From the NCBI RefSeq assembly GCF_000014745.1, contig NC_008347.1:2992001-3056000 (forward strand): 64,000 nucleotides of DNA, written 5' to 3'. A model generated the notes under the pieces. It was not told where the DNA came from, searched no databases, and saw nothing but the letters and a program-made list of their open reading frames with translations. The stretch's first letter is position 1, and each line of letters opens with the position of its first letter. The DNA is from Maricaulis maris MCS10 (GTDB taxonomy: Bacteria; Pseudomonadota; Alphaproteobacteria; Caulobacterales; Maricaulaceae). This document shows positions 1 through 64,000 of this stretch, in pieces. The position numbers were made by a program, and so were the translations under genes.

Positions 1-543
1 TCGCCTGAGCGGGCAGACGCGGCTGACCGCCTGGTCGCGGAGGCCAATCGATATCTCGAAGAGGCGGATCGCGAAGGATACCACTTCCCGATGCCTGCGA
101 GTGAAATGAACTGGGGGTCGAACGCCAACCTCCTCAATCGGGGACTGGTCCTTGCCAGCGCCCACGACCTCACCGGGGACGAACGATACCGCAATGGCGC
201 AGTCCATGCCCTGGACTATGTATTGGGCCGCAACGCCCTGGATCAGAGTTATGTGTCCGGCCACGGAGTCCGCAGCATGCAGACACCGCATCACCGCTTT
301 TGGGCACGTGGTGCCGATCCGGAATTCCCGCCAGCCCCGGCCGGGGCCCTGTCGGGCGGCGCCAATCATCTGAACATGGCAGATCCGGTTGCGATGGAAA
401 TGCGCGGAACCTGCGCGCCCCAACGCTGCTGGGCCGATCATGTCGATGCATTCGCTCTCAACGAGGTCGCCATCAACTGGAATGCGCCCCTGTTTGCGCT
501 GGCGGCTCAACTGGAGAGCACCACCGCGCAAGCCTCTGAATGA
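1..543 (+). CDS. GH9 endoglucanase, C-terminal part (5' end outside window)
   Basis: The reading frame is open from base 1, so this is the last 180 residues of a larger enzyme. The segment matches the end of the glycoside hydrolase family 9 (alpha/alpha)6 barrel: a DYVLGRNALDQSYVSGHG stretch, then PHHR, a GGAN motif, and NEVAINWNAPL near the C-terminus, whose Glu is the usual GH9 general acid. GH9 enzymes cut beta-1,4-glucans such as cellulose. No carbohydrate-binding module follows the catalytic part. It lies 90 bp before an exported GH3 gene on the same strand, so both probably serve beta-glucan breakdown. The family call is firm; substrate is inferred from the family. Confidence 0.85.
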   Translation, partial: SPERADAADRLVAEANRYLEEADREGYHFPMPASEMNWGSNANLLNRGLVLASAHDLTGDERYRNGAVHALDYVLGRNALDQSYVSGHGVRSMQTPHHRFWARGADPEFPPAPAGALSGGANHLNMADPVAMEMRGTCAPQRCWADHVDAFALNEVAINWNAPLFALAAQLESTTAQASE

Positions 544-583
544 GACTGGCGATTAATCACTGAAACGTTTTGCGCGCCGAGAA

Positions 584-599
584 TTGACAACGTAGTCAA
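584..599. promoter_or_regulatory. Predicted LacI-type operator upstream of GH3 gene
   Basis: The site reads TTGACAACGTAGTCAA, an almost perfect dyad (TTGAC, six bases, GTCAA), ending 33 bp before the GH3 start. Similar dyads occur near 8030, 10333 and 18373, all upstream of sugar genes. A LacI-family regulator is encoded at 20.1-21.1 kb and is the obvious candidate, but no direct link is visible in the sequence. Confidence 0.6.
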
Positions 600-632
600 T
601 AATTGGTCATCTTTCGGTCGAGGGAGACCAGA

Positions 633-3203
633 ATGACAACGAAGACGCAGAAGCTCGCATCCGTTTCTATGATCGCGACCTTGATCAGCATCGGGCTGGC
701 AGGTTGTAGCGACGGCACCGATACCGCCGCTACCGAACGCCCCGCTGCGTCGTCATCTCCCGCGGTCTATACTCCGCCCGCCGATGCTATGGCGGATCCG
801 GACGCTTGGCCCCAAATCGCCCCCTTGCCGCTCGACCCCGAAGTCGAAGCCCGTATCGATAGCATCATGGCGATGATGACCGTCGAGCAGAAAGTCGGCC
901 AGACGATCCAGGCCGATAGCGGCTCCGTGACACCTGAGGATGTTCGCAATTATCGACTGGGGTCGGTGCTGAGCGGTGGGAACTCCGCACCTGGACCGCG
1001 CGCCTATGCCGACGCCCAAACCTGGCTCGATGCGGCCGACGCATACTTCAACGCCTCGATCGACCCTGACGGCGTCGAGATCGCGATTCCCATCATATGG
1101 GGAATTGATGCGGTCCATGGTCACGCCAATTTGCGCGGCGCCGTGGTCTTTCCGCACAATATCGGCCTCGGCGCGATGAATAATCCCGATCTGATCGAAG
1201 ACATCTACCGTGTGACCGCACGCGAGTTGTCCGTATCAGGCCATGACTGGACGTTCGCGCCCACGCTCGCCGTGCCCCGGGACGACCGATGGGGTCGCAC
1301 CTATGAGGGGTTTTCGGAAGATCCGGCCATCGTCGCCGCCTATGGTGAGCGCATAGTCTGGGGCTTGCAGGGACGGCCGGGCACAGATGAGTTCATGGGC
1401 GAGGGCCGCGTCATCTCCAGTGCCAAGCATTTCCTGGCCGATGGCGGTACTCTGGATGGTCGCGATCAAGGCGACGCCCAGATCAGTGAGGCCGAGCTGC
1501 GCGATATTCACGCAGCCGGTTACTACACCGCGATTCCGGCTGGTGTGCTGACTGTCATGGCTTCATTCTCAAGCTGGAATGACGCCCGCATGCACGGCAA
1601 TGAAAGCCTGCTGGAAGACGTTCTGCGTGACCGGATGGGCTTTACTGGATTTGTGGTCGGCGACTGGAACGGCCACGGTCTGATCCCGGGCTGTGTGTCG
1701 ACTGATTGTCCCGAAAGTTTCAATGCGGGCGTCGACATGTTCATGGCGCCCGACAGCTGGCGCGAGCTCTATCACAATACGCTGGCCCAGGTTCGGTCTG
1801 GCGAGATCTCCATGGAACGCCTCGACCAGGCTGTTCGCCGTATCCTGCGAGTCAAGATCGAAGCCGGCCTGTTTGAACAGGTCGCGCCCAGTGAACGCCC
1901 GCTGGCCAACAGCGACACAGTCCTGGCCGCGCCGGAACATCGCGCCATCGCCCGGCAGGCGGTTCGCGAGTCGCTCGTCCTCCTGAAAAACGTTGATCAG
2001 ACACTGCCGCTCGATCCATCACTGACAATTCTCGTCGTTGGTGCCGGTGCCGATCATATCGGCAAGGCCGCCGGGGGATGGACCCTGTCCTGGCAGGGCG
2101 GCGAATTCCCGAATGAGGAATTTCCGGCCGGAGATAGCATTCTCGCGGGCATCCAGGCTGCTGTCGACACCGCTGGCGGGCAGGTCATCTACGACCCGGA
2201 CGGGCAATCCGACATCGATGCCGACGTCGTGATCGCCGTCTATGGCGAAAACCCCTACGCCGAATTCCAGGGCGACCGGGACCATCTGGATTTTGTCTCG
2301 CCGGATTATGACACCAGCCTGCTCGAGCAATATCAGGCCAGGGACATCCCGGTTGTCAGCGTCTTCCTGTCAGGTCGCCCCCTGTGGACCAATCCGGAAA
2401 TCAATGACTCCGATGCTTTCATCGCCGCCTGGCTGCCAGGCACGGAAGGCGGCGGCGTCGCCGATCTGATTTTCCGGACCGACGATGACTACGACTTCAC
2501 CGGACGACTTTCCTTTTCCTGGCCGAGCCTCGCCAGCGGCGAGCCGCTCAATGTCGGTGACGCGGATTACGACCCACTCTTCACCTATGGCTACGGGCTG
2601 AGCTATGCGGACGCTGACCCGGGGACGCCACTGTCCGAGGAGTCGGGCCTGTCCACGGACGACCTTGCCGAAGGCGGCAGTTACTATGCCCGGGGTCAGG
2701 TAACAGACCCTTGGGCCCTGCAGATCGCAAATGGGCAAGACTGGGAGGCCATCGAGGACCGCATGGCATCGTCTGACCGCGTCACACTTGGCGCCATGGA
2801 CCGGGTCGCCCAGGAAGACAGCCTGCGAATCATTTGGTCCAGCGCCGGCAATCTCGTCAGTATTCGCGGCACCGATGCCATTGATCTCTCTCGGGAAACA
2901 AACGGCTCCATGGAGCTGACCTTCCGCGCTCGCGGCGTCAACAGCCAACCCGCCCAGGTCGAGATCGGGATGGCCTGCGACACCGGGCCGGACTGCGTTC
3001 ACTATGTGCCAGTGGATATCCGCCAGGGTCCGTGGTCGGAATACCGGATCAGCCTGAGCTGTTTTGCCGATGCTGGGGTCGACATGAGCCGCCTCGACAC
3101 GCCTTTCCTCATCCGGGCACGCGACGAGACTGGCGAAATCGGGATTGGTGATGTCACACTGGGGTCCGACATCGACGCCACGCGCACGTGCGGCAACGAA
3201 TAG
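633..3203 (+). CDS. Exported GH3 beta-glucosidase/exo-glucanase (lipoprotein)
   Basis: This is an 856-residue GH3 enzyme. The ATG at 633 is preferred because it follows a GAGGGAGA ribosome site and opens a signal peptide ending in a lipobox (GLAGC); an earlier in-frame start at 603 has neither. Residues about 60-400 form the GH3 N-terminal barrel, with the nucleophile Asp in FVVGDWNGH and a KHF motif. Residues about 430-680 form the GH3 C-terminal domain. The last 170 residues are a beta-rich extension seen in ExoP/1,3-1,4-glucosidase-type GH3 enzymes. It likely releases glucose from beta-glucan oligomers in the periplasm. It is convergent with gntP. Confidence 0.92.
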   Translation: MTTKTQKLASVSMIATLISIGLAGCSDGTDTAATERPAASSSPAVYTPPADAMADPDAWPQIAPLPLDPEVEARIDSIMAMMTVEQKVGQTIQADSGSVTPEDVRNYRLGSVLSGGNSAPGPRAYADAQTWLDAADAYFNASIDPDGVEIAIPIIWGIDAVHGHANLRGAVVFPHNIGLGAMNNPDLIEDIYRVTARELSVSGHDWTFAPTLAVPRDDRWGRTYEGFSEDPAIVAAYGERIVWGLQGRPGTDEFMGEGRVISSAKHFLADGGTLDGRDQGDAQISEAELRDIHAAGYYTAIPAGVLTVMASFSSWNDARMHGNESLLEDVLRDRMGFTGFVVGDWNGHGLIPGCVSTDCPESFNAGVDMFMAPDSWRELYHNTLAQVRSGEISMERLDQAVRRILRVKIEAGLFEQVAPSERPLANSDTVLAAPEHRAIARQAVRESLVLLKNVDQTLPLDPSLTILVVGAGADHIGKAAGGWTLSWQGGEFPNEEFPAGDSILAGIQAAVDTAGGQVIYDPDGQSDIDADVVIAVYGENPYAEFQGDRDHLDFVSPDYDTSLLEQYQARDIPVVSVFLSGRPLWTNPEINDSDAFIAAWLPGTEGGGVADLIFRTDDDYDFTGRLSFSWPSLASGEPLNVGDADYDPLFTYGYGLSYADADPGTPLSEESGLSTDDLAEGGSYYARGQVTDPWALQIANGQDWEAIEDRMASSDRVTLGAMDRVAQEDSLRIIWSSAGNLVSIRGTDAIDLSRETNGSMELTFRARGVNSQPAQVEIGMACDTGPDCVHYVPVDIRQGPWSEYRISLSCFADAGVDMSRLDTPFLIRARDETGEIGIGDVTLGSDIDATRTCGNE

Positions 3204-3247
3204 TCAGCTCCGCAGCCCACCCGGCAATGTGCTAGAGTTTGGGGCGG

Positions 3248-4606
3248 TTAGCCGGTGGCCAGGACGGCCACCGCACTAACCACCAGCCCTGTCAGGCTCA
3301 ACACCAGGGTCGAGAGAGTCCAGCTGCGCAAGGTTTCTGCTTCGCTGAGGTGGAATATCCGGCTGACCAGCCAGAAGCCGCTGTCATTGACGTGGGACAG
3401 GGCGCTGGCTCCTGCCGCAATTGCGACCACCACAAAGGCCCGGTCAAGTGGCGACATCTCGAGACCCGCCATCAGGGGGGCGGTCATGCCGGCGGCGGTG
3501 ATCATGGCGACCGTGGCGCTGCCTTGGGCAACCCTTACAAGCAACGCCAGACAATAGCCCGCCAACAAGGGCGTCAGCCCCAGGGCCAAGGCCAGATGCG
3601 CCAATTGCGCCCCCGCCCCGGTATCGACGAGGACCTGTTTGAAGGCGCCCCCCGCGCCGGTGACGAGGATGACAGCGCCGGCAGGTTCCAGTGCCCGGGC
3701 AATGGCAAGATTGATCCGCTCACGCGCCTTGGTGTCGGACCGCACGGCGAAGAATGCCGTCAGCGCACAGGCCAGCAGAAGCGCGCCAAACGGGTGACCG
3801 ACCAGATTTATCAGATCAACCCACCAGCCGTTGGCATCACCCAACCCTGTGATCGCGCGCAGCAGAATCAGGATCAGCGGTAACAGGATCAGCGCCAGAA
3901 CCTGACCCGCCGGCATGACCGCCTCGCGGGTTTCCTCAACGTTCCCCGCCAAGCCCATCCCGGCGGGTAACTGGCCCACCCGTTCAAGGGCATTGGTGAG
4001 GAATGGACCCGCCAACAGCAAAGCCGGAATCCCGGTTATCAATCCGGCCAGAATGACCCATGCCAGATCGGCGCCGATGATCTCCGCCACTGCCACGGGA
4101 CCCGGTGTGGGTGGGATGAATGCGTGCGCGATCGCCAAGCCAGCCAGAAGCGGCAGACCATAAGCCATGACAGGTTTACCGGCGCGTTGCGCCAACGCGA
4201 CGGCCATTGGTGCCAGAATGATCAGTGCGACATCGAAAAACACCGGAATTGCGACGATCAGGCCGACCACACCCAGGGCGGTCTGACTGCCCCGGACACC
4301 ACTGCGCCCTATGACCGCTGCGGCCAGATTGGGAAGGCCGCCACCCGCATCAAGAAGCGCGCCGAACAGGGCTCCCAGACCGACGATAACCGCAATGAAT
4401 CCGAGTGTGCCGCCCATGCCGGTGGTTATGGTGGAATAGGCCTCCTCGGTCGGCATGCCCGCAGCCAGGGCCGCCGCGAGGGCGACGGCTATCAGCGCAG
4501 CGAATGCCGGCACCCGCCAGCGAAGGACGAGAAGGAGCAAGAGTGGAATGGCAAGGCCTGTCGCGATCAGCGGGCGCAGGCTCTGCGCCAGCTCGATCAG
4601 CTCCAT
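3248..4606 (-). CDS. gntP: GntP-family gluconate permease
   Basis: A 452-residue, strongly hydrophobic protein with 12 or more predicted membrane helices and the GntP-family pattern, including HAFIPPTPGP and HVNDSGFW. GntP proteins import gluconate with protons. It is the last gene of a minus-strand operon after GH3 and SMP-30/gluconolactonase genes, overlapping the latter by 10 bp. That order, plus a gluconokinase at 8.1-8.6 kb, supports gluconate or a related aldonate as substrate. Related members take idonate, fructuronate or glycerate, so the substrate is inferred mainly from neighbours. Confidence 0.9.
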   Translation of the reverse strand: MELIELAQSLRPLIATGLAIPLLLLLVLRWRVPAFAALIAVALAAALAAGMPTEEAYSTITTGMGGTLGFIAVIVGLGALFGALLDAGGGLPNLAAAVIGRSGVRGSQTALGVVGLIVAIPVFFDVALIILAPMAVALAQRAGKPVMAYGLPLLAGLAIAHAFIPPTPGPVAVAEIIGADLAWVILAGLITGIPALLLAGPFLTNALERVGQLPAGMGLAGNVEETREAVMPAGQVLALILLPLILILLRAITGLGDANGWWVDLINLVGHPFGALLLACALTAFFAVRSDTKARERINLAIARALEPAGAVILVTGAGGAFKQVLVDTGAGAQLAHLALALGLTPLLAGYCLALLVRVAQGSATVAMITAAGMTAPLMAGLEMSPLDRAFVVVAIAAGASALSHVNDSGFWLVSRIFHLSEAETLRSWTLSTLVLSLTGLVVSAVAVLATG

Positions 4607-5616
4607 TGCAAGCCTCGCACCGCTAGACGTATCCGCAAAAGGCGGTCCTGGGCCGTGATGTAGAGGTCATGACCATCTCCGCCGAATGCACAATTGGCCG
4701 TTGCGCTACCGGTCCGGATGCGGGCCAGCGCCCGCCCATCAGGTGCGAGGAGAAAGACACCGCCCGGCCCCGTCATCAACACATGCCCGCTCAGTGTGAC
4801 AGCCATACCGTCGGGAAGTCCCGGATCACCAGCCGCCAGATAGGCCGTTCCGTCGAAGATGACGTCGCCACTCCCTGACACGCGCCCATCTTGCAGCGCG
4901 AAGCGGCGCAGGATTGGTGCATCGGGGTCAGACTGCGCAACATAAAGCCACGTCTCGTCCGGAGACAGGGCGACGCCGTTCGGGAAACTCATGGCGTCGG
5001 TCAGACGATAACATTGGCCATCCGGCTCAAGGCAATAGACGCCATTCCACGCCAACTCCTTGAGCGGTGAGGCGTCCAGCCCCTCCAGCCCGTAGGGCGG
5101 GTCGGTGAAATAGATCCGCCCATCGCGTGCGACAACGAGGTCATTCGGGCTGTTGAAACGCTGCGCTTCGAACCGGTCGATCAGGGTCACCCGCGACAGG
5201 TCGTCGAGATTCAGACGCTCGATTGACCGCGTTCCGTGATTACAGACATAGAGCTGATCATCCGCGCCGTACCACAGGCCATTGGCACCGGGCTCGCGCA
5301 AACCTGCAATGTTTTCAGGGGCAGCGCCTGACGGGTCCAGGAAGACCTCGAGGCCGGCCTCTGGAGACCATCGGAAGGCCTGGTTCTCCGGGACATCGGT
5401 GAAGTACAGACAATCCCGCGTCCGGTCCCAGGTCGGCCCCTCGGCCCAGGTGAACCCTTCGGCCAGGGTCTCCAGCTGCGCGCCTTGGCCAATCAGCGTT
5501 TCAGCAGCTGGATCCAGGATTTCCACCGCAGCTGGCTGTGTGGGGTTGGTTCGGGCACAGGCTGCCAGGCCGAGGCTGGCGCCTGAGGTGACAAGGAAGT
5601 CGCGGCGGCTCCACAT
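4597..5616 (-). CDS. Tat-exported SMP-30/gluconolactonase-like lactonase
   Basis: A 339-residue SMP-30/Gluconolactonase/LRE-like beta-propeller. The N-terminus SRRDFLV plus a hydrophobic stretch is a twin-arginine signal, so it should act in the periplasm. Typical family motifs are visible: WAEGPTWD near the start, NSPNDLVV, YFTDPPYGL and FPNGVALSPD, which supply the metal-binding and catalytic residues. Such enzymes hydrolyse aldonolactones to aldonates. The ATG at 5616 shares bases with the stop of the GH3 gene (TGATG), implying translational coupling. With the permease and gluconokinase it suggests extracytoplasmic formation and uptake of gluconate. The precise lactone is not shown. Confidence 0.87.
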   Translation of the reverse strand: MWSRRDFLVTSGASLGLAACARTNPTQPAAVEILDPAAETLIGQGAQLETLAEGFTWAEGPTWDRTRDCLYFTDVPENQAFRWSPEAGLEVFLDPSGAAPENIAGLREPGANGLWYGADDQLYVCNHGTRSIERLNLDDLSRVTLIDRFEAQRFNSPNDLVVARDGRIYFTDPPYGLEGLDASPLKELAWNGVYCLEPDGQCYRLTDAMSFPNGVALSPDETWLYVAQSDPDAPILRRFALQDGRVSGSGDVIFDGTAYLAAGDPGLPDGMAVTLSGHVLMTGPGGVFLLAPDGRALARIRTGSATANCAFGGDGHDLYITAQDRLLRIRLAVRGLQWS

Positions 5617-7895
5617 CACTCCACCTCGGTCCGGGTCTCGATCGCCGATGCCGGCACGTCACTTGTCCCGCTCGCATCAACATGCACGCTGGCGCTTGCA
5701 CGAAGATCAGCCGAGCTGGCACCGACATGGAACTGCAGCTCTCCGGCCTCGATGCGCCAGGCACCCGGACGTTCAAAGACGGCACTTTGGGCCGCTGTCA
5801 GATGGAAATGCACAGTTAGCCGCTCACCAGGCGAGAGCGAAATACGCCGGTATCCGCGAAGTTCCAGTTGCGGACGGGCCACAAAGGAAACCGGGTCACG
5901 CATGTAAAGCTGTACGACCTCGTCGGCCTCATACTCTCCGGTATTCGTGACATCAACGCTGAGATGATATCCGGACTCGTCACTTGTCGCGGAGAGCTCT
6001 CCATAGCTGAACGCGCTATAGCTCAGACCGTGGCCAAAAGGGAATTGCGGCGTGATGGGCTGGTCGTGATAACGGTTGGAATCCCGACCGAGGTCCGGGT
6101 CAGCTGGCCGTCCGCTGGGAAATTCTGAATATGTGTAGGGAACCGCGCCGGTCGCCCGCGGAAAGCTCACCGGCAGACGCCCTGACGGCGAAACATCCCC
6201 GTACACAATATCGGCCAGGGCCGGACCGGCCTCGACGCCCAGCATCCACGTATTCAAGATGGCGTCGGCGCGTTCGGCCAGGTTCGGAATGGCCAGTGGC
6301 CTGCCCGTCACAAGGACGACGATTACCGGCTTGCCGGTATTGAAAATCGCGTCGGCCAATGCCCGCTGACTGGCAGGCATGAAGAGGTCGGAGCGGCTGC
6401 GGGCTTCACCAGACAGGTCATAGTCTTCGCCTACCACCAGGACGACGCGGTCAGCACTCTCGGCGAGCGCGACAGCCTCTGCGATCCCGGTCAGATCATC
6501 ATTGCCCGGATGGGCGCCCGCCGCGTGGAGGATTTCAACGCCCTCAGGCGCGCGGGTCTGCAACCCGTCCAGCAAGGTGACGACATCGTCGGGTCGACCC
6601 TGAGCCCGCCAGGAGCCCAGCTGGGTCCAGGCGTCAGTCGCCAAAGCACCGATAACCGCGACCCGCCCCGCACCCGCAGTCAGGGGAAGCGCATTATCGT
6701 CGTTCTTTAGGAGTACCATTGAACGCCCAGCCACATCCCGAGCCAGTGCCCGATGGTCCGGGGACAGCAATTCCGCCGTCTCCCGGGCCGTCTGGTGATA
6801 GGCCATGGGATTGTCGAACAGGCCCAGTCGCTCCTTGGCAGTAAGAACACGACCAACGGCAAGGTCGAGATCGGCCAGCAGCGCAGGTTCGGCCTCTATC
6901 GCCTGCCTCAGATCATTCACGAACACGGCACTTGTCATATCCATGTCGACCCCGGCCCGAAGCGCCAAGGCTCCCGCATCGGCGCGAGTCTCGGCGACAC
7001 CATGATTGATGAGCTCGGCGATTGCATTCCAATCGCTTACGATCAGGCCATCGAAATCCCAGCGCCCTCGCAACGTGCCATCGATCAGGGTTTCGTTGGC
7101 GGTTGATGGGACGCCCGCAATGTCGTTGAACGCCGTCATCATCGACCCGCTTCCGGCGCGGCTCGCGGCATAAAACGGTGGCAGGTAGATTTCGTACAGG
7201 CTGCGCTCGGACAGATCCGCGGTCCCGTAGTCGCGGCCACCGGTCGGGACGCCATAGGCACCGAAATGCTTGGCGGTCGCGAGGATCGTGTCGGCTTGGG
7301 AAAGGTCACCGCCCTGATAGCCCGCAATTTGGGCTTCCGCCATGCGCGCGCCCAGATAAGGATCAGCACCACCACCTTCGACAATGCGCCCCCAACGTGG
7401 ATCGCGGGCGATGTCGATCATCGGCGCGAATGTCCAGTGCAGGCCTGAAGCGCTTGCTTCCTCGGCGGAAACGCGGGCTGCCGCCTCCCAGTCCGCTTCG
7501 TCCCATGTGGACGCCATGGCGATCGGAACCGGAAAGATCGTGCGATAGCCATGCACGACATCCATCGCAAATAGCAACGGGATTCCAAGCCGGCTTTCCT
7601 CGACGGCGACCCGTTGCAGTGCAGCCAGGGGCTCTGCGCCCGCGACGTGCAGATAAGAGCCGACCTCTCCGCGCCGAACCCGGTCCAACTCATCATCGGT
7701 TAGTCGAGAGTTGAGGTTGCGACTGCGCCCACCGGCGGCCTGGTGCAATTGCCCCAGCTTCTCGTCAAGTGTCATGCTTGCGAGCAGCTCGGTTACGCGT
7801 GGCGAGAAGGCATTATTGTCGGGCAGACGGCTCTCGGCCGGTGCGCATGCCGCCAGAGCCACGGCCATGCACATCACCGTTACAGGTTTCAACAT
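5616..7895 (-). CDS. GH3 beta-glucosidase, BglX-like, exported lipoprotein
   Basis: A 759-residue GH3 enzyme of BglX type: signal peptide with AVALAAC lipobox, N-terminal barrel with KHFGAYG and the nucleophile Asp in LIVSDWNAI, alpha/beta sandwich domain, and C-terminal fibronectin III-like domain (GYRRISLSPGE region). I chose the ATG at 7895, preceded by a purine-rich GAGGGGGA site, over the upstream in-frame start at 7934, which would place charged residues before the signal. It is the first gene of the operon with the lactonase and gntP. It probably cleaves beta-linked gluco-oligosaccharides in the periplasm and differs in length and domain end from the GH3 at 0.6 kb. Confidence 0.93.
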   Translation of the reverse strand: MLKPVTVMCMAVALAACAPAESRLPDNNAFSPRVTELLASMTLDEKLGQLHQAAGGRSRNLNSRLTDDELDRVRRGEVGSYLHVAGAEPLAALQRVAVEESRLGIPLLFAMDVVHGYRTIFPVPIAMASTWDEADWEAAARVSAEEASASGLHWTFAPMIDIARDPRWGRIVEGGGADPYLGARMAEAQIAGYQGGDLSQADTILATAKHFGAYGVPTGGRDYGTADLSERSLYEIYLPPFYAASRAGSGSMMTAFNDIAGVPSTANETLIDGTLRGRWDFDGLIVSDWNAIAELINHGVAETRADAGALALRAGVDMDMTSAVFVNDLRQAIEAEPALLADLDLAVGRVLTAKERLGLFDNPMAYHQTARETAELLSPDHRALARDVAGRSMVLLKNDDNALPLTAGAGRVAVIGALATDAWTQLGSWRAQGRPDDVVTLLDGLQTRAPEGVEILHAAGAHPGNDDLTGIAEAVALAESADRVVLVVGEDYDLSGEARSRSDLFMPASQRALADAIFNTGKPVIVVLVTGRPLAIPNLAERADAILNTWMLGVEAGPALADIVYGDVSPSGRLPVSFPRATGAVPYTYSEFPSGRPADPDLGRDSNRYHDQPITPQFPFGHGLSYSAFSYGELSATSDESGYHLSVDVTNTGEYEADEVVQLYMRDPVSFVARPQLELRGYRRISLSPGERLTVHFHLTAAQSAVFERPGAWRIEAGELQFHVGASSADLRASASVHVDASGTSDVPASAIETRTEVE

Positions 7896-8029
7896 TCTTC
7901 CCCCTCGTCGAGACTTCGCCAGGCATCGGATCACGCTGAAAAGCCTTGCCGGTTGCCAAGCCGCCCCATTGTATCCGGCGATCTGACAGGCGGTTGCCGA
8001 AGCAGAAGGCGGCGACTACACCCCGATCG

Positions 8030-8054
8030 CTGACGTTATTGTCAACGTTGTCAA
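8030..8054. promoter_or_regulatory. Overlapping operator dyads upstream of GH3/lactonase/gntP operon
   Basis: Bases 8030-8045 read CTGACGTTATTGTCAA (TGAC, six bases, GTCA). This overlaps a second half-site AACGTTGTCAA ending at 8054. Both fit the TTGAC-AACGTT-GTCAA family. The position is about 135 bp upstream of the GH3 start and just beyond the end of the gluconokinase gene, so it probably serves the GH3-led operon. Confidence 0.5.
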
Positions 8055-8111
8055 TTCCGCCAAAATTGCGGATGTGTGGCGAATAGTCAAGCGTCGGGCG
8101 GGAAATGCGGG

Positions 8112-8627
8112 CTATCGCGCAGCTGTGTGATTTGGCGCTCCGTCCTGCAACCGCGCGAGCGCTCGCGCCACCAGTTCCTGTACAGGCTGATCAGCTGGCA
8201 GCTGGATCGCCTCTCGCGGTGGCTGCAGGGAATCGAACTGCGATTTCACCAGGCCGGCAGGCATGAAGTGGGAAGGCCTTGCCGCCACCCGTCGCGCGGC
8301 TTCAGCCGGGTCGATATCCAGCCAGAGCCAGATCAGTTTTCGCGGATTGTCCTCGCCCAGCCAGGCTTGGACGGTTGGGCTTAGGGCCGAACATGCCAAC
8401 AGGATGTCCGGCTCCGCCCGTCTGTCGGCTTCCTTGCGGATAGCCCGTATCCATGCTTCCCGATCCGGGTCCGTCAACGGGATTCCATCTGCCATCCTGG
8501 CGATGTTGGCCGGTGAGTGGAACTCGTCGCCTTCCAGCACCGGCCACCCTGCCCGAGCCGCGAGAGCATTTGCGAGTGTGGTCTTGCCACACCCGCACAC
8601 CCCCATGCAGACGATCAGCCTGCCCAT
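8112..8627 (-). CDS. gntK: Gluconokinase
   Basis: A 171-residue P-loop kinase of the GntK/IdnK type. The Walker A motif GVCGCGKTT is at residues 8-16, followed by LEGDEFHSPANIARMADGIPL, which is diagnostic of gluconokinases. It phosphorylates gluconate to 6-phosphogluconate in the cytoplasm, feeding the Entner-Doudoroff or pentose phosphate pathway. It starts 4 bp after the stop of the sodium/sugar symporter, so it is the second gene of that transcript. This links the symporter to the lactonase/GntP operon downstream. Confidence 0.93.
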   Translation of the reverse strand: MGRLIVCMGVCGCGKTTLANALAARAGWPVLEGDEFHSPANIARMADGIPLTDPDREAWIRAIRKEADRRAEPDILLACSALSPTVQAWLGEDNPRKLIWLWLDIDPAEAARRVAARPSHFMPAGLVKSQFDSLQPPREAIQLPADQPVQELVARALARLQDGAPNHTAAR

Positions 8628-8631
8628 TCCG

Positions 8632-10278
8632 TCACCAGAAGCGGATATAGATGGCCACCAGGATCGCGATTATCACCAAGCTGGCCAGGTTGAAGACAGG
8701 CTCGGTAGCGAAGCGGATGCCACTCAGGTCGACCGGCCGGTTTTCAGCCGGACGTCCTGTTAGCAGCGACACCAGCACACCGATCCCGACACAGAGCATG
8801 AAGACGATCCAGATCCGCACCACGAAAGGCAGGTCCAGCTCGGCCAGACCGAGGACGGCCAGCATGTTGGTGCCCACGCCACCCAGTGCTGCGGGATGCG
8901 CCAGCAGCCAGAACAGGAAGGACAGCAGGACCGACGAGATCAACAGGGCGAATGCGCCCATCGTGTTGGTCCGCTTCCAGAAGAATCCGAGCAGGAAGAC
9001 GGCGACAACACCCGGCGCCACAAAGCCCGTATATTCCTGGATAGTCTGGAACGCACTTTCCATCCCGCCAAGGAAGGGTTGTGCCAGGACCAGTGCGATC
9101 AGCATGGCCGTGAACGCCGCCAGACGGCCCACGCCGACATAGTGCTGTTCGGATTTCTCCGGCCGCATGGACCGATACATGTCCATGGTGAAGATCGTTG
9201 AGATCGAATTCATCATGGACGCCAGGGACGATACGATCGCCGCAATCAGTGCCGCGAAGACGAGGCCACGAACACCGGTCGGCACAAGCGTCATCAGGAC
9301 GCCGTAGGTACTGTCAGGCCGGTCGTCCAGAGCGGCCTGATCCAGCAGTCCGTTTTGAGCCAGGTATAGCGCTGCGATGCCGGGCACGACGACGATGACC
9401 GGGATCAACAATTTCAATCCGGCCGCGAATGCCAGGCCTTTGCGCGCCTCGCTGAGGCTCTTGGAACCAAGCGCACGCTGGATGATGTATTGATTGAAAC
9501 CCCAATAGGAGAAATGCAGGACCCACAATCCGCCCAACAGTGTCCAGATCCCGGGGAGGTCGGAATAATTGGGATGATCGGAATTGAAGATCATTTCGAA
9601 ATGAGCGGGGATCTCATTGATCAACAGGGTTGCGCCCATCCAGGCCCCTGCGCCGTCGCTGACCAGTCCCAGCGAAATCCAGGTGATCAACAGGCCGCCG
9701 ACGATCAGCACAACGACCTGGACGATATCGGTCATGGCCACCGCTTTCAGGCCGCCATAGAGCGAGTAGACCACTGCAAACGCCGCAAGGGCGATCATGG
9801 CCGGCAGCACCGCCATGCCTGTTACCGCATTGAGCGCCAATCCACCCAGCCAAAGCACGCTCGTCAGATTGACGGCCGTATAGAGTGCGATCCAGAACAC
9901 CGCCATGATCGACTTGACGCCCCCGCCAAAACGCTGGTCGAGGAATTGCGGCATCGTGTAGACATTGCGGTCCAGGAAGACCGGCAGGAAATACTTCGCG
10001 ACAATCAGCAGGACAATCGCGGCCTGCCACTCATAGGCCGCAATGGCGAGGCCAACCACATAGCCCTGACCCGACATGCCAATGATCTGTTCGGCTGAGA
10101 TGTTTGCGGCAATCAGTGAGGCGCCAACAGCCCACCAAGGCAGGGCCTTGCCAGCCAAAAAATAGTCTGTGGAATCCTTTTTGTGACCCGCCTTCTCGCG
10201 GCTCACCAGAAATGCAATGCCGATCAACGAAACAGCGTACGCTGCCACGATAATCAGGTCCAAGCTGGATAGGCTCAT
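8632..10278 (-). CDS. SGLT-type sodium/sugar symporter (SSS family)
   Basis: A 548-residue sodium:solute symporter with about 14 predicted helices. Features of the sugar branch are visible: an ISAEQIIGMSGQGYVVGLA segment near residue 60, WWAVGASLIAANIS, and a GxNQYIIQR-like stretch (GFNQYIIQRAL). Members of this branch move glucose or galactose with sodium, which suits a marine bacterium. A strong GGGGGGA site precedes the ATG at 10278. It is the first gene of a two-gene unit with gluconokinase, and a predicted LacI-type operator lies 55 bp upstream. The sugar is inferred. Confidence 0.9.
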   Translation of the reverse strand: MSLSSLDLIIVAAYAVSLIGIAFLVSREKAGHKKDSTDYFLAGKALPWWAVGASLIAANISAEQIIGMSGQGYVVGLAIAAYEWQAAIVLLIVAKYFLPVFLDRNVYTMPQFLDQRFGGGVKSIMAVFWIALYTAVNLTSVLWLGGLALNAVTGMAVLPAMIALAAFAVVYSLYGGLKAVAMTDIVQVVVLIVGGLLITWISLGLVSDGAGAWMGATLLINEIPAHFEMIFNSDHPNYSDLPGIWTLLGGLWVLHFSYWGFNQYIIQRALGSKSLSEARKGLAFAAGLKLLIPVIVVVPGIAALYLAQNGLLDQAALDDRPDSTYGVLMTLVPTGVRGLVFAALIAAIVSSLASMMNSISTIFTMDMYRSMRPEKSEQHYVGVGRLAAFTAMLIALVLAQPFLGGMESAFQTIQEYTGFVAPGVVAVFLLGFFWKRTNTMGAFALLISSVLLSFLFWLLAHPAALGGVGTNMLAVLGLAELDLPFVVRIWIVFMLCVGIGVLVSLLTGRPAENRPVDLSGIRFATEPVFNLASLVIIAILVAIYIRFW

Positions 10279-10332
10279 ATTCCCCCCGTTTCGCCGTTGT
10301 TCGGCGATAGCTCTGCGCGCACTTCAGTGCGA

Positions 10333-10348
10333 CTGATAACGTTGTCAT
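10333..10348. promoter_or_regulatory. Predicted operator upstream of symporter/gntK unit
   Basis: CTGATAACGTTGTCAT is an imperfect dyad of the TTGAC-AACGTT-GTCAA family, keeping the AACGTTGTCA half exactly. It lies about 55 bp upstream of the symporter start, a normal repressor position. Confidence 0.5.
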
Positions 10349-10622
10349 AACGTTTGCCAATATAACGCGCCTGTCAATCCGCATGCGACGGCCCGATGAG
10401 GGCAATCTCGATCAGAAGCGGAGCCGCTGTGAAACGAATGGTCGGCCCGTATGTTGAGCCGGCAACGGACATCACTCGACGACCGCACCGCTCGATTCCA
10501 CTGAAAAACCTCCTGCCGCTTGAGTGGTCGCCTTGGAAGGCGGCTTGAAATGCCGGATCGAACCAGGCATCGGAACGAGGGTAGCTGGTCCCGTTCCAAA
10601 CGACTGAATCTGACGAACCATG
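10349..10622. other. Intergenic stretch without a recognised gene
   Basis: This lies between the symporter promoter and the 3' end of the amylase gene, both on the minus strand. The short open frames have no ribosome site or recognisable protein. I see no convincing terminator hairpin or RNA gene. Confidence 0.4.
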
Positions 10623-12014
10623 TCAGTCGAAGGAGGCGACAAACACCCGTGCCTGCCAGGGCCCCAGCTCCATCTCGGTTGAGTCGTCGAAGTGCTGGAT
10701 TTCCTCGCTCTGCCAGTCCCGGTAGGCACCCTGATGCGGCCCCGCGCCAAGCGTAACGACAACCGCAGAGTCGGTGAAATTGATCATACTGAGAACAGCG
10801 CTGTTCTCGTTGCGCCGGACAAAGCTGAACACGGCCTCTTCCCGGGAATTCGGTACGCCTTGCATCGGCGCCCCTGCCGCGCCCGCCCAGAGCGCGCTAT
10901 TGCCATGCCGCAGGGCAACCAACTGGGTGAACAACGTGTTCAATGGATGGTCTCGCCAGACAATCGGGTCTCGCTCGAAGAAGGCGAGACGATGCTCATT
11001 TCCCGCTTCCTGCCCGTTATAGATCAGGGGGATGCCCGAGCCGGTGAAGGACAGGATGATGGCAGCCTCGAGGGCGTCCCCGAAACGTTCAAACTGGGTT
11101 CCTTCCCAGGAATTCTGGTCATGGTTCGACGTGTAGCGCATGCGATAAGCGTCGCGAGGCCAGGTGTTGGCCTCATCGTAGAAATAGTGCCCGCGCAAGG
11201 CACCGGCATCGGCGTGACCCATGGCGACGTCGTGCATCATGTTGTTCCATGTCCAGGAATAAGTGGCATCGAACGCCTCGCGGTGCAGGTCGCGCTGTTC
11301 CCATTCGGCCAGCATGAAGACCGGCCGGATGGCGTCGAGCTCGGCGCGGACGCGCTCCCAGAAATCGATCGGGACAAATCCGGCCACATCGCATCGGAAG
11401 CCGTCAATGCCGACCTCACGGACCCAGAAGGCCATGCTCTCGGCCATGTAGTCGCGCAGTTCGACATTGGTGTAGTCAAAATCGGCGACATCACTCCAAT
11501 TGGTGCTGGGCGGCGGCTGGATTTCGCCGCGCCAGTCACGTGAATACCAGTCGGGATGGGCATCGACGAGCGGGCTGTCCCAGGCCGAGTGGTTGGCAAC
11601 CCAGTCGAGAATGACATGAAAGCCGAGATCATGGGCCTCGGCGATGAAGGCGCGCATGTCGTCCATCGTGCCGAGTTCCGGATTGACGGCCCGGTAGTCG
11701 CGGATGGAGTAGGGGCTGCCCAGTTCGCCCTTCCGGGCCTCGATACCGATCGGCTGCACGGGCATCAGCCAGAGAATGTCGACGCCAAGCTCGGCCAGGC
11801 GGGGAAGTTCTGCCTGTGCAGCCGCGATCGAGCCTTCGTCGGTAAACTGGCGCAGATTGATCTGATAGAGCACCGCGTCATGGCTCCATTCAGGGTGATC
11901 GATCCGGACCAGGTCCGCCCCGCTTGTTTCCGTCGGAACAGATTGCGCAATGCCCGGCGGCGCCAGTGCGATAACGGCCAACATAGCGGCCAGTGCTGTT
12001 CGAATGGCGGACAT
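10623..12014 (-). CDS. Exported GH13 alpha-amylase
   Basis: A 463-residue GH13 enzyme with a signal peptide (MSAIRTALAAMLAVIALA, cleavage after AQS). All four GH13 regions are present: ILDWVANHS (region I), GFRCDVAGF with the nucleophile Asp (II), FMLAEWEQ with the acid Glu (III), and YTSNHDQNSW (IV). It should cut alpha-1,4-glucans in the periplasm or outside. ATG 12014 is chosen over the in-frame start at 12068 because it opens the signal peptide and follows GGGAG. A TTGCA-N6-TGCAA palindrome lies 38 bp upstream. It diverges from a flavin halogenase gene. Confidence 0.92.
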   Translation of the reverse strand: MSAIRTALAAMLAVIALAPPGIAQSVPTETSGADLVRIDHPEWSHDAVLYQINLRQFTDEGSIAAAQAELPRLAELGVDILWLMPVQPIGIEARKGELGSPYSIRDYRAVNPELGTMDDMRAFIAEAHDLGFHVILDWVANHSAWDSPLVDAHPDWYSRDWRGEIQPPPSTNWSDVADFDYTNVELRDYMAESMAFWVREVGIDGFRCDVAGFVPIDFWERVRAELDAIRPVFMLAEWEQRDLHREAFDATYSWTWNNMMHDVAMGHADAGALRGHYFYDEANTWPRDAYRMRYTSNHDQNSWEGTQFERFGDALEAAIILSFTGSGIPLIYNGQEAGNEHRLAFFERDPIVWRDHPLNTLFTQLVALRHGNSALWAGAAGAPMQGVPNSREEAVFSFVRRNENSAVLSMINFTDSAVVVTLGAGPHQGAYRDWQSEEIQHFDDSTEMELGPWQARVFVASFD

Positions 12015-12052
12015 GTCACACTCCCATGATCGACAGGAATTATTGACCATCT

Positions 12053-12068
12053 TTGCATAAATTTGCAA
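12053..12068. promoter_or_regulatory. Palindrome TTGCATAAATTTGCAA upstream of alpha-amylase
   Basis: This 16-mer is an inverted repeat (TTGCA, six bases, TGCAA). The identical 16-mer occurs at 24961-24976, with the same 38-bp distance to the start codon of the GH97 gene. Exact sequence and spacing conservation at two alpha-glucan genes argues for an operator. The binding protein is unknown; the LacI protein at 20-21 kb is one candidate. Confidence 0.65.
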
Positions 12069-12233
12069 TGCCTGGGCCGGGACAAATTGTGATTATTTCT
12101 AACTTATAGGACAATCATAATTGTGCGTTGCGGCATGAAATTTTCACGCTTTGCGCGCGCCGCGGCATCGACAGGAGGCATCGAGATCGGTCAAGGTGGC
12201 ATTCGCCCGTCAAACCAGCCACGAGCCGTATTC

Positions 12234-13751
12234 ATGAGCACAACACCGAAGGGCCCGGCGCCCGGATTGCCCCGCATTGCCATTATCGGCGGAGGCTCGG
12301 CAGGATGGATGACGGCGGCCGCGATCATCAATGCCACGAAGGGCGCGGCCTCGCTCACCCTGGTTGAGTCAGAACAGATCGGTGTGGTCGGGGTGGGGGA
12401 AGCGACTATCCCGCCGATCAAGCTGTTTAACCAGATGCTCGGGATCGACGAAAATGACTTCGTGCGAGCCACCAATGGTTCTTTCAAGCTGGGCATCGAG
12501 TTTGTCGACTGGTCCCGCAAGGGGCAGCGCTATTTCCATCCGTTCGGCACACATGGCCGGGATTTCGACTCCGTCCCGCTCTATCAATACTGGTTGCGCG
12601 AGCGTAAGCGGGGCGATGACACCCCGCTCGACGCCTATTCAATGGCCTGGGAGATAGCCCGGCAAAACCGCTTCTCACCCCCCGCCAGGGACCCTCGCCT
12701 GGTGCAGTCTACCTTCGACTACGCCTATCATTTCGATACCATCTTGTACGGTCAGTTCCTGCGGCGTTATGCCGAAACGCGTGGCGTGGTGCGCCAGGAA
12801 GGCCGTGTGGTCGATACGCGCCGGACCGAGACGGGCGACGTGGAGGCGGTGATGCTCGAAGGCGGGCGCGCCGTGGAGGCCGACTTCTTTATTGATTGCA
12901 CCGGGTTTTTCGGCCTCTTGATCGAGCAGGTCCTGGAGACCGGCTATGAGGACTGGACCCATTGGCTGCCTTGCGACCGCGCCGTCGCAGTGCCCTGTGA
13001 GGGCGTCGGTGATTTCACGCCCTATACCCGGTCGACCGCCCGCGAGGCCGGCTGGCAGTGGCGCATCCCGCTTCAGCACCGGACGGGCAATGGCCATGTC
13101 TATGCCAGCCAGTTCATCAGCGATGAAGCGGCAACCGACACCCTGCTCGCCAATCTGGACGGCGAGCCGCTGGCCGATCCGCGGCTCTTGCGCTTCACCA
13201 CTGGCCGGCGGCGAAAATTCTGGAACCGCAATGTCGTCGCGCTCGGTCTTTCAGCCGGGTTCATGGAACCGCTTGAGTCGACCAGCCTCCATCTAATCCA
13301 GACAGGCATCAATCGCTTGTTGGCTTTGTTTCCTGGCACCGGAGACACACAGAAGGAGGCTGCCGAATTCAATCGGCTGACCGGAGAGGAATACGAGCGC
13401 ATCCGCGACTTCCTGATCCTCCACTATCATGCCACGACCCGGGATGACGCGCCGCTCTGGCGCCACACAGCCAACATGGCGATCCCCGACAGCCTCGCCT
13501 GGCGCATGGAACACTATCGCGCCAATGGTCGCCTCGTATCGCCCGGGACCGAACTGTTTCTCAATCCGTCCTGGATGGCCGTCTATGCCGGTCAGGAGAT
13601 CGAACCGGCCGGCCTGGACCCGTTGGCGGCCGCCAGTCCGGTGGACGGTGCGCAACGACTCGCCGGATTGCGCAGGGTGATGGCGGAGGCCACGGCGCCG
13701 GTTCCCGATCACCGGGACTATATCGAGCGCTTCTGCACAGCTGCGGTCTAG
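12234..13751 (+). CDS. Flavin-dependent tryptophan halogenase-like protein
   Basis: A 505-residue FAD-dependent monooxygenase-fold protein of the tryptophan halogenase family. It has the nucleotide-binding IGGGSAGW near the N-terminus, GVGEATIPP, NGSFKLGIEF (the Lys aligned with the catalytic lysine of PrnA-type enzymes), and GWQWRIP, the halogenase signature WxWxIP. PLESTS matches the chloride/FAD strap region. ATG 12234 is chosen because the finger starts a few residues later; an upstream in-frame start at 12123 adds an unrelated tail. A paralogue sits convergently at 13.8-15.3 kb. Members next to TonB receptors in Caulobacterales often have unknown substrates, so tryptophan should not be assumed. 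Confidence 0.88.
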   Translation: MSTTPKGPAPGLPRIAIIGGGSAGWMTAAAIINATKGAASLTLVESEQIGVVGVGEATIPPIKLFNQMLGIDENDFVRATNGSFKLGIEFVDWSRKGQRYFHPFGTHGRDFDSVPLYQYWLRERKRGDDTPLDAYSMAWEIARQNRFSPPARDPRLVQSTFDYAYHFDTILYGQFLRRYAETRGVVRQEGRVVDTRRTETGDVEAVMLEGGRAVEADFFIDCTGFFGLLIEQVLETGYEDWTHWLPCDRAVAVPCEGVGDFTPYTRSTAREAGWQWRIPLQHRTGNGHVYASQFISDEAATDTLLANLDGEPLADPRLLRFTTGRRRKFWNRNVVALGLSAGFMEPLESTSLHLIQTGINRLLALFPGTGDTQKEAAEFNRLTGEEYERIRDFLILHYHATTRDDAPLWRHTANMAIPDSLAWRMEHYRANGRLVSPGTELFLNPSWMAVYAGQEIEPAGLDPLAAASPVDGAQRLAGLRRVMAEATAPVPDHRDYIERFCTAAV

Positions 13752-13763
13752 GCCGGGACAGAG

Positions 13764-15278
13764 CTAGGCGTCGGCCGCTGCCGGGCAATGCCTGGCCAGA
13801 TAGTCCGCATGCGGCGGCAGAGTGGCCGCGGCCTGCCCGACGATCTTTAGGATATCGCCGAGAAAGCCTGCCAGCTGATCAGATGGCAAGGCATCGGCTA
13901 TGGGGTGATAGCCACGCGGCATCAACCCCTGGCCCAGCATGACCTGGAGCCAGCTTGAGTCGGTGAACAGGTCTTCTTCGCGATGGTAGAGGCGACCATT
14001 GGCGCGGAACAGGTCCATCTTGGCGGTCAAACTGTCGGGCACCGACATGGCCGCACAATCCTGCCAGAAGTCGGAGTCGGTCCGCTCGTTTAGATGGTAG
14101 TGCAAGATGATGAAGTCGCGAACGCGCTCATATTCGAGCACCATCTGGCGATTGTATTCGGTCCGGTCGGCTGCTGCGATGTCGCCATCGGGGAACATCG
14201 CGATCAGGCGGCTGATGCCGGACTGGACCAGGTGGATGGATGTCGATTCAAGGGGCTCAAGAAAGCCGGACGCCAGACCGAGTGCGACAACATTGCGGTT
14301 CCAGAATTGTTTGCGGCGCCCGGTCACGAAGCGGATCATGCGCGGCTCGGCCAGCGGCTTCCCTTCCAGATTGTCCAGCAGGGTGTCGGTCGCCTCTGCT
14401 TCGCTCATATGGGCGCTGGAAAAGACATGGCCATTGCCTGTCCGGTGCTGCAGCGGGATGCGCCACTGCCAGCCCGCCTTATGGGCAATCGATTGCGTGT
14501 AGGGACGGATAGGGGCCGCCTCGTTCGAGCTTGGGACCGGGATGGCTCGGTCGCAGGGTAGCCAATGGGTCCAGTCCTCATAGCCGGTCTCCAGAGCCTG
14601 CTCGATCAGCAGGCCCCGGAATCCGGAGCAATCGATGAACAGGTCGGCGGCCAGTTCGCGGCCATCCTGCAGGCAAACTTTGGAAACGTCACCGGTTTGC
14701 GGATCCTGCCGGCAGGTCTCGATCAAGCCTTCAATGCGCGAAACCCCACGCTGTTCAGCGTATTCGCGAAGGAAACGCCCATAGAGAGTCGCGTCGAAAT
14801 GATAGGCATAGCCAATACCCGACAGCGGCGAACTTCCGACTTTTTCCATCGGCGCGAACCGCATGTCCCGGGCTGCCGCGGTGTTGAGGCAATAGTCCCA
14901 CAAACTTGTGGTCGCCCCCTCGCTCCGCTCCCTCAGCCAGTAGTGGTGGAAGGGGACCTGCTGCAGGTTGAGGCCGATGGACCCGAAATTGTGGAGGTAG
15001 GCAGCCCCCTTGCGATGCCAGTCGATGAATTCGATTCCAAGTTTGAAGGACCCGTTTGTGCGGGCCACAAAATCGCGTTCTTCAATGCCCAGCGCCGCAT
15101 TCAGATGCTTGATCTGAGGGATGGTCGCTTCGCCGACGCCGACCGTGGCGATCTGGTCTGATTCAACCAGGGTGATGGACAGCGACGGACCGAGGAAGCG
15201 TGACAGGGCCGCGGCCGCCATCCAGCCGGCGGTTCCTCCGCCAACAATCAGGACGGATTTGATGCGGTTTGGCTTCAT
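13764..15278 (-). CDS. Flavin-dependent tryptophan halogenase-like protein (paralogue)
   Basis: A 504-residue paralogue of the adjacent halogenase-like protein. It shares GGGTAGWMAAAAL, GVGEATIPQIK, NGSFKLGIEF, ETGYEDWTHWLPCDRA, GWQWRIPLQHRTGNGHV and PLESTS almost word for word. It follows the TonB receptor gene on the same strand, separated by a hairpin terminator, so it may be made at lower level by readthrough or from its own promoter in the 137-bp gap. The placement behind a sugar-type TonB receptor suggests a role tied to the imported molecule or its aglycone. Halogenating activity is predicted from motifs only. Confidence 0.88.
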   Translation of the reverse strand: MKPNRIKSVLIVGGGTAGWMAAAALSRFLGPSLSITLVESDQIATVGVGEATIPQIKHLNAALGIEERDFVARTNGSFKLGIEFIDWHRKGAAYLHNFGSIGLNLQQVPFHHYWLRERSEGATTSLWDYCLNTAAARDMRFAPMEKVGSSPLSGIGYAYHFDATLYGRFLREYAEQRGVSRIEGLIETCRQDPQTGDVSKVCLQDGRELAADLFIDCSGFRGLLIEQALETGYEDWTHWLPCDRAIPVPSSNEAAPIRPYTQSIAHKAGWQWRIPLQHRTGNGHVFSSAHMSEAEATDTLLDNLEGKPLAEPRMIRFVTGRRKQFWNRNVVALGLASGFLEPLESTSIHLVQSGISRLIAMFPDGDIAAADRTEYNRQMVLEYERVRDFIILHYHLNERTDSDFWQDCAAMSVPDSLTAKMDLFRANGRLYHREEDLFTDSSWLQVMLGQGLMPRGYHPIADALPSDQLAGFLGDILKIVGQAAATLPPHADYLARHCPAAADA

Positions 15279-15349
15279 GCAAACTCACCTTGATCGACTG
15301 ATCCCGGACCTGGGCGTCGCGGGACAGCCAGTTTGACCTGCTGGCTGAC

Positions 15350-15385
15350 AAAGAAAAGCCCCTGCCCGCGAAAGCAGGCAGGGGC
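15350..15385 (-). terminator. Rho-independent terminator after TonB receptor gene
   Basis: On the minus strand, a GCCCCTGCC/GGCAGGGGC stem (9 bp, with inner pairing) is followed by a TTTTCTTT run. It lies 30 bp beyond the TonB receptor stop and about 70 bp before the halogenase start, and should end or attenuate the receptor transcript. Confidence 0.85.
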
Positions 15386-15414
15386 AGGATCAATCCCTTC
15401 GGGAAGGAATCGGA

Positions 15415-18180
15415 CTATCGGCGCCAGCTGAAGCCGATGAGGTAGGTCGCGCCATATTGCTGATAGTCCTTCACTTGGCGCGGGTCGTCGTTCAGATAGC
15501 TGACGAAGGCTTCATCGGTCAGGTTATTACCCTGCGCGAAGATGGACAGACCCTCAAACTGACCAGGGCCGAATTCATATCCGATCTGCGCATCAATGAC
15601 CGACTCGGCTTCGATGTTACGGAATTCACGGTTGGCACCGAAGCCAGTGACTTCACCAAGGAATTCCGAACGCCAGCGGTTCGAGACACGGGCTTCAAAT
15701 CCGCCGCGCTCGTAATAGACAGTCAGGTTGCCGACATTCTCAGACAGGCCCGGAATTGCGATCGGTGCCTGGTTCGGGTCCGGCTGGACCTCGCTCTCCG
15801 TATAGGAGTAGCTGGCCAGCAGGCCGAAGCCGTCAAGCCACGGAGCAACCGCGTCGCCCGGGATGTTGGTGGCCACTTCGATACCGCGGATATAGCCACC
15901 ATCGGTATTGACCGGTTCGTAGAGAATGCCGGTCGTGATGTCCGGGTTGGCAGCAATGAAGGCGCTGTCAAAGATCGCGTTGGCGGCATCCGTCATGTCG
16001 ATCTGGCGGGCCGAGGAACCGAACACGTAATTGTCGATATCCTTGTTGAAGATGGCGGCCGAGATATAACCGCCGCCGTCCGCGAAATAATGTTCGACCG
16101 ACAGGTCAATCGCGTCGGCGGTGACCGGACGCAGACGTGGTGAGCCACCCGAAACCGTCAGGCAGGACTGGCCGCCTGCGATATCGTAATTGGCTGCATT
16201 GAAGGCCGGATTACCGGTGCCATCATTGGTCGTGCAGACCTGATTATTGATGCCGATTTCCTGGGAAGCCCGAAGCTCGTCCATACGCGGGCGGGCCATG
16301 GTGCGCGCAGCACCGACGCGGACAAAGGTGTTTTCGGCGACTTCAAAGGAGAAGTTGGCACTCGGCAGGATGTGCGAGTAGCTCTCCGATTCCGTATAGC
16401 TCAGCAGGGCGCCCTGGCCGGCGCGCGGGCCGGTGGAGGATTGCTCGGTGTGCACGATCTGGAGACCGAAATTGCCGCGGACCGGCGTGTCGCCAAGGAA
16501 GGAATCCACATTGGCCTGGAGGTAACCGATCACTTGCTGCTCTTCCACGTCCCAGGATTTGGTCAGGACGTCGGCATTGAGGTTCGGGCGCAAGGAGTAG
16601 ACGCCGCTGTTCAGGAGCGAGATCGGGTCATAGCTGACCATGCCGGCAATGCCGATAAAGTCGAGGCTGGTCGGCTCAAGTAGCAGGTTGGACGGGATTG
16701 CCGTTGTATTGGTGGCGCCGCCATTGGCGAGATCGATGAAGTCCTCGACCGAACGCTTGGTTTTCTCGCGGTCCGTCGTGTACAGGCCCACCTCGACGCT
16801 CGAGAAGAAGCCTTGGGAAATTTCCCGCTCGGCTTCGACGCGCAGAGCCGTCAGCGTATCCTCGGTCGACGGACGCTTGATGAAACCGACCTGACCCCAA
16901 CCCTGCGGATCGGTCAGCAGCATCAGGCTCGGATCGGCATAATCCAGGCTGGAACCGAAGACAAAGCCGCCGCTGCCGCCAAGTTCGAAGGCCATCGTGT
17001 CGGATGCGCCGGTTCCGTAGCCGGAGCCGGTACCGGCATAGGATTCATAATCCGTGTCGTCGCGGGAGACGCTTGAGTAGGAAAGGTCGAGCGACCCGGT
17101 CCAGTGCTCATTGAGCGTCTGTTCGTGATTGATGCCGAAAGACATGACATCGGCTTCACGGAAGCGAGTGTCATTGCGAACCACGCCTTGCACGCCGGAG
17201 AACGTACCCGCGGTAACCAGGCCATCTTCGGTGGTGTAGCCCGGCTGCAGGGACGCGCCACTCCAGGCCAGGGGCAGCTCGATGCCGCGGAGGATACCGG
17301 TATCTTCAAACTGCGAATAGAAGGCGTCGATCGTGGTGTGGGAGTTCGCATTCGGCTCGAATTCCAGCGTGCCGACGAAGGCGGTACGCTCGAGCTCGCG
17401 GCTCTCGACATAAGGCTTGGCGCCGCCCAGAAGCAGGTCGCCAGCGCCGACGGTGGGGTAGCCCCAGGCATCCCAGCGTTCGCTTTGCGTCGGCGAGGAC
17501 TGGGTGGCAAAGCCAATGGCCAGGCCGATCGTGTCATCGGCGAACTGATCGATGTAGAAACCGGTCAGGCGGTGACCGCTGTCTTCGGAACCAGCATTCA
17601 AGGCGCCGTAGTTATTCCACTCATAGCGGGCCGACAGGGCGATGGTCTGCTCGTCTCTGTCGAGCGGGCGCACCGTGCGCAGGTCGGCGGTGCCAGCCAG
17701 GCCTTGGCCGACCAGCTGCGCGTCCGGCGTCTTGTAGACAACGACAGAACTGAGAAGCTCGGACGGATACTGGTCGAATTCAACGCCACGATTGTCGCCG
17801 GCGGTGACCTGCTCACGACCGTTGAGAAGAGCGGTTGTGAAATCCGGGCCAAGACCGCGAACCGAAATAACCTGGGCACGTCCGCGAAGGCGCTGGGCTG
17901 CAAGACCCGGCAGACGGGCCAATGACTCGGCGATCGAGTTGTCGGGCAGGCGCCCGATATCTTCAGCGGAGATGGCCTCGACGATGGACGTCGATTCCCG
18001 CTTGACCGCGATCGAGTTCTCGATGGCGCTGCGGAAGCCCGTGACGGTGATGACATCACTCGCCTGGTCGTCAGCATCGTCCTGTGCCGAAGCCGGTGCG
18101 GCCAAGGTCATGGACAGGGCCAATGTGGATGCCGCACTGGCCATCAGCCAGTCACGACGCGTGGTGCGTTGATTGATCAT
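15415..18180 (-). CDS. TonB-dependent receptor for alpha-glucan/maltodextrin-type sugars
   Basis: A 921-residue outer-membrane receptor. A signal peptide (with a twin-arginine-like TRRDWLM ahead of the hydrophobic core) is followed by a TonB box-like DVITVTGF, a plug domain with DIGRLPDNSIAESLARLPG and ISVRGLGPDFT, then a 22-strand barrel ending in an aromatic strand (LIGFSWRR). It belongs to the Caulobacter-type receptor subgroup whose members, such as MalA, import maltodextrins. The divergent GH13 alpha-glucosidase, LacI and MFS genes favour maltodextrin as ligand. GGAGGGAGG precedes the ATG. The 294-bp upstream gap carries predicted operators nearer to the GH13 side. Confidence 0.92.
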   Translation of the reverse strand: MINQRTTRRDWLMASAASTLALSMTLAAPASAQDDADDQASDVITVTGFRSAIENSIAVKRESTSIVEAISAEDIGRLPDNSIAESLARLPGLAAQRLRGRAQVISVRGLGPDFTTALLNGREQVTAGDNRGVEFDQYPSELLSSVVVYKTPDAQLVGQGLAGTADLRTVRPLDRDEQTIALSARYEWNNYGALNAGSEDSGHRLTGFYIDQFADDTIGLAIGFATQSSPTQSERWDAWGYPTVGAGDLLLGGAKPYVESRELERTAFVGTLEFEPNANSHTTIDAFYSQFEDTGILRGIELPLAWSGASLQPGYTTEDGLVTAGTFSGVQGVVRNDTRFREADVMSFGINHEQTLNEHWTGSLDLSYSSVSRDDTDYESYAGTGSGYGTGASDTMAFELGGSGGFVFGSSLDYADPSLMLLTDPQGWGQVGFIKRPSTEDTLTALRVEAEREISQGFFSSVEVGLYTTDREKTKRSVEDFIDLANGGATNTTAIPSNLLLEPTSLDFIGIAGMVSYDPISLLNSGVYSLRPNLNADVLTKSWDVEEQQVIGYLQANVDSFLGDTPVRGNFGLQIVHTEQSSTGPRAGQGALLSYTESESYSHILPSANFSFEVAENTFVRVGAARTMARPRMDELRASQEIGINNQVCTTNDGTGNPAFNAANYDIAGGQSCLTVSGGSPRLRPVTADAIDLSVEHYFADGGGYISAAIFNKDIDNYVFGSSARQIDMTDAANAIFDSAFIAANPDITTGILYEPVNTDGGYIRGIEVATNIPGDAVAPWLDGFGLLASYSYTESEVQPDPNQAPIAIPGLSENVGNLTVYYERGGFEARVSNRWRSEFLGEVTGFGANREFRNIEAESVIDAQIGYEFGPGQFEGLSIFAQGNNLTDEAFVSYLNDDPRQVKDYQQYGATYLIGFSWRR

Positions 18181-18372
18181 TTAGTCCTCCCTCCGGCGTG
18201 TCGACACGAGAACTGTCGCCGCCATTCGAATGCAAATTAGTGAAAATTGAGACTGGGAGCAACAAGCAATATTGCTTTTTGTTCACGCGAGGGCGAGGTG
18301 ATGCGTTGATGTTACACTGCGCGTGCACGGCATATTTGTTGTTATAGTGCAGAAAGGGAGCCGAAACTCTGA

Positions 18373-18408
18373 TTGACAACGTTGCGGTCAAAATGCAATT
18401 TTTTGCAA
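18373..18408. promoter_or_regulatory. Two adjacent operator-like sites between TonB receptor and GH13 genes
   Basis: Bases 18373-18391 hold TTGACAACGTT followed, with a 3-bp shift, by GGTCAA, a variant of the TTGAC-AACGTT-GTCAA dyad. Directly next to it, 18393-18408 reads ATGCAATTTTTTGCAA, a one-mismatch form of the TTGCA-N6-TGCAA palindrome. Both motif families meeting at one divergent promoter suggests dual control of the receptor and the alpha-glucosidase. Confidence 0.5.
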
Positions 18409-18474
18409 AATTGCTAAAAGATGCGATTGCAAGCATCGTGGTAGGTCAGCGCCGTGTGGCGTGGGGAGGACTGA

Positions 18475-20106
18475 GTGGAGCTGGACGCGCAATCCGAGCA
18501 GCGGCCGAAGGAACAGCCGACGTCTGATTGGTGGAAGGGAGCGGTGATCTATCAGATCTACCCGCGAAGCTTCTATGACTCGAACGATGACGGCGTTGGG
18601 GACCTTCCCGGCATTACCGCCCGGCTTGACCACGTCGCATCCTTGGGTGTCGATGCCATCTGGCTATCGCCCTTCTTTACCTCGCCGATGAAGGATTTCG
18701 GCTACGACGTCGCGGACTATCGTGGTGTCGACCCGATCTTCGGAACACTGGCGGATTTCGACGCGCTGCTGGCCCGCGCCCATGCCTTGGGCCTCAAGGT
18801 GCTCATCGACCAGGTCTATTCCCACACATCCGAGGATCATGCCTGGTTCCAGAAAAGCCGGACCAGCCGCTCGACCGAAAAGTCCGACTGGTATGTCTGG
18901 GCCGACGCAAAGCCGGATGGGTCACCACCCAATAACTGGCAATCCGTGTTTGGTGGCCCGTCCTGGACCTGGGATGCCCGACGCGGCCAGTACTACATGC
19001 ACAATTTCCTGCCGGAACAGCCGGACCTCAATGTCCATAATCCGGACGTGCAGGCCGAACTGCTTGATACGATGGCATTCTGGCTGGACCGAGGCGTCGA
19101 CGGGATCCGGCTCGATGCGGTCAATTTCATGATGCACGACCCGGCGCTGCACGATAATCCTCCGGTCAAGAATGACGGCAGCAAGCGCACGCGCTCCTTC
19201 GATTTCCAGCACCATTATTTCAATCAGTCCCATCCCGACATTCCCGCCTTCCTGGAGCGCATGCGTGCGCTGGCGGACAGTTATGACGGGCGCTTTCTGG
19301 TTGCCGAGGTCGGTGGCGAGCGCGCCCAGGAGGAGATGGAACTCTACACCCGACGCCCGGGTCGACTGCACTCTGCCTATGGCTTTCTCTACCTGTATGC
19401 CGAAGCGCTGGACCCGGAACTGGTCCGTTCCGCAATCGACCTGTGGCCATCGGATGGCGTCACGGGTTGGCCCTCCTGGACCTTCTCGAACCATGATGCG
19501 CCGCGCGCAGTGTCGCGATGGGCGGCCGAAGCCGATCGCGAGGCCTTCGCCAATATGGCGCTCCTGCTACTGGTAGCCATGCGCGGCAATGTCTTCATCT
19601 ATCAAGGCGAAGAATTGGGACTGCCCCAGGCCATCGTCCCGTTCGACAGACTGCAAGACCCCGAAGCCATCGCCAATTGGCCGCAGACGCTCGGCCGTGA
19701 CGGCGCTCGCACACCGATGCCGTGGCAGAAATCGGCCAGACATGGCGGGTTCTCGGGTGCGGAGCCGTGGCTGCCGGTGGACAGCCGCCACTATGATCTT
19801 GCGGTGGACGCTCAGGAGACTGACACCAAATCGACGCTGAACCTGGCCCGGCGCTTTGTTCGCCTGCGGGCGCAATACCCGGTCCTGCGGACCGGTGCGA
19901 TGCGCATGTCCACAGCCGCAAGAGGCGGCGTCCTGGCCTTTGAACGGGGAAGTGGCGACGATGCCATCCTGTGTGTCTTCAATCTGACGCCGGAAGAGGC
20001 CGACTGGTCGTTGCCAGCCGGCTGGCGCATCATTGAGCAGATCAATTCCGACCGCTCAGAGGGCGCTCTGCCCGCATTCGCCGGCCTGATCGCCAGTCGC
20101 ACCTGA
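18475..20106 (+). CDS. Cytoplasmic GH13 alpha-glucosidase (GH13_23-like)
   Basis: A 543-residue GH13 enzyme without a signal peptide. The start is GTG at 18475 after GGGGAGGA. GH13 regions: DQVYSHTSED (I), GIRLDAVNF with the nucleophile Asp (II), FLVAEVGG with the acid Glu (III), and FSNHDAPRA (IV). The N-terminal WWKGAVIYQIYPRSFYD is typical of alpha-glucosidases and oligo-1,6-glucosidases. It should release glucose from imported maltodextrins in the cytoplasm. It diverges from the TonB receptor and is convergent with the lacI gene, 4 bp apart. Alpha-1,4 versus alpha-1,6 preference cannot be decided by eye. Confidence 0.92.
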   Translation: MELDAQSEQRPKEQPTSDWWKGAVIYQIYPRSFYDSNDDGVGDLPGITARLDHVASLGVDAIWLSPFFTSPMKDFGYDVADYRGVDPIFGTLADFDALLARAHALGLKVLIDQVYSHTSEDHAWFQKSRTSRSTEKSDWYVWADAKPDGSPPNNWQSVFGGPSWTWDARRGQYYMHNFLPEQPDLNVHNPDVQAELLDTMAFWLDRGVDGIRLDAVNFMMHDPALHDNPPVKNDGSKRTRSFDFQHHYFNQSHPDIPAFLERMRALADSYDGRFLVAEVGGERAQEEMELYTRRPGRLHSAYGFLYLYAEALDPELVRSAIDLWPSDGVTGWPSWTFSNHDAPRAVSRWAAEADREAFANMALLLLVAMRGNVFIYQGEELGLPQAIVPFDRLQDPEAIANWPQTLGRDGARTPMPWQKSARHGGFSGAEPWLPVDSRHYDLAVDAQETDTKSTLNLARRFVRLRAQYPVLRTGAMRMSTAARGGVLAFERGSGDDAILCVFNLTPEEADWSLPAGWRIIEQINSDRSEGALPAFAGLIASRT

Positions 20107-20110
20107 GCGA

Positions 20111-21124
20111 TCAGCCGCCGCAGCTTTCGCGAATGATGAGGTCTGTCGCGAGGCGCTCCGAGCGACGGGCTTGAGGCCCGCGGAAATCGAGCAGCTTTGA
20201 CAACATCAGGCGGCCCGCCGCGACCATATCCTGATCCACCGTGGTCAGGGCCGGGCGGGAGTAGCGGCTGAAGGACACATTGTCATACCCGACTACGGAC
20301 ACGTCACCGGGAACCGATACACCAGCGAGTTGAAGGGCGCGCAAGGCGCCAAACGCAACGACGTCACTGGCCGCGATGATGCCGTCAAACGGAACCCCGT
20401 TCTTGATCAGCGCTTCCACCGAAGCCTCTGCCGACTCGATGTCGAAATGAGACGGTATGACCAGGTCGTCATCGGCCTGGAGTCCGGCCGCCAGCAGCGC
20501 GTCCCGATATCCGCGAAAACGCTGCATCACTTCCGGCGCGTCTGACTGGCCAAGGAAGACGATTTTCTCGCGGCCCAGGCGGATCAGGTGCTGGGTGGCG
20601 CGACGGCCGCCGGTGACATTGTCGCTGCCAACTGAGCAATAGCGCTGCTCCGGCAGCTCGGCACCCCAGACGACGAAGCGCTTCTCGGTTTCTGCCAGCC
20701 GATTGAAGGCGCCATGCAGATTGGATTGACCCACGAAAATGACACCGTCAGCCCGGTGAGTTGTCATTGCCATGTGGAGATCGTCATAGCTGGCAGGCGC
20801 GACATGGGAGATGTGGACATCGCATTCGCGCTCCCGAGCCGCATCGCCGACACCGGTCAGGAGTTCGAAGAAGAACGGATCGGACAATCGGGTGTCTCGT
20901 CCCTGGGGGCGGGGCACAACGATGGATATCGTGGCCTTGGCACCAATCGGTCCGGCCGGCATATGGCGTCGAAACGGGTAGTCGAGCTCGCGAGCCAGCT
21001 TCCAGATCGCCTGTTTGGTGCGCATGTTCACAGACGGGCTGTCATTCAGCGCCCGTGAGGCTGTGGAAACGGAAACGCCGGCGCGTTGCGCCAGATCCTC
21101 CAAGCGTGTCGGTTTTTTGCTCAC
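20111..21124 (-). CDS. LacI-family transcriptional regulator of sugar genes
   Basis: A 337-residue LacI/GalR regulator. The helix-turn-helix lies at residues 5-25 (RLEDLAQRAGVSVSTASRAL), followed by a hinge and a periplasmic-binding-protein-like sensor domain containing GVIFVGQ and DVVAFGALRALQ. I take GTG 21124 as start because the DNA-binding domain begins right after it; an in-frame ATG 93 bp upstream would add an unusual tail. It sits between the alpha-glucosidase and the MFS gene, as in Caulobacter maltose loci. It probably represses the local genes until a glucoside or phosphosugar binds; the operator it reads is inferred. Confidence 0.93.
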   Translation of the reverse strand: MSKKPTRLEDLAQRAGVSVSTASRALNDSPSVNMRTKQAIWKLARELDYPFRRHMPAGPIGAKATISIVVPRPQGRDTRLSDPFFFELLTGVGDAARERECDVHISHVAPASYDDLHMAMTTHRADGVIFVGQSNLHGAFNRLAETEKRFVVWGAELPEQRYCSVGSDNVTGGRRATQHLIRLGREKIVFLGQSDAPEVMQRFRGYRDALLAAGLQADDDLVIPSHFDIESAEASVEALIKNGVPFDGIIAASDVVAFGALRALQLAGVSVPGDVSVVGYDNVSFSRYSRPALTTVDQDMVAAGRLMLSKLLDFRGPQARRSERLATDLIIRESCGG

Positions 21125-21395
21125 GTCTCGATCCAAACCTCTAAAATCATTGACATCAGAAATGCACGTGATGCGCAAAACTGGCAAGTTCACCCTGACT
21201 GACAGCAGGCTGACCATCAGAGCGCGTATTTGAAAGTTTTTGCGCTAACCTGACAAGACGGCTCAGAGAATATCGCCTTGCCAGCGGCGAATGATACCGA
21301 ATTTAGTTGTTATATTTCAGGTTATTGAATGAGGCTATCGACAAGAGTAACCGGACCGGTCAGGATATGAAAAATTATGAAAACGGGAGGTTGTC

Positions 21396-22928
21396 GTGCA
21401 TAAGCCGACACTGGGATTCTGGCACATTTGGAACATGTCATTCGGGTTCTTTGGCATCCAGATTGCCTTCGCGCTGCAAAACACGAATGTCAGCCGGATT
21501 TTTCAGACTTTGGGCGCGCCGATCGAGACTTTGCCCCTGCTCTGGCTGGCGGCGCCGCTGACCGGACTGCTGGTCCAGCCGGTCATCGGCTATTTCTCGG
21601 ACCGGACCTGGACGAAGCTCGGTCGCCGGCGGCCATACTTCCTCGCCGGCGCCATCCTGACCACGCTGGCGCTTCTGGTCATGCCGAACTCGCCCATGCT
21701 GTGGCTGGCCGCGGTCATGCTCTGGCTCCTGGACGCCTCCATCAACGTGTCGATGGAGCCATTCCGGGCCTTTGTCGGGGACATGTTGCCCAGCCGGCAG
21801 CGCACCCAGGGCTTCGCCATGCAGACGATCTTTATCGGTGCCGGCGCCACGGTCGCATCGGCAGCCACCTGGATCCTGTCTGACATCTTCGGTGTCTCCG
21901 CCGTGGCGGCAGCCGGCCAAATCCCGGACAATGTGAAATACTCCTTCTACATTGGTGCTTTCGCCCTGTTTGCCTCGGTGATGTGGACGGTTCTGACCAG
22001 TCGGGAATACCCGCCGGAAGAGCTGGCCGCCTATGATGAGGCAGAGCGCACCTCCATGGGCCTGCCCCGCGACCCCGAGCGCCCTCCCCAATCGAGCAGT
22101 CGCTATCTGGGCTCCGGAATTGGCTATCTGATCGCTGGCCTGGTCGCCAGCGCGGCGGTTTACCGCTTCAATGGCGCCCAGGAGCTCTACGTGCTCACGG
22201 GGGGTGTGGCCGCACTGGGGGCCGGCTTCATCCTGCATACGGTGCTGCGCGCTATTGGTCAGACCGAGAACTTCTTCAGTCATGTGCTGGAAGATCTCAA
22301 CACCATGCCGACCGTCATGAAGCGTCTCGCCTGGGTCCAGTTCTTCTCCTGGGCGGCCCTGTTCATGATGTGGATCTACTCCACCCCGGCTGTAACGAGC
22401 TTCCATTTCGGCGCTGTCGACACGAGTTCAGAAGCCTATTCGGAAGGGGCTAACTGGGTCGGCCTCCTGTTCGCGACCTATAACGGGATCGCGGCGGTCT
22501 ATGCCCTGCTCCTGCCGATGATGGCGAAACGGTTCAATCGCCGTGTGACGCACGCGATCAATCTCGTGATCGGCGGCGTGTCACTGGCCTCCTTCTACTT
22601 CATCACCGACCCGACCCTGTTGTGGATCTCGATGATCGGGGTTGGCATTGTCTGGGCTTCGATCCTGACCATGCCCTATGCCATCCTGTCCGACGCCCTG
22701 CCGGCCGAAAAAATGGGGGTCTATATGGGGATTTTCAATTTCTTCATCGTGATCCCGCAGATCGTGGTCGGCAGCCTGATGGGTATCGCCCTGCGCATTC
22801 TGCTGGGGAACGAGCCGATCCATGCCTTCCTGGTCGCCGGTGCCTCACTGGGCCTGGCAGCGCTCGCGGTGATTTTCGTGCCTGGACGGCGGGTGTCGTC
22901 CACGACGGAAGCAGGACCAACTGCCTGA
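21396..22928 (+). CDS. MFS sugar transporter (GPH/SLC45-like, MalY-type)
   Basis: A 510-residue major facilitator protein with 12 predicted helices. The start is GTG 21396 after GGGAGG. The motif GYFSDRTWTKLGRRRPY in the loop between helices 2 and 3 is the signature of the GPH/SLC45 sucrose-maltose type. Large polar loops lie after helix 6. It should carry maltose or maltodextrin across the inner membrane with protons, completing the route TonB receptor, periplasmic amylase, MFS permease, cytoplasmic alpha-glucosidase. It diverges from lacI and ends at a strong hairpin. Confidence 0.9.
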   Translation: MHKPTLGFWHIWNMSFGFFGIQIAFALQNTNVSRIFQTLGAPIETLPLLWLAAPLTGLLVQPVIGYFSDRTWTKLGRRRPYFLAGAILTTLALLVMPNSPMLWLAAVMLWLLDASINVSMEPFRAFVGDMLPSRQRTQGFAMQTIFIGAGATVASAATWILSDIFGVSAVAAAGQIPDNVKYSFYIGAFALFASVMWTVLTSREYPPEELAAYDEAERTSMGLPRDPERPPQSSSRYLGSGIGYLIAGLVASAAVYRFNGAQELYVLTGGVAALGAGFILHTVLRAIGQTENFFSHVLEDLNTMPTVMKRLAWVQFFSWAALFMMWIYSTPAVTSFHFGAVDTSSEAYSEGANWVGLLFATYNGIAAVYALLLPMMAKRFNRRVTHAINLVIGGVSLASFYFITDPTLLWISMIGVGIVWASILTMPYAILSDALPAEKMGVYMGIFNFFIVIPQIVVGSLMGIALRILLGNEPIHAFLVAGASLGLAALAVIFVPGRRVSSTTEAGPTA

Positions 22929-22945
22929 TCGCACGACCGGTTCAG

Positions 22946-22984
22946 CAAAAGGCCCCGGCGGAACACTCCGCCGGGGCCTTTTTC
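22946..22984. terminator. Strong bidirectional terminator
   Basis: AAAAGGCCCCGGCGGA, a 4-base loop, then TCCGCCGGGGCCTTTTT: a 14-bp GC-rich stem with an A-run on one side and a T-run on the other. It lies between the convergent MFS and alpha-amylase genes, and can end transcripts from both directions. Confidence 0.93.
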
Positions 22985-23001
22985 ACTCACGCACTCATCG
23001 A

Positions 23002-24870
23002 TCAGTCGGCGAAGCCGGTCCTGCAGACCACATAATCCAGCGCCGGAATATCCAGAGCCAGCGTTCCGGACGCATTGCCTGCCATCGGGCAGACGCCGGC
23101 GAGGCTTTCCCACACACCGGCACGGCCATCGACTTCGACCCGGATGGTTTGGGCCGCGGTTTCGCCGTTATAGGCAATCACGTATTCCTCACCCGTCTCG
23201 TAATCGACACGGCTCATTACCAGCAGGCTGTCCTCATTATCGGCATGGCGGACGATCTGCTCGCCGCGGCGCAAGGTCCGATGGGTCTGGCGCAGCTCCG
23301 CCATGGAAGCGATGGCCTGGTAAAGCGGGTGCTCGCGGTCGAAATTGCGATCGGCCGTCGAGGCATCGGTGCCGACAAGGTTGTTGTCATTGTACTCGTC
23401 GGTCGTGCTGGCGAACATGTCCTCGCGCGCCAGCTGGTCGCCGCCATCGGATACAAAGCCCTGCTCGTCGCCATAATAGATGGTCGGCGTGCCGCGCGAG
23501 AAAAACATCAAGGCGTTCGCCAGGCGCAGCCGCGCGAACATCTCCGCATCGGACATGTCCGGGTGCGTCTCGCGCAGGAAGCCGGCCATCCGCCCCATAT
23601 CGTGATTGCCAAGGAAGGTTGGCAGGGTGGAGGCCGTCGCAAACCCGCCCTCAAGGACAGCGTCGATCCGGAACAAGTCCTGGAATGTATCGCCCGGCTC
23701 GCCGTCGACAACGAAGCCGCGAGCTGTGCCCTGGAAGGCAAAGTCCAGATAGGCCGGCAGGCCAGCCTCGCTGATATAGCGCGCCAATTGCCCGGCATCG
23801 AACTCATAGACCTCGCCGAACATGTGGAAGTGCTCGATTCCCTCCGATCGCGCGTGGTCCATGATTTCATCAGAAAAGCGGACCCAGAATTCCGGTTGGA
23901 CATGTTTGGCAGTGTCGATCCGGAATCCGTCGACACGGAACTCGGTGATCCAGTCCTTGTAGATGTCGATCATCCCGTCGAGAACGCGCGGATGCTCGGT
24001 GTTGAGATCATCGAGTCCGGAAAAATCGCCATAAAGCTCGCTCTCGCCGAACCAGAAACTCTCGCCGCGATTGTGATAGAGGGTCGCATCATTCAGCCAG
24101 TCCGGCGTGCGGACAGGGGCGCCGTCGGGCAGGTAGGGAGTGTAGGCCCAGTTCGGATCGGTCAGACGAGCATAATTCGCCGCCGTTTGGTTGACCGGAT
24201 CGTCTCCGACAAACCCCTCATTGATTGGCGCCCCGTCCGGACCGCCCTGCGTGGTCCAGGGGTAGTCACCGATCCGGCGATAGGGGCACTGGCCCTGTGG
24301 ATCGATATAGAGCGGCGAGTCCGGGTCGTGGCACTCGCGGTAGGCAAATACATCGGCCGTATGGTTTGTGATGATGTCCATATAGACGCGCATGCCGCGC
24401 GCATGGGCCGCTTGGACAAAGGTCCGGAACTCATCCCGCGAACCGAGATGAGCGTCCGGCCGCGTGAAGTCGGTGATCCAGTAACCGTGATAGGCCGAGG
24501 ACTCCTGGCCCGGCCCGCCCTGGACCGCCTGGTTCTGGAATATGGGCGTCAGCCAGATCGCCGTCGCGCCAAGCCCCTGAATATAGTCGAGCTGCTGCGT
24601 CAGGCCGGCCAGATCGCCACCATGGTAAAAGCCCCGCGCTGTCGGATCATAGCCATGCTGCAGCCGGTCACCGTCGAGCCCGCCCTGATCGTTCGAGGTG
24701 TCGCCATTCTCGAACCGGTCCGGCATGACGAAATAGATGATCTCGTCGGCCGCAGATCGGTCACTGATTTCAATTGGTGTCGGCGCATTTTCGGGCTGGC
24801 CTGCCGCGCAGGCCGTAAGGCAAGTCGCGGCCAGCAAGCCGGTCGTCAGTTTCGAAATTTGCGAACTCAT
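23002..24870 (-). CDS. Exported GH13 alpha-amylase, lipoprotein
   Basis: A 622-residue GH13 enzyme with a lipobox-containing signal peptide (LLAATCLTAC). Regions I-IV are MDIITNHTADV, GFRIDTAKH (nucleophile Asp), HMFGEVYEFD (acid Glu) and FLGNHDMGRM. A long insertion between regions I and II (residues about 180-300) and an all-beta C-terminal domain are present. It resembles exported alpha-amylases and cyclomaltodextrinase-like enzymes that trim maltodextrins in the periplasm. It diverges from the GH97 gene; the shared gap carries one TTGCATAAATTTGCAA palindrome about 90 bp upstream of this start. Confidence 0.91.
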   Translation of the reverse strand: MSSQISKLTTGLLAATCLTACAAGQPENAPTPIEISDRSAADEIIYFVMPDRFENGDTSNDQGGLDGDRLQHGYDPTARGFYHGGDLAGLTQQLDYIQGLGATAIWLTPIFQNQAVQGGPGQESSAYHGYWITDFTRPDAHLGSRDEFRTFVQAAHARGMRVYMDIITNHTADVFAYRECHDPDSPLYIDPQGQCPYRRIGDYPWTTQGGPDGAPINEGFVGDDPVNQTAANYARLTDPNWAYTPYLPDGAPVRTPDWLNDATLYHNRGESFWFGESELYGDFSGLDDLNTEHPRVLDGMIDIYKDWITEFRVDGFRIDTAKHVQPEFWVRFSDEIMDHARSEGIEHFHMFGEVYEFDAGQLARYISEAGLPAYLDFAFQGTARGFVVDGEPGDTFQDLFRIDAVLEGGFATASTLPTFLGNHDMGRMAGFLRETHPDMSDAEMFARLRLANALMFFSRGTPTIYYGDEQGFVSDGGDQLAREDMFASTTDEYNDNNLVGTDASTADRNFDREHPLYQAIASMAELRQTHRTLRRGEQIVRHADNEDSLLVMSRVDYETGEEYVIAYNGETAAQTIRVEVDGRAGVWESLAGVCPMAGNASGTLALDIPALDYVVCRTGFAD

Positions 24871-24960
24871 GACAATGCGCCTCCCCGCGCTCTATTTTAT
24901 TATATACCCATGCTATCGCCACTACACCGCCTCTCGCAAGAGGCAGATGCCCGAACATAA

Positions 24961-24976
24961 TTGCATAAATTTGCAA
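24961..24976. promoter_or_regulatory. Palindrome TTGCATAAATTTGCAA upstream of GH97
   Basis: Identical to the 16-mer at 12053-12068. The gap to the GH97 start codon is 38 bp, exactly as for the alpha-amylase at 12 kb. It lies between divergent GH13 and GH97 genes. Confidence 0.65.
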
Positions 24977-25014
24977 GATATGGGCACACTGTCGAAAACC
25001 TGTGGGAGGACATC

Positions 25015-27126
25015 ATGATCTTACGCCAACCGCGATTCGCGGCCGGCTTGGCCGTAGCCCTGTTGACGCTGGCTGCCTGCAATGCCCCGCCGGCCCGGGG
25101 GCAGGACCAATCCCTGCCCGGACCTGACAGTCCGATCTTGGCAGACATCATAGCGGAACCCGTCGCCATTGCCTCGCCGGACGGTCGCCTGAGCATCGAA
25201 TTCTGGAGCGAAGCCGGCCTGCCACGCTATCGCGTCCGGCGCGATGGTGAGGATGTCATCTCACCGTCCATGCTGGGACTGCGCTTTGCCGTGGCTGGCA
25301 ATCTCGAGCGCCAGTTGTGGCTGGTTGACAGTGAGATGTCGGGCTCCCAATCGAGCTGGGAATTGCCCTGGGGCGAGCGTCGGGTTGTCGAAGATCATCA
25401 CAATGAACTGCGGGTCAGCTTCCGGCATGAAGACGATGCCGACCGCGGCTTTGACGTCCGGGTACGTATCTTCGATGACGGGCTGGGCTTTCGCTATGAG
25501 GTCCCTGTCCCGGACGGCGAGCACCGTGCAATCGTCGACGAGGTGACCAGCTTCGCCATGCCGCAGGACAGCGAGACCTGGTGGACCCCGGCGGCCGATT
25601 ATAACCGCTATGAATATGTCTATCGCACCACGCCCCTGATCGAGGTCGATACAGCCCATACGCCCTTTACCGCCCGCCTGCCCGATGACGGTGTCCACGT
25701 CGCGATCCACGAGGCGGCCCTGGTCGATTACTCCGGCATGCGCCTGGACCAGCAGCGCGAGGGTGTCCTGACGGCGGAACTGGCACCGGGGCCTGACGGG
25801 ATTGCCGTCCACAAGGATGGCGCCTTCACCACGCCTTGGCGCACGATCCAGGTGGCGGAGGAGGCCGTCGGCCTCATCAATTCCGACCTTATCCTCAATC
25901 TGAACGAACCCAATGTGCTGGGCGATGTCAGCTGGGTCGAACCGGGCAAATATATCGGCATCTGGTGGGGCATGCACATCAACACGATGACATGGGGCTC
26001 CGGACCCATGCACGGCGCCACGACGGATAACGCCATCGAGTATCTGGACTTTGCCGCCGATAACGGTTTCGCCGGCGTTCTGATCGAGGGCTGGAATATC
26101 GGCTGGGACGGCGACTGGTTCAACAATGGCGCCCTGTTCTCGTTTACCGAGTCCTACCCCGACTTCGACATCGAGGCGGTTACCGACTACGCCCGGACAC
26201 GCGGCGTCCGTTTGATCGGTCATCACGAAACCTCGGGCCATCTGACCAATTACGAAAACCAGATGGAAGACGCGTTCGACCTTTACGAGCGCGTTGGCGT
26301 CACCCAGGTGAAGACCGGCTATGTTGCCGATGCCGGCAATCTCATCCGCATCGATGAAACAGGCGAAGAACGCCATGAATGGCATTACGGACAATATGCC
26401 GTGAACCATCATATCCGCGTGCTCGAAGCCGCGGCCGCGCGCCACATCTCGATCAACCCGCACGAGCCGGTGAAGGATACCGGCCTTCGTCGCACCTATC
26501 CGAACTGGATTTCCCGCGAAGGCGTCCGGGGACAGGAATTCAATGCCTGGGGCGTTCCGCCGAATCCGCCGGAACACACTGCCATGCTGGCCTTCACCCG
26601 CATGCTGGCCGGGCCTGCGGATTTCACGCCTGGCATTTTCGACCTGACCTTCAACGGCCCTGACAGTCCCAACCGGGTGCAGACGACCCTGGCCCGCCAG
26701 TTGGCGCTCTATGTGGTCCTCTACAGCCCCATCCAGATGGCGGCTGACCTGCCCGAGAACTATGTCGCCAACCCCGAACCTTTCCAGTTCATCCGCGATG
26801 TCCCGACTGATTGGGAAGAGTCGATTGCGCTGCAGGGCGACGTCGGTGATTTCATCGTCACCGCACGCCAGGAGCGCGGCGGCGCCGATTGGTATCTCGG
26901 CGCAGCGACAGACGAAGCCGAACGCACCGTAACGGTCCCGCTCGACTTCCTCGAACCCGGCCGCAATTATACCGCGCAGATCTATCGGGATGGCCCGGAT
27001 GCCCACTGGCACGACAACCCGTACGATGTCGCCATTGAAAGCCGCGAGGTCGATGCCGGCACGACGCTCGAACTGTGGTTGGCGGCAGGCGGCGGTGCGG
27101 CCGTCCGCCTCGTCTCATCGGAGTAG
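25015..27126 (+). CDS. Exported GH97 alpha-glucosidase (SusB-like)
   Basis: A 703-residue GH97 enzyme with a lipoprotein-like signal peptide (LTLAAC). The N-terminal beta-supersandwich precedes a (beta/alpha)8 barrel containing GFAGVLIEGWNIGWDGDW and a HHETSGH segment. The C-terminal domain follows a conserved FTPGIFDLTF stretch. Glu residues in the barrel are consistent with the inverting SusB branch, but I cannot exclude a retaining alpha-galactosidase type by eye. ATG 25015 follows GGGAGGA; the in-frame start at 24961 lies in the operator. It leads a unit with an esterase 4 bp downstream and a cupin protein. Confidence 0.9.
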   Translation: MILRQPRFAAGLAVALLTLAACNAPPARGQDQSLPGPDSPILADIIAEPVAIASPDGRLSIEFWSEAGLPRYRVRRDGEDVISPSMLGLRFAVAGNLERQLWLVDSEMSGSQSSWELPWGERRVVEDHHNELRVSFRHEDDADRGFDVRVRIFDDGLGFRYEVPVPDGEHRAIVDEVTSFAMPQDSETWWTPAADYNRYEYVYRTTPLIEVDTAHTPFTARLPDDGVHVAIHEAALVDYSGMRLDQQREGVLTAELAPGPDGIAVHKDGAFTTPWRTIQVAEEAVGLINSDLILNLNEPNVLGDVSWVEPGKYIGIWWGMHINTMTWGSGPMHGATTDNAIEYLDFAADNGFAGVLIEGWNIGWDGDWFNNGALFSFTESYPDFDIEAVTDYARTRGVRLIGHHETSGHLTNYENQMEDAFDLYERVGVTQVKTGYVADAGNLIRIDETGEERHEWHYGQYAVNHHIRVLEAAAARHISINPHEPVKDTGLRRTYPNWISREGVRGQEFNAWGVPPNPPEHTAMLAFTRMLAGPADFTPGIFDLTFNGPDSPNRVQTTLARQLALYVVLYSPIQMAADLPENYVANPEPFQFIRDVPTDWEESIALQGDVGDFIVTARQERGGADWYLGAATDEAERTVTVPLDFLEPGRNYTAQIYRDGPDAHWHDNPYDVAIESREVDAGTTLELWLAAGGGAAVRLVSSE

Positions 27127-27130
27127 GGCC

Positions 27131-28087
27131 ATGCGTGCATTGGCGCTCCTGGCCCTTTTGTCCCTTGCAACTCCGGCTCTCGCCCAGCCAGCCGAGGCCG
27201 GGGAGGTCATCCGGCTTGACCCGATCGGCAGCGAGCAGTTGGAGGCGCGACCAATCTCGATCTATCTGCCCCCAGGTTATGACACGGGCATGGAGACCTA
27301 TCCGGTCATTTACGCGATGGACGGACAAAACCTGTTCGAACCCGGATACTCCTATGCCGGGGTCGAGTGGGGTTTGGATGAAGAGATGGACCGCCTGATC
27401 GCGGAAGGGCGCATTCGCCCGGCCATCATTGTCGGAATTTGGAACACCCCGGCGCGCGCTCGCGAGTACGCGCCCCGGCAGGTTTTTGACACTTTTTCCG
27501 AGGCGAGCCGGTCTCGCGCCCTGGAAGCCTGGGGCGGCCTTCCGGTTTCCGACATCTTCCTGACCTTTCTCGCCGAAGACCTGAAACCATATATTGATCG
27601 CAACTATCGGACGCGACCGGGCCCTGACGCGACCGCCTTGATGGGCTCGAGCATGGGTGGGTTAATCTCGTTTTACGGCCTGACCCGATACCCGGAGACC
27701 TTCGGCTCGGCCGCAGGCCTGTCGACCCATTGGCCGATTTACGCCGATGCCTGCCACCAGGACCCAGCGGTCGCTGATGCCTGGCGCGAGCAAGCCCTGC
27801 TGGCCTGGGCGGAATATCTGGACACGACACACCTGGATCCTCAAACACACCGGATCTGGTTCGATCATGGCAGTATCAATCTCGACTCGCTCTACCCGCC
27901 CTACCAGTCTGCCATCGACGCTATAATGGCGGAGCAAGGCTTTATCGGCTCTGCAAACTATCGCTCAACACTGTATGAAGGGGCCGACCACAACGAGGCG
28001 GCCTGGCATGCTCGCCTTGCCGATCCGCTGACCTTCCTGTTGGGTGTCGAGGCGGCCGCGAACCCCGCTTCCCGCATGCCACAGTAA
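27131..28087 (+). CDS. Exported alpha/beta-hydrolase, esterase D/Fes-like
   Basis: A 318-residue protein with a signal peptide (MRALALLALLSLATPALAQ). It is a putative esterase of the esterase D/enterochelin esterase superfamily: YPVIYAMDGQNLF, the nucleophile elbow GSSMGGLIS, an Asp in IWFDHGS, and a His in GADHNEAAW complete a Ser-Asp-His triad. Relatives in polysaccharide loci remove acyl groups from glycans, or act on carbohydrate esters. It starts 4 bp after GH97, so both are probably made together. The substrate is unknown. Confidence 0.85.
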   Translation: MRALALLALLSLATPALAQPAEAGEVIRLDPIGSEQLEARPISIYLPPGYDTGMETYPVIYAMDGQNLFEPGYSYAGVEWGLDEEMDRLIAEGRIRPAIIVGIWNTPARAREYAPRQVFDTFSEASRSRALEAWGGLPVSDIFLTFLAEDLKPYIDRNYRTRPGPDATALMGSSMGGLISFYGLTRYPETFGSAAGLSTHWPIYADACHQDPAVADAWREQALLAWAEYLDTTHLDPQTHRIWFDHGSINLDSLYPPYQSAIDAIMAEQGFIGSANYRSTLYEGADHNEAAWHARLADPLTFLLGVEAAANPASRMPQ

Positions 28088-28106
28088 AGAGGCCCTACGA
28101 CGCGAG

Positions 28107-29144
28107 ATGGTGGAAGACGGATTTCCCGGTGTTGAAGCCGTGGCCGAATTCGCAGGCGTCGACCGCGTGCGCTTCGACACCGAAATACAGCCTGTCGGCG
28201 AACCGGTCATACTACGGGGACTGGTCTCTGACTGGCCCCTGGTTCAGGCCGGCAGGCAGGGATCGACCGACCTCGCGGACCATCTCAAAGCCGTGGCGCC
28301 TGACTGCCCTGTCCGGACCTTTCGTCAGCCAAACGCCGCCGGCACCCGCTTTTTCTACAAGCCTGATTTCAGCGGCTTTACCTTCGATGTTGAAACGCCA
28401 CCATTGAGCGAATTGCTGGACGGGCTGCTGGCTGGCGCACTCCAAGATTCAGCGCTGGACGATGCGGTTTTTGCCGGCGGCGTACCGGTGCGGGATGCTC
28501 TGGCACCGATTGCCCGTGACAATCCGATGCCCCTGCTCGATCCCGCAGTCGAACGGCTGACATCCTTGTGGATCGGCAATCGAACCCGTACTGCGCCGCA
28601 TTGGGATCTACCGCAGAATCTTGCCTGCGCGATCTCGGGTCGACGGCGTTTCCTTCTGTTTCCGATTGAGCAATTGGCCAATCTTTATATCGGTCCGCTG
28701 GATCTGACCCTGGCTGGCCAACCTGTCAGTCTGGTGGATCCACGCGAACCCGACCTGGAACGCTTTCCACGCTTCCCCGAGGCCATGCGACACGCCCGGG
28801 TCGCCGAGCTGGAACCTGGCGATGCGCTCTACATGCCGTCAATGCAGGTGCACTATGTCGAAACGCTGGATCCGTTCGGCGTGATGATGAACTTCTGGTG
28901 GCGCGACGGCCCGGAACATCTGGCCACGCCATTCATGACCCTGCTGCACGGCCTTCTGACCCTTCGCGGCATGCCGGCGCGCGAACGCCAGGCCTGGAAA
29001 CTCATCTTCGATCGCTATCTCTTCCAGGACGACGAAGACCCGATGGATCACCTGCCGGCGACCGCACGCGGCTTGTTCGGCGATCCGACACCAGAGAACC
29101 TCGCCCGCATCCGGGCCATCTTGGGGCGCTCCCTGGGACGCTGA
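28107..29144 (+). CDS. Cupin-8/JmjC-like Fe(II)-dependent oxygenase
   Basis: A 345-residue cupin-like protein of the JmjC/Factor-inhibiting-HIF type. The metal triad is visible as HWD in APHWDLPQN and a distal His in MPSMQVHYVETLDP; ISGRRRFLLFP matches the 2-oxoglutarate-side strand. The ATG at 28107 is 20 bp after the esterase stop, so it is likely co-transcribed with GH97. In Caulobacterales, such proteins recur beside TonB receptors and flavin halogenases, both found nearby here. The substrate is unknown; protein or small-molecule hydroxylation are possible. Confidence 0.85.
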   Translation: MVEDGFPGVEAVAEFAGVDRVRFDTEIQPVGEPVILRGLVSDWPLVQAGRQGSTDLADHLKAVAPDCPVRTFRQPNAAGTRFFYKPDFSGFTFDVETPPLSELLDGLLAGALQDSALDDAVFAGGVPVRDALAPIARDNPMPLLDPAVERLTSLWIGNRTRTAPHWDLPQNLACAISGRRRFLLFPIEQLANLYIGPLDLTLAGQPVSLVDPREPDLERFPRFPEAMRHARVAELEPGDALYMPSMQVHYVETLDPFGVMMNFWWRDGPEHLATPFMTLLHGLLTLRGMPARERQAWKLIFDRYLFQDDEDPMDHLPATARGLFGDPTPENLARIRAILGRSLGR

Positions 29145-29150
29145 CGACCG

Positions 29151-30041
29151 TCAGGGAACCCGTATACCACGCGCCGCTTCCAGGATTTCATACCAGTCCT
29201 GAACGTCCATTTCGATCGCTGCCAGTTCGCTCACCTGGCGCTGGAGACGCTCGATACTGGCGGTGCCGAGAATTGGCGTCACGCCCATACGCCGCAACCA
29301 GGCCAGGACAAGCGAATCGATGCCGGGCGCTCCGGAATACCGGGTCCGCATCGCTTCAAGACAAGTGCGGAGCCGGCGGGACGCGGCGTCATCGCCCACG
29401 AACAACCGGCTGCCCCCGAGCGGTGACCAGGCGAGCAAGACCATCGCCCTGCGCCGCGCCTGATCCAATTGTCCATTGTCCAACGCGTCCGCGTGGAAGG
29501 GCGAGACTTCAACCTGGTTGGCAATTGGGTGGACCCGGCCGGATTCCGTCACCGCATCGACTTGATGCACCGAAAAATTGGACACGCCACAAGCGGCAAT
29601 CTTTCCACTCTCGATCAAGTCTGCCAGCGCGCCGGCCGTCTCTTCGACCTGCATCAGATAATCGGGGCGATGCAGGAGGTAGAGATCAATTTGTTCGACG
29701 CCCAGCCTCGCCAGAGACGCGTCGACCTGCTGGTGCAGCCAGGCCGCATCGGAGCGATAATGGTGAAGCCGGACCCCGGGCTGCCCGGGCGAAGCGAACC
29801 GCACGCCGCACTTTGATATTACCCGCAGTCGACCCCGCTCAGACGCGGTGAGGTGCTGCAGGGCCTGACCGTGAAGCGCCTCCACCGCACCGTCATCATA
29901 GATGTCAGCGTGATCGACCCAGTCGACCCCGTTGTCCAGGCAGGTCGAGATCATGCGGGCAAAGCCCGGCGCCGTCGCCGTATCCTGCCCATGCCGCGCT
30001 CGCATGGCGCCCCAGATCGCCGGTGCCTCTTGCAATGACAT
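29151..30041 (-). CDS. Aldo/keto reductase (YdhF-like)
   Basis: A 296-residue NAD(P)H-dependent aldo/keto reductase: HADIYDDG (catalytic Asp/Tyr area), a Lys in VISKCGVRF, LYLLHRPDYLM with the active-site His, GVSNF, and a C-terminal LGTASIERL cofactor site. It resembles E. coli YdhF. ATG 30041 is chosen since AGGAGG lies 8 bp upstream; GTG 30047 is too close. It is convergent with the cupin gene, 6 bp apart. The substrate is unknown; sugar or ketone reduction would fit the neighbourhood. Confidence 0.88.
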   Translation of the reverse strand: MSLQEAPAIWGAMRARHGQDTATAPGFARMISTCLDNGVDWVDHADIYDDGAVEALHGQALQHLTASERGRLRVISKCGVRFASPGQPGVRLHHYRSDAAWLHQQVDASLARLGVEQIDLYLLHRPDYLMQVEETAGALADLIESGKIAACGVSNFSVHQVDAVTESGRVHPIANQVEVSPFHADALDNGQLDQARRRAMVLLAWSPLGGSRLFVGDDAASRRLRTCLEAMRTRYSGAPGIDSLVLAWLRRMGVTPILGTASIERLQRQVSELAAIEMDVQDWYEILEAARGIRVP

Positions 30042-30265
30042 CACCACAACCTCCTAAAATAACATCATTATTATAGCCTGCCGGGTCACATTGGATAGCC
30101 GCGGCAGACCTCGCAGATCGTGACACCAGGAAGGGTCTGGTCTGAGGGTCGGGTGAAACACCTAGCCCTATCGAGGGCTCGCTCCAGTCGGCATCGGGAA
30201 AGCAGAACTGGGCGGTGCCTCTACACGGCCAGCCTCAGAAGGCTGCACCCAATAGCGTCAGCCTT

Positions 30266-30871
30266 TTATGCCAGAAAGCCAGCCTGGATGGCCTTAACGA
30301 CAACTTCGGTCCGGTTGCGGGCATCGAGTTTCAGGGAGAGAGAGCGCAGGTGGAGCTTCACTGTCGTTTCCTGGATTTCGAGACTGCGGGCAATTTCCTT
30401 GTTGGCCTCGCCCCGTTGCAGGCAGAACAGGACTTCACGTTCGCGCGGCGTCAGCGAGGCGGGCTCATTTTCCGGATCGGTCGTGTGATGGATGGGCGAA
30501 AACACCTGGCCGGCAAGGATGAGCCGGACAGCCGCGACCAGACCATCGGCCGGCATTGTTTTCGGGATGAAGCCCCTGGCACCATTTTCCAGCAACATCT
30601 GAACCTCCATCGGCGAAGCCATGCCGGACAGGATCGCGACCGGCTGGTCGGCATGTCGTTTCATCAGGTCCCTGACATCCTGGACACCCGCGATTCCCGG
30701 CATTCTCAGATCCAACAGGACGAGGTCATATCGGTTGCCATCCGACAAGGAACGCTCAACCTCGTTGCCGGACCGGACCAGCTCAACCTCGGCGTCCGGA
30801 ATGTCGTTCTCCAACAGGGCGCGAACAGCGTCGAGGACGAGATCATGATCGTCGGCAATGAGAATTTTCAT
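30266..30871 (-). CDS. LuxR/NarL-type response regulator of H-NOX pathway
   Basis: A 201-residue response regulator. The receiver domain (residues 1-120) has the acidic pair in IADDHD, phospho-acceptor Asp in LVLLDLRMPG and a Lys in FIPKTMP. The C-terminal LuxR helix-turn-helix (about 140-200) contains LTPREREVLFCLQRGEANKEIARSL. ATG 30871 is used because the receiver starts there; it overlaps the kinase gene by 29 bp, so the two are coupled. It should be the output of the H-NOX/hybrid kinase pair. Target genes are unknown. Confidence 0.92.
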   Translation of the reverse strand: MKILIADDHDLVLDAVRALLENDIPDAEVELVRSGNEVERSLSDGNRYDLVLLDLRMPGIAGVQDVRDLMKRHADQPVAILSGMASPMEVQMLLENGARGFIPKTMPADGLVAAVRLILAGQVFSPIHHTTDPENEPASLTPREREVLFCLQRGEANKEIARSLEIQETTVKLHLRSLSLKLDARNRTEVVVKAIQAGFLA

Positions 30872-32555
30872 GCTCTGTTTCCTGTGTTCGGTCCTGGTCG
30901 ACCTGGTCGTCCACCGGCGCACCGATGGTCTCAATCAGATCGTCGAGTGAAGCCGGTTTGGCAAGCGTGGCGGCGAGCCCGACCGGCAATGGCGGTTGCA
31001 GCGCGCCCGAGCACATCACGATACGGGTGTCCGAGCGGATGGCCAGCAGGGCGCGCACCAGCTCGTCGCCTGACATTTGCGGCATCCGCCGGTCGGTGAC
31101 CACCACTCCAAAAGCCTTGGGGGCGGCCCTGAAGACTTTCAGCGCTTCGACGGGGTCCGTAAAGCCGACCGGGTCCCAGCCAGCGCGTTTGGCCGCCTCG
31201 CAGACGACATTCATCAAGGTCTCGTCATCATCAATGACGAGTGCACCGGTGGCATGACTGACCGCGCCCTCGCTGTCGTCAGCCGCAGCCGGTACAGCGA
31301 TTCCGGCCATCTGGAGCGGCAGATCGACCACAAAGACCGTGCCTTCTGCCGGACGGCTATAGGAGGCAACGCAGGCCTCCTGGCCGGTCAGCAGTGCGTC
31401 GATCGTGGCAAGACCCAGCCCGCGCCCGCGCCCCTTGCTGGACTGAAAGGGTGTGAAGGCCTGGTCGAGGGCCTCCTGGGGCATCCCATTGCCATCATCC
31501 TGGACCACCAGGCGGGCGGCCGGATAATGGCGCAGTTCGCCGCGATGATTGGTGGCTGACGGCTGGAAGGGAAGCTCGACCGGCTCGGCTTTGTCGATGC
31601 GCAGGGTGCGCACCGTGACCGTTCCGCCTGGCCCGAGTGCCTCGCGGGCATTCTTCAACAGATTGGCAACGAGGCGTGCGAACAGGGTGGGGTCGGTTTC
31701 ACACACCAGTCGCTCGTCACTGGCGGCGAGCTCGAGACGATACGGCGCACTGAACTGGTTGGACATCATTTCCGCGACGTCGCGAACAATCTCGTCAATG
31801 GCCCGCGCTTCGCGAACCGGCGTTGCATCGAAGGTGACCAGATCATCGACCAAATCATTGGCCTGGCGGCACGACGTCACGATCCGGTCGAACATCAGCT
31901 CGTCCTTGGGCGATGTATTGCTGTTCCGCAACAGGCGTGCGGACGCATTGATCGCGGTCAGGATATTGGCGAAGTCGTGGGCGACGGATGAGGCCATCCG
32001 CCCCAGCGCATCGCGGCGCTCTGCATCGGCCAGCATGGCCTGCAACTGTTCGCGCTGCCCTTCCCGACGCTTGTCGATCGCAATGTCACGGGTCACGCAG
32101 AGTATGCCGCCATCCGAAAGCGCAGTCAGGGAGAGGCTCTGATGGACTGACGAGCCATCCTGGGCACGCCCCGTCGCCTCGCCGCGCCAATACCCGTCGC
32201 GCGTGAAAGCGGGCATGACCTCGCGTTCGAAGACCGAAAGGACGTCGTCGCTGTAGAAGGTCGTCCACGACCGCCCGAGACAATCATCCACACTGGCATA
32301 GCCGAACATGCTCGCATGCATCGGGTTCATGTAGGTATATACGCCGGTCGCATCGGCGATCGCGACACCATCGGCAGAGACATCAATGGCCGTGCTCAGC
32401 CGCTGCACCTTGGCGGTCTCTTCACTCAGCCGTTCCTTGGCTTCATAGAGGCTTGCCGACTTGGCTTCGAGCACACGCTCAGCTTCACGGCGGGCGGCGG
32501 TTTCCCGGGCCAGCCGCCTTTCAAGCCTGCCAATCTGCTCGTCCTTGTCAGTCAG
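30843..32555 (-). CDS. Hybrid histidine kinase (PAS-HisKA-HATPase-REC), H-NOX partner
   Basis: A cytoplasmic hybrid kinase: coiled coil, PAS domain, dimerisation/phosphoacceptor helix with VAHDFANIL, ATPase domain with NLLKNAREAL (N box), VVQDDGNGMPQ (G1) and RGRGLGLATI (G2), and a C-terminal receiver with DDDE, Asp in VVVTDRRMP and a Lys in LAKP. The first ATG/GTG in frame is at 32474, but the coiled coil (TDKDEQIGRLERRLARE) continues upstream without a stop. A CTG at 32555 forms a CTGA overlap with the H-NOX stop, so I give that as the likely start (570 residues). No membrane segment is present, fitting direct binding to H-NOX. Confidence 0.85.
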   Translation of the reverse strand: MTDKDEQIGRLERRLARETAARREAERVLEAKSASLYEAKERLSEETAKVQRLSTAIDVSADGVAIADATGVYTYMNPMHASMFGYASVDDCLGRSWTTFYSDDVLSVFEREVMPAFTRDGYWRGEATGRAQDGSSVHQSLSLTALSDGGILCVTRDIAIDKRREGQREQLQAMLADAERRDALGRMASSVAHDFANILTAINASARLLRNSNTSPKDELMFDRIVTSCRQANDLVDDLVTFDATPVREARAIDEIVRDVAEMMSNQFSAPYRLELAASDERLVCETDPTLFARLVANLLKNAREALGPGGTVTVRTLRIDKAEPVELPFQPSATNHRGELRHYPAARLVVQDDGNGMPQEALDQAFTPFQSSKGRGRGLGLATIDALLTGQEACVASYSRPAEGTVFVVDLPLQMAGIAVPAAADDSEGAVSHATGALVIDDDETLMNVVCEAAKRAGWDPVGFTDPVEALKVFRAAPKAFGVVVTDRRMPQMSGDELVRALLAIRSDTRIVMCSGALQPPLPVGLAATLAKPASLDDLIETIGAPVDDQVDQDRTQETEHENSHCRRS

Positions 32556-33106
32556 TGTTTCGTCCCAGACACGATCTCGAAGCGCGCTTCGCGCAACGGC
32601 TTGTCGGCATTGTCATTCCTGTGAACAACATATTCGTCGGCTTTGCCATAATGGTCCAGAGCGGCGAGGATCATGCCCTCACACAGGTCGGCCATTGGTC
32701 GGTTCGAATGATAGTCGACGACTAGACGCGTATTACCGTCGCGCGCCGTGACCAGGATCTCCGGTACTTCCGCATCCGGATAGAGTTTGCGCACATCGCG
32801 ATGGATGACGCCGTGAATGCGCTCCATCAGATCGAACGGGTGGGTGATGCCCGGTTGCGCATGCGTAGAGATCAGGGCCGCAAAAAGCGAATTGCCGAAA
32901 CCGACCAGAAGCTCTCTGGCCGACTGGCCGGTCAGCTCTGAAGTCTTCCCGACCAGTGTGAGCATTTCGGTGTGGTCGTAATAACCAACACTCGTATAGG
33001 CACCGCCGGACGGCAGCTCCACCTGATCCAGTACCTTGTCAACCAGAGCCTCGCCGAAAGTGCTTTCTGCGTGGTCGATGAACTGGCGGAAAACAACGCC
33101 CTTCAT
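32552..33106 (-). CDS. H-NOX heme nitric oxide/oxygen-binding sensor
   Basis: A 184-residue heme NO-binding (HNOB) protein. His102 in ERIHGVIHRDVRKLYP aligns with the proximal heme His of soluble guanylate cyclase, eight residues before the conserved Pro, and the heme-propionate motif YxSxR is present as YHSNR (132-136). No distal-pocket Tyr is obvious at the usual place, so NO rather than O2 sensing is more likely. It is the first gene of a three-gene operon with a hybrid kinase and a LuxR regulator, and diverges from hfaABD. NO-bound H-NOX usually inhibits its partner kinase. Confidence 0.93.
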   Translation of the reverse strand: MKGVVFRQFIDHAESTFGEALVDKVLDQVELPSGGAYTSVGYYDHTEMLTLVGKTSELTGQSARELLVGFGNSLFAALISTHAQPGITHPFDLMERIHGVIHRDVRKLYPDAEVPEILVTARDGNTRLVVDYHSNRPMADLCEGMILAALDHYGKADEYVVHRNDNADKPLREARFEIVSGTKH

Positions 33107-33164
33107 GTGTCTACCCTTCTTTTCAATCCCGGCGCCATTGTCGCGCGAGCGGGCGCGAAGACAA

Positions 33165-33257
33165 CCTGACCATTCGGACAGGTAGGTCAGACCCAGTTCA
33201 ACCGGTCGGCCCGGCCTGACCAGGCGAACAGGTACCCTGTCCGAACGATCAGGTCAG
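33165..33257. repeat. Repeat array in the H-NOX/hfaA divergent promoter region
   Basis: CCTGACCATTCGGACAGGT (33165-33183) recurs as CCTGACCAGGCGAACAGGT (33215-33233), a direct repeat spaced exactly 50 bp. An inverted copy with a slightly wider centre, CCTGTCCGAACGATCAGGTCAG, covers 33236-33257. Each unit is itself a CTGACC/GGTCAG-like dyad. Placement between H-NOX and hfaA starts suggests binding sites for a regulator of one or both operons. Confidence 0.55.
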
Positions 33258-33359
33258 CCTGTCCACCTGCCGCTTAGAATGGGTCACCTGGTCAATATCG
33301 CTGCCCGGCGCCGGCTGCCAACTTCGGATCAACAAACAGATGACCCCGAGGAGGCAGCC

Positions 33360-33713
33360 ATGCCCATCGCCAGTTTCGCTCTTGCTGCCGCCCAGATGGC
33401 GACGCCTGTCAGCCTGGACACCGGATTTGCCGTCAACCAGGCAATTGGGTTCCAGAAGGATGCGCAGGGCAACCGGGTTGTACTGTCCGGCACCAGCCAG
33501 CTGTCAGCCGGCACGTCCGGCGGCGGCACCCAGAGCCGGCTCATGCCCAGTTGGGGCGTGACCGCCACGACTAGCCAGGCGACGGCCATCGGCAATCTCG
33601 TTAGCGTCACGATCACCGGCAACAACAATACGGTTCAGCTCGACACCACCCAGATCAATCTCGGCAACCAGACCGCCATCGTCGGCGAGCTGCCGAACGT
33701 GTCGGGGAATTAG
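33360..33713 (+). CDS. hfaA: HfaA-like holdfast anchor protein
   Basis: A 117-residue protein starting at the ATG after a strong GAGGAGG (33349-33355); an in-frame start at 33279 has no ribosome site. It has a short hydrophobic N-terminus (ASFALAAAQM) and a polar, curlin-like C-terminal part with AIGNLVSVTITGNNNTVQLDTTQIN. Its identity rests on order: a CsgG-like HfaB and an HfaD-like repeat protein follow at once, the hfaABD order of Caulobacter. HfaA helps tether the holdfast to the cell envelope and is thought to form amyloid-like polymers. On sequence alone it is weakly recognisable. Confidence 0.8.
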   Translation: MPIASFALAAAQMATPVSLDTGFAVNQAIGFQKDAQGNRVVLSGTSQLSAGTSGGGTQSRLMPSWGVTATTSQATAIGNLVSVTITGNNNTVQLDTTQINLGNQTAIVGELPNVSGN

Positions 33714-33714
33714 G

Positions 33715-34578
33715 ATGAGCTGGATACCCGCCCTCAAAGCCGGTGTGTCGGCGCTCACCCTGTGCGCCATGACCGGCTGCGCCAGCCTCTCCGGCGACTT
33801 CCATGACCACATGGCCGGCTATACAGGCGCCAGGGTGATCGACAATTCGACCGCCTACTCGTCGGATCTGGACTGCCTGTCCCGGACCGCCATGGCCGGT
33901 CGCCCGCGGATTGCCGTGGGTGAGGTCAACGACCTGACCGGGCGGTTTTCCTCGCTCGACGGGACGGTGGCCACCCAGGGTACGGCCTTGATGGTGATGT
34001 CCGCGCTGGATCGGGCGGGCTTCCCGCTCGCCGAACGCCTCGACACGCGGGTCGCCCAGCAGGAGCTGGAATTCGCGAACAGTCGCCTGATCGGGCCGGA
34101 TGGCCAACCGACAGAAAACTACCGCCGGGTCATGGCGGGCTCCATCGCCGGGAGCGACTACATCATTCTCGGCGGCGTCACAGAACTGAATTTCAATCTG
34201 CATTCCGGCGTCGCGGAAGCGCGTATCGGACCGCTGATTGGCGGCCGTCGCCACTATGCGATGACCGTTGGCCTGGACCTTCGCCTGGTCGATGCGACTG
34301 ACCTTCGTGTCATCGACATCGTCAGCCAGAGCAAGGTGATCCGCGGACACGAGATCCGCGCCGGCGTGTTTGAATTCATTGGCGACACAACGCTGGACAT
34401 TGGCATGGGCGAACGCGTCCAGGAGCCGGTCCACACCGCCATCCGAACGATTGTCGAAAGCGCCGTTTTCGACCTCGTCTCAGGCCTTGCCGGCCCCGCC
34501 GCGCAAACCTGTTCAACCGCAGGGACAGCCACGACCGGCACCCCTGTTTCCTTCCAGACCCCCAATTCCGGAGATTAA
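33715..34578 (+). CDS. hfaB: HfaB, CsgG-like outer-membrane secretion lipoprotein
   Basis: A 287-residue CsgG/HfaB-family lipoprotein. The signal ends at a lipobox (LCAMTGC). CsgG features include RIAVGEVNDLTGRF, a GTALMVMSAL helix, GSDYIILGGVTELNFNLHSGVAEARIG and YAMTVGLDLRLVDATDLRVID strands that build the secretion pore. It should export HfaA and HfaD to the cell surface, as CsgG exports curli subunits. The start codon is 1 bp after the hfaA stop, with the ribosome site inside hfaA. This is the firmest member of the triplet. Confidence 0.93.
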   Translation: MSWIPALKAGVSALTLCAMTGCASLSGDFHDHMAGYTGARVIDNSTAYSSDLDCLSRTAMAGRPRIAVGEVNDLTGRFSSLDGTVATQGTALMVMSALDRAGFPLAERLDTRVAQQELEFANSRLIGPDGQPTENYRRVMAGSIAGSDYIILGGVTELNFNLHSGVAEARIGPLIGGRRHYAMTVGLDLRLVDATDLRVIDIVSQSKVIRGHEIRAGVFEFIGDTTLDIGMGERVQEPVHTAIRTIVESAVFDLVSGLAGPAAQTCSTAGTATTGTPVSFQTPNSGD

Positions 34579-34580
34579 TC

Positions 34581-35540
34581 ATGAAACGGTCTGTTCTTCT
34601 CGCCACCGCCCTGGTGGTCCTGTCCGGTCCTGCAGCTTTTGCTCAAGCGACCGATTCCCTCGTCGATGTCGATCTGGGCCTGGGCGATCTCGCCGACGCC
34701 ACTGTTGATCTCGGCGGTGACAACCTGGTTGATGCCGGCGTTGATCTCGGCGGCGCGGATATCCTCGACGCCACGATCGGCCTCGGTGGCGAAAGCCTCG
34801 TCGACGCCAATGTTGACCTCGGTGCCAGCAATGAAGCCGCCGCCAACGCCGTCGACTATGCTACGGGCCAGTCCAATTCCGGCAACCAGGACTCCTATCT
34901 GAACCTGATTGCGACCACCGTCGACGACGTCACCGGGACCTCCGCTTCGATCGGAAACTCCTATTCGCTCGAAGCCGCCGCAAATGTCAGCGCAGACCTG
35001 ACCCAGGGCAATGAAGGCAATGCTGTTGCCGATGCCGACGCCGCCATCATGGCCATTGATACTGCGGCCATCACCGCGGCAGCGATCGGCAACACGGCAT
35101 CCATCTCATCGCCGGCCTCGTTGATCGACATGACCGTTGACCAGAATAATCTCGGCAATCTGACGGCGGATCTGTCCGCAGTGTCGGGCGACGTGACGGA
35201 CGTCAGCATGACCGCCGCTTCAATCGGCAACTCGCTGTCGGTCGAAGTACCGGGCGGCAGCTCGATCACCGCGGCGCAGCGCAATTCCGGCACCATGATT
35301 GCCGAACTCAACGGCTCGCTGGCCGGTTTCTCCGACGCTGCGGTCACCGCCGCTTCGATCGGCAATTCCTACAGCCTGACCAGCCTGAACAGCGCCATTG
35401 CCGGCAATGTCTCAAGCTCGGTCAATCAGTGGAACACGGCCGGCCAACTGTCTGTGCTCAACGCGACGATCGGCTACGGCACCGACGCAGCCGCCACAGC
35501 GGCTGCCATCGGCAACTCCGTCAGCATCAACGTCAATTGA
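34581..35540 (+). CDS. hfaD: HfaD-like repeat surface protein
   Basis: A 319-residue exported protein (signal MKRSVLLATALVVLSGPAAFAQ). Residues about 28-85 are tandem VDLG-type repeats (LVDAxVDLGG, about 15 residues each). The rest is built of 40-45-residue units, each carrying AAxIGNSxS plus QxNxG, reminiscent of curlin repeats. It fits HfaD, the holdfast-anchor protein exposed on the cell surface. It starts 2 bp after hfaB and is followed by a terminator, ending the operon. The low-complexity composition makes distant homology uncertain, but position and repeats agree. Confidence 0.87.
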   Translation: MKRSVLLATALVVLSGPAAFAQATDSLVDVDLGLGDLADATVDLGGDNLVDAGVDLGGADILDATIGLGGESLVDANVDLGASNEAAANAVDYATGQSNSGNQDSYLNLIATTVDDVTGTSASIGNSYSLEAAANVSADLTQGNEGNAVADADAAIMAIDTAAITAAAIGNTASISSPASLIDMTVDQNNLGNLTADLSAVSGDVTDVSMTAASIGNSLSVEVPGGSSITAAQRNSGTMIAELNGSLAGFSDAAVTAASIGNSYSLTSLNSAIAGNVSSSVNQWNTAGQLSVLNATIGYGTDAAATAAAIGNSVSINVN

Positions 35541-35547
35541 GCCAGCG

Positions 35548-35588
35548 AAAGGCGCCGGACCTCCCCCCCTTTTGGGTCCGGCGCCTTT
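35548..35588 (+). terminator. Terminator after hfaD
   Basis: A 14-bp stem AAAGGCGCCGGACC/GGTCCGGCGCCTTT enclosing a C/T-rich loop, right after the hfaD stop. It separates hfaABD from the receiver-YaiO-HEAT-GT2 genes, which start 32 bp further on; those may rely on readthrough or on a promoter near the hairpin. Confidence 0.88.
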
Positions 35589-35620
35589 CAACCTTCACTT
35601 CCATACAGGGAAACATTGCG

Positions 35621-36001
35621 ATGAAACCGATCCTGGTTGTCCAGAATGAGCCAATGATGACAACACTGTTGTGCCACCGCCTGACCATGAATGGTCATTC
35701 GGTGCTCACGGCGATCGACGGTCGCTCGGCCCTCGATCTGGTCAGCTGGGCCCGACCCAAGCTGGTCCTGGTCGACATGCTGTTGCCGGACATGCGCGGC
35801 CTGGACGTCCTGTCGCGCCTGAAGCACCAGCCGGCCACGGCCGATGTCCCGGTCATGATGCTGCTGCCCTATGCCCATGAAGGCGACACCGTGGCCGCCC
35901 TCGAGAGCGGGGCGCACGATTGCCTCGTCAAGCCAATCCAGCCACGTGAGCTGGTGGCGCGCATCGCTGGGGCGTTGTCTCGCCAGAAAGTCGCGGCATG
36001 A
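35621..36001 (+). CDS. Receiver-only response regulator
   Basis: A 126-residue single-domain receiver. Phospho-acceptor Asp is in LVLVDMLLPDM and the conserved Lys in CLVKPIQP. The first acidic pair is altered: VVQNEP in place of DD/DE, so metal binding may be weak. There is no output domain. Its stop overlaps the next start (ATGA). It leads a four-gene unit with a YaiO-like barrel, a HEAT protein and a GT2, suggesting it regulates glycan synthesis by protein contact. Confidence 0.87.
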   Translation: MKPILVVQNEPMMTTLLCHRLTMNGHSVLTAIDGRSALDLVSWARPKLVLVDMLLPDMRGLDVLSRLKHQPATADVPVMMLLPYAHEGDTVAALESGAHDCLVKPIQPRELVARIAGALSRQKVAA

Positions 36002-36774
36002 GCCTCCGATCCTGCTTGTTTGGCGGCCTGGTGGTGACCGGCCTGGTGGCCGGTTCCGCCATGGCTCAGCCTGAAGGCGACTGGACCGCCGATCTGGTGG
36101 TCGAGCACGCCGCCCTGTCGCGGACCGCGCTGGACGACTGGTCCGGGGCCGGGCTGCAAGTGGGCTACCGCAATGCCGACGCTCGCCTGACCTGGGGCCG
36201 CGCCGAATGGTCCCGCCGGTTCGGTACGCAGGACGTCTTTCTGCAGGCCGGTTTGCAGGACCAGTTTGCGGGCGGTGTCGCTTCGGTGGCGCTGGGCAGC
36301 GCATTCGGTGGCGATTTTCGCGAGGATGTCGATTTGCGCCTCGCCTGGACCCGACCCGCCTGGCGGCCTGCTCAAGGGACCGGCGGGACCGATTTGGACC
36401 TGACCGCCCGGTTCGCCGATTACGGCGATGGCGTGGTGACCGTGCTGGCACCTGGCCTTGTCCACTATCTGGCAGGTCACGATGCCTGGCTGTCAGTCTC
36501 GCCGATTTTCGTGCGTGCTTCCGGCGGCGATTGGGAAAGCGGTCTCGCCCTGCGCGGCGACACGGCCCTTGGCGCCAATTGGCGTATCCGCAGCGGGCTG
36601 AGCCTTGCGCCCGATATCGAGGCCGGCCGCGTGGCCCGTACCCGAAGTGTCGAGTTCGGCGTCCGCCGCGCCTTTGGACCGGACCGGGAAATCGGCTGGA
36701 CCGTGTCGCAGGTCGACCGGTCTGGCAGCTATGCGCGCACAGGTATTGCCCTGTCCCTGCGCCAACGTTTCTGA
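35998..36774 (+). CDS. YaiO-like outer-membrane beta-barrel protein
   Basis: A 258-residue exported protein: signal peptide ending MAQ, then alternating amphipathic strands and a terminal Phe (SLRQRF) as expected for a BamA-inserted barrel. Strand spacing and the RRFGTQD and GVRRAFGPDREIGW segments resemble the YaiO family, often placed with glycosyltransferases. It may pass or anchor a polysaccharide made by the GT2 downstream. It overlaps the receiver gene by 4 bp. Confidence 0.75.
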   Translation: MSLRSCLFGGLVVTGLVAGSAMAQPEGDWTADLVVEHAALSRTALDDWSGAGLQVGYRNADARLTWGRAEWSRRFGTQDVFLQAGLQDQFAGGVASVALGSAFGGDFREDVDLRLAWTRPAWRPAQGTGGTDLDLTARFADYGDGVVTVLAPGLVHYLAGHDAWLSVSPIFVRASGGDWESGLALRGDTALGANWRIRSGLSLAPDIEAGRVARTRSVEFGVRRAFGPDREIGWTVSQVDRSGSYARTGIALSLRQRF

Positions 36775-36782
36775 GGACAATC

Positions 36783-37466
36783 ATGCACTCGCTCGAATGG
36801 ATATGGACGGCAGCTTCAATCTTTTGCACGCTTGGGCTCGGCCTTGTGGCCAGCGCCGCGGTCATCATTCTGTTCGAGCGCTGGCAGGCGCCGGTACGCG
36901 CCAGTCGGGATGCCTACCGCACGGCCTGCCTGCTGGATCATGTCGCCACCGGCGCGCCGCTGCCGCGGGTCAAAAGCCGTCGTTCTGCCCGGGCCTGGTC
37001 GCGGATCGCCCGCGAGCTGGCCGAGTTGCTGGCCGGCATGGAAGGAGACGCCCTGCGCCACCTGTCCGATCGCTTCGCCGCCCTGTCACCATCCCGCCAG
37101 CGACCGCTCTGCCTGCCCACCGTCCGGGGCGACGCCTCGCTGGGCCTGGCCATTGCCGATCTTGACAGGATGGCGACCTCCTCGCCGGTGGGCGAGCGCC
37201 GGAAAGCCTTGCGCGCGCTGGTTTGGCGCGGTCATCCCGATGCCACGACAACCTTTATCCGCGCCTTGCGCGATGACGACGCCGAAGTCCGCAGCCTCGC
37301 CCTGGCGGGCCTGGCCGACCTGCGCGTGACAGCCGCCGCCGACCGCATTGCCGAGATGCACAATGATCCGTCCTGGCGGGTGCGGGAGACCGCGCGGCGC
37401 GCCTTGCGGATGATCCATGAGCCTGCCCGTCAGGCCGAGCAGTCAGGAGTGATCCAATGGATATGA
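36783..37466 (+). CDS. Membrane-anchored HEAT-repeat protein
   Basis: A 227-residue protein with one N-terminal membrane helix (residues about 5-30) and a helical cytoplasmic part. The C-terminal 100 residues are HEAT-like: ALVWRGHPDATTTFIRALRDD, then EVRSLALAGLADL and WRVRETARRALRMIH. HEAT repeats act as protein-binding scaffolds, and here could link the receiver to the glycosyltransferase. It overlaps the GT2 gene by 10 bp. The specific role is inferred from context. Confidence 0.8.
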   Translation: MHSLEWIWTAASIFCTLGLGLVASAAVIILFERWQAPVRASRDAYRTACLLDHVATGAPLPRVKSRRSARAWSRIARELAELLAGMEGDALRHLSDRFAALSPSRQRPLCLPTVRGDASLGLAIADLDRMATSSPVGERRKALRALVWRGHPDATTTFIRALRDDDAEVRSLALAGLADLRVTAAADRIAEMHNDPSWRVRETARRALRMIHEPARQAEQSGVIQWI

Positions 37467-38890
37467 TCATCAATTTCTTCGTATGGCCGGACGTGACCTT
37501 CCCGGTCACCTTTCTCATCCTGGCCAGCGCCCTGTTTCAGGACACACTCTACGCTGTGCTGATCGCGATCGCCGGTGTCACCCTGATGCGACGCCGCTTC
37601 GAACCGAATGCGCACAGATTGATGCGGCGGATCGGCCAGGAAGCGCCCCGGGTCAGTATCCTCGCGCCGGCCTATAATGAGGCCGAGACCGTGGTCGATT
37701 GCACCCGGGCCCTGCTGCGTCAGAACCACTCGAACTATGAAGTCATCGTGATCAATGACGGGTCGGGTGACGACACTTTGAACCGGTTGGTGCGGGCTTT
37801 CGATCTGAAACCGGCGGAACGCGAATGTTCGGACCGCCTGGACTTCACGCCGGTGCGCGCGGTCTACCACCGGCCCGGACCGGTCCCGCTCTGGGTGATC
37901 GACAAGGTCAATGGCGGCAAGGCCGACGCCCTCAATGCCGGCATTGCCCATGCGTCCGGCAGCCTCTTTTGCGCCATTGATGCCGATTCACTGCTGGAAG
38001 CCGACGCCCTGATCCGCACCAGCCAGCCCTTTCTCGACAATCCCGACACCGTTGCGGTGGCCGGCACGGTCCGTGTCGCCAATGGATGCCGGTTGCGGGA
38101 AGGCGCGGTCGAAGAAGCCGGCTTGCCGCGCCGCTTCCTGCCGCTCGTGCAGTCGCTGGAATATCTGCGCGCCTTCCTGGTCGCCCGTTTCGCCCTCAGC
38201 GAACTGGGCGCCCTGATGATCGTGTCCGGGGCTTTCGGCATGTTCGACCGGGCCCGCGTGGTCGAGGTCGGCGGCTATGATCCGCGCACGGTCGGCGAAG
38301 ACGCCGAGCTGATCGTCCGCCTACACCGCGACGGTCGCGACAGCGACCGCCCCACCGTGGTGCGCTTCATTCCCGAACCGGTCTGCTGGACACAGGTTCC
38401 CGAGCGCCTGTCCGATCTGGCCGGCCAGCGCCGACGCTGGCAACGCGGCGCTCTGGAGACCCTGTGGCGCCACCGCGACGCCGCGCTTCGCCCCGGCTAC
38501 GGCCTGCCGGGAACGCTGGGGCTTGGCAGCATGATCGTGATCGACGTGATCGGCCCCTGCCTGGAAGTGCTCGGCTATGCCTTGGCCTTCCTGCTTGCCG
38601 CCACAGGGCATATTTCCTGGAGCTGGTTCGCCGCCCTTTTCGCCCTTGTGTGCAGCTTCGGCTTCCTTTTGTCGGCCTCAGCCATCCTGCTGCAGGAGAT
38701 TGAGCTACGCCGCACTGCCTCACTCAAGGCGATCGGCCAGTTGCTGTTCGCGGCGGCGATCGAGAATTTCGGCTATCGGCAGCTCAGCAATATCTGGCGC
38801 CTCGCCGGAACGATCGACTTCCTGAAAGGAAGCAAACATTGGGGCCACATCAAACGCTCCGCCTTCGACACGACAGAAACACCGACCTAG
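37457..38890 (+). CDS. Processive family-2 glycosyltransferase
   Basis: A 477-residue membrane GT2 of the NodC/PgaC/hyaluronan-synthase type. Two N-terminal helices, then a GT-A domain with SILAPAYNEAE, DGSGDDT, the DxD motif in AIDADSLL, VGEDAEL and the processivity motif QRRRWQRG, followed by three or four C-terminal helices. These motifs indicate polymerisation and membrane passage of a beta-linked polysaccharide. With the barrel protein it could form a synthase-dependent export route for a surface glycan near the holdfast-anchor operon. The sugar is not predictable. Confidence 0.9.
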   Translation: MDMIINFFVWPDVTFPVTFLILASALFQDTLYAVLIAIAGVTLMRRRFEPNAHRLMRRIGQEAPRVSILAPAYNEAETVVDCTRALLRQNHSNYEVIVINDGSGDDTLNRLVRAFDLKPAERECSDRLDFTPVRAVYHRPGPVPLWVIDKVNGGKADALNAGIAHASGSLFCAIDADSLLEADALIRTSQPFLDNPDTVAVAGTVRVANGCRLREGAVEEAGLPRRFLPLVQSLEYLRAFLVARFALSELGALMIVSGAFGMFDRARVVEVGGYDPRTVGEDAELIVRLHRDGRDSDRPTVVRFIPEPVCWTQVPERLSDLAGQRRRWQRGALETLWRHRDAALRPGYGLPGTLGLGSMIVIDVIGPCLEVLGYALAFLLAATGHISWSWFAALFALVCSFGFLLSASAILLQEIELRRTASLKAIGQLLFAAAIENFGYRQLSNIWRLAGTIDFLKGSKHWGHIKRSAFDTTETPT

Positions 38891-39094
38891 GCTGAAACCC
38901 AGGCCGAGGGTTGGCGGTATTTGGCGCAATCTGATCGCGGATTATAACTTGGCGCCCCGCATCGTGGCGCGGAATTGCGCCACACCTTGCAAGCCGTTGT
39001 CAGATTTACCCGCCATTTCAGGGAGTTTCCACTGACACGGCCGAATGCTTGAACGGTTCTCGCCGGTGCCCTCCCTAAAACCCAGCGCTCGCTA

Positions 39095-39256
39095 CACCTA
39101 CGCAGCCGAGCAGAAACCGGTGAAACTGGTCTAAATCAGATTGAGACCGACAAACCCGGTGAGCCAGAGCTACCAGGAGCCCACCTGCCAGGCGAGAATG
39201 GCGGACAGGGTCACGTTGGATCCGCCAAACAGCATGACGGCGCGTCCTCGTGTCAT
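39095..39256 (-). pseudogene. DUF2892 (YgaP-like) inner-membrane protein, decayed
   Basis: The ATG at 39256 overlaps the stop of an RND fragment. The frame reads MTRGRAVMLFGGSNVTLSAI and on to WLTGFVGLNLI and TSFTGFC, the pattern of small DUF2892 proteins that often follow RND efflux genes. It is broken by three in-frame TAG codons (39170-39172 first), so it is not expressible as one protein. Confidence 0.75.
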
Positions 39257-39450
39257 GACGCATTTCCTTCTTGGGTGAGTGACTCTGTGTCGGGCACGTG
39301 CGCCGCGCCCCCATCCTTGTAGATCACGTAGATCGCCGGAATAGCCCGAATCGTCAGCAGGATTGAGGAGGCCAGTCCGAACAGGAGCGAAATGGCCGGT
39401 CCCTGGAAGATCGGATCGCCGAGGATGACCGATGCCCCGATCATTGCTGC
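39253..39450 (-). pseudogene. RND efflux transporter, C-terminal remnant
   Basis: Only the last 65 or so residues of an AcrB/CusA-like pump remain: AAMIGASVILGDPIFQGP, FGLASSILLT and IPAIYVIYKD. The frame continues upstream into unrelated sequence of the next (plus-strand) gene, so the rest of the pump was lost, probably by a rearrangement at about 39.45 kb. The left boundary of the remnant is the stop at 39253; the other boundary is approximate. Confidence 0.75.
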
Positions 39451-39532
39451 TATCATTGCTGCGATCGAACTCTGCCTTGCCAAACGCAGCGGCGTAGGAA
39501 ACCATGCGTTGCAGGCTGGTCCGGGGGATGAA

Positions 39533-42103
39533 ATGACCTTTGTGTTCGCCGCGTGCACCACGAGGGTTCGTCTCTTCGGCGCAACAGTCGTGCTGCTGCT
39601 CGCCACACCAGCCGCTTCTGCCCAGGATACGTCCAGCCAGGGTGGATCGATAACGTCCGACAAGCCGATTTACCGGTTTGGCGAGCAGGTCAGCATCACC
39701 TACGCAACGCCGAACGATCCCCTGCAGGATTCCTATGACGTTTTTCTGGTGACCCCCTCACCCGAACCGGCGCTTTGCGCCAGCGGCGTTCCCCGCGCCT
39801 CGGGGGGCGGGTGCACGCTCGATACAACGACGTTTTACAATCCCGACCGTGTTTCGAGCTATCTGCGCGTCGACATGACGGTGATGCCCGACCCGGGACT
39901 CAATTCCGTTGCGAGCGGGCAGTTCTGGGTGGAACGCCTGATCGAGGAACGTCCTGGCGCCCTGGCCTTTCCCGACGGTACGGTGCTTCGCCCCTGGCAG
40001 GCACTCATTTTTCGCGTGGACGACGTTCCCGGATTACTGACGGATTATGGTGCGCTTCGTGTCGAGCTGGCCCGCGTGGCCCGGCTGTATCCAGGCGGCG
40101 GGATAGAGGCGAGCGCCCGGCTCATCCAAGACGAGAACTACGCCAATGACTACTTCCGTCCGGCCTTGTCCAATGTTCGGGACCTGAGAGCTCGCCGAGC
40201 CTCGCAGCCCGGCGGGGCTCTGCCGGATACGTTCACCTTCGTACCCGGCCCGTCACGCTTTCTGCCGCTCGGGCAGTATGAATTTCGCCTGATCGGGGCG
40301 GACGACAGGATCATCGACCGCGCCGCGCTCAGCGTGGAACTGGCGCCCCTCGGCGACGTCTTCGAATTGTCCGATCCGCCTGATGGCACCGACGCTTACC
40401 CGGTCGCGGACAGGCCCGATATCACACTCGTCCTGCCGCCGGAGGTCGCGCGCAGCCCGCTGCCTATCGGGTTGGCGGTACAGGTACTGCGGATCGGCGA
40501 CGGTGGAACACGGCAAATGGTTGGGTATCGCCAGCCGATCGCTGCCTGCCGGGGATGGCCCGATTGTGCCGCGGACCTGTTTGAGCCCGACGAATCTTAC
40601 CGCCACGAAGTCGTCCTTTTGGACATGATGCCAGGCCGGTATGAGGCGCGGCTCGTCCTGATCGATGATGCCTATGATGAGACTGACACGGATGATCAGC
40701 TGATCTTGGCCCAGCAGGAATTCGTGCTGGAGGGCGAAGTCGAGCCATGGCGAAGTCCGCCCGCTGATCGTCAGATCCTGGTCGAGGGCGATATCGAGTT
40801 AATGCTCGACCGGGAGGACTATGCGGTGAGCGACATGGCGCGTTTGCGCCTGCAGCCTCGTGAAGGTGTTGAGCTGCAGGGAGAGACCCTGTGGATCTCT
40901 CTGAGGCGCAATCAGGTTTTCGCCTATGGCTGCACGCCGATGGCGCCGCAGCAGGTCGCCTACAGCGCGTTTTCGCCCCTGATCGGGAATGCGACGCCTG
41001 ACAGTTACGCCATGGTGACGGGCCAACCCTATCACCCCCTCAATGCTCCCTCGGTGCCGCGGTCCGTCCTGGAAAGCGCAGATTACGCGGCCGTCCTGCA
41101 GGAGATAGCCGATGACGCGCGTGCCGGTGTTGCGCGCGAGGTTTACGCGGGGCCGCCGGAAGACGCGGCCTATGAAACCATCCCCTGGATTGGTTGGTCA
41201 GAGGACGGTGAAACGGCCGAGATTGCCCTCAATATGCCGCCCGGCCGGTACCAGCTGGCCCTGATGCGGGGTACAGCGAGCGCCTCGCCGGCCGGTCGAG
41301 ACACGCATTTTGCCGACGCACAAACTGTCGCGACGGTCGAATTTCTGGTCACCGCCCCGCCCCTGGATGTGCAGTCTGTGATCGAGCAGGACGGGCAGGA
41401 TGTTCGCGCTCGCCTGATGTGGGAGGGTGATGCGCCGGGGCAGTTGGAGCTGGACGCAGTTATCGTCTTCGATGCCGACCCAGGCACCGGTGCCATTCGG
41501 CCTCGACGAACGGGCGCCAACACGTTCCGCGACAATCCGACGACGGCCGGCTTTGATGTTGAGGTCCCATTGGGTGAGCCGTTTCAGAACACCGGCAATA
41601 CGGACGTTTTCCTGGCCGAAGCCGGGACGCAATACGGCTGGCGTCATGTTGAGTTGATCGACCGCTATGGCTTGGTCCGATGGGAGGGTGCACTCGTTGA
41701 TACGCACGATCCGTCAATCTATTTCGGACGGCCCGCGGCACTCTATCCACCTGAACCGGGCATATCACGAAGGTCAACGCAAACCGATCACCTGGCGCCT
41801 TACATATGGATGCCGAGTGCGGCGGATTGCGGGCCAAACCCGCCTGGTCGCACGCCAGAATTACAGGCCGTTGTCTGGATAGGCGGTGACCCGGAGACGC
41901 CCGATGACGACGTCTACGAGCCGGTGGACAGGGTCTTTCCCGGGTATCCCTTCCTCATCGAGGCACGATTTGAGGACCCTCCGGGTCAGGAAACCTACGA
42001 GATCGAGGTCGACAACGGCCCGCGAATTCTGGTCGAGCGCACTGAGGACCCCGGTCTTTATCGAAGCGAAATCCTGACGATCCAGCCGGAGGACGGGCCA
42101 TGA
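39533..42103 (+). CDS. Large exported protein of unknown function, beta-sandwich-like
   Basis: An 856-residue protein I do not recognise. ATG 39533 follows GGGGGATGA and opens a signal peptide ending ASAQD; the in-frame start at 39392 runs through the RND remnant. The mature N-terminus has SITSDKPIYRFGEQVSITY, recalling macroglobulin (MG1) or bacterial Ig-like domains; DREDYAVSDMARLRL near the middle is similar. Repeated beta-rich blocks of 100-130 residues suggest a string of Ig/MG-like domains. The next gene overlaps by 4 bp, so the two products probably act together in the envelope. Function unknown. Confidence 0.8.
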   Translation: MTFVFAACTTRVRLFGATVVLLLATPAASAQDTSSQGGSITSDKPIYRFGEQVSITYATPNDPLQDSYDVFLVTPSPEPALCASGVPRASGGGCTLDTTTFYNPDRVSSYLRVDMTVMPDPGLNSVASGQFWVERLIEERPGALAFPDGTVLRPWQALIFRVDDVPGLLTDYGALRVELARVARLYPGGGIEASARLIQDENYANDYFRPALSNVRDLRARRASQPGGALPDTFTFVPGPSRFLPLGQYEFRLIGADDRIIDRAALSVELAPLGDVFELSDPPDGTDAYPVADRPDITLVLPPEVARSPLPIGLAVQVLRIGDGGTRQMVGYRQPIAACRGWPDCAADLFEPDESYRHEVVLLDMMPGRYEARLVLIDDAYDETDTDDQLILAQQEFVLEGEVEPWRSPPADRQILVEGDIELMLDREDYAVSDMARLRLQPREGVELQGETLWISLRRNQVFAYGCTPMAPQQVAYSAFSPLIGNATPDSYAMVTGQPYHPLNAPSVPRSVLESADYAAVLQEIADDARAGVAREVYAGPPEDAAYETIPWIGWSEDGETAEIALNMPPGRYQLALMRGTASASPAGRDTHFADAQTVATVEFLVTAPPLDVQSVIEQDGQDVRARLMWEGDAPGQLELDAVIVFDADPGTGAIRPRRTGANTFRDNPTTAGFDVEVPLGEPFQNTGNTDVFLAEAGTQYGWRHVELIDRYGLVRWEGALVDTHDPSIYFGRPAALYPPEPGISRRSTQTDHLAPYIWMPSAADCGPNPPGRTPELQAVVWIGGDPETPDDDVYEPVDRVFPGYPFLIEARFEDPPGQETYEIEVDNGPRILVERTEDPGLYRSEILTIQPEDGP

Positions 42104-45100
42104 GTGGTTTCTGGTCAAGCCTTCTGGGTGACCTCAAGGCACGGCGCCTGACCAACCGCACCGCCGGTGCGGTTGGCGGGGGCGGTGCCCTGATCGCAGT
42201 CACGGTAGCGGTCAGCCAATTCCTGTTGTCCGGATATCCGGTGTCGCAGGACGACGCGGCAGCCCAGCAGGCCGAGACGCGCGAAATCGCGGGTTTGCGC
42301 GATCGAGCCCTGGGTTCCGAAGAAGCGGCCGCACCCGAGCGTTTGCCGGAGTTCCGGGCGACCAGCTTCGACCCGGCCTCGGTCTCGGTTGATGGAGTCT
42401 GGCGCGTTTCGACCCAGGATTTCGCGCTCGGTGAGGTGACCGGCCGCGCAATTATTGACGAGGCAGAACAAAGCGCTGTCGTCCGTCTAATCCATCCGCA
42501 CTCTGGCGAAACCTACACATTGCGGTCAACCCGGTTCGAGAGGAATCTCGGCGTTCTGCAACTGCGGCTCGAGGGGGAGTGGCCAGGAGCAGGCGAACAA
42601 CGACGCAATGCCATCGGAGAGGTGATAGAAAGCCAGGCAGCTACCGTGAGCTTCTCGGCTGGCGGTGAGCCATTTGCGCTGAATGTGCAACGCCCGGTGC
42701 GGATGACACAACGTGTCATCGAGTTGGAATTCGCCATCGACCCGGTGTCTTTGAATGGACAGTGGACCCAGCGCTGGAACGCGCCGCGCTATGGCGGTCA
42801 GACGTATTCGGGGCGTCAGGGCGACCTGTCCTATGCGGACGATGACACTGGTCAGATTGTCTTTTCCGGCCGGGAAACCTGGAGCCGCCTTGAGCCGCGC
42901 ATTCATGTCGTCGTGCCCCTTTCGCGTCAGATGCAGCGCCTGGAGTACGGCGTCGTGCGGCGGCCGCATCCAGACGGCAATTTCAGCGGCGATGCAGTGG
43001 ATCCGATCAGCCACCGCACCTTGCTCGTCATTGGCACGGATCTCCCCATCGGGTTAGGTGAGCCGGTTGATCTGGGGTCCGGCGATGGCGATGTGAGCTA
43101 CGCGCTGGAGATGAAGCAATACCAGTTTGCCTCCGATTTCGCGCGACGGGCTGAGGTCGGCTACGACCGTCTGCGCTCCGAAGTCGACCCGGAGACCTAT
43201 CGCCGGCTTCAGGACATGGACGCCATTCTGGTCCGGGCGGATATTACGGACGAGACCCTGCCAGGTCGGAAAACGCTGGAACTCAACGGTGCCGAGGGAA
43301 GTTGGGTGCTCCGTTTCGGCGATTTTTCCGGGCGGATCGATTTTGCCCGTCGCCTCAATGATCGGGAGACCGAAGCAACCGACGTCCTGCTCGCTCCGGA
43401 AACCATGGTGGTCGAGTTATCTCCGGATCGCGATCTGAAGGTCGAGAGTGTGGATGTTGTGGTGTTTCGCGGCGCGGAACCGGTTTTGTTCGACTCCCGG
43501 TCCGTCGGAGCGACGACCGCCGATGACGCCACGCGCCAGGTCCGCCGGATACCTGCGCGTCGCGAAACAACCCGCCGGTACGATCCGGTAACAGGCGACG
43601 AGCGCGAGGTTATCGTCTACCGGACAGTCCCCTTGCGGCTGCACCCTCGCGGAGAGCCGAGCCGAGCTGAGGGATGGCCGATAGAGGTCAGCGAAGGCGA
43701 TACACTGCGCGCCATCGTTGCCGATCCTGGCGTCTATGAACCGAGGCCACAGATCGCCGGCGCGATCGTCGCGACCTCGATCGCGCAAGTGGCGAATGCC
43801 CGGAATGGCGACCATGGCGAACCCAATCTGACTTGGGGACGGGCGTTGTTTGACGCCTATCAGTGCGCGGAAATCGAAATCGACCTCGCCTCTGTCAGCG
43901 ATAATCCGGATCTCAGCACGGCCGACCGTCTCAACCGGTTGAGCCAGGTCGAGGTCGAGGAATTCTCCAACCTCATCCTTCTGAATCCCACCGATACACT
44001 TGGCGCGCTCAGCCGCCGCTTGACCGGATACACCATCGCAGACGTATACCGGCCAACCTGGTTCTCGGTGGGAGTTTCGGCGGGTGATCACGCCGCGATG
44101 CTTCTCTTGCGCGACGTCTTTATTGACCTGATGACAGAGCAGGAAAGCGCCTGGAGCGATGCCCGCCTGACGGGCGACGCGCTGGACGGATTGCGTCGTC
44201 AAATTGATCAGATCGTCTTCGAGCCCGGCCAGCCTATTGGCGATTTTGATGTCCGGGCGCCCGACGGCGAGATGGTGGAATTTTATCGGACCTTCAGTGA
44301 CGACCCGTCCCTGAAGGCGGCTTATGGCCTTGACGATGCGGGACTGGCGGACTGGCGCCGGTCTGCCACGCGCGAAGCCGGGCAGGCTTATCGTGCCGCG
44401 ATTGCAGCATCACGGCGCACCGCCGAAGAGACTGATGCCTGCGACGTCGAAGGCTTGCTCGAAATGACTGCCTTTGGATTCGGCGCAGTCGAGCGGCAGA
44501 TCATGCCGCGCCTTATGCGACCGTCGCCGGATGGGTTCGGCTGGGAGCCGGATCGGGTCGCCCGGTCCTATGTGCGAGGACACACCACACTCGCGCGCGC
44601 AATCCAGGCCCAGGAGGATTTTTCCCGCGCAGATACCGACAGAGTGGTCCTCGCCGCCGCGATCGGTGGCGGTCTGGGCGCAGCGGCCTTCGGCACGGTC
44701 AGTGCGGCCTGGCTGGCCTTCGCCGTTGACGTGGGAGACCTCGGGCTGACCGCAACCAATGAGTCGATTGCGATCTGGGAGGCTGAGGAAGAACGCACAT
44801 TCGCGCGCGGCGCCACGGCGGTGCTGGGCGCCGGGCGGTATGATTACGCCAACCAGGCAGCGAATATGCAGTGGTTCACCGGCGTGACCAAAACCGCTCT
44901 GGGAGCCTACGGCGCAGCGGACTCGTTTGTGGACGCCTGGCGATTGACCAGTGTGACCCGATCGGTTCAGCGCGGTCATCAAAGGATTGCTGCCGACCTG
45001 ACGCCCGCTGACTTCGACCGGTTGGAGCGGAGCATTCAGCAGGACGTGCTCACCGCGATTGAGGAGGCGCGGCGCCTTGACCAGTCCTTCAATACCCCGG

Positions 45101-46113
45101 GATTCTTCGGGCGTGGCCGTGGCCTGACCGGTGCCGAACGCACTGCCTATGAGCTAGGTGAGCGCCTGCGCGAGCGCTTCCTCGGGCGGCCCAGCTGGGC
45201 TGACTCCATTCCCGCGCGGACCTACACCGCCATCTCGGACATGCGCCATCGCGCCGATATTGCCCGGCTGGCGGCTGAGTCACCGGAGCGTTTCGCGCGG
45301 ATGATGGATGATCCGGTGGCTCGCGACCTGCTGCGCGCACCGCCCAACGCGACAACGCTCGATGACCTGGCACAGGCGGTCGACCGCGAGCGACGCCGCA
45401 TCGTGACCCCGATCAGCAGTGACTTCTACGATGATATGGCGCCGGGTACGCCCGACCCGCTGGGGTTCCGGTTCGTCGACAGGGTGTTCGACTATCCGGG
45501 CGGCAACCGGGAAGCGGTCTCGGAAGCCTATATCGGTCAGCTGGAAGTCGGGGGCTTCAAGCGGATCCTCTACCGAGAAGACGACACCACGGTGAGCATC
45601 GGCATGCAGATGTCCGAGTTGTATGATGACGCCCCGACCTGGGTCGGCACGGCGCGCCGGAACCTGCTCGGCGAAGCGGCAACCCGCCCCGGGATTCCCG
45701 TCTCGCTCTACATGAATGCCCGCACCTTTGCCCAATTGGGCGTTGAATTCGGCGACACACGCTTGCGAAGTGTGTTCCTCAGCAACATCACCAATGGCCA
45801 GACGGCGATCCAGCTGCATTGGCTGAGAAACGCATACCCCGACACCCCGATCGACGAGTTATTGCGCTACACGCACTCCTACCGATACGCCGAGACAGCC
45901 ATCACGCAAGCCGGTTTCCGGGTCACGGGTGCACGCATCGTCCCGAAGCCGAACTATGCCCGCATGACAGCAGAAAGCCTCCTGGGTCGCCCGGGCGCGT
46001 ATTTTCGCAGCGATGTCGACTGGCGAGTTTATCTCCAACGCCACGGGATCGAACCGGACGCGATTATCGAAAACGGACACACTTTCGAGCTTCTCGTGGA
46101 GCCGTTCGATTGA
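42100..46113 (+). CDS. Very large membrane-anchored protein of unknown function
   Basis: A 1337-residue protein, unrecognised. One membrane helix at about residues 22-45 anchors it; the next 450 residues are beta-rich (VSVDGVWRVSTQDF, SLNGQWTQRW). The middle is helical, with a hydrophobic glycine/alanine-rich stretch (VVLAAAIGGGLGAAAFGTVSAAW, written here as its key residues, about 850-872). The last 230 residues form a separate compact region ending HTFELLVEPFD. The layout (anchor, long body, hydrophobic segment, distinct C-terminal domain) recalls polymorphic-toxin or contact-dependent proteins, but no known toxin motif or immunity gene is visible. It is coupled to the exported protein upstream and followed by IS debris. 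Confidence 0.78.
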   Translation: MSGFWSSLLGDLKARRLTNRTAGAVGGGGALIAVTVAVSQFLLSGYPVSQDDAAAQQAETREIAGLRDRALGSEEAAAPERLPEFRATSFDPASVSVDGVWRVSTQDFALGEVTGRAIIDEAEQSAVVRLIHPHSGETYTLRSTRFERNLGVLQLRLEGEWPGAGEQRRNAIGEVIESQAATVSFSAGGEPFALNVQRPVRMTQRVIELEFAIDPVSLNGQWTQRWNAPRYGGQTYSGRQGDLSYADDDTGQIVFSGRETWSRLEPRIHVVVPLSRQMQRLEYGVVRRPHPDGNFSGDAVDPISHRTLLVIGTDLPIGLGEPVDLGSGDGDVSYALEMKQYQFASDFARRAEVGYDRLRSEVDPETYRRLQDMDAILVRADITDETLPGRKTLELNGAEGSWVLRFGDFSGRIDFARRLNDRETEATDVLLAPETMVVELSPDRDLKVESVDVVVFRGAEPVLFDSRSVGATTADDATRQVRRIPARRETTRRYDPVTGDEREVIVYRTVPLRLHPRGEPSRAEGWPIEVSEGDTLRAIVADPGVYEPRPQIAGAIVATSIAQVANARNGDHGEPNLTWGRALFDAYQCAEIEIDLASVSDNPDLSTADRLNRLSQVEVEEFSNLILLNPTDTLGALSRRLTGYTIADVYRPTWFSVGVSAGDHAAMLLLRDVFIDLMTEQESAWSDARLTGDALDGLRRQIDQIVFEPGQPIGDFDVRAPDGEMVEFYRTFSDDPSLKAAYGLDDAGLADWRRSATREAGQAYRAAIAASRRTAEETDACDVEGLLEMTAFGFGAVERQIMPRLMRPSPDGFGWEPDRVARSYVRGHTTLARAIQAQEDFSRADTDRVVLAAAIGGGLGAAAFGTVSAAWLAFAVDVGDLGLTATNESIAIWEAEEERTFARGATAVLGAGRYDYANQAANMQWFTGVTKTALGAYGAADSFVDAWRLTSVTRSVQRGHQRIAADLTPADFDRLERSIQQDVLTAIEEARRLDQSFNTPGFFGRGRGLTGAERTAYELGERLRERFLGRPSWADSIPARTYTAISDMRHRADIARLAAESPERFARMMDDPVARDLLRAPPNATTLDDLAQAVDRERRRIVTPISSDFYDDMAPGTPDPLGFRFVDRVFDYPGGNREAVSEAYIGQLEVGGFKRILYREDDTTVSIGMQMSELYDDAPTWVGTARRNLLGEAATRPGIPVSLYMNARTFAQLGVEFGDTRLRSVFLSNITNGQTAIQLHWLRNAYPDTPIDELLRYTHSYRYAETAITQAGFRVTGARIVPKPNYARMTAESLLGRPGAYFRSDVDWRVYLQRHGIEPDAIIENGHTFELLVEPFD

Positions 46114-46265
46114 TGAGGGGGTCGGCGGAGTTTGGGGAGATCTCGCCTTGGTGACCCAGGTTCGCGCTACCCGTCTTGAGGGTTCTGCTCTGCCCCCAGG
46201 AAACTGGATCGTTTTGGATTGGAGTTTTCCGGTGGTCTGGAAGCGGGCTGAGCGGAGACAGAAAG

Positions 46266-46532
46266 ATGCGAGCCTCGAAGTTCACGGACGCGCAGAAGGC
46301 ATTCAATTTGAAGCAGGATGAAGCCGGGATTCCGGTTGCGGAGATCTGCCGCAAGGCGGGGATCAGCCAAGCGACTTTCTTCAACTGGAAGAAGCGTTAT
46401 GGCGGTCTGATGCCGTCGGAAATGCGGCGCCTCAAGGAGCTGGAGGACGAGAACGCCCGGCTGAAACGGATCGTGGCCGATCTGTCTTTGGACAAAGAGA
46501 TGCTGCAGGACGTTCTCAAACGAAAGCTGTAA
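46266..46532 (+). CDS. IS3-family transposase OrfA
   Basis: An 88-residue OrfA: MRASKFTDAQKAF start, helix-turn-helix with PVAEICRKAGISQATFFNWKK, and a leucine zipper (LKELEDENARLKRIVADL) for multimerisation. OrfB continues in the -1 frame from the CAAACGAAAG area, the usual IS3 frameshift arrangement. Confidence 0.92.
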   Translation: MRASKFTDAQKAFNLKQDEAGIPVAEICRKAGISQATFFNWKKRYGGLMPSEMRRLKELEDENARLKRIVADLSLDKEMLQDVLKRKL

Positions 46533-47368
46533 GGCCTGGTCGCAAGCGGGAGCTTGTCAAACAGGCGGTTCGTGAATCGGGCGTGTCGACCCGCAGGGCC
46601 TGCAGAAACCTGCTGCTCGACACGTCGACCTTCCACTGCCGGCCTCGGCGACCCGACCAGGCCGCGTTGAAAGAGCGCATCATGGACATCTGCGGGACCC
46701 GCGTGCGGTACGGATATCGGCGCGTTCACGTCATGCTCAGGCGGGAGGGTTGGTTCGTGAACCAAAAGAAGGATCGTCGCCTTTACAATGAGATGGGCCT
46801 TCAGGTGCGCAACAAACACCCGCAGCTCAAGGTGAGGGCCAAGCTGATCCGCGATCGCCGGTAGGCGGTCTCACCCCTGGAAATCTGGGCGATGGACTTC
46901 GTGCATGATCAGCTCGCGACCGGGCGCAGGCTCCGCATCCAGACGGTGGTCGATACCTGGTCGAGATACGTGCCGGCCATCGATGCCCGCTACAGCTATC
47001 GCGGTGAGGATGTGGTTGTGACCCTGGAATGCATCTGCGCCCAGACGGGTTATCCAAGGATGATCCGTGTGGATCAGGGCTCGGAGTTCATCTCCCGGGA
47101 TCTCCACCTGTGGGCCTATGCTAACGGCGTCACGCTGGACTTCTTACGGCCCGGCGCGCCGACCGACAATGCCTTCATCGAGGCGTTCAATGGCCGACTG
47201 CGGGCCGAGTGCCTGTCGGCAAACTGGTTCATGAGCCTACCCGATGCCCGTGAAAAGCTGGAGTGTTGGCGTGGAGACTACAATACGGTAAGACCGCACA
47301 GCGCCATCGGGAACAAGCCCCCGGTCACGCTGATCAATCACGCCGGTGTCGCCAGTCCACAAGCATGA
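46523..47368 (+). pseudogene. IS3-family transposase OrfB with in-frame stop
   Basis: The DDE integrase part reads RPGRKRELVKQAVRESG, then YGYRRVHVMLRREG, up to IRDRR, where TAG (46862-46864) stops it. The same frame resumes with LEIWAMDFVHDQ (first Asp), IRVDQGSEF (second Asp) and DNAFIEAFNGRLRAECL (Glu). All three catalytic residues remain, so a single base change inactivated it. The stop splits it into 110- and 160-residue pieces. Confidence 0.88.
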
Positions 47369-47419
47369 AAACGCCGCGAAACTCTAACCGGCAATGGTCC
47401 AGACTTGGGTGTCAGAGCA

Positions 47420-47467
47420 GAAAGCATCAGACTCTCGAAATAAACGAGGGAGCCAAAGGGCTTAGGT
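47420..47467 (+). repeat. Terminal remnant of an IS3 element related to IS-C
   Basis: The sequence encodes ESIRLSK followed by a stop and ends with ...GGGAGCCAAAGGGCTTAGGTCA, matching the orfB end and terminal inverted repeat of the element at 49931-51167 (there ESVRLSQ, then ...GGGAGCCAAGGGGCTCAGGTCA). Only these 48 bp of this copy survive, in plus orientation, immediately after IS-A. Confidence 0.8.
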
Positions 47468-48524
47468 CACTGGGTCAGACTTCGTGCCTTATTCAGGGAT
47501 GTGGACAGTCGCTCGCTCAAGCACTCGTCCCTGAGGCGGCCAGTGAATTTTTCCACGAAGCCGTTCTGCTGGCGCTTGCCCGGAGCGTTTTATTGCCCCT
47601 TGACGCCGAGTTCCTTCTGTCAGCGCAGGATGGCGCGGCTCGTCAGACCGGTACCTTTATCCGAGAGGATCAAAGCAGGGTTGCCGCGCCGGGCGATGAT
47701 CCGGCCGAGGTCGCGGACGACGCTCACGTCCGCGAGCGAGATGTCCACCACAATCGTCAGCGCTTCACGTGTGAAGTTATCGACCACGCACAACATGCGT
47801 AGGCAGCGTCCGTCCGTGTGCACAGCCCAGACGAAATCCAGGCTCCAGCGCTGGTTTGGACCGCTCGGCAGCACCATTGGTCGTCCTGGGCCAGTCTGCC
47901 ACTCGCGGCCGCATCTGCAACATACCCTCGGCCCTCCTCGCGGTAGATGGGGTAGAGCTTCTTGTGGTTCGCACTCAGCCCCTCCCGGGCCAGAAGTATG
48001 CGCAGCCGGCGATAACCGATGCGACGCCGCTCCTCGGTCAAGTCACGTAGACGTTCGCGCGGCACCTCATCGCCCACGTCGCGCTTGCGATACAGGAAAG
48101 TCGGCCGGTCCAGCCGGACTAACCAGCACTCCCTACGCTCGCTCTGCCCGTGCGCCTCCATAAGGTGCCGCGTGGCCCGTCGCTTCGCATCGGGCGTCAG
48201 AAGTCTTTTGAAGCCAAATCCTTCAGCGCCGCAATGTCCAGCATCTGTTCGGCCAGCAGGCGTTTCAGCTTGGCATTCTCGGCGTCCGGCGTCCGAAGCA
48301 GCTGCGGATCCGACACCATCATGCCAACGAACGTGGCCTTGTACCTGTAAAACGTCGCATCCGAGATGCCGTAATTGCGGCATAGCTCCTTGGTCTTGAC
48401 ACCCGCCTCGTGCTCGCGGAGCATCCCGATAATCTGTTCTTCCGAATAACAGCTCTGGCGCACCGTCTGCCGCCGTTCCGACAGACTCTCAATTCAATAG
48501 CGCGACCATATGGGACTCAGGTCA
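47468..48524 (-). mobile_element. Degenerate IS3-family element (IS-B)
   Basis: On the minus strand an OrfA at 48197-48463 is followed by OrfB pieces in several frames: RLLTPDAKRRATRHLMEAHG and RRRIGYRRLRILLAREGLS in one, QRWSLDFVWAVHTDGRCLRM in another, and [22 protein letters not shown] further on, broken by stops. Its OrfA-proximal end (48480-48524, ...CAGGTCA) resembles the matching end of IS-C. The OrfB end is truncated at about 47468, beside the 48-bp remnant. It is clearly dead. Confidence 0.85.
48197..48463 (-). CDS. IS3-family transposase OrfA of the degenerate element
   Basis: An intact 88-residue OrfA: YSEEQIIGMLREHEAG, helix-turn-helix TKELCRNYGISDATFYRYK, and a short zipper NAKLKRLLAEQMLDIAALKD. 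Its OrfB partner is destroyed by frameshifts and stops, so it has no transposase to join. Confidence 0.88.
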   Translation of the reverse strand: MRQSCYSEEQIIGMLREHEAGVKTKELCRNYGISDATFYRYKATFVGMMVSDPQLLRTPDAENAKLKRLLAEQMLDIAALKDLASKDF

Positions 48525-48733
48525 AGTAGTTACCATTACGCGAAGCCTCCAAGTAAAAAACCGTGTACCTCTGCCGGCATTGAGGGCGTCGTGTAATTTT
48601 TTGGGTCCGGCAGCAGCCTATTTACAGGCTCCACTAGAATTTGCGGGTAGCGTTATGCGGGTTATGAATTTTCTAACTAGGTTTCTACCCATTTGGGGTT
48701 GGCAGCATTTGCCAAACAAGGAAAGTAGCGATC

Positions 48734-49726
48734 ATGAACATCCTGGTAATCGGCGGGGCCGGCTTTATTGGCTCGCATGTCTGCAAGGCAATCGCGGCTC
48801 GGGGTGATTTGCCGATCGTGTTTGATAATCTCTCGCGCGGAAATGCTCATGCCGTGCAGTGGGGGCCGCTTTTCAAAGGCGATGTCCGTGATGCGGCGGC
48901 GCTCGACTTAGTTTTTGGTGACTATACGCCTGTCGCCGTTATGCACTTTGCTGCAAATACTGAGGTCGAAGAGGGTGAGCAGGCGCCTCTGGCCTTTTGG
49001 GACAACAATGTGGGCGGTGTGATCGCGCTGCTTCAGGCCATGCGTCGCGCGGGCTGCGACCGATTGGTCTTTTCCTCTACTTGCGCAACCTACGGCATGA
49101 TTGAGCAGTTTCCTCTCACCGAAGACAGGCTGCAGTTACCAGTCAATGTTTATGGGCGAACCAAGTTGGCAGTTGAACACATGCTGGCTGATGTCAGCCG
49201 GACGGAGGGCTTGCGCTACGCAGCGCTGCGCTATTTCAATGCCGCAGGCGCGAGCCCAGACGGCGAGATCGGTGAGGAGCACAAGCCGGAAACTCATCTG
49301 ATCCCTAATGCCCTAAAGGCCGCCGCAGGCCTGGGCGGCACCATGAAGGTGTTCGGTGGTGACTATGACACGCCAGACGGAACATGCATCCGCGACTACA
49401 TTCATGTCATGGATCTGGCTGCGGCACATCTAGCAGCGCTTGATCGCCTTGGCAGGTACAAGGGGGGAGTTGCTTGCAATGTTGGCACGGGCCAAGGACA
49501 TTCGGTGCGCGACGTGCTCGAAGCCGTTGAGGCTGTGACCGGCAGACCCGTACCGTACGAGCTCCATGACCGCCGGCCCGGCGATCCGCCGCGGCTCGTC
49601 GCGGATGTGACGTTGTCCCGGGACCTTCTGGGCTTCCAGCCGGTAAGCTCGGACTTAGAAACAATCGTACGCACGGCCTGGAATTTTCACCAAGCCAGAT
49701 GGCAAGCGACGGTCGTGTCAGATTAA
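48734..49726 (+). CDS. galE: UDP-glucose 4-epimerase
   Basis: A 330-residue extended short-chain dehydrogenase. NAD-binding GGAGFIGSHVC at residues 7-17, active-site SSTCATYG and YGRTK (Tyr-x-x-x-Lys), RYFNAAGA and CIRDYIHVMDLA are all diagnostic of GalE. It interconverts UDP-glucose and UDP-galactose for cell-surface glycans. It sits intact between IS remnants, 2 kb from a glycan-modifying fusion gene, and its base composition is more AT-rich than that of the first 38 kb, suggesting it came with a surface-polysaccharide island. The 209 bp before it (48525-48733) hold no recognisable gene. Confidence 0.95.
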   Translation: MNILVIGGAGFIGSHVCKAIAARGDLPIVFDNLSRGNAHAVQWGPLFKGDVRDAAALDLVFGDYTPVAVMHFAANTEVEEGEQAPLAFWDNNVGGVIALLQAMRRAGCDRLVFSSTCATYGMIEQFPLTEDRLQLPVNVYGRTKLAVEHMLADVSRTEGLRYAALRYFNAAGASPDGEIGEEHKPETHLIPNALKAAAGLGGTMKVFGGDYDTPDGTCIRDYIHVMDLAAAHLAALDRLGRYKGGVACNVGTGQGHSVRDVLEAVEAVTGRPVPYELHDRRPGDPPRLVADVTLSRDLLGFQPVSSDLETIVRTAWNFHQARWQATVVSD

Positions 49727-49773
49727 ACGCAGGTTGAGCGCGATCGCTAGATTTCGAAGCGTCGGCCGACGCG

Positions 49774-49930
49774 TAACCCGTTCATGTATTGCAAGACTTC
49801 GCCAGAGATCATTCGTCTGGCGGTGATAATGTACGTCCGCTTTCCGCTGTCGTTGCGGAACGTGGAAGATCTCCTCTGTAAGCGAAGCATCGACATCACG
49901 CACGAGACGTACCGGTTCTGTTGGGACCGG
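49774..49930 (+). pseudogene. IS6-family transposase, N-terminal fragment
   Basis: The frame reads KTSPEIIRLAVIMYVRFPLS, then RNVEDLL, ITHETYRFCWDR, the N-terminal part of IS6-family transposases (usually ...HETVRFWWNRFGP). It is cut exactly at 49930, where the inverted repeat of IS-C begins. The continuation is not found beyond the other end of IS-C, so a deletion also occurred. Confidence 0.8.
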
Positions 49931-49956
49931 TGACCTGAGCCCCTTGGCTCCCTTGT

Positions 49957-50904
49957 TTATTGTGAGAGTCTGACGCTTTCATAGTTCATGGTTTTGAGGT
50001 TGGCGAGCGCGCCGGGAGCGGAGCCCTCGGACAGCTCGAGCGACCGGCGCGCTGCGGGCGACAGCCCGCCCAAGGATGAGTGAGGCCGGTGGTGGTTATA
50101 GTCGTGCCGCCATCGCGCCAGCACCTTTCGTGCATGGGCGAGGCTGTCGAACACTTCCTCGTTCAGACACTCGTCGCGAAGCTTTCCATTGAATGACTCA
50201 ACGAGGCCATTCTGCTGGGGCTTGCCCGGTGCGATGTAGTGCCAGGCGATACCGGTCTGGCTCTGCCATTCGCGGATGGAACGACTTGTCAGTTCTGTGC
50301 CGTTTTCCGACACGATGGTCTCAGGCTCGCCGTAGAGGCGGATGCAGCGGTCGAGTTCGCGAGCCACACGGGCACCCGACAGCGACGTGTCGGCCACCAG
50401 AGCCAGTCATTCCCGCGTATAGTCGTCGGTCACGTTCAGCATCCGGAACCGCTGCGCTGAACCGAAGATATCCGACACGAAGTCGAGGCTCCAGCGCTTT
50501 GTTGGACCATCCGGCACCGGCATAGGCTCGCGTGTTCCCGTGGCCCGTTTGCGGCCACGCCTGCGCCTCACCGTCAGCCCTTCTTCCTTACAGAGCCGGC
50601 GAAGCTTCTTGTGGTTCATCGTGATGCCCTCACGTTCAAGCATCAGACCGATCCGTCGATAGCCGAAGCGGCGACGTGCCGCCGCAATCACACGCATGCG
50701 GGCTCGGATATCCTGACTGTCCGTGACCGCTTCTCGCCGAACTGTCTTCGGGTCGACGCTGACCAACTTACAGGCGCGGCGCTGTGAAATGTCGTAAGTC
50801 TCGATCACCTTGAGCGCCGCATCCCGCTTCAATTGGGGCGTCGTCAGGACTTTCCCAGCAGGTCTTTCAGGACCGAGTTGCCAGCATGCTGTCAGCCAGC
50901 AGCT
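49957..50904 (-). pseudogene. IS3-family transposase OrfB with in-frame TGA
   Basis: The frame reads LKRDAALKVIETYDISQRRA, RRRFGYRRIGLMLEREGI, KRWSLDFVSDIFG (first Asp) and NVTDDYTRE, then TGA at 50407-50409 where relatives have Cys. It resumes in frame with [22 protein letters not shown] (second Asp) and [14 protein letters not shown] (Glu). One base change (TGC to TGA) explains the loss. Catalytic residues are otherwise intact. Confidence 0.87.
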
Positions 50905-51106
50905 TCTTGAGTCGCCCGTTATCGGTCTCAAGCACCTTCAGCCGACGGGCATAAGACACATCCAGACCGCCGAACTTGGCCTTCCACTTGTAAAACGTCG
51001 CCGAGCTGACCCCGTGACGCCGACACACCCCCGACGTCGCCATGCCACGCTCCTGTTCTGCCAGGATCGCGATGATCTGTTCCTCGGAAAATTTGCTCTT
51101 ACGCAT
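50867..51106 (-). CDS. IS3-family transposase OrfA (IS-C)
   Basis: A 79-residue OrfA: MRKSKFSEEQIIAILAEQ, helix-turn-helix TSGVCRRHGVSSATFYKWKAKFGG and a zipper (RRLKVLETDNGRLKKLLADSM). The C-terminus diverges from the common form (LLAEQMLDNAMLRD) after LLADSML, suggesting a small indel there. Confidence 0.9.
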   Translation of the reverse strand: MRKSKFSEEQIIAILAEQERGMATSGVCRRHGVSSATFYKWKAKFGGLDVSYARRLKVLETDNGRLKKLLADSMLATRS

Positions 51107-51167
51107 CGTCTGTCTCCCATACGACAGACTCTCATTTCAAATGCGGGACCAAATGGGTCTCAGGTCA

Positions 51168-51269
51168 CTCGCCTGGTACAACACCAACCGACCGCACTAT
51201 GCTCTCTCGCGGCAACCGTCAGCCAAAAGGCTCAGCCATCTGAACAACGTCTTAAGAAACGATAATTAG
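51168..51269 (+). pseudogene. Transposase C-terminal fragment (integrase-type)
   Basis: Directly beyond IS-C the frame reads LAWYNTNRPHYALSRQPSAK then RLSHLNNVLRND and a stop. The YNTxRPHxAL motif is the C-terminus of IS3/IS481-type integrases. Nothing of its upstream part is found in the window. Confidence 0.75.
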
Positions 51270-51362
51270 ACCACAAGGGCCGTTGCACCCGAAATCCGCA
51301 TTAGGGATGAGCGCCAATTTGTTGCAAGAATGTTTGCCGTGTCACGGACTAGGAGACCTCAA

Positions 51363-53627
51363 ATGAACAAGACCATTTGGATGCTATGGCTTCAGGGTCG
51401 AGAAAATGCTCCCGCGGTTGTTCAGCGATGCATCCATAGTTGGGAAGTGAACAATCCAACTTGGACGCTCAAACTCTTAACAGCTGACACTGTTTCGCAT
51501 TACATTGACGTAACAGAATTCGTTGACCTTCAAACGCAAACGCTCCAAGCAGCATCTTTGTCCGACATCATACGCATCATGCTTCTCCACGAATATGGTG
51601 GTGTCTGGGCTGACGCGACGACGCTGTGCAACGCTCCCCTAGATGACTGGCTGCCGGAAGTCTCCGGAACTGGCTTTTTTGCATTCAGCCTCTCCCCATT
51701 CCCCCAGGGTGACAGGCCCTTGTCCAGCTGGTTTCTGGCTGCGGAGGCGGGAAATAGCCTTGTTGGCAAGTGGGCCGGGCGTGTGCACGCCTACTGGCAG
51801 AACCGGGAGAGCTCAGATGACTATTTCTGGTTCCACCACCAGTTCTACGAATTGCTGGAACAAGATGCACTCGCCCTTCAAGCTTGGCAGAAGGTTCCAA
51901 GACTTAGCGCTGCCGGCCCACATTCCGTCCAGTTCAATTTCGGTGGGCTGGACCAAGACGCTGAATCAGTCGCGAACCAGATCGACTGGTCCATTCCACT
52001 GTTTAAGCTCACACACCGCATCGAACCTCGCCACTTGAAAGCCGGAACCATTTTGACGCACGTGCTCGATCGATGCGCACCTGATTTTTCAACATGGCCC
52101 CCACAAACTGACATTTCAGCAGTTAAGGTCAATTGTGCATCATACAGTCTTTCAACAATGAACAGAGGCGATCACGTCCAGCTAATTGCCGGACAAAGCT
52201 TCATGAAGAGAGCGGGCTTTGTAATTGAAGACTTGATCGACAGAGATGATGAAATTGGGTCGGCTCCTGGCCTTAGTGACGATGCCCAAGACGTCCCGAT
52301 TTTGATCAATGGTTGGCACAAGCACAATGCGACCGAGTGGCCGCCAAACAGAAAACTCAAACCAGTTTTTCTCGGTTTTCATATCCGTCCACACCAATGC
52401 CCCAACCTTCTATCGGATGAAGCCATTGAATACTATAAGGCTCATGAGCCAATCGGGTGCCGGGACCGTTTTACCCAAAAATTACTTTCAGATAGGGGAG
52501 TCGAATGCTTTGTATCAAACTGCTTGTCACTAAGCTTTTCTAGGCGCCTCCCCGAGCCGGGTCAACAAACAGAAATCTTTGTCGTTTCTCGGGACGAACG
52601 CCTCCTGGACATCGTTCCGCGTCATCTCGGACCCACAAGGTTCATAAATCACTATAGCGAGACAACTAGCCACGAAGAAAATATGGCGGAGACATATGAA
52701 CTTCTTCACATGTATCGCCAGCGCGGCAAGCTGATTATCACGACCCTACTTCACTGCGCCTTACCCGCTATCGCGATGGGCATACCGGTCATCGTATTGT
52801 ATCCAAACAACAACGAAGCGGCACACAAGTCTGATGCAGAACGATTTAGCTCCCTCTCTCGCATGATCCGGGTGCACACCTTTGATCGGGTCGATGAAAT
52901 TGACTGGCGCGGTCAAGTCGTGGATACGAGCAAACAGAAACTAGAGTTGGTTGATGCCTTTTTGAACCTCAAAAAAAGGTGGAACAACTCCGCCAACTCC
53001 ATAGGTCCTATAGCTCCCAGCTCCTCCTTACCCGTGCCGCACACCAACGTTTGGCAGGAGCGTCGAAAGGCGACGACTGAGTCTTTGTCCAAATTCTACT
53101 CCGACACTGAGAAGTGGGGTCATGCGAGCCAATACCACGCCAATTGGAATTTGCGCGCCGATCAAGCCAGCAAGTTCCTTCCATCGGGGAAAAGTGTATT
53201 TGAGATTGGTATGGGGGCCGGTGCGTTTGCGGATCTCGTTTCGGATCGATGCGACTATTTGGGATCGGACTTGTCACCTCTGTCGCCTGATGCGCTAACG
53301 CTTGATGTCGACAAAGATGAATTTCCGGATCGGGTTTTCGATTACGTTGTTTTCCTAGGTGTATTTGAATACTTGGCCAACCCGCTCAGCGTGTCGACCA
53401 AAATCGGCAACAGTACTTCCAACATTATTGCATCATACTGCTGCCGCCTTCGCGCCGGTGATGCCATTCATACACGCCGGCGCCGCGGCTGGGCAACAGA
53501 CTTCACCGAGGTTGAATTCTTAGCGCTGTTTTATTCCCAAGGCTTCACTCTAACCGACAAACTAGAATTCAACTCTACGGACGATTTCACTCAGTCGATA
53601 TTCCATCTTCAACGTCTTAGTTTTTGA
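51363..53627 (+). CDS. Three-domain glycan-modifying fusion protein
   Basis: A 754-residue protein starting at ATG 51363, 7 bp after AGGAG (51351-51355); an in-frame ATG at 51330 lacks a site. Residues about 1-230 look like a capsular polysaccharide/GT32-type glycosyltransferase: IWMLWLQGRENAP, CIHSWEVNNP, SLSDIIRIMLLHEYGGVWAD with its DxD-like motif. About 270-540 resemble polysaccharide pyruvyl transferase (GWHKHNATEW, IGCRDRFTQKLL, HCALPAIAMGIP). About 560-754 are a SAM methyltransferase (VFEIGMGAGAFADLV, YLGSDLSPLSPDALTLDVD). It probably builds or decorates a surface polysaccharide. AT-rich codon use supports acquisition. Confidence 0.82.
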   Translation: MNKTIWMLWLQGRENAPAVVQRCIHSWEVNNPTWTLKLLTADTVSHYIDVTEFVDLQTQTLQAASLSDIIRIMLLHEYGGVWADATTLCNAPLDDWLPEVSGTGFFAFSLSPFPQGDRPLSSWFLAAEAGNSLVGKWAGRVHAYWQNRESSDDYFWFHHQFYELLEQDALALQAWQKVPRLSAAGPHSVQFNFGGLDQDAESVANQIDWSIPLFKLTHRIEPRHLKAGTILTHVLDRCAPDFSTWPPQTDISAVKVNCASYSLSTMNRGDHVQLIAGQSFMKRAGFVIEDLIDRDDEIGSAPGLSDDAQDVPILINGWHKHNATEWPPNRKLKPVFLGFHIRPHQCPNLLSDEAIEYYKAHEPIGCRDRFTQKLLSDRGVECFVSNCLSLSFSRRLPEPGQQTEIFVVSRDERLLDIVPRHLGPTRFINHYSETTSHEENMAETYELLHMYRQRGKLIITTLLHCALPAIAMGIPVIVLYPNNNEAAHKSDAERFSSLSRMIRVHTFDRVDEIDWRGQVVDTSKQKLELVDAFLNLKKRWNNSANSIGPIAPSSSLPVPHTNVWQERRKATTESLSKFYSDTEKWGHASQYHANWNLRADQASKFLPSGKSVFEIGMGAGAFADLVSDRCDYLGSDLSPLSPDALTLDVDKDEFPDRVFDYVVFLGVFEYLANPLSVSTKIGNSTSNIIASYCCRLRAGDAIHTRRRRGWATDFTEVEFLALFYSQGFTLTDKLEFNSTDDFTQSIFHLQRLSF

Positions 53628-53784
53628 GCTGGCGCAAGGCGTGGGAATATGTTCGGTCAGCACGTGAAGTATAACGACGCACATCGGACAAGAAGAAATA
53701 CAAAACCGCGGCACGCGCCATTGCAGACCGTTCAGAAACGCCCCAATGTCTATCAGTCACCTCGGGCACCAAATTTGGACGACC

Positions 53785-54684
53785 CTACGGCATGCAGCTC
53801 AATTGCCCGCTTGAATCTGTTTGAATGCCATTGGTGCAATTGGCGAGCGTCGGAAAGAAAACATTTCCGGTCTGATCAAGCTTGAACAACACACCACCGC
53901 CTACTCGATTGATCCCGAAGTTTCCCGCACCTTCACTCGCACCGGTTTCGAAATTGGACAACGTCCAGATCGTACCGGCGTCGGTTTGTTCTAAGATCAT
54001 CATTTGGCGCTCACTACCTGAACCCTTAATGTGAAAGCGGCCAAGTGGGTTAGATGTGCCCAAACCAATGTGCCCGGTTGACTCTACAAAGAGGGCGTTC
54101 TCATCCGCACCAGGCTGAATGCGAAACGGAAGCGAACTCCCATTTGTTACATCCCGAACAAAGAAGTTCGCTTCGTTCGCAGCGATATCGAAGGTTTGCG
54201 CTGTGAACCCACTGGACCCGTCCTGCTCGAGGCGCAGGGTCGGTGTGTTTCCACTGCGGACATGGATATCCGTCGAAGCATTTGCCACGCCGATTCCGAC
54301 ATCGCCCTGTGAATCGACGAAAAGCGAGTTTGCCGGCGCACCCGCATTTACCCGGAATACCTGCCGTCCAGCAGTGGCGTCATCGATACTGAAGTAGGCA
54401 TCGCCGCCGTTCGAACTATCATTGATCGTGATACGCCAGTCATTGCTTGGAAAGCTGGCAGAACTACTGGTGTCATCGAAATGAAGGCGAAGATTGTTTT
54501 CCTTCAATCGGACGGTATCAAAGCCAAAGCTTTCACCGTTGACGCAGTCAGTGCCAACGCAGAGACTAAAATCAATGATGACATCATCAAGATGCACGAT
54601 ATCGGCATCGGACGGGCTTGGCACAATCGCCATAAGCGCCATCGACACGGCCGCTGCACTCGTTGCGGAAAGAAGATGCTTCAT
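53785..54684 (-). CDS. Exported repeat protein, fibre-like, function unknown
   Basis: A 299-residue exported protein (signal peptide ending SDA). The body alternates NSLFVDSQGDVGIGVANAST and ENALFVESTGHIGLGTSNPL motifs with LRLEQDGSSGFTAQTFDIAA, a pattern common in tail-fibre-like and cell-surface beta-helical proteins, which often precede an S74 peptidase that is absent here. The C-terminus ends in a Cys-containing CTNGIQTDSSGQLSCMP. It lies 24 bp after the stop of a small exported protein on the same strand. Role unknown; surface display is plausible. Confidence 0.75.
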   Translation of the reverse strand: MKHLLSATSAAAVSMALMAIVPSPSDADIVHLDDVIIDFSLCVGTDCVNGESFGFDTVRLKENNLRLHFDDTSSSASFPSNDWRITINDSSNGGDAYFSIDDATAGRQVFRVNAGAPANSLFVDSQGDVGIGVANASTDIHVRSGNTPTLRLEQDGSSGFTAQTFDIAANEANFFVRDVTNGSSLPFRIQPGADENALFVESTGHIGLGTSNPLGRFHIKGSGSERQMMILEQTDAGTIWTLSNFETGASEGAGNFGINRVGGGVLFKLDQTGNVFFPTLANCTNGIQTDSSGQLSCMP

Positions 54685-54708
54685 TGTTTAAGGCCCCCGG
54701 TGCCTGGT

Positions 54709-55182
54709 TTACGTCTCTTGATCAGCGTCATCAAAGACCAGAACTTGGCCGTTCTCGACGCGGAAACTACCTGTAAAACTTACGCCTTCTCGCGGACGCT
54801 GGGCGGTCGGCTCGCGCCCGTTATAGCCAGCCTGTTCGCGGCTGGATGGTTCGGCTGCGTAGGTCTGCGTGGCCGCCGTCATTTCGAAATGATAGAGCCC
54901 ATCGGCAACTTCGCCAAAATCCGCAAGGCGGAAACTCGGAGCGCGGCGCTCCGAAAAAACCTGGCCATGATAACCGTTCGGACCGCTCACGGAGACGGTA
55001 ATGTTAAAATAAGTCGGGTCGGCATCAAAATAGATGCGACTTCCAGCATAGCGCGCCGACAAGCCGGCATCCGCGGCTGCAGACCGCGCCTGTCCAATCG
55101 CTCCACTCGCCGGCACCACGAGGAGCAGGCTGAGGATCGTCACGGTTTGGACTAAGCGTTCTAGGCGCATAAACAATCTCAT
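54709..55182 (-). CDS. Small exported protein of unknown function
   Basis: A 157-residue protein with signal peptide (LVQTVTILSLLLVVPASG). ATG 55182 is the first start next to the hydrophobic segment; an in-frame start at 55218 adds residues without a ribosome site. The mature part has IYFDADPTYFNITVSVSGPN and GQVFSERRAPSFRLADFGEV, compatible with one beta-sandwich, and a polar tail. It is upstream of the fibre-like gene, 24 bp away, and probably co-transcribed. I do not recognise the family. Confidence 0.7.
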   Translation of the reverse strand: MRLFMRLERLVQTVTILSLLLVVPASGAIGQARSAAADAGLSARYAGSRIYFDADPTYFNITVSVSGPNGYHGQVFSERRAPSFRLADFGEVADGLYHFEMTAATQTYAAEPSSREQAGYNGREPTAQRPREGVSFTGSFRVENGQVLVFDDADQET

Positions 55183-55263
55183 GGTGTAGATGATATACTG
55201 CTCGGCGAGCACACACAATCGTTATACGCGATTTCCCTGGCGCAGCGTCGTGACGCGCTTGAT

Positions 55264-56511
55264 TCAGTCAGACGACAATCGGCGAGTCACCTCTTGCCGG
55301 GCGTCGTCGACCTGATCACCGGTCATCTGAAGCGCAAGGTTGTCGCGAACGAGGTCCGCATCAGGATACCCGCGATAGGCTGCAAGGCTACACCGTACAT
55401 AGGCGGACCGGTAATTCTGGGGCACGCCCCACCCGTTGGCATGAAGCAAACAGAGACTGAAGTCCGCGCTACCGAAGCCTTGCCCCGCCGCCGCCTCGAA
55501 CAGGGATCGCGCAGCCTGCAAGTCCTGACGCACGCCACCACCTCGCATGAGGCGATGCCCCTGGAGATACAGGGCAACCGCGTCGCCACCTTCTGCTGCC
55601 GTCAGGTCATTCCGGTCCGGCGGCGCCGCCCATTCGGGCTCGCGCAGTCGTCGATCAAGCGGAAAGCCAATGAGCGAGAGCAGTTGATCCAGCCCGGCCC
55701 CTTCAAGAATTCTCGCCCTGTCAAGAAGTTGGCGCGCTTGTGTCTCATCCACGGGCGCGCCCTGGCCACTCTCATAGAGAACGGACAAATTGCGCAATGC
55801 TTGTGGCAAATCCTGATCGGCTGCCAGACGGAACCATTGAAAGGCCGCATCATAGTCCCGCGTCACGCCGTCACCGCGGACATAGAGGAGGCCGAGATTA
55901 TTTTGGGCCTGCGCATCGCCCGCTTCCGCGCTGGCGATGAACAGGGTGCGGGCCCTGTCGAAATCCTGCGGCACCCCGTCACCTGTCATGTACAGAATAC
56001 CGAGATTGGTCTGGGCCTCGATAAGGCCCTGCTCCGCCGCACGCCGATACCAATTGGCCGCCTCGACGAAATCCGGCGACCCTGTCAGGTCCGACGACAG
56101 GGCCTGGGCGTAGTCGAATTCATATTGCGCATCACCAGCCTGCGCAGCCCGATGCAACCAGTCCAGGCCAACACCAGGATCAGGTGCGACACCCAAGCCC
56201 AAGACGAAAGAATGGCCGAGCGCATTCTGTGACCGCGCAACGCCCGATGCCGCGGCGGCCTGATCAAGCTCGACCGCCCGGAGGAGGTCCTGGGGGACGC
56301 CCAGTCCCTGCCGATGCATGTGGGCCAGCCATGAACCCGCCTCGGCATCTCCGTTCGCCGATTGCACCTCGGCTTGGCGAAGGGCACTGGCATACTCGCC
56401 GCGCTCTAGCAAGATCTCGATCGTATCGCCCGATTGAGTTGCCGCCGACGACGGGAGGCCGAGGACGAAACCAAGCGCGACGATCCAATTCCTGTGTGTG
56501 CGAAAGAGCAT
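55264..56511 (-). CDS. Exported Sel1-repeat (TPR-like) protein
   Basis: A 415-residue protein with signal peptide (VALGFVLGLPSSAATQ) and about eight Sel1-like repeats of 36 residues, for example AQTNLGILYMTGDGVPQDFD and AQNNLGLLYVRGDGVTRDYD. Sel1 repeats form alpha-solenoids that bind proteins. It lies 11 bp after another Sel1 gene at the end of the secretion-linked operon. A scaffold role in the periplasm is likely; the partner is unknown. Confidence 0.88.
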   Translation of the reverse strand: MLFRTHRNWIVALGFVLGLPSSAATQSGDTIEILLERGEYASALRQAEVQSANGDAEAGSWLAHMHRQGLGVPQDLLRAVELDQAAAASGVARSQNALGHSFVLGLGVAPDPGVGLDWLHRAAQAGDAQYEFDYAQALSSDLTGSPDFVEAANWYRRAAEQGLIEAQTNLGILYMTGDGVPQDFDRARTLFIASAEAGDAQAQNNLGLLYVRGDGVTRDYDAAFQWFRLAADQDLPQALRNLSVLYESGQGAPVDETQARQLLDRARILEGAGLDQLLSLIGFPLDRRLREPEWAAPPDRNDLTAAEGGDAVALYLQGHRLMRGGGVRQDLQAARSLFEAAAGQGFGSADFSLCLLHANGWGVPQNYRSAYVRCSLAAYRGYPDADLVRDNLALQMTGDQVDDARQEVTRRLSSD

Positions 56512-56522
56512 ATCGGCCCGAC

Positions 56523-57734
56523 CTATTGCGACGGCTGCCAGTCAGCCGCTCGGTTTTGCGCCTCGGCCAATTGCTCCGGCGTCAGGAAACGGGCGAACAC
56601 ATCACGCTCGCGAGCCGCCTCGGAGGCGCCCCTGGCGGCTGCCAGATTGGCCCAGACATGAGCCCGCATATAATCCTGAGTCACACCCTGACCGGCCGCA
56701 AACCGACGCGCCATGGCCAGCTGGGCAGACGGTGAGCCAGCATCTGCCGCCCGACGGAAGTAATCAAGCGCGCGGACATCATGCTGCGGAACGCCTTCGC
56801 CCGCCTCGTACATGACCGCCAAGGCGTTCAGCGCCGCCGCATCACCTGCTTCGGCACGTTCCTCGGTCCAGAGCAGGGACGCGCTGTCACCGGCACGCGC
56901 CGCCTCCAGCACCCAGGTCTGCGCGTTCGGATACTGCTCGGCCCCGATTTCACCGGAGGCGACCAGCGCACCGAGACGGGCGCTTATGCCGGGCACACCT
57001 TCTCCGACCACGTTCAAATACCAACGCACAGCCTCGGCTATGTTCGGCTCAGTACCGCGGCCCGTCTCGTAAAACAGACCGACCGCAGCCTGCGCGCGAA
57101 CCATGCCGGCCTCTGCCGCCATCCGGTACCAATTCAGTGCACGCGCATCGTCTTGCGCGACACCCGTCCCCGTCGAATAGGCATAGCCAAGATTGGACTG
57201 GGCACGGACATCACCCGCCTCGGCGGCTTCAGTGAGCAAACGAACACCCCTGGCAATATCGCGCTCAACGCCGGTACCGGAAAAATAGTATGAACCCATC
57301 ACCGCGGACGCACCGATATCGCCGCGACGCGCCGCCCGCTCGAGCCAGACAATTTCCTCTGGCGGTTCGGATGCAGCTTCGGCGCGCTCAAGATACAGGG
57401 CGACCAGCGCCTCCTCAGCCGCGGGCCATTCTTGCGCAACGGCGCCTTCAAGCAGCGAGATCGCGCGATCCGGATTGATCTCCACGCCGCGACCTTCGCG
57501 GTACATCAGGCCCAGACGATATTGCGCCAAAGGCAAACCAGCCTCCGACAATTCTGTTAGAATTTCAGCAACTTCCGCGTAGTCGGTGCGGGCAAATGCG
57601 GCCTCGGCCTCCTCCATGCGCGCGGCCATTTGAGCCTCGGAAAGGCCGGATTGCGACGACCATTGATACATCGCGAAGCCGATGACGGCGGCTAGGACCG
57701 CAGCGCCGGCGCCAAGCAGAATTCTCGTTCGCAT
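56523..57734 (-). CDS. Membrane-anchored Sel1-repeat protein
   Basis: A 403-residue protein with one N-terminal helix (ILLGAGAAVLAAVIGFAMYQ) and about eight Sel1 repeats, e.g. AQYRLGLMYREGRGVEINPD and AQSNLGYAYSTGTGVAQDDA. The ATG at 57734 overlaps the stop of the permease fusion (TGATG), so translation is coupled. Together with the next Sel1 gene it makes a tandem pair, probably paralogues. Confidence 0.88.
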   Translation of the reverse strand: MRTRILLGAGAAVLAAVIGFAMYQWSSQSGLSEAQMAARMEEAEAAFARTDYAEVAEILTELSEAGLPLAQYRLGLMYREGRGVEINPDRAISLLEGAVAQEWPAAEEALVALYLERAEAASEPPEEIVWLERAARRGDIGASAVMGSYYFSGTGVERDIARGVRLLTEAAEAGDVRAQSNLGYAYSTGTGVAQDDARALNWYRMAAEAGMVRAQAAVGLFYETGRGTEPNIAEAVRWYLNVVGEGVPGISARLGALVASGEIGAEQYPNAQTWVLEAARAGDSASLLWTEERAEAGDAAALNALAVMYEAGEGVPQHDVRALDYFRRAADAGSPSAQLAMARRFAAGQGVTQDYMRAHVWANLAAARGASEAARERDVFARFLTPEQLAEAQNRAADWQPSQ

Positions 57735-60700
57735 CACTCTACACCCCTGCCATGCCTGCGACGGTGAACGCGATAAGTCGCCCCCGCCTCTAACGGCTCA
57801 TTGATTTGTGTTACCGATCCATCTGCCCAACGGATGGAAACACTGTCGATCTGGTCCAGATCACCCAGTCCAAAATGTGCGACCGGGGCGTCAAACGACA
57901 TGAAGCCACCGCCCAACTGAATCTCGCGGGTTTGCAGACCGGTACCGAAGCCCGCATGGCGGACTTCCACCCGCGCCCCGATCCCGTCGCGATTCCCGCG
58001 CTCATCGACCAGCCGGAAGCTGATAGCCGAGCGGTCAGAATTATTCAGGAAAGCGGTGACAGGTGAATTCACAGGCACTGCAATCACATCGAGATCACCA
58101 TCATTGTCGATATCGGCCAGAGTCGCGGCCGCGGTTATGGCGAAATCACCGAGCCCATACGCCTCCGTGACTTCTTCAAACCGCTCACCAGCCTGGTTGC
58201 GCAGAAAGATGTTCGAGGGCGTCACCTCGTTTGGAACCCAGGTTCCGTTGACGATATACATGTCCTGCCAGCCATCATTGTCGAAGTCACCGTGTGAGAC
58301 ATCCCAACTCCAGCCGCCGACCTCGACATGCATGGCCTGCGCAGTCTCTAGGTAAACGCCCCGATCTCCCGGCTCCAGCAGGACATTCCGTGACATGATC
58401 TGCGGCAAGGCCTCATCCTGTTCACGAGCGGTCATGGCTCGAGACGGCAGGAAATGGACGTCGCAAAGCGCCCGGATCGTGGCCTCGCCAACCGGGATAA
58501 GCGCACACATTTCGGCATCATTGTTCTGGATGGCCAGATCCTTCAGCATCATGCCGCGACACTCGGACCGGTACGGCTCCTCGAAACCGGAACAACGCCG
58601 CGCGTTGCTCGGATCCAGGCTGTTGCCCGACCTGTACCAGACCTTGATCGCCATATTGCGTTGGCAAATCTCGCGATCCAAATCCCGCTCTATGCCATCG
58701 CAATATTGCTCGATGGGCTGCATTCTAAGCCTGTCCGACACACCATCCGCCCGCCCCGCGATCTGTGCGAAATACAGCGCCATCTGGCCAGTATTCCGCA
58801 GATCAAGGGAAGAGACTGACATGGTCGTATTTGTTGTCATCGGGATCAGCCCGTCCTGATAGGTCACGGCGGTGAATTGACCGTCACCACCTCCGAAATA
58901 GGCATAGTCCGGCACCTCAAAATCATTCCCGACCAGGAGATCAACCAAACCGTCCGAATCCAGGTCGGAGAACAGGATAGACAGTGTCTCACCGGGAATG
59001 CCTGGGAGATCGCGGAACTCCTCCCCGCTCAGGACCCCTTCATCATTCAGGACGACACGATTTCGCGATTCCTCGCCCGGAATACGACGGTACCAGCCGG
59101 CCGCCCAGTTTCCGAGCGCGACATCAAGGTCTCCATCCCGGTCCACATCGGCAAAACTGACCGCCAGGGTCAAAATGGCGTCATCCCGGTTCGCAACCGG
59201 ACTCAATCGGTCGGCGGCGAACTGCCCGCCTTCATTCGGTAAAAGGAAATTGCCATCCCGAAATGTCGTCAGGAACAGATCGAGGAAACCGTCATTGTCG
59301 GCGTCCATCAAAGCCGCATTGAAGATGGGAAGAGACCGAAGGCCCGGGTCATCCACTGCACCACCGGAGAAGCCCCCGGCGCCATCATTGCGGTAGATAT
59401 AAAGCCCCACGCGGTTCGACGCGAAAACTAGGTCGATATCGCCGTCACGATCGATATCACCGGACGCAACGCTTCGCCCTTCCCAGAAGGGCGGCCACAT
59501 GTCCGCCATCGAGAACTCGACGGGATGGTCGATACCCAGCTGCCAGGCTTCCATGCGTGTAAACGGCTCATCGCCATACGCGGCATTCTCGGCGTAGGGC
59601 AAACGCTCTAGCTCGACATCAAGATCCGTCGCCATCTGAAGCGCCGACATTCCAGTCGAATCATGGACGGGGAGACTCACCGCCGAGTGAAAGGTACCGG
59701 GTGCCGAATCCACGACCTCATCCCCGCCGGTCAGCAATTCGATGGCGCGTCGTGTCTGGTAGTCATGATAGGCGTCGATGGCCACGCCACTCCCGACACC
59801 CAGGACACAAATGGTCGCTGCAAGGAGGCCCGCAGCCCGCCAGCCGACTGACGTCGCGACAATCATGAAGGAATAGACGCTGAAACTGCCGAGCGTGAAT
59901 ACGAGCGTCATGATAAAACCATGACCGACTCCGCCATTGAGCAGAGCACCGGATACGACCACGTCAAAGCCGATCGGCACTGGCAGGAAAGTGCCCACCA
60001 CACCCGCGCCCAAGGCGCTGAGTGGACCAAATTCACGGCCATTAATCAGGTCGGCGGGCAGAAGAGTGCCGGCAATTGCACCGAGGAAGCCGGCGAGCAG
60101 CATGAGCGGCGCGGTCATGCGAAGAATGAACCAGAAATTCCGTGCGAAATCGGCAATAAACCCCGTCAGAGACGCTGTCAGGTTCTCGCGCTCGGGCGCG
60201 GGCAGGTCCGGCGCTTGTGGCGCCGTTACAGGTTTCACAGAATGCAGGAGGCGCTCTTCCGGCAGGACACGGCAGATCAGCGGCACAGCCACCAAAATGA
60301 CGGCGAGACTCAACACGAGTTTGGTGACCGCAATGTAAAATGGCAGAAGCGAGAACGCCATGGTCAGAACCACCACGTTCAGCGTCGGCGATGCGATCAT
60401 CGCCGAGAGCGTTGTCTCGGCCCGCGACCCTCCCTGGAACAAACCTCGGGCGATCGGCGCGGCGCAGTTCACGCACACGCCCAATGGAGCCCCGATGACC
60501 ATTCCGTAAAACGAGTTGGCAAATCGTCCCTTGAAATTTCGTCGCTGGAAATAGCCCAACAGAGTGAGGAAGGCGGCGCCGAACAGCCAGCCGAACGTCA
60601 TGCCCTTCTTGTTCGTATTGATCCAGTTGACCGTTGAAACGCCAATGCGTTCAAGCACCGGCGCTGCCGGATCCAGCCCAATCAGGGCCTCGAACGCCAG

Positions 60701-60856
60701 CGGGTCTTCAAGCTGGATGGCTCCGCCCATCATAGCCTTTTCGTCGAGCGACGGGTAGCGCGAGGTCGTCCAGAAGAAAGTCGCAAGTACCACCATGACG
60801 ACCGCGGCAAACACGAGGCGTTTCCATTGATCCAACCGGACCAGTCCGGACACCAT
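57734..60856 (-). CDS. Permease (DUF318/UPF0718)-FG-GAP-ASPIC/UnbV fusion protein
   Basis: A 1040-residue protein starting at ATG 60856, which overlaps the gspK stop (TGATG); an in-frame start at 60883 lies inside gspK. Residues about 1-375 form a permease of the UPF0718/ArsP-like type: about eight helices, GVCVNCAAPIARGLFQGG and GTFLPVPIGFDVVVSGALLN. From about 440 come FG-GAP/VCBS repeats with calcium-type DxDxDG motifs (DIDRDGDIDL, DADNDGFLDL, DVDRDGDLDV, DFDNDGWQDM, DIDNDGDLDV). The end has an ASPIC/UnbV domain (ISIRWADGSVTQI-like). A Cys-rich insert lies at about 720-790. An unusual fusion; the propeller is probably periplasmic. Substrate unknown. Confidence 0.85.
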   Translation of the reverse strand: MVSGLVRLDQWKRLVFAAVVMVVLATFFWTTSRYPSLDEKAMMGGAIQLEDPLAFEALIGLDPAAPVLERIGVSTVNWINTNKKGMTFGWLFGAAFLTLLGYFQRRNFKGRFANSFYGMVIGAPLGVCVNCAAPIARGLFQGGSRAETTLSAMIASPTLNVVVLTMAFSLLPFYIAVTKLVLSLAVILVAVPLICRVLPEERLLHSVKPVTAPQAPDLPAPERENLTASLTGFIADFARNFWFILRMTAPLMLLAGFLGAIAGTLLPADLINGREFGPLSALGAGVVGTFLPVPIGFDVVVSGALLNGGVGHGFIMTLVFTLGSFSVYSFMIVATSVGWRAAGLLAATICVLGVGSGVAIDAYHDYQTRRAIELLTGGDEVVDSAPGTFHSAVSLPVHDSTGMSALQMATDLDVELERLPYAENAAYGDEPFTRMEAWQLGIDHPVEFSMADMWPPFWEGRSVASGDIDRDGDIDLVFASNRVGLYIYRNDGAGGFSGGAVDDPGLRSLPIFNAALMDADNDGFLDLFLTTFRDGNFLLPNEGGQFAADRLSPVANRDDAILTLAVSFADVDRDGDLDVALGNWAAGWYRRIPGEESRNRVVLNDEGVLSGEEFRDLPGIPGETLSILFSDLDSDGLVDLLVGNDFEVPDYAYFGGGDGQFTAVTYQDGLIPMTTNTTMSVSSLDLRNTGQMALYFAQIAGRADGVSDRLRMQPIEQYCDGIERDLDREICQRNMAIKVWYRSGNSLDPSNARRCSGFEEPYRSECRGMMLKDLAIQNNDAEMCALIPVGEATIRALCDVHFLPSRAMTAREQDEALPQIMSRNVLLEPGDRGVYLETAQAMHVEVGGWSWDVSHGDFDNDGWQDMYIVNGTWVPNEVTPSNIFLRNQAGERFEEVTEAYGLGDFAITAAATLADIDNDGDLDVIAVPVNSPVTAFLNNSDRSAISFRLVDERGNRDGIGARVEVRHAGFGTGLQTREIQLGGGFMSFDAPVAHFGLGDLDQIDSVSIRWADGSVTQINEPLEAGATYRVHRRRHGRGVE

Positions 60857-61671
60857 CACCAGATTCCCTCCCCCGACGGACAATTGAGGTTCTGGAGCCT
60901 ATCCTCGCCAAACGCAACCCAAAGGAAAGGGCGCTCTGAGGAGGTTTCAAACTCGGCGAGGCCAACCAATTCGTGTCGGTGCCCGGCTCTGACCTCAATT
61001 GAGGCCCGCAGCGAGATCCGCATGCCGTCAATCCGCGTGTCCGGCCCGAAGCGAGCGGAGTCCCGCGCTGGTGCCGAGGTGCCCCCCAATACGGTCAGAT
61101 GGGTTGCTGCACAGGCGAATTGCCGCGGTGTCAGACCGAGCACATGTCGCAGTTCCTCGACCGAGGCGAAGGCACGATTTTGCGGCGCATCGTCCGGGCG
61201 GGCCGCGTACGCTGCACGTTCAGCACCTCGCGCGCGCTCATCATCATCTGTGTCACGCCAGTCCAGAATGCGGTCGGCGATCGTTTCCGCTGCGACCTGG
61301 CTTTCGCCCAGCCGAACGAACAGAGCCGTCAACTGCTCGTCATTGGCCATGTTCAGATCGGTCAGTCGTTGACCGGGCCCGGCCTCAACCGACACCAAGT
61401 ATTCTCCGATCAGGACCTCAACCGGCAATGCCGCGACATAGCTACGGCCGATCTGGGCAACGTCATAGGCAACAACATCCAGCGCAGAGCGCAACGCAGC
61501 CTCTCGCTCAAGACTGTCGCGCTCGACCGCTGCGAGACGCAGGCGTGTGTGTGTCATCGCCGTGATCGAGAGCAAGACCGCTGCCAGAAAAAGCGAGAGC
61601 CACAGTACAAAAATCAGGGCCGAACCGCGCTCGCGAACGGGCGGTTCACCGGCGATTGAATCCAGTATCAA
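60856..61671 (-). CDS. gspK: Type II secretion minor pseudopilin GspK
   Basis: A 271-residue GspK-like pseudopilin. The N-terminus has a prepilin-type ERGSALIFVLWLSLFLAAVL helix without the usual Glu5, as is normal for GspK. LTDLNMANDEQL and ADRILDWRDTDDDERARGAE match the GspK core and its calcium/helical insert. The TTG start (61671) overlaps the gspD stop (TTGA). GspK caps the pseudopilus tip in complex with GspI and GspJ, which are not in this window. Ends overlapping the permease fusion gene. Confidence 0.88.
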   Translation of the reverse strand: MILDSIAGEPPVRERGSALIFVLWLSLFLAAVLLSITAMTHTRLRLAAVERDSLEREAALRSALDVVAYDVAQIGRSYVAALPVEVLIGEYLVSVEAGPGQRLTDLNMANDEQLTALFVRLGESQVAAETIADRILDWRDTDDDERARGAERAAYAARPDDAPQNRAFASVEELRHVLGLTPRQFACAATHLTVLGGTSAPARDSARFGPDTRIDGMRISLRASIEVRAGHRHELVGLAEFETSSERPFLWVAFGEDRLQNLNCPSGEGIW

Positions 61672-63728
61672 TTGTCGAAGAGGCCGGGCTGTCGGGCCTC
61701 CAGGGCTTCAAACTGGCGGCGCACATGCGTGAGGGCGCTCCCGACATCATCATCGGTCCAGATGATGCGAGGTGTAAGGAAAATGACCAGCTCGCTGCGC
61801 TGACTGGTCATAGCTCGGTTCCGGAATAGATTGCCCACGCCTGGGATGTCTCCGAGTAGGGGCGTGCGCGATTCATTGTCCGAGGTTGTTTCCCGGATCA
61901 GCCCGCCCAGGGCGATCGTATTCGAGCTCCGCACCGAGACAGTACTGGTGAACTCGAGCTTCTGGATTGTCGGCGAGTCGATTCCCGACGTTGTTGTCGG
62001 ACGCACACTCGAGACTTCCTGATTGACCTCGAGCACCACCATGCCACTGGCATTGATACGCGGGGTGACTTGCAAGATCACCCCGGTTTCCCGCAACTCG
62101 ACGGACGACACGATTGGCGCATTGCTCTCGGTTACGGAGGTCGCGGTCTGGGTCACGATTGGCACTTCATCACCGACCTGCAGGTGAGCCGTCTGATTGT
62201 TCTGGACCATGATGGAAGGCGCCGAAAGCACCGTCACATCCGTGATCGACCGCAGCGCGCTGAGCGTCGCCGTCAGGTCGGTGCCGGAGAAGGCATAATT
62301 GAAGCCCGGGAAGACGGGAGCTGTGGAACCCGTGTTGGAATCGGAGAATTGCAGGCTTGATGTCTCGTTCGATCCGGCGTTCTCGAAATACCAACGAACA
62401 CCGAAATCGAGGCCATCTTCAAGACGAACTTCGGCAATTGTCGCTTCGATGAGAACCTGCGGCGGCATGACATCCATGCGCTGAACGAGGTCAAGGATCT
62501 CGCGATATTCCTGATCCGTCGCCCGGATGATCAAGGCGTTATTGAGCTCGTCCGGGATGATAGTGAGCCGACTCTGTTCCTCACCCGGGGCACTGGGCTC
62601 CCCGTGTGCGTCATCACCCTGAAAGCGCGGCTCGATCAATTGCCCGGCCCCGGTCTGGCCACCGGCAAAAGCGGCTGTGATCTGCGTGGCCAATGTAGAG
62701 GCGGGTGTGTTGCGAACCACATAATAGCGCAATCGCCGCTCGGAACCTGCTGATGGTCGGTCCAGCCGCTCGATCCAGACCTGCGCCTGCTCGAACTGGC
62801 TGCGGTCGCGTGCGGTCACCAGCAGCATGTTGAGGCGCGGCATGGCAATGGTCTGGATGGCATCAATCGACATGCCGGTTCCGGACAGCACCGTATCGAC
62901 TTCACTCTTCGCCGTTTCGGCCGAGACATAGCGCAGCTCGAACATGCCAAAGACGCGATCGGTCAGGAAGGGGCGATCAAAGAGAATGGCCGCTCTCCGG
63001 GCGCCATCGACATCCGGCCCTGGTCCAGCCAGCACCAGTACTCCCAGCGCATCATGCGGCACGACCTCGACCCGGTCCGACAGGAAGGGGTCAATCAGGG
63101 ACACAATCGCGCTCGGTGTCGTGTGAGTGACCGGCACAACGCGGCCGCCATAGCCCAGCTCCGACGACAGTCCGGTCAGCCCCGGACGCGCCATATCCAG
63201 CCGGGTCAGCAGGTAGCCCTCTGCGCGCTCGGCAAGGACGAGATTGGATTCACCCAGCACCGTCTCAAGCGCCGCGAGTGCGGCACGGGCAGGCGCCGGC
63301 TCGGCAGATGTCAGCGAAATACGGCCGGTGACCCCGTCGGCCACCATCACTGTCTGGCCCAGCGCGTCGCCGACAATGGTCCGAACGACGTCAGCGACCG
63401 GCACATCAACGAAGTTCAGGCGCAAGGTCCGGCTGTCGAGATCCGCGCGGTTGGGTGACTGGCTGAGCCGAGACCCGTCACGCGCATCAAAATAAACCAA
63501 GCGCTCCTGTTCGATCGGAGCCTGCGCATCCACCGTGGACGCCGGAGGCTGCGCACCCGGCGCATCGGTGCCCGTCGCAGCCGCGACAGAGTCATCGGCC
63601 GGGAGGGTCGTGGCAGGGAATCGTCCTGCGTGCACGCCAGCGGCATCCGGCATGAGTTGCGCGCACGCCTGCAGCGTGAGCAAAAGCCCTCCGCACACCA
63701 AGCTGGTTAAAACAAAACGCTGTGACAC
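61668..63728 (-). CDS. gspD: Type II secretion secretin GspD
   Basis: A 686-residue secretin. GTG start at 63728 after GAGGGG; lipobox-like LTLQAC at residues 17-22. N0/N1-N3 domains are seen at about 95-390 (LNFVDVPVADVVRTI, VVPVTHTTPSAIVSLIDPF, IIPDELNNALIIRATDQEY), then the secretin core (DVTVLSAPSIMVQNNQTAHL, VGDEVPIVTQT, GVILQVTPRINASGMV) and IPGVGNLFRNR. It forms the outer-membrane channel of the type II system. Followed directly by gspK and preceded by a gspC-like gene. Confidence 0.95.
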   Translation of the reverse strand: MSQRFVLTSLVCGGLLLTLQACAQLMPDAAGVHAGRFPATTLPADDSVAAATGTDAPGAQPPASTVDAQAPIEQERLVYFDARDGSRLSQSPNRADLDSRTLRLNFVDVPVADVVRTIVGDALGQTVMVADGVTGRISLTSAEPAPARAALAALETVLGESNLVLAERAEGYLLTRLDMARPGLTGLSSELGYGGRVVPVTHTTPSAIVSLIDPFLSDRVEVVPHDALGVLVLAGPGPDVDGARRAAILFDRPFLTDRVFGMFELRYVSAETAKSEVDTVLSGTGMSIDAIQTIAMPRLNMLLVTARDRSQFEQAQVWIERLDRPSAGSERRLRYYVVRNTPASTLATQITAAFAGGQTGAGQLIEPRFQGDDAHGEPSAPGEEQSRLTIIPDELNNALIIRATDQEYREILDLVQRMDVMPPQVLIEATIAEVRLEDGLDFGVRWYFENAGSNETSSLQFSDSNTGSTAPVFPGFNYAFSGTDLTATLSALRSITDVTVLSAPSIMVQNNQTAHLQVGDEVPIVTQTATSVTESNAPIVSSVELRETGVILQVTPRINASGMVVLEVNQEVSSVRPTTTSGIDSPTIQKLEFTSTVSVRSSNTIALGGLIRETTSDNESRTPLLGDIPGVGNLFRNRAMTSQRSELVIFLTPRIIWTDDDVGSALTHVRRQFEALEARQPGLFDN

Positions 63729-63805
63729 GAACCCATCCCCTCGCCGATCAAGTTGGCGGTGACCCTAGCGCTACAAAGAGTGCAGCTCTAGCAAAACAAT
63801 CTGCA

Positions 63806-64000
63806 CTATCGTTGAGCGCGCGACAGCGTCACGCGGTCGTCGTCGCGCTCGAAGATCGCCGTCTGCGGCGTCAGCGATACCAGTGTATAGCTTTCGAGGC
63901 TTCTTCCCAGCGGGATTGTGACGAGTCCGCCATTGCCGCGAAACAGACCCCAGCCGCCGGAATCCGCCTCTACGACCCCGACCAGTTCATACCGCGCCAG
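63806..64000 (-). CDS. GspC-like type II secretion protein, C-terminal part (start outside window)
   Basis: The minus-strand frame is open from the window edge and ends at TAG 63806-63808, giving 65 residues: LVGVVEADSGGWGLFRGNGG, VTIPLGRSLESYTLVSLTPQ and a short charged tail. Position directly before gspD and the glycine-rich beta pattern suggest the homology region of GspC/PulC, which contacts the secretin. A GspN-like or other T2SS periplasmic protein cannot be excluded from so short a segment. Confidence 0.6.
   Translation of the reverse strand: MARYELVGVVEADSGGWGLFRGNGGLVTIPLGRSLESYTLVSLTPQTAIFERDDDRVTLSRAQR

Follow-up and report, generated by a model that had tools for sequence, protein, structure and literature searches.

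The Maricaulis maris MCS10 locus described here is likely to be a self-contained nitric oxide (NO) switch for a surface fibre, in which an H-NOX sensor, the hybrid kinase HnoK and the response regulator HnoR would act on the divergent operon hfaA2-hfaB2-hfaD2 via a dyad. It lies within a 64-kb stretch of DNA that was analysed as a whole and is called the window below. On balance, we also favour the more general reading that H-NOX, HnoK and HnoR together with their own operator form a portable NO promoter switch, which became joined to unrelated surface-fibre operons and exerts its control at the promoter and not via c-di-GMP.

Gene content of the H-NOX and hfa-like operons

The gene families named in the initial annotation, i.e., H-NOX, a hybrid kinase, a REC plus GerE regulator, HfaA/B/D-like proteins and a REC-YaiO-HEAT-GT2 unit, were all recovered with domain models. 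The features are as follows:

30266..30871, minus strand: hnoR, NarL/LuxR-type response regulator (REC + GerE), putative operator binder; Pfam Response_reg 73.3 bits, GerE 64.5 bits
30843..32555, minus strand: hnoK, coiled coil-PAS-HisKA-HATPase-REC hybrid kinase; Pfam domains
32552..33106, minus strand: hnoX, H-NOX haem sensor; Pfam HNOB 97.7 bits, curated cut-off 25.5
33360..33713, plus strand: hfaA2, HfaA/curlin-like fibre subunit; NCBIfam HfaA 42.1 bits, cut-off 50
33715..34578, plus strand: hfaB2, CsgG-like outer-membrane lipoprotein, HfaB paralogue; Pfam CsgG 64.4 bits, NCBIfam HfaB 236.8 bits, cut-off 300
34581..35540, plus strand: hfaD2, HfaD-like secreted protein of repetitive sequence; NCBIfam HfaD 39.4 bits, cut-off 100
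35547..35589, plus strand: strong hairpin separating hfaD2 from the glycan unit, resembles a terminator but lacks a good T tail; folding energy -32.7 kcal/mol, z -5.7
35621..36001, plus strand: stand-alone receiver domain protein; Pfam Response_reg 79.4 bits
35998..36774, plus strand: YaiO-type outer-membrane barrel; TIGR04390 159 bits
36783..37466, plus strand: HEAT-repeat protein with a hydrophobic N-terminal segment (read from the sequence); Pfam HEAT_2 39.9 bits
37457..38890, plus strand: GT2 glycosyltransferase, PgaC/IcaA-like; PgaC model 128.9 bits, cut-off 422.3, and Pfam GT2 models

The sensor operon and the hfa-like genes had been described as divergent over 253 bp, and a recount from the hnoX start (33106) to the hfaA2 start (33360) gave the same length. 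The range assigned earlier, 30843..38890, correctly placed the end of the kinase gene at 30843 and included only the 5′ end of hnoR. The start of hnoR was placed at MKILIADDHD from the sequence, while that of hnoK is uncertain, with a possible CTG overlapping the hnoX stop and the first ATG/GTG/TTG at 32474; hfaA2 could be extended in frame at its 5′ end to 33279.

H-NOX proteins are recognized by a proximal His and a Y-x-S-x-R haem motif. The hnoX product belongs to the H-NOX family by its HNOB score and has a relative in the PDB (6ocv, E 1.5e-27). H102, Y132, S134 and R136 were invariant in an alignment of five members of its clade, and Y-x-S-x-R was also present at the remaining five clade loci. 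In the window protein C142 is the sole cysteine, and each of the nine further members of the clade has either one or two; therefore, the zinc site of the C. crescentus/V. cholerae-type redox H-NOX proteins, with three Cys and one His/Gln (PMC12329717), is absent from all of them. HnoR was assigned to the NarL/FixJ response regulators by its REC and GerE domains (Pfam). The genome was devoid of AHL-binding LuxR proteins (Autoind_bind; the E. coli control was positive), and thus a quorum-sensing LuxR was rejected as binder and the GerE-type HnoR is the natural candidate. LuxI also had no match in the genome, in a search whose control likewise matched nothing anywhere. None of the ten proteins encoded between hnoR and the GT2 gene, both included, was matched by Pfam or NCBIfam models of HPt or of c-di-GMP enzyme families. 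As HnoK is a hybrid kinase with a REC of its own, the missing HPt was counted against phosphate transfer from HnoK to HnoR.

The gene for the CsgG lipoprotein (64.4 bits) adjoins the HfaA-like gene (42.1 bits), which is the arrangement of a CsgG/HfaB-type fibre export operon, and a lipobox TGC was read from the sequence of HfaB2. The N-terminus of HfaA2 is unusual in M. maris and Henriciella in that it has no positive charges at the assigned start. All three NCBIfam scores of HfaA2, HfaB2 and HfaD2 are below the curated equivalog cut-offs, and a canonical hfaB is present elsewhere in the M. maris genome (C1:1178180-1178947, 418 bits); therefore, the hfa genes of the window are a second, paralogous set. 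In a tree of HfaB proteins the six H-NOX-linked sequences formed a clade of their own (100/100), with the 11 canonical and 12 other paralogous sequences outside; the grouping of the canonical sequences among themselves was weak (58/91).

Distribution of the module and of its candidate operator

A comparison of gene order with relatives, which had been suggested earlier, revealed that the divergent arrangement is conserved. Members of the H-NOX subclass scored 329.8 bits or more (next match 152.6) and those of the HfaB subclass 556.7 bits or more (search cut at E 1e-75); both subclasses occurred in the same 6 of 398 genomes of the order, and the two operons were divergent in every case. The sixth genome, G690, turned up after the profiles had been built. 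HnoR, present at all six hfa-type loci, was 68–94% identical in the five others, HnoK 56–92% and HfaD2 47–96%. In a class-wide search for the HfaB2 subclass (385 genomes, E 1e-40) the best match outside the window genome reached 236 bits and none belonged to the subclass. A scan of genome contigs with short peptide patterns yielded at least eight loci.

The repeats reported at 33165-33257 proved to be real. They are three copies, two direct and one inverted, of a single dyad of 18–20 bp, CCTGWCC-N4-GGWCAGG, which is the candidate operator:

33164..33183, no strand: candidate operator 1, ACCTGACCATTCGGACAGGT; centre 67.5 bp before hnoX
33214..33233, no strand: candidate operator 2, GCCTGACCAGGCGAACAGGT; centre 136.5 bp before hfaA2
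33235..33254, no strand: candidate operator 3, CCCTGTCCGAACGATCAGGT; centre 115.5 bp before hfaA2
33294..33299, plus strand: AATATC, candidate -10 box for hfaA2 transcription; AATAT position conserved

The dyad was found in all six intergenic regions, each time with its centre 114.5–116.5 bp before hfaA. Past the 20-mer, four of the hfa-type loci have AATAT from base 40 onwards and the remaining two (G120, G690) from base 41. When six such regions were simulated with a first-order Markov model, 8 of 12,000 runs reached a score of 13. Upstream of hnoX, a score of at least 13/14 was obtained for 9 of the 10 clade loci and for 0 of 41 other H-NOX loci, with a consensus that was partly learnt from the scored loci and had its R/Y positions loosened once G174 and G680 were known; the exception within the clade was G764 (best score 9/14).

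These ten loci form one H-NOX clade (support 95/97) with two supported subclades. Four of them lie outside the hfa type and constitute a sister clade, and three of the four carry an unrelated, pilus-like DUF4402/chaperone operon with the operator in front of it, namely G169, where the 20-bp dyad is perfect, G764, and G174, whose copy is weaker. In G169 the operon includes DUF4402 matches of 116.8 and 93.8 bits, a chaperone-like protein (PapD_N 18.9 bits, cut-off 23; fimbrial chaperone model 16.6 versus 357) and a usher-like protein of 900 aa, which matched no usher model of Pfam or NCBIfam, and its last gene is a homologue of hnoR, with 43% identity over 202 aa. The G764 contig ends inside the usher-like gene, and no hnoR was found within the 20 kb examined. 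The earlier suggestions that the NO-sensor operon is linked to the hfa-like genes and that the repeats are sites of the regulator are thus well supported by comparison, i.e., by the six genomes, the near-fixed distance to hfaA and the operons of the sister clade.

No other stretch of the window scored 13/16 operator letters. Genome-wide, the loose operator was no commoner than its reversed control; the count with one mismatch was 58/66 versus 55/63 for the reversed pattern, and none of the five exact places of a looser pattern outside the locus adjoined a recognised surface-fibre gene. Therefore, a wider regulon is not claimed. The exact pattern was present in 27 of 378 genomes, a sample that did not include G764: the six genomes with the system, G169, where it adjoins hnoX-hnoK, and 20 others. 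At 12 loci among these 20 genomes, no homologue of the window module was encoded by the ORFs within about 3.5 kb.

A predicted NO switch and competing explanations

In the mechanism that we propose, H-NOX would bind NO and thereby set the activity of HnoK, which would control the phosphorylation of HnoR. A dimer of HnoR would bind the dyad, and it would regulate its own operon as well as hfaA2-hfaB2-hfaD2, which are predicted to make a curli/HfaA-like fibre that is exported via the CsgG-like HfaB2. If the pair behaves like other H-NOX/kinase pairs, NO would inhibit HnoK; the positions of the operators suggest that phosphorylated HnoR probably activates the fibre promoter; with both signs as assumed, NO would lower fibre production. 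As judged from the sequences, NO probably decides directly on the growth of attachment fibres in these cells, because the relatives keep the sensor and the DNA switch even with another kind of fibre.

The initial annotation had proposed that NO controls the anchoring of the holdfast itself, with HfaABD2 as the anchor of the holdfast polysaccharide. HfaB2 is 41% identical to canonical HfaB, the genes follow the A-B-D order of the Caulobacter holdfast anchor, and in two Hyphomonas genomes (G031, G120) the linked HfaB is the sole HfaB match, so that an anchoring role is possible there. However, the scores below the cut-offs, the separate clade and the canonical hfaB, which M. maris and H. marina both carry in addition, led us to reject the canonical anchor as the identity of these genes, and control of anchoring as such is unlikely. 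That the two operons are neighbours for no other reason than joint horizontal transfer as one cassette is very improbable. DNA similarity to the corresponding stretch of M. maris DSM 4734 is indeed confined to 30255-38895, with dissimilar flanks, and between M. maris and H. marina HfaB2 is 80% identical versus 56% for canonical HfaB, but chance linkage would explain neither the near-fixed distance between operator and hfaA nor the operator at an unrelated pilus-like operon.

The dyad might also belong to another transcription factor, with H-NOX/HnoK acting elsewhere, e.g., on c-di-GMP as in Shewanella. With its 20 bp and the arms ACCTG-N10-CAGGT it presumably resembles lux boxes, and H-NOX proteins often work through c-di-GMP, according to the available part of PMC10746521. 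This explanation seems quite unlikely, since the genome encodes no Autoind_bind protein, c-di-GMP enzymes are missing from the ten proteins of the module and its neighbours, and the operator accompanies this H-NOX/HnoK clade from locus to locus even where the fibre-type operons are unrelated. We regard it as improbable that this H-NOX senses redox state or a ligand other than NO. Leu141 takes the place where the O2-binding distal Tyr of the Thermoanaerobacter protein would be expected. Oxidation of zinc-ligand cysteines switches the C. crescentus H-NOX (available part of PMC12329717), but that site is missing from the window protein and the nine other clade members.

Related systems and the adjoining glycan unit

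In Vibrio fischeri an HnoX-HahK operon acts through SypF/LuxU on SypG and the syp polysaccharide (PMC12369376, excerpt). Both systems, as far as that excerpt goes, have an NO sensor and a kinase in one operon, a DNA-binding response regulator as endpoint and a surface adhesin as target; unlike V. fischeri, the NarL-type regulator of the window travels with the sensor and adjoins the presumed target promoter, and the target resembles a protein fibre and not a polysaccharide. The adjacent kinase carries an RR domain also in C. crescentus H-NOX (CC2992)/HnoK (CC2993), where HnoK is the only neighbour named, Cys/Zn oxidation activates and no direct phosphorylation targets of HnoK are identified in the available part of PMC12329717. 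The same excerpt gives the Fe(II)-NO form as inactive, i.e., as not inhibiting HnoK, and thus a response to NO cannot be assumed for every H-NOX. A C. crescentus hnox mutant had more biofilm and c-di-GMP (PMC10746521, excerpt). Like Caulobacter HfaA-HfaB-HfaD (PMC6707917, excerpt), the window set combines a curlin-like A, a CsgG-like B and a D protein; its place beside a canonical hfaB and its linkage to an NO sensor differ from that anchor. With quorum-sensing regulators HnoR shares the LuxR/GerE-type HTH, but it has a receiver domain in place of an AHL-binding domain.

Neither the linkage nor the operator was reported among the matches listed for H-NOX, hfa, holdfast and NO, in a search with subscription journals mostly outside its reach, nor are they described in the available parts of PMC10746521, PMC6707917, PMC12329717, PMC3368421, PMC12700997 and PMC12369376; for DUF4402 the literature search returned no paper. 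The H-NOX pathways compared here end, according to these excerpts, in c-di-GMP enzymes or shared phosphorelays. At the present locus the sensor, kinase, DNA-binding regulator and candidate operator adjoin one clear target, and nature has swapped this target, a curli-like fibre versus a pilus-like operon, with the operator retained; therefore, what an H-NOX pathway acts on at the DNA level becomes directly testable. It also suggests why some marine stalked bacteria retain a second hfa-like set, namely as an NO-gated surface fibre.

The initial annotation had also placed a surface glycan under NO control. The GT2 unit does follow the hfa genes, but its inclusion in the switch is weak: the hairpin, which was not listed by the terminator scan, lies in between, no operator scoring 13/16 precedes the unit, and it adjoins the module in three of the six genomes and is missing there in the other three. 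In a search with the GT2 protein (17 genomes, E 1e-60), no match was found in G031 and G120, matches lay within the module in G108 and G011, and relatives were encoded elsewhere in G690 (47%) and G083 (45%).

The divergent module and its candidate operator

The genome comprises one contig of 3,368,780 bases, of which the window covers positions 2992001-3056000. In it, genes for a NarL-type regulator (hnoR), a hybrid kinase (hnoK) and an H-NOX protein (hnoX) are transcribed divergently from a paralogous, curli-like set of HfaA/HfaB/HfaD-like genes.

Features of the locus (window positions)
30266-30871, minus strand, hnoR
end at 30843, minus strand, hnoK
32552-33106, minus strand, hnoX
33164-33183, dyad 1, ACCTGACCATTCGGACAGGT
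33214-33233, dyad 2, GCCTGACCAGGCGAACAGGT
33235-33254, dyad 3, CCCTGTCCGAACGATCAGGT
33360-33713, plus strand, hfaA2
3' of hfaA2, plus strand, hfaB2 and hfaD2, then the REC, YaiO, HEAT and GT2 genes

Repeats had been flagged between hnoX and hfaA2 in the initial annotation, and it was verified that they are real, being three copies of one dyad (CCTGWCC-N4-GGWCAGG). A stretch with 13 of 16 consensus letters was absent from the rest of the 64-kb window. The dyad was found in all six intergenic regions of this type, i.e. in M. maris MCS10 and DSM 4734, Henriciella marina, Hyphomonas sp. L-53-1-40, Hyphomonas atlantica and a further relative, G690; in the last three it has the form ACCTGACC-AAAA-GGTCAGG. 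The distance between the centre of the hfaA-proximal dyad and the hfaA start is 115.5 bp in both M. maris strains, 114.5 bp in H. marina and Hyphomonas sp., and 116.5 bp in H. atlantica and G690, and is thus nearly constant although the intervening sequence, compared by eye, mostly differs between the M. maris/Henriciella and the Hyphomonas groups. An AATAT element starts at base 40 after the 20-mer, or at base 41 in H. atlantica and G690. If it is the -10 box, the dyad would lie near -61 of hfaA2, which is a usual activator position. On the hnoX side, candidate -10 elements would put a dyad near -42.

Several minor features of the locus were also observed. ATG, GTG and TTG are all absent near the position at which homologues of hnoK start (32552-32558); a candidate CTG start overlapping the hnoX stop codon (CTGA) would correspond to the situation in Hyphomonas sp., in which both reading frames share 4 bases (L039, 7905-7908). 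HfaA2 of M. maris and Henriciella (window 33360-33420; L041, 8745) has a short hydrophobic N-terminus devoid of positive charges, whereas HfaA2 of Hyphomonas begins with what looks like an ordinary signal peptide. Upstream of the locus, at 24961-27126, a protein is encoded that resembles a retaining alpha-galactosidase (271 bits versus a cut-off of 800).

Distribution of the module and its surroundings

H-NOX was present in 41 of 200 sampled genomes of the order, HfaB matches at an E-value of 0.001 in 115 (95 of them above the cut-off), and both in 27. Among the matches listed, only five H-NOX/HfaB pairs were less than 20 kb apart, namely those of the named strains, and these loci were used to build profiles for subclass searches. 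At an E-value of 1e-5 the H-NOX profile matched in 50 of 398 genomes, six of which reached at least 329.8 bits, the next value being 152.6; the HfaB2 profile at 1e-75 retrieved exactly these six. The divergent arrangement of hnoR-hnoK-hnoX and hfaA2-B2-D2 was found in 6/6, including G690, which had no part in profile building. At the genus level, any H-NOX was found in 5 of 19 genomes, and the subclass of the window in two of these, MCS10 and DSM 4734.

The REC-YaiO-HEAT-GT2 unit adjoins the module solely in the two M. maris strains and H. marina. G690 encodes a GT2 with 47% identity elsewhere in its genome, and no GT2 homologue was found at 1e-60 in Hyphomonas sp. or H. atlantica. Window positions 30255-38895 correspond to 5704-14342 of a fetched 20-kb stretch of DSM 4734 (L038), with 90.6% similarity over 8.6 kb. 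Because this similarity ends just beyond the stop codons of hnoR and the GT2 gene, with dissimilar fetched flanks, the block behaves as a cassette; its surroundings differ between two strains that probably belong to one named species. HfaB2 of M. maris and H. marina is 80% identical versus 56% for canonical HfaB, which hints at horizontal transfer. A 54-base stretch (81% identity; window 49711-49764, L038 14790-14838) is possibly a small dispersed element: in DSM 4734 it lies about 0.45 kb beyond the right end of the cassette, whereas the window copy is far away from the cassette.

A sister clade with a pilus-like operon

Beyond the six genomes, four further relatives, G764, G169, G174 and G680, were found to encode a related H-NOX together with a HnoK homologue of full length (match above 200 bits). 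In G169, hnoX and hnoK are followed by a perfect dyad (ACCTGTCCAATTGGACAGGT), genes for two DUF4402 proteins, a PapD-like chaperone and an usher-like protein of 900 aa, and finally by a homologue of hnoR (43% identity to that of the window); hnoX itself is preceded, at a distance of 79.5 bp, by another dyad (CACTGACCAAAAGGTCAGGT). In G764, hnoX, hnoK and a dyad are followed by genes for a DUF4402-like protein, which shares 67% identity with its G169 counterpart, and a chaperone-like protein, and then by an usher-like gene truncated by the contig end. G174 has variant dyads upstream of hnoX and of a DUF4402-like gene, which is followed by a chaperone-like gene and the contig end. In G680 a variant dyad precedes hnoX, hnoR lies 3' of hnoK and is cut by the contig end, and up to that end a fibre operon was not seen. 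The chaperone matched PapD_N below the cut-off and the usher-like protein matched no usher model, so both names are based on gene position and on partial similarity.

A tree of 51 H-NOX rows grouped the ten loci together (95/97) and divided them into the six of hfa type (100/99) and the remaining four (99/97); the program warned that some long branches elsewhere in this tree are perhaps misplaced. G169 has two H-NOX loci (L101, L118), which belong to different clades and have different kinases.

When the 250 bp upstream of hnoX were scored against CCTRWCC-N4-GGWYAGG, the top site reached at least 13 of 14 in 9 of the 10 loci, with a consensus that is partly circular, having been derived from the hfa-type loci and relaxed to accommodate G174 and G680. 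G690, G764 and G169 had been found via profile searches or scans with an earlier, narrower consensus. G764 scored 9, its dyad being located instead before the pilus-like operon. Around the starts of other H-NOX genes (41 distinct 350-base regions, four of them gammaproteobacterial) no score exceeded 12, and sequences simulated from six clade regions with a first-order Markov model reached 13 in 8 of 12,000 trials. Of 378 genomes, 27 contained the exact pattern, among them the six and G169; at 12 loci inspected among the other 20 genomes, no link to this system was found. In three genomes (L102, L112, L113) it lies within a predicted reading frame, which we take to be the cell-wall gene mraY, and is probably a chance occurrence within conserved coding sequence. 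The loose operator count in the whole window genome was about equal to the control, and therefore a regulon beyond the locus is not claimed.

The putative fibre and its proposed regulation by nitric oxide

In Caulobacter crescentus, the curlin-like HfaA and the CsgG-like HfaB act in the holdfast anchor (PMC6707917). The hfa2 proteins scored below the curated cut-offs for the anchor, and a canonical hfaB is also present in the window genome (C1:1178180-1178947, 418 bits). A tree of 29 HfaB rows, for which the program gave a long-branch warning, placed the six H-NOX-linked rows in a clade of their own (100/100), outside of which were 11 canonical rows, grouping weakly (58/91), and 12 rows of another paralogue. 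As the hfa2 set is paralogous, a separate curli-like fibre is a more likely product than the anchor itself. Hyphomonas sp. and H. atlantica, in which the linked HfaB was the only HfaB match, are perhaps an exception, and hfa2 would specify the anchor there. Anchor and holdfast synthesis genes are described as largely missing in Hyphomonas neptunium, while other Hyphomonas species do make holdfasts (PMC3368421). The further paralogue (L130-L141), all 12 rows of which clustered (100/99), is encoded by other Maricaulis and by members of other families.

The H-NOX residues H102 and Y132/S134/R136 are conserved. The window protein has one cysteine and thus lacks the zinc/cysteine switch that is reported for the C. 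crescentus H-NOX (PMC12329717); that case means that an NO response should not be assumed for an H-NOX. In the other H-NOX/kinase systems covered by that paper the kinase is inhibited by NO-bound H-NOX (PMC12329717), and in Vibrio fischeri HnoX inhibits HahK and hence biofilm formation (PMC12369376). By analogy with both, NO would turn the fibre operon off, while in its absence HnoK would phosphorylate HnoR, and HnoR~P would activate the operon via the dyads. The sign of the NO effect is the weakest step of this scheme. The best-supported step is the candidate operator as the target, and HnoR is the likely binder of the dyads.
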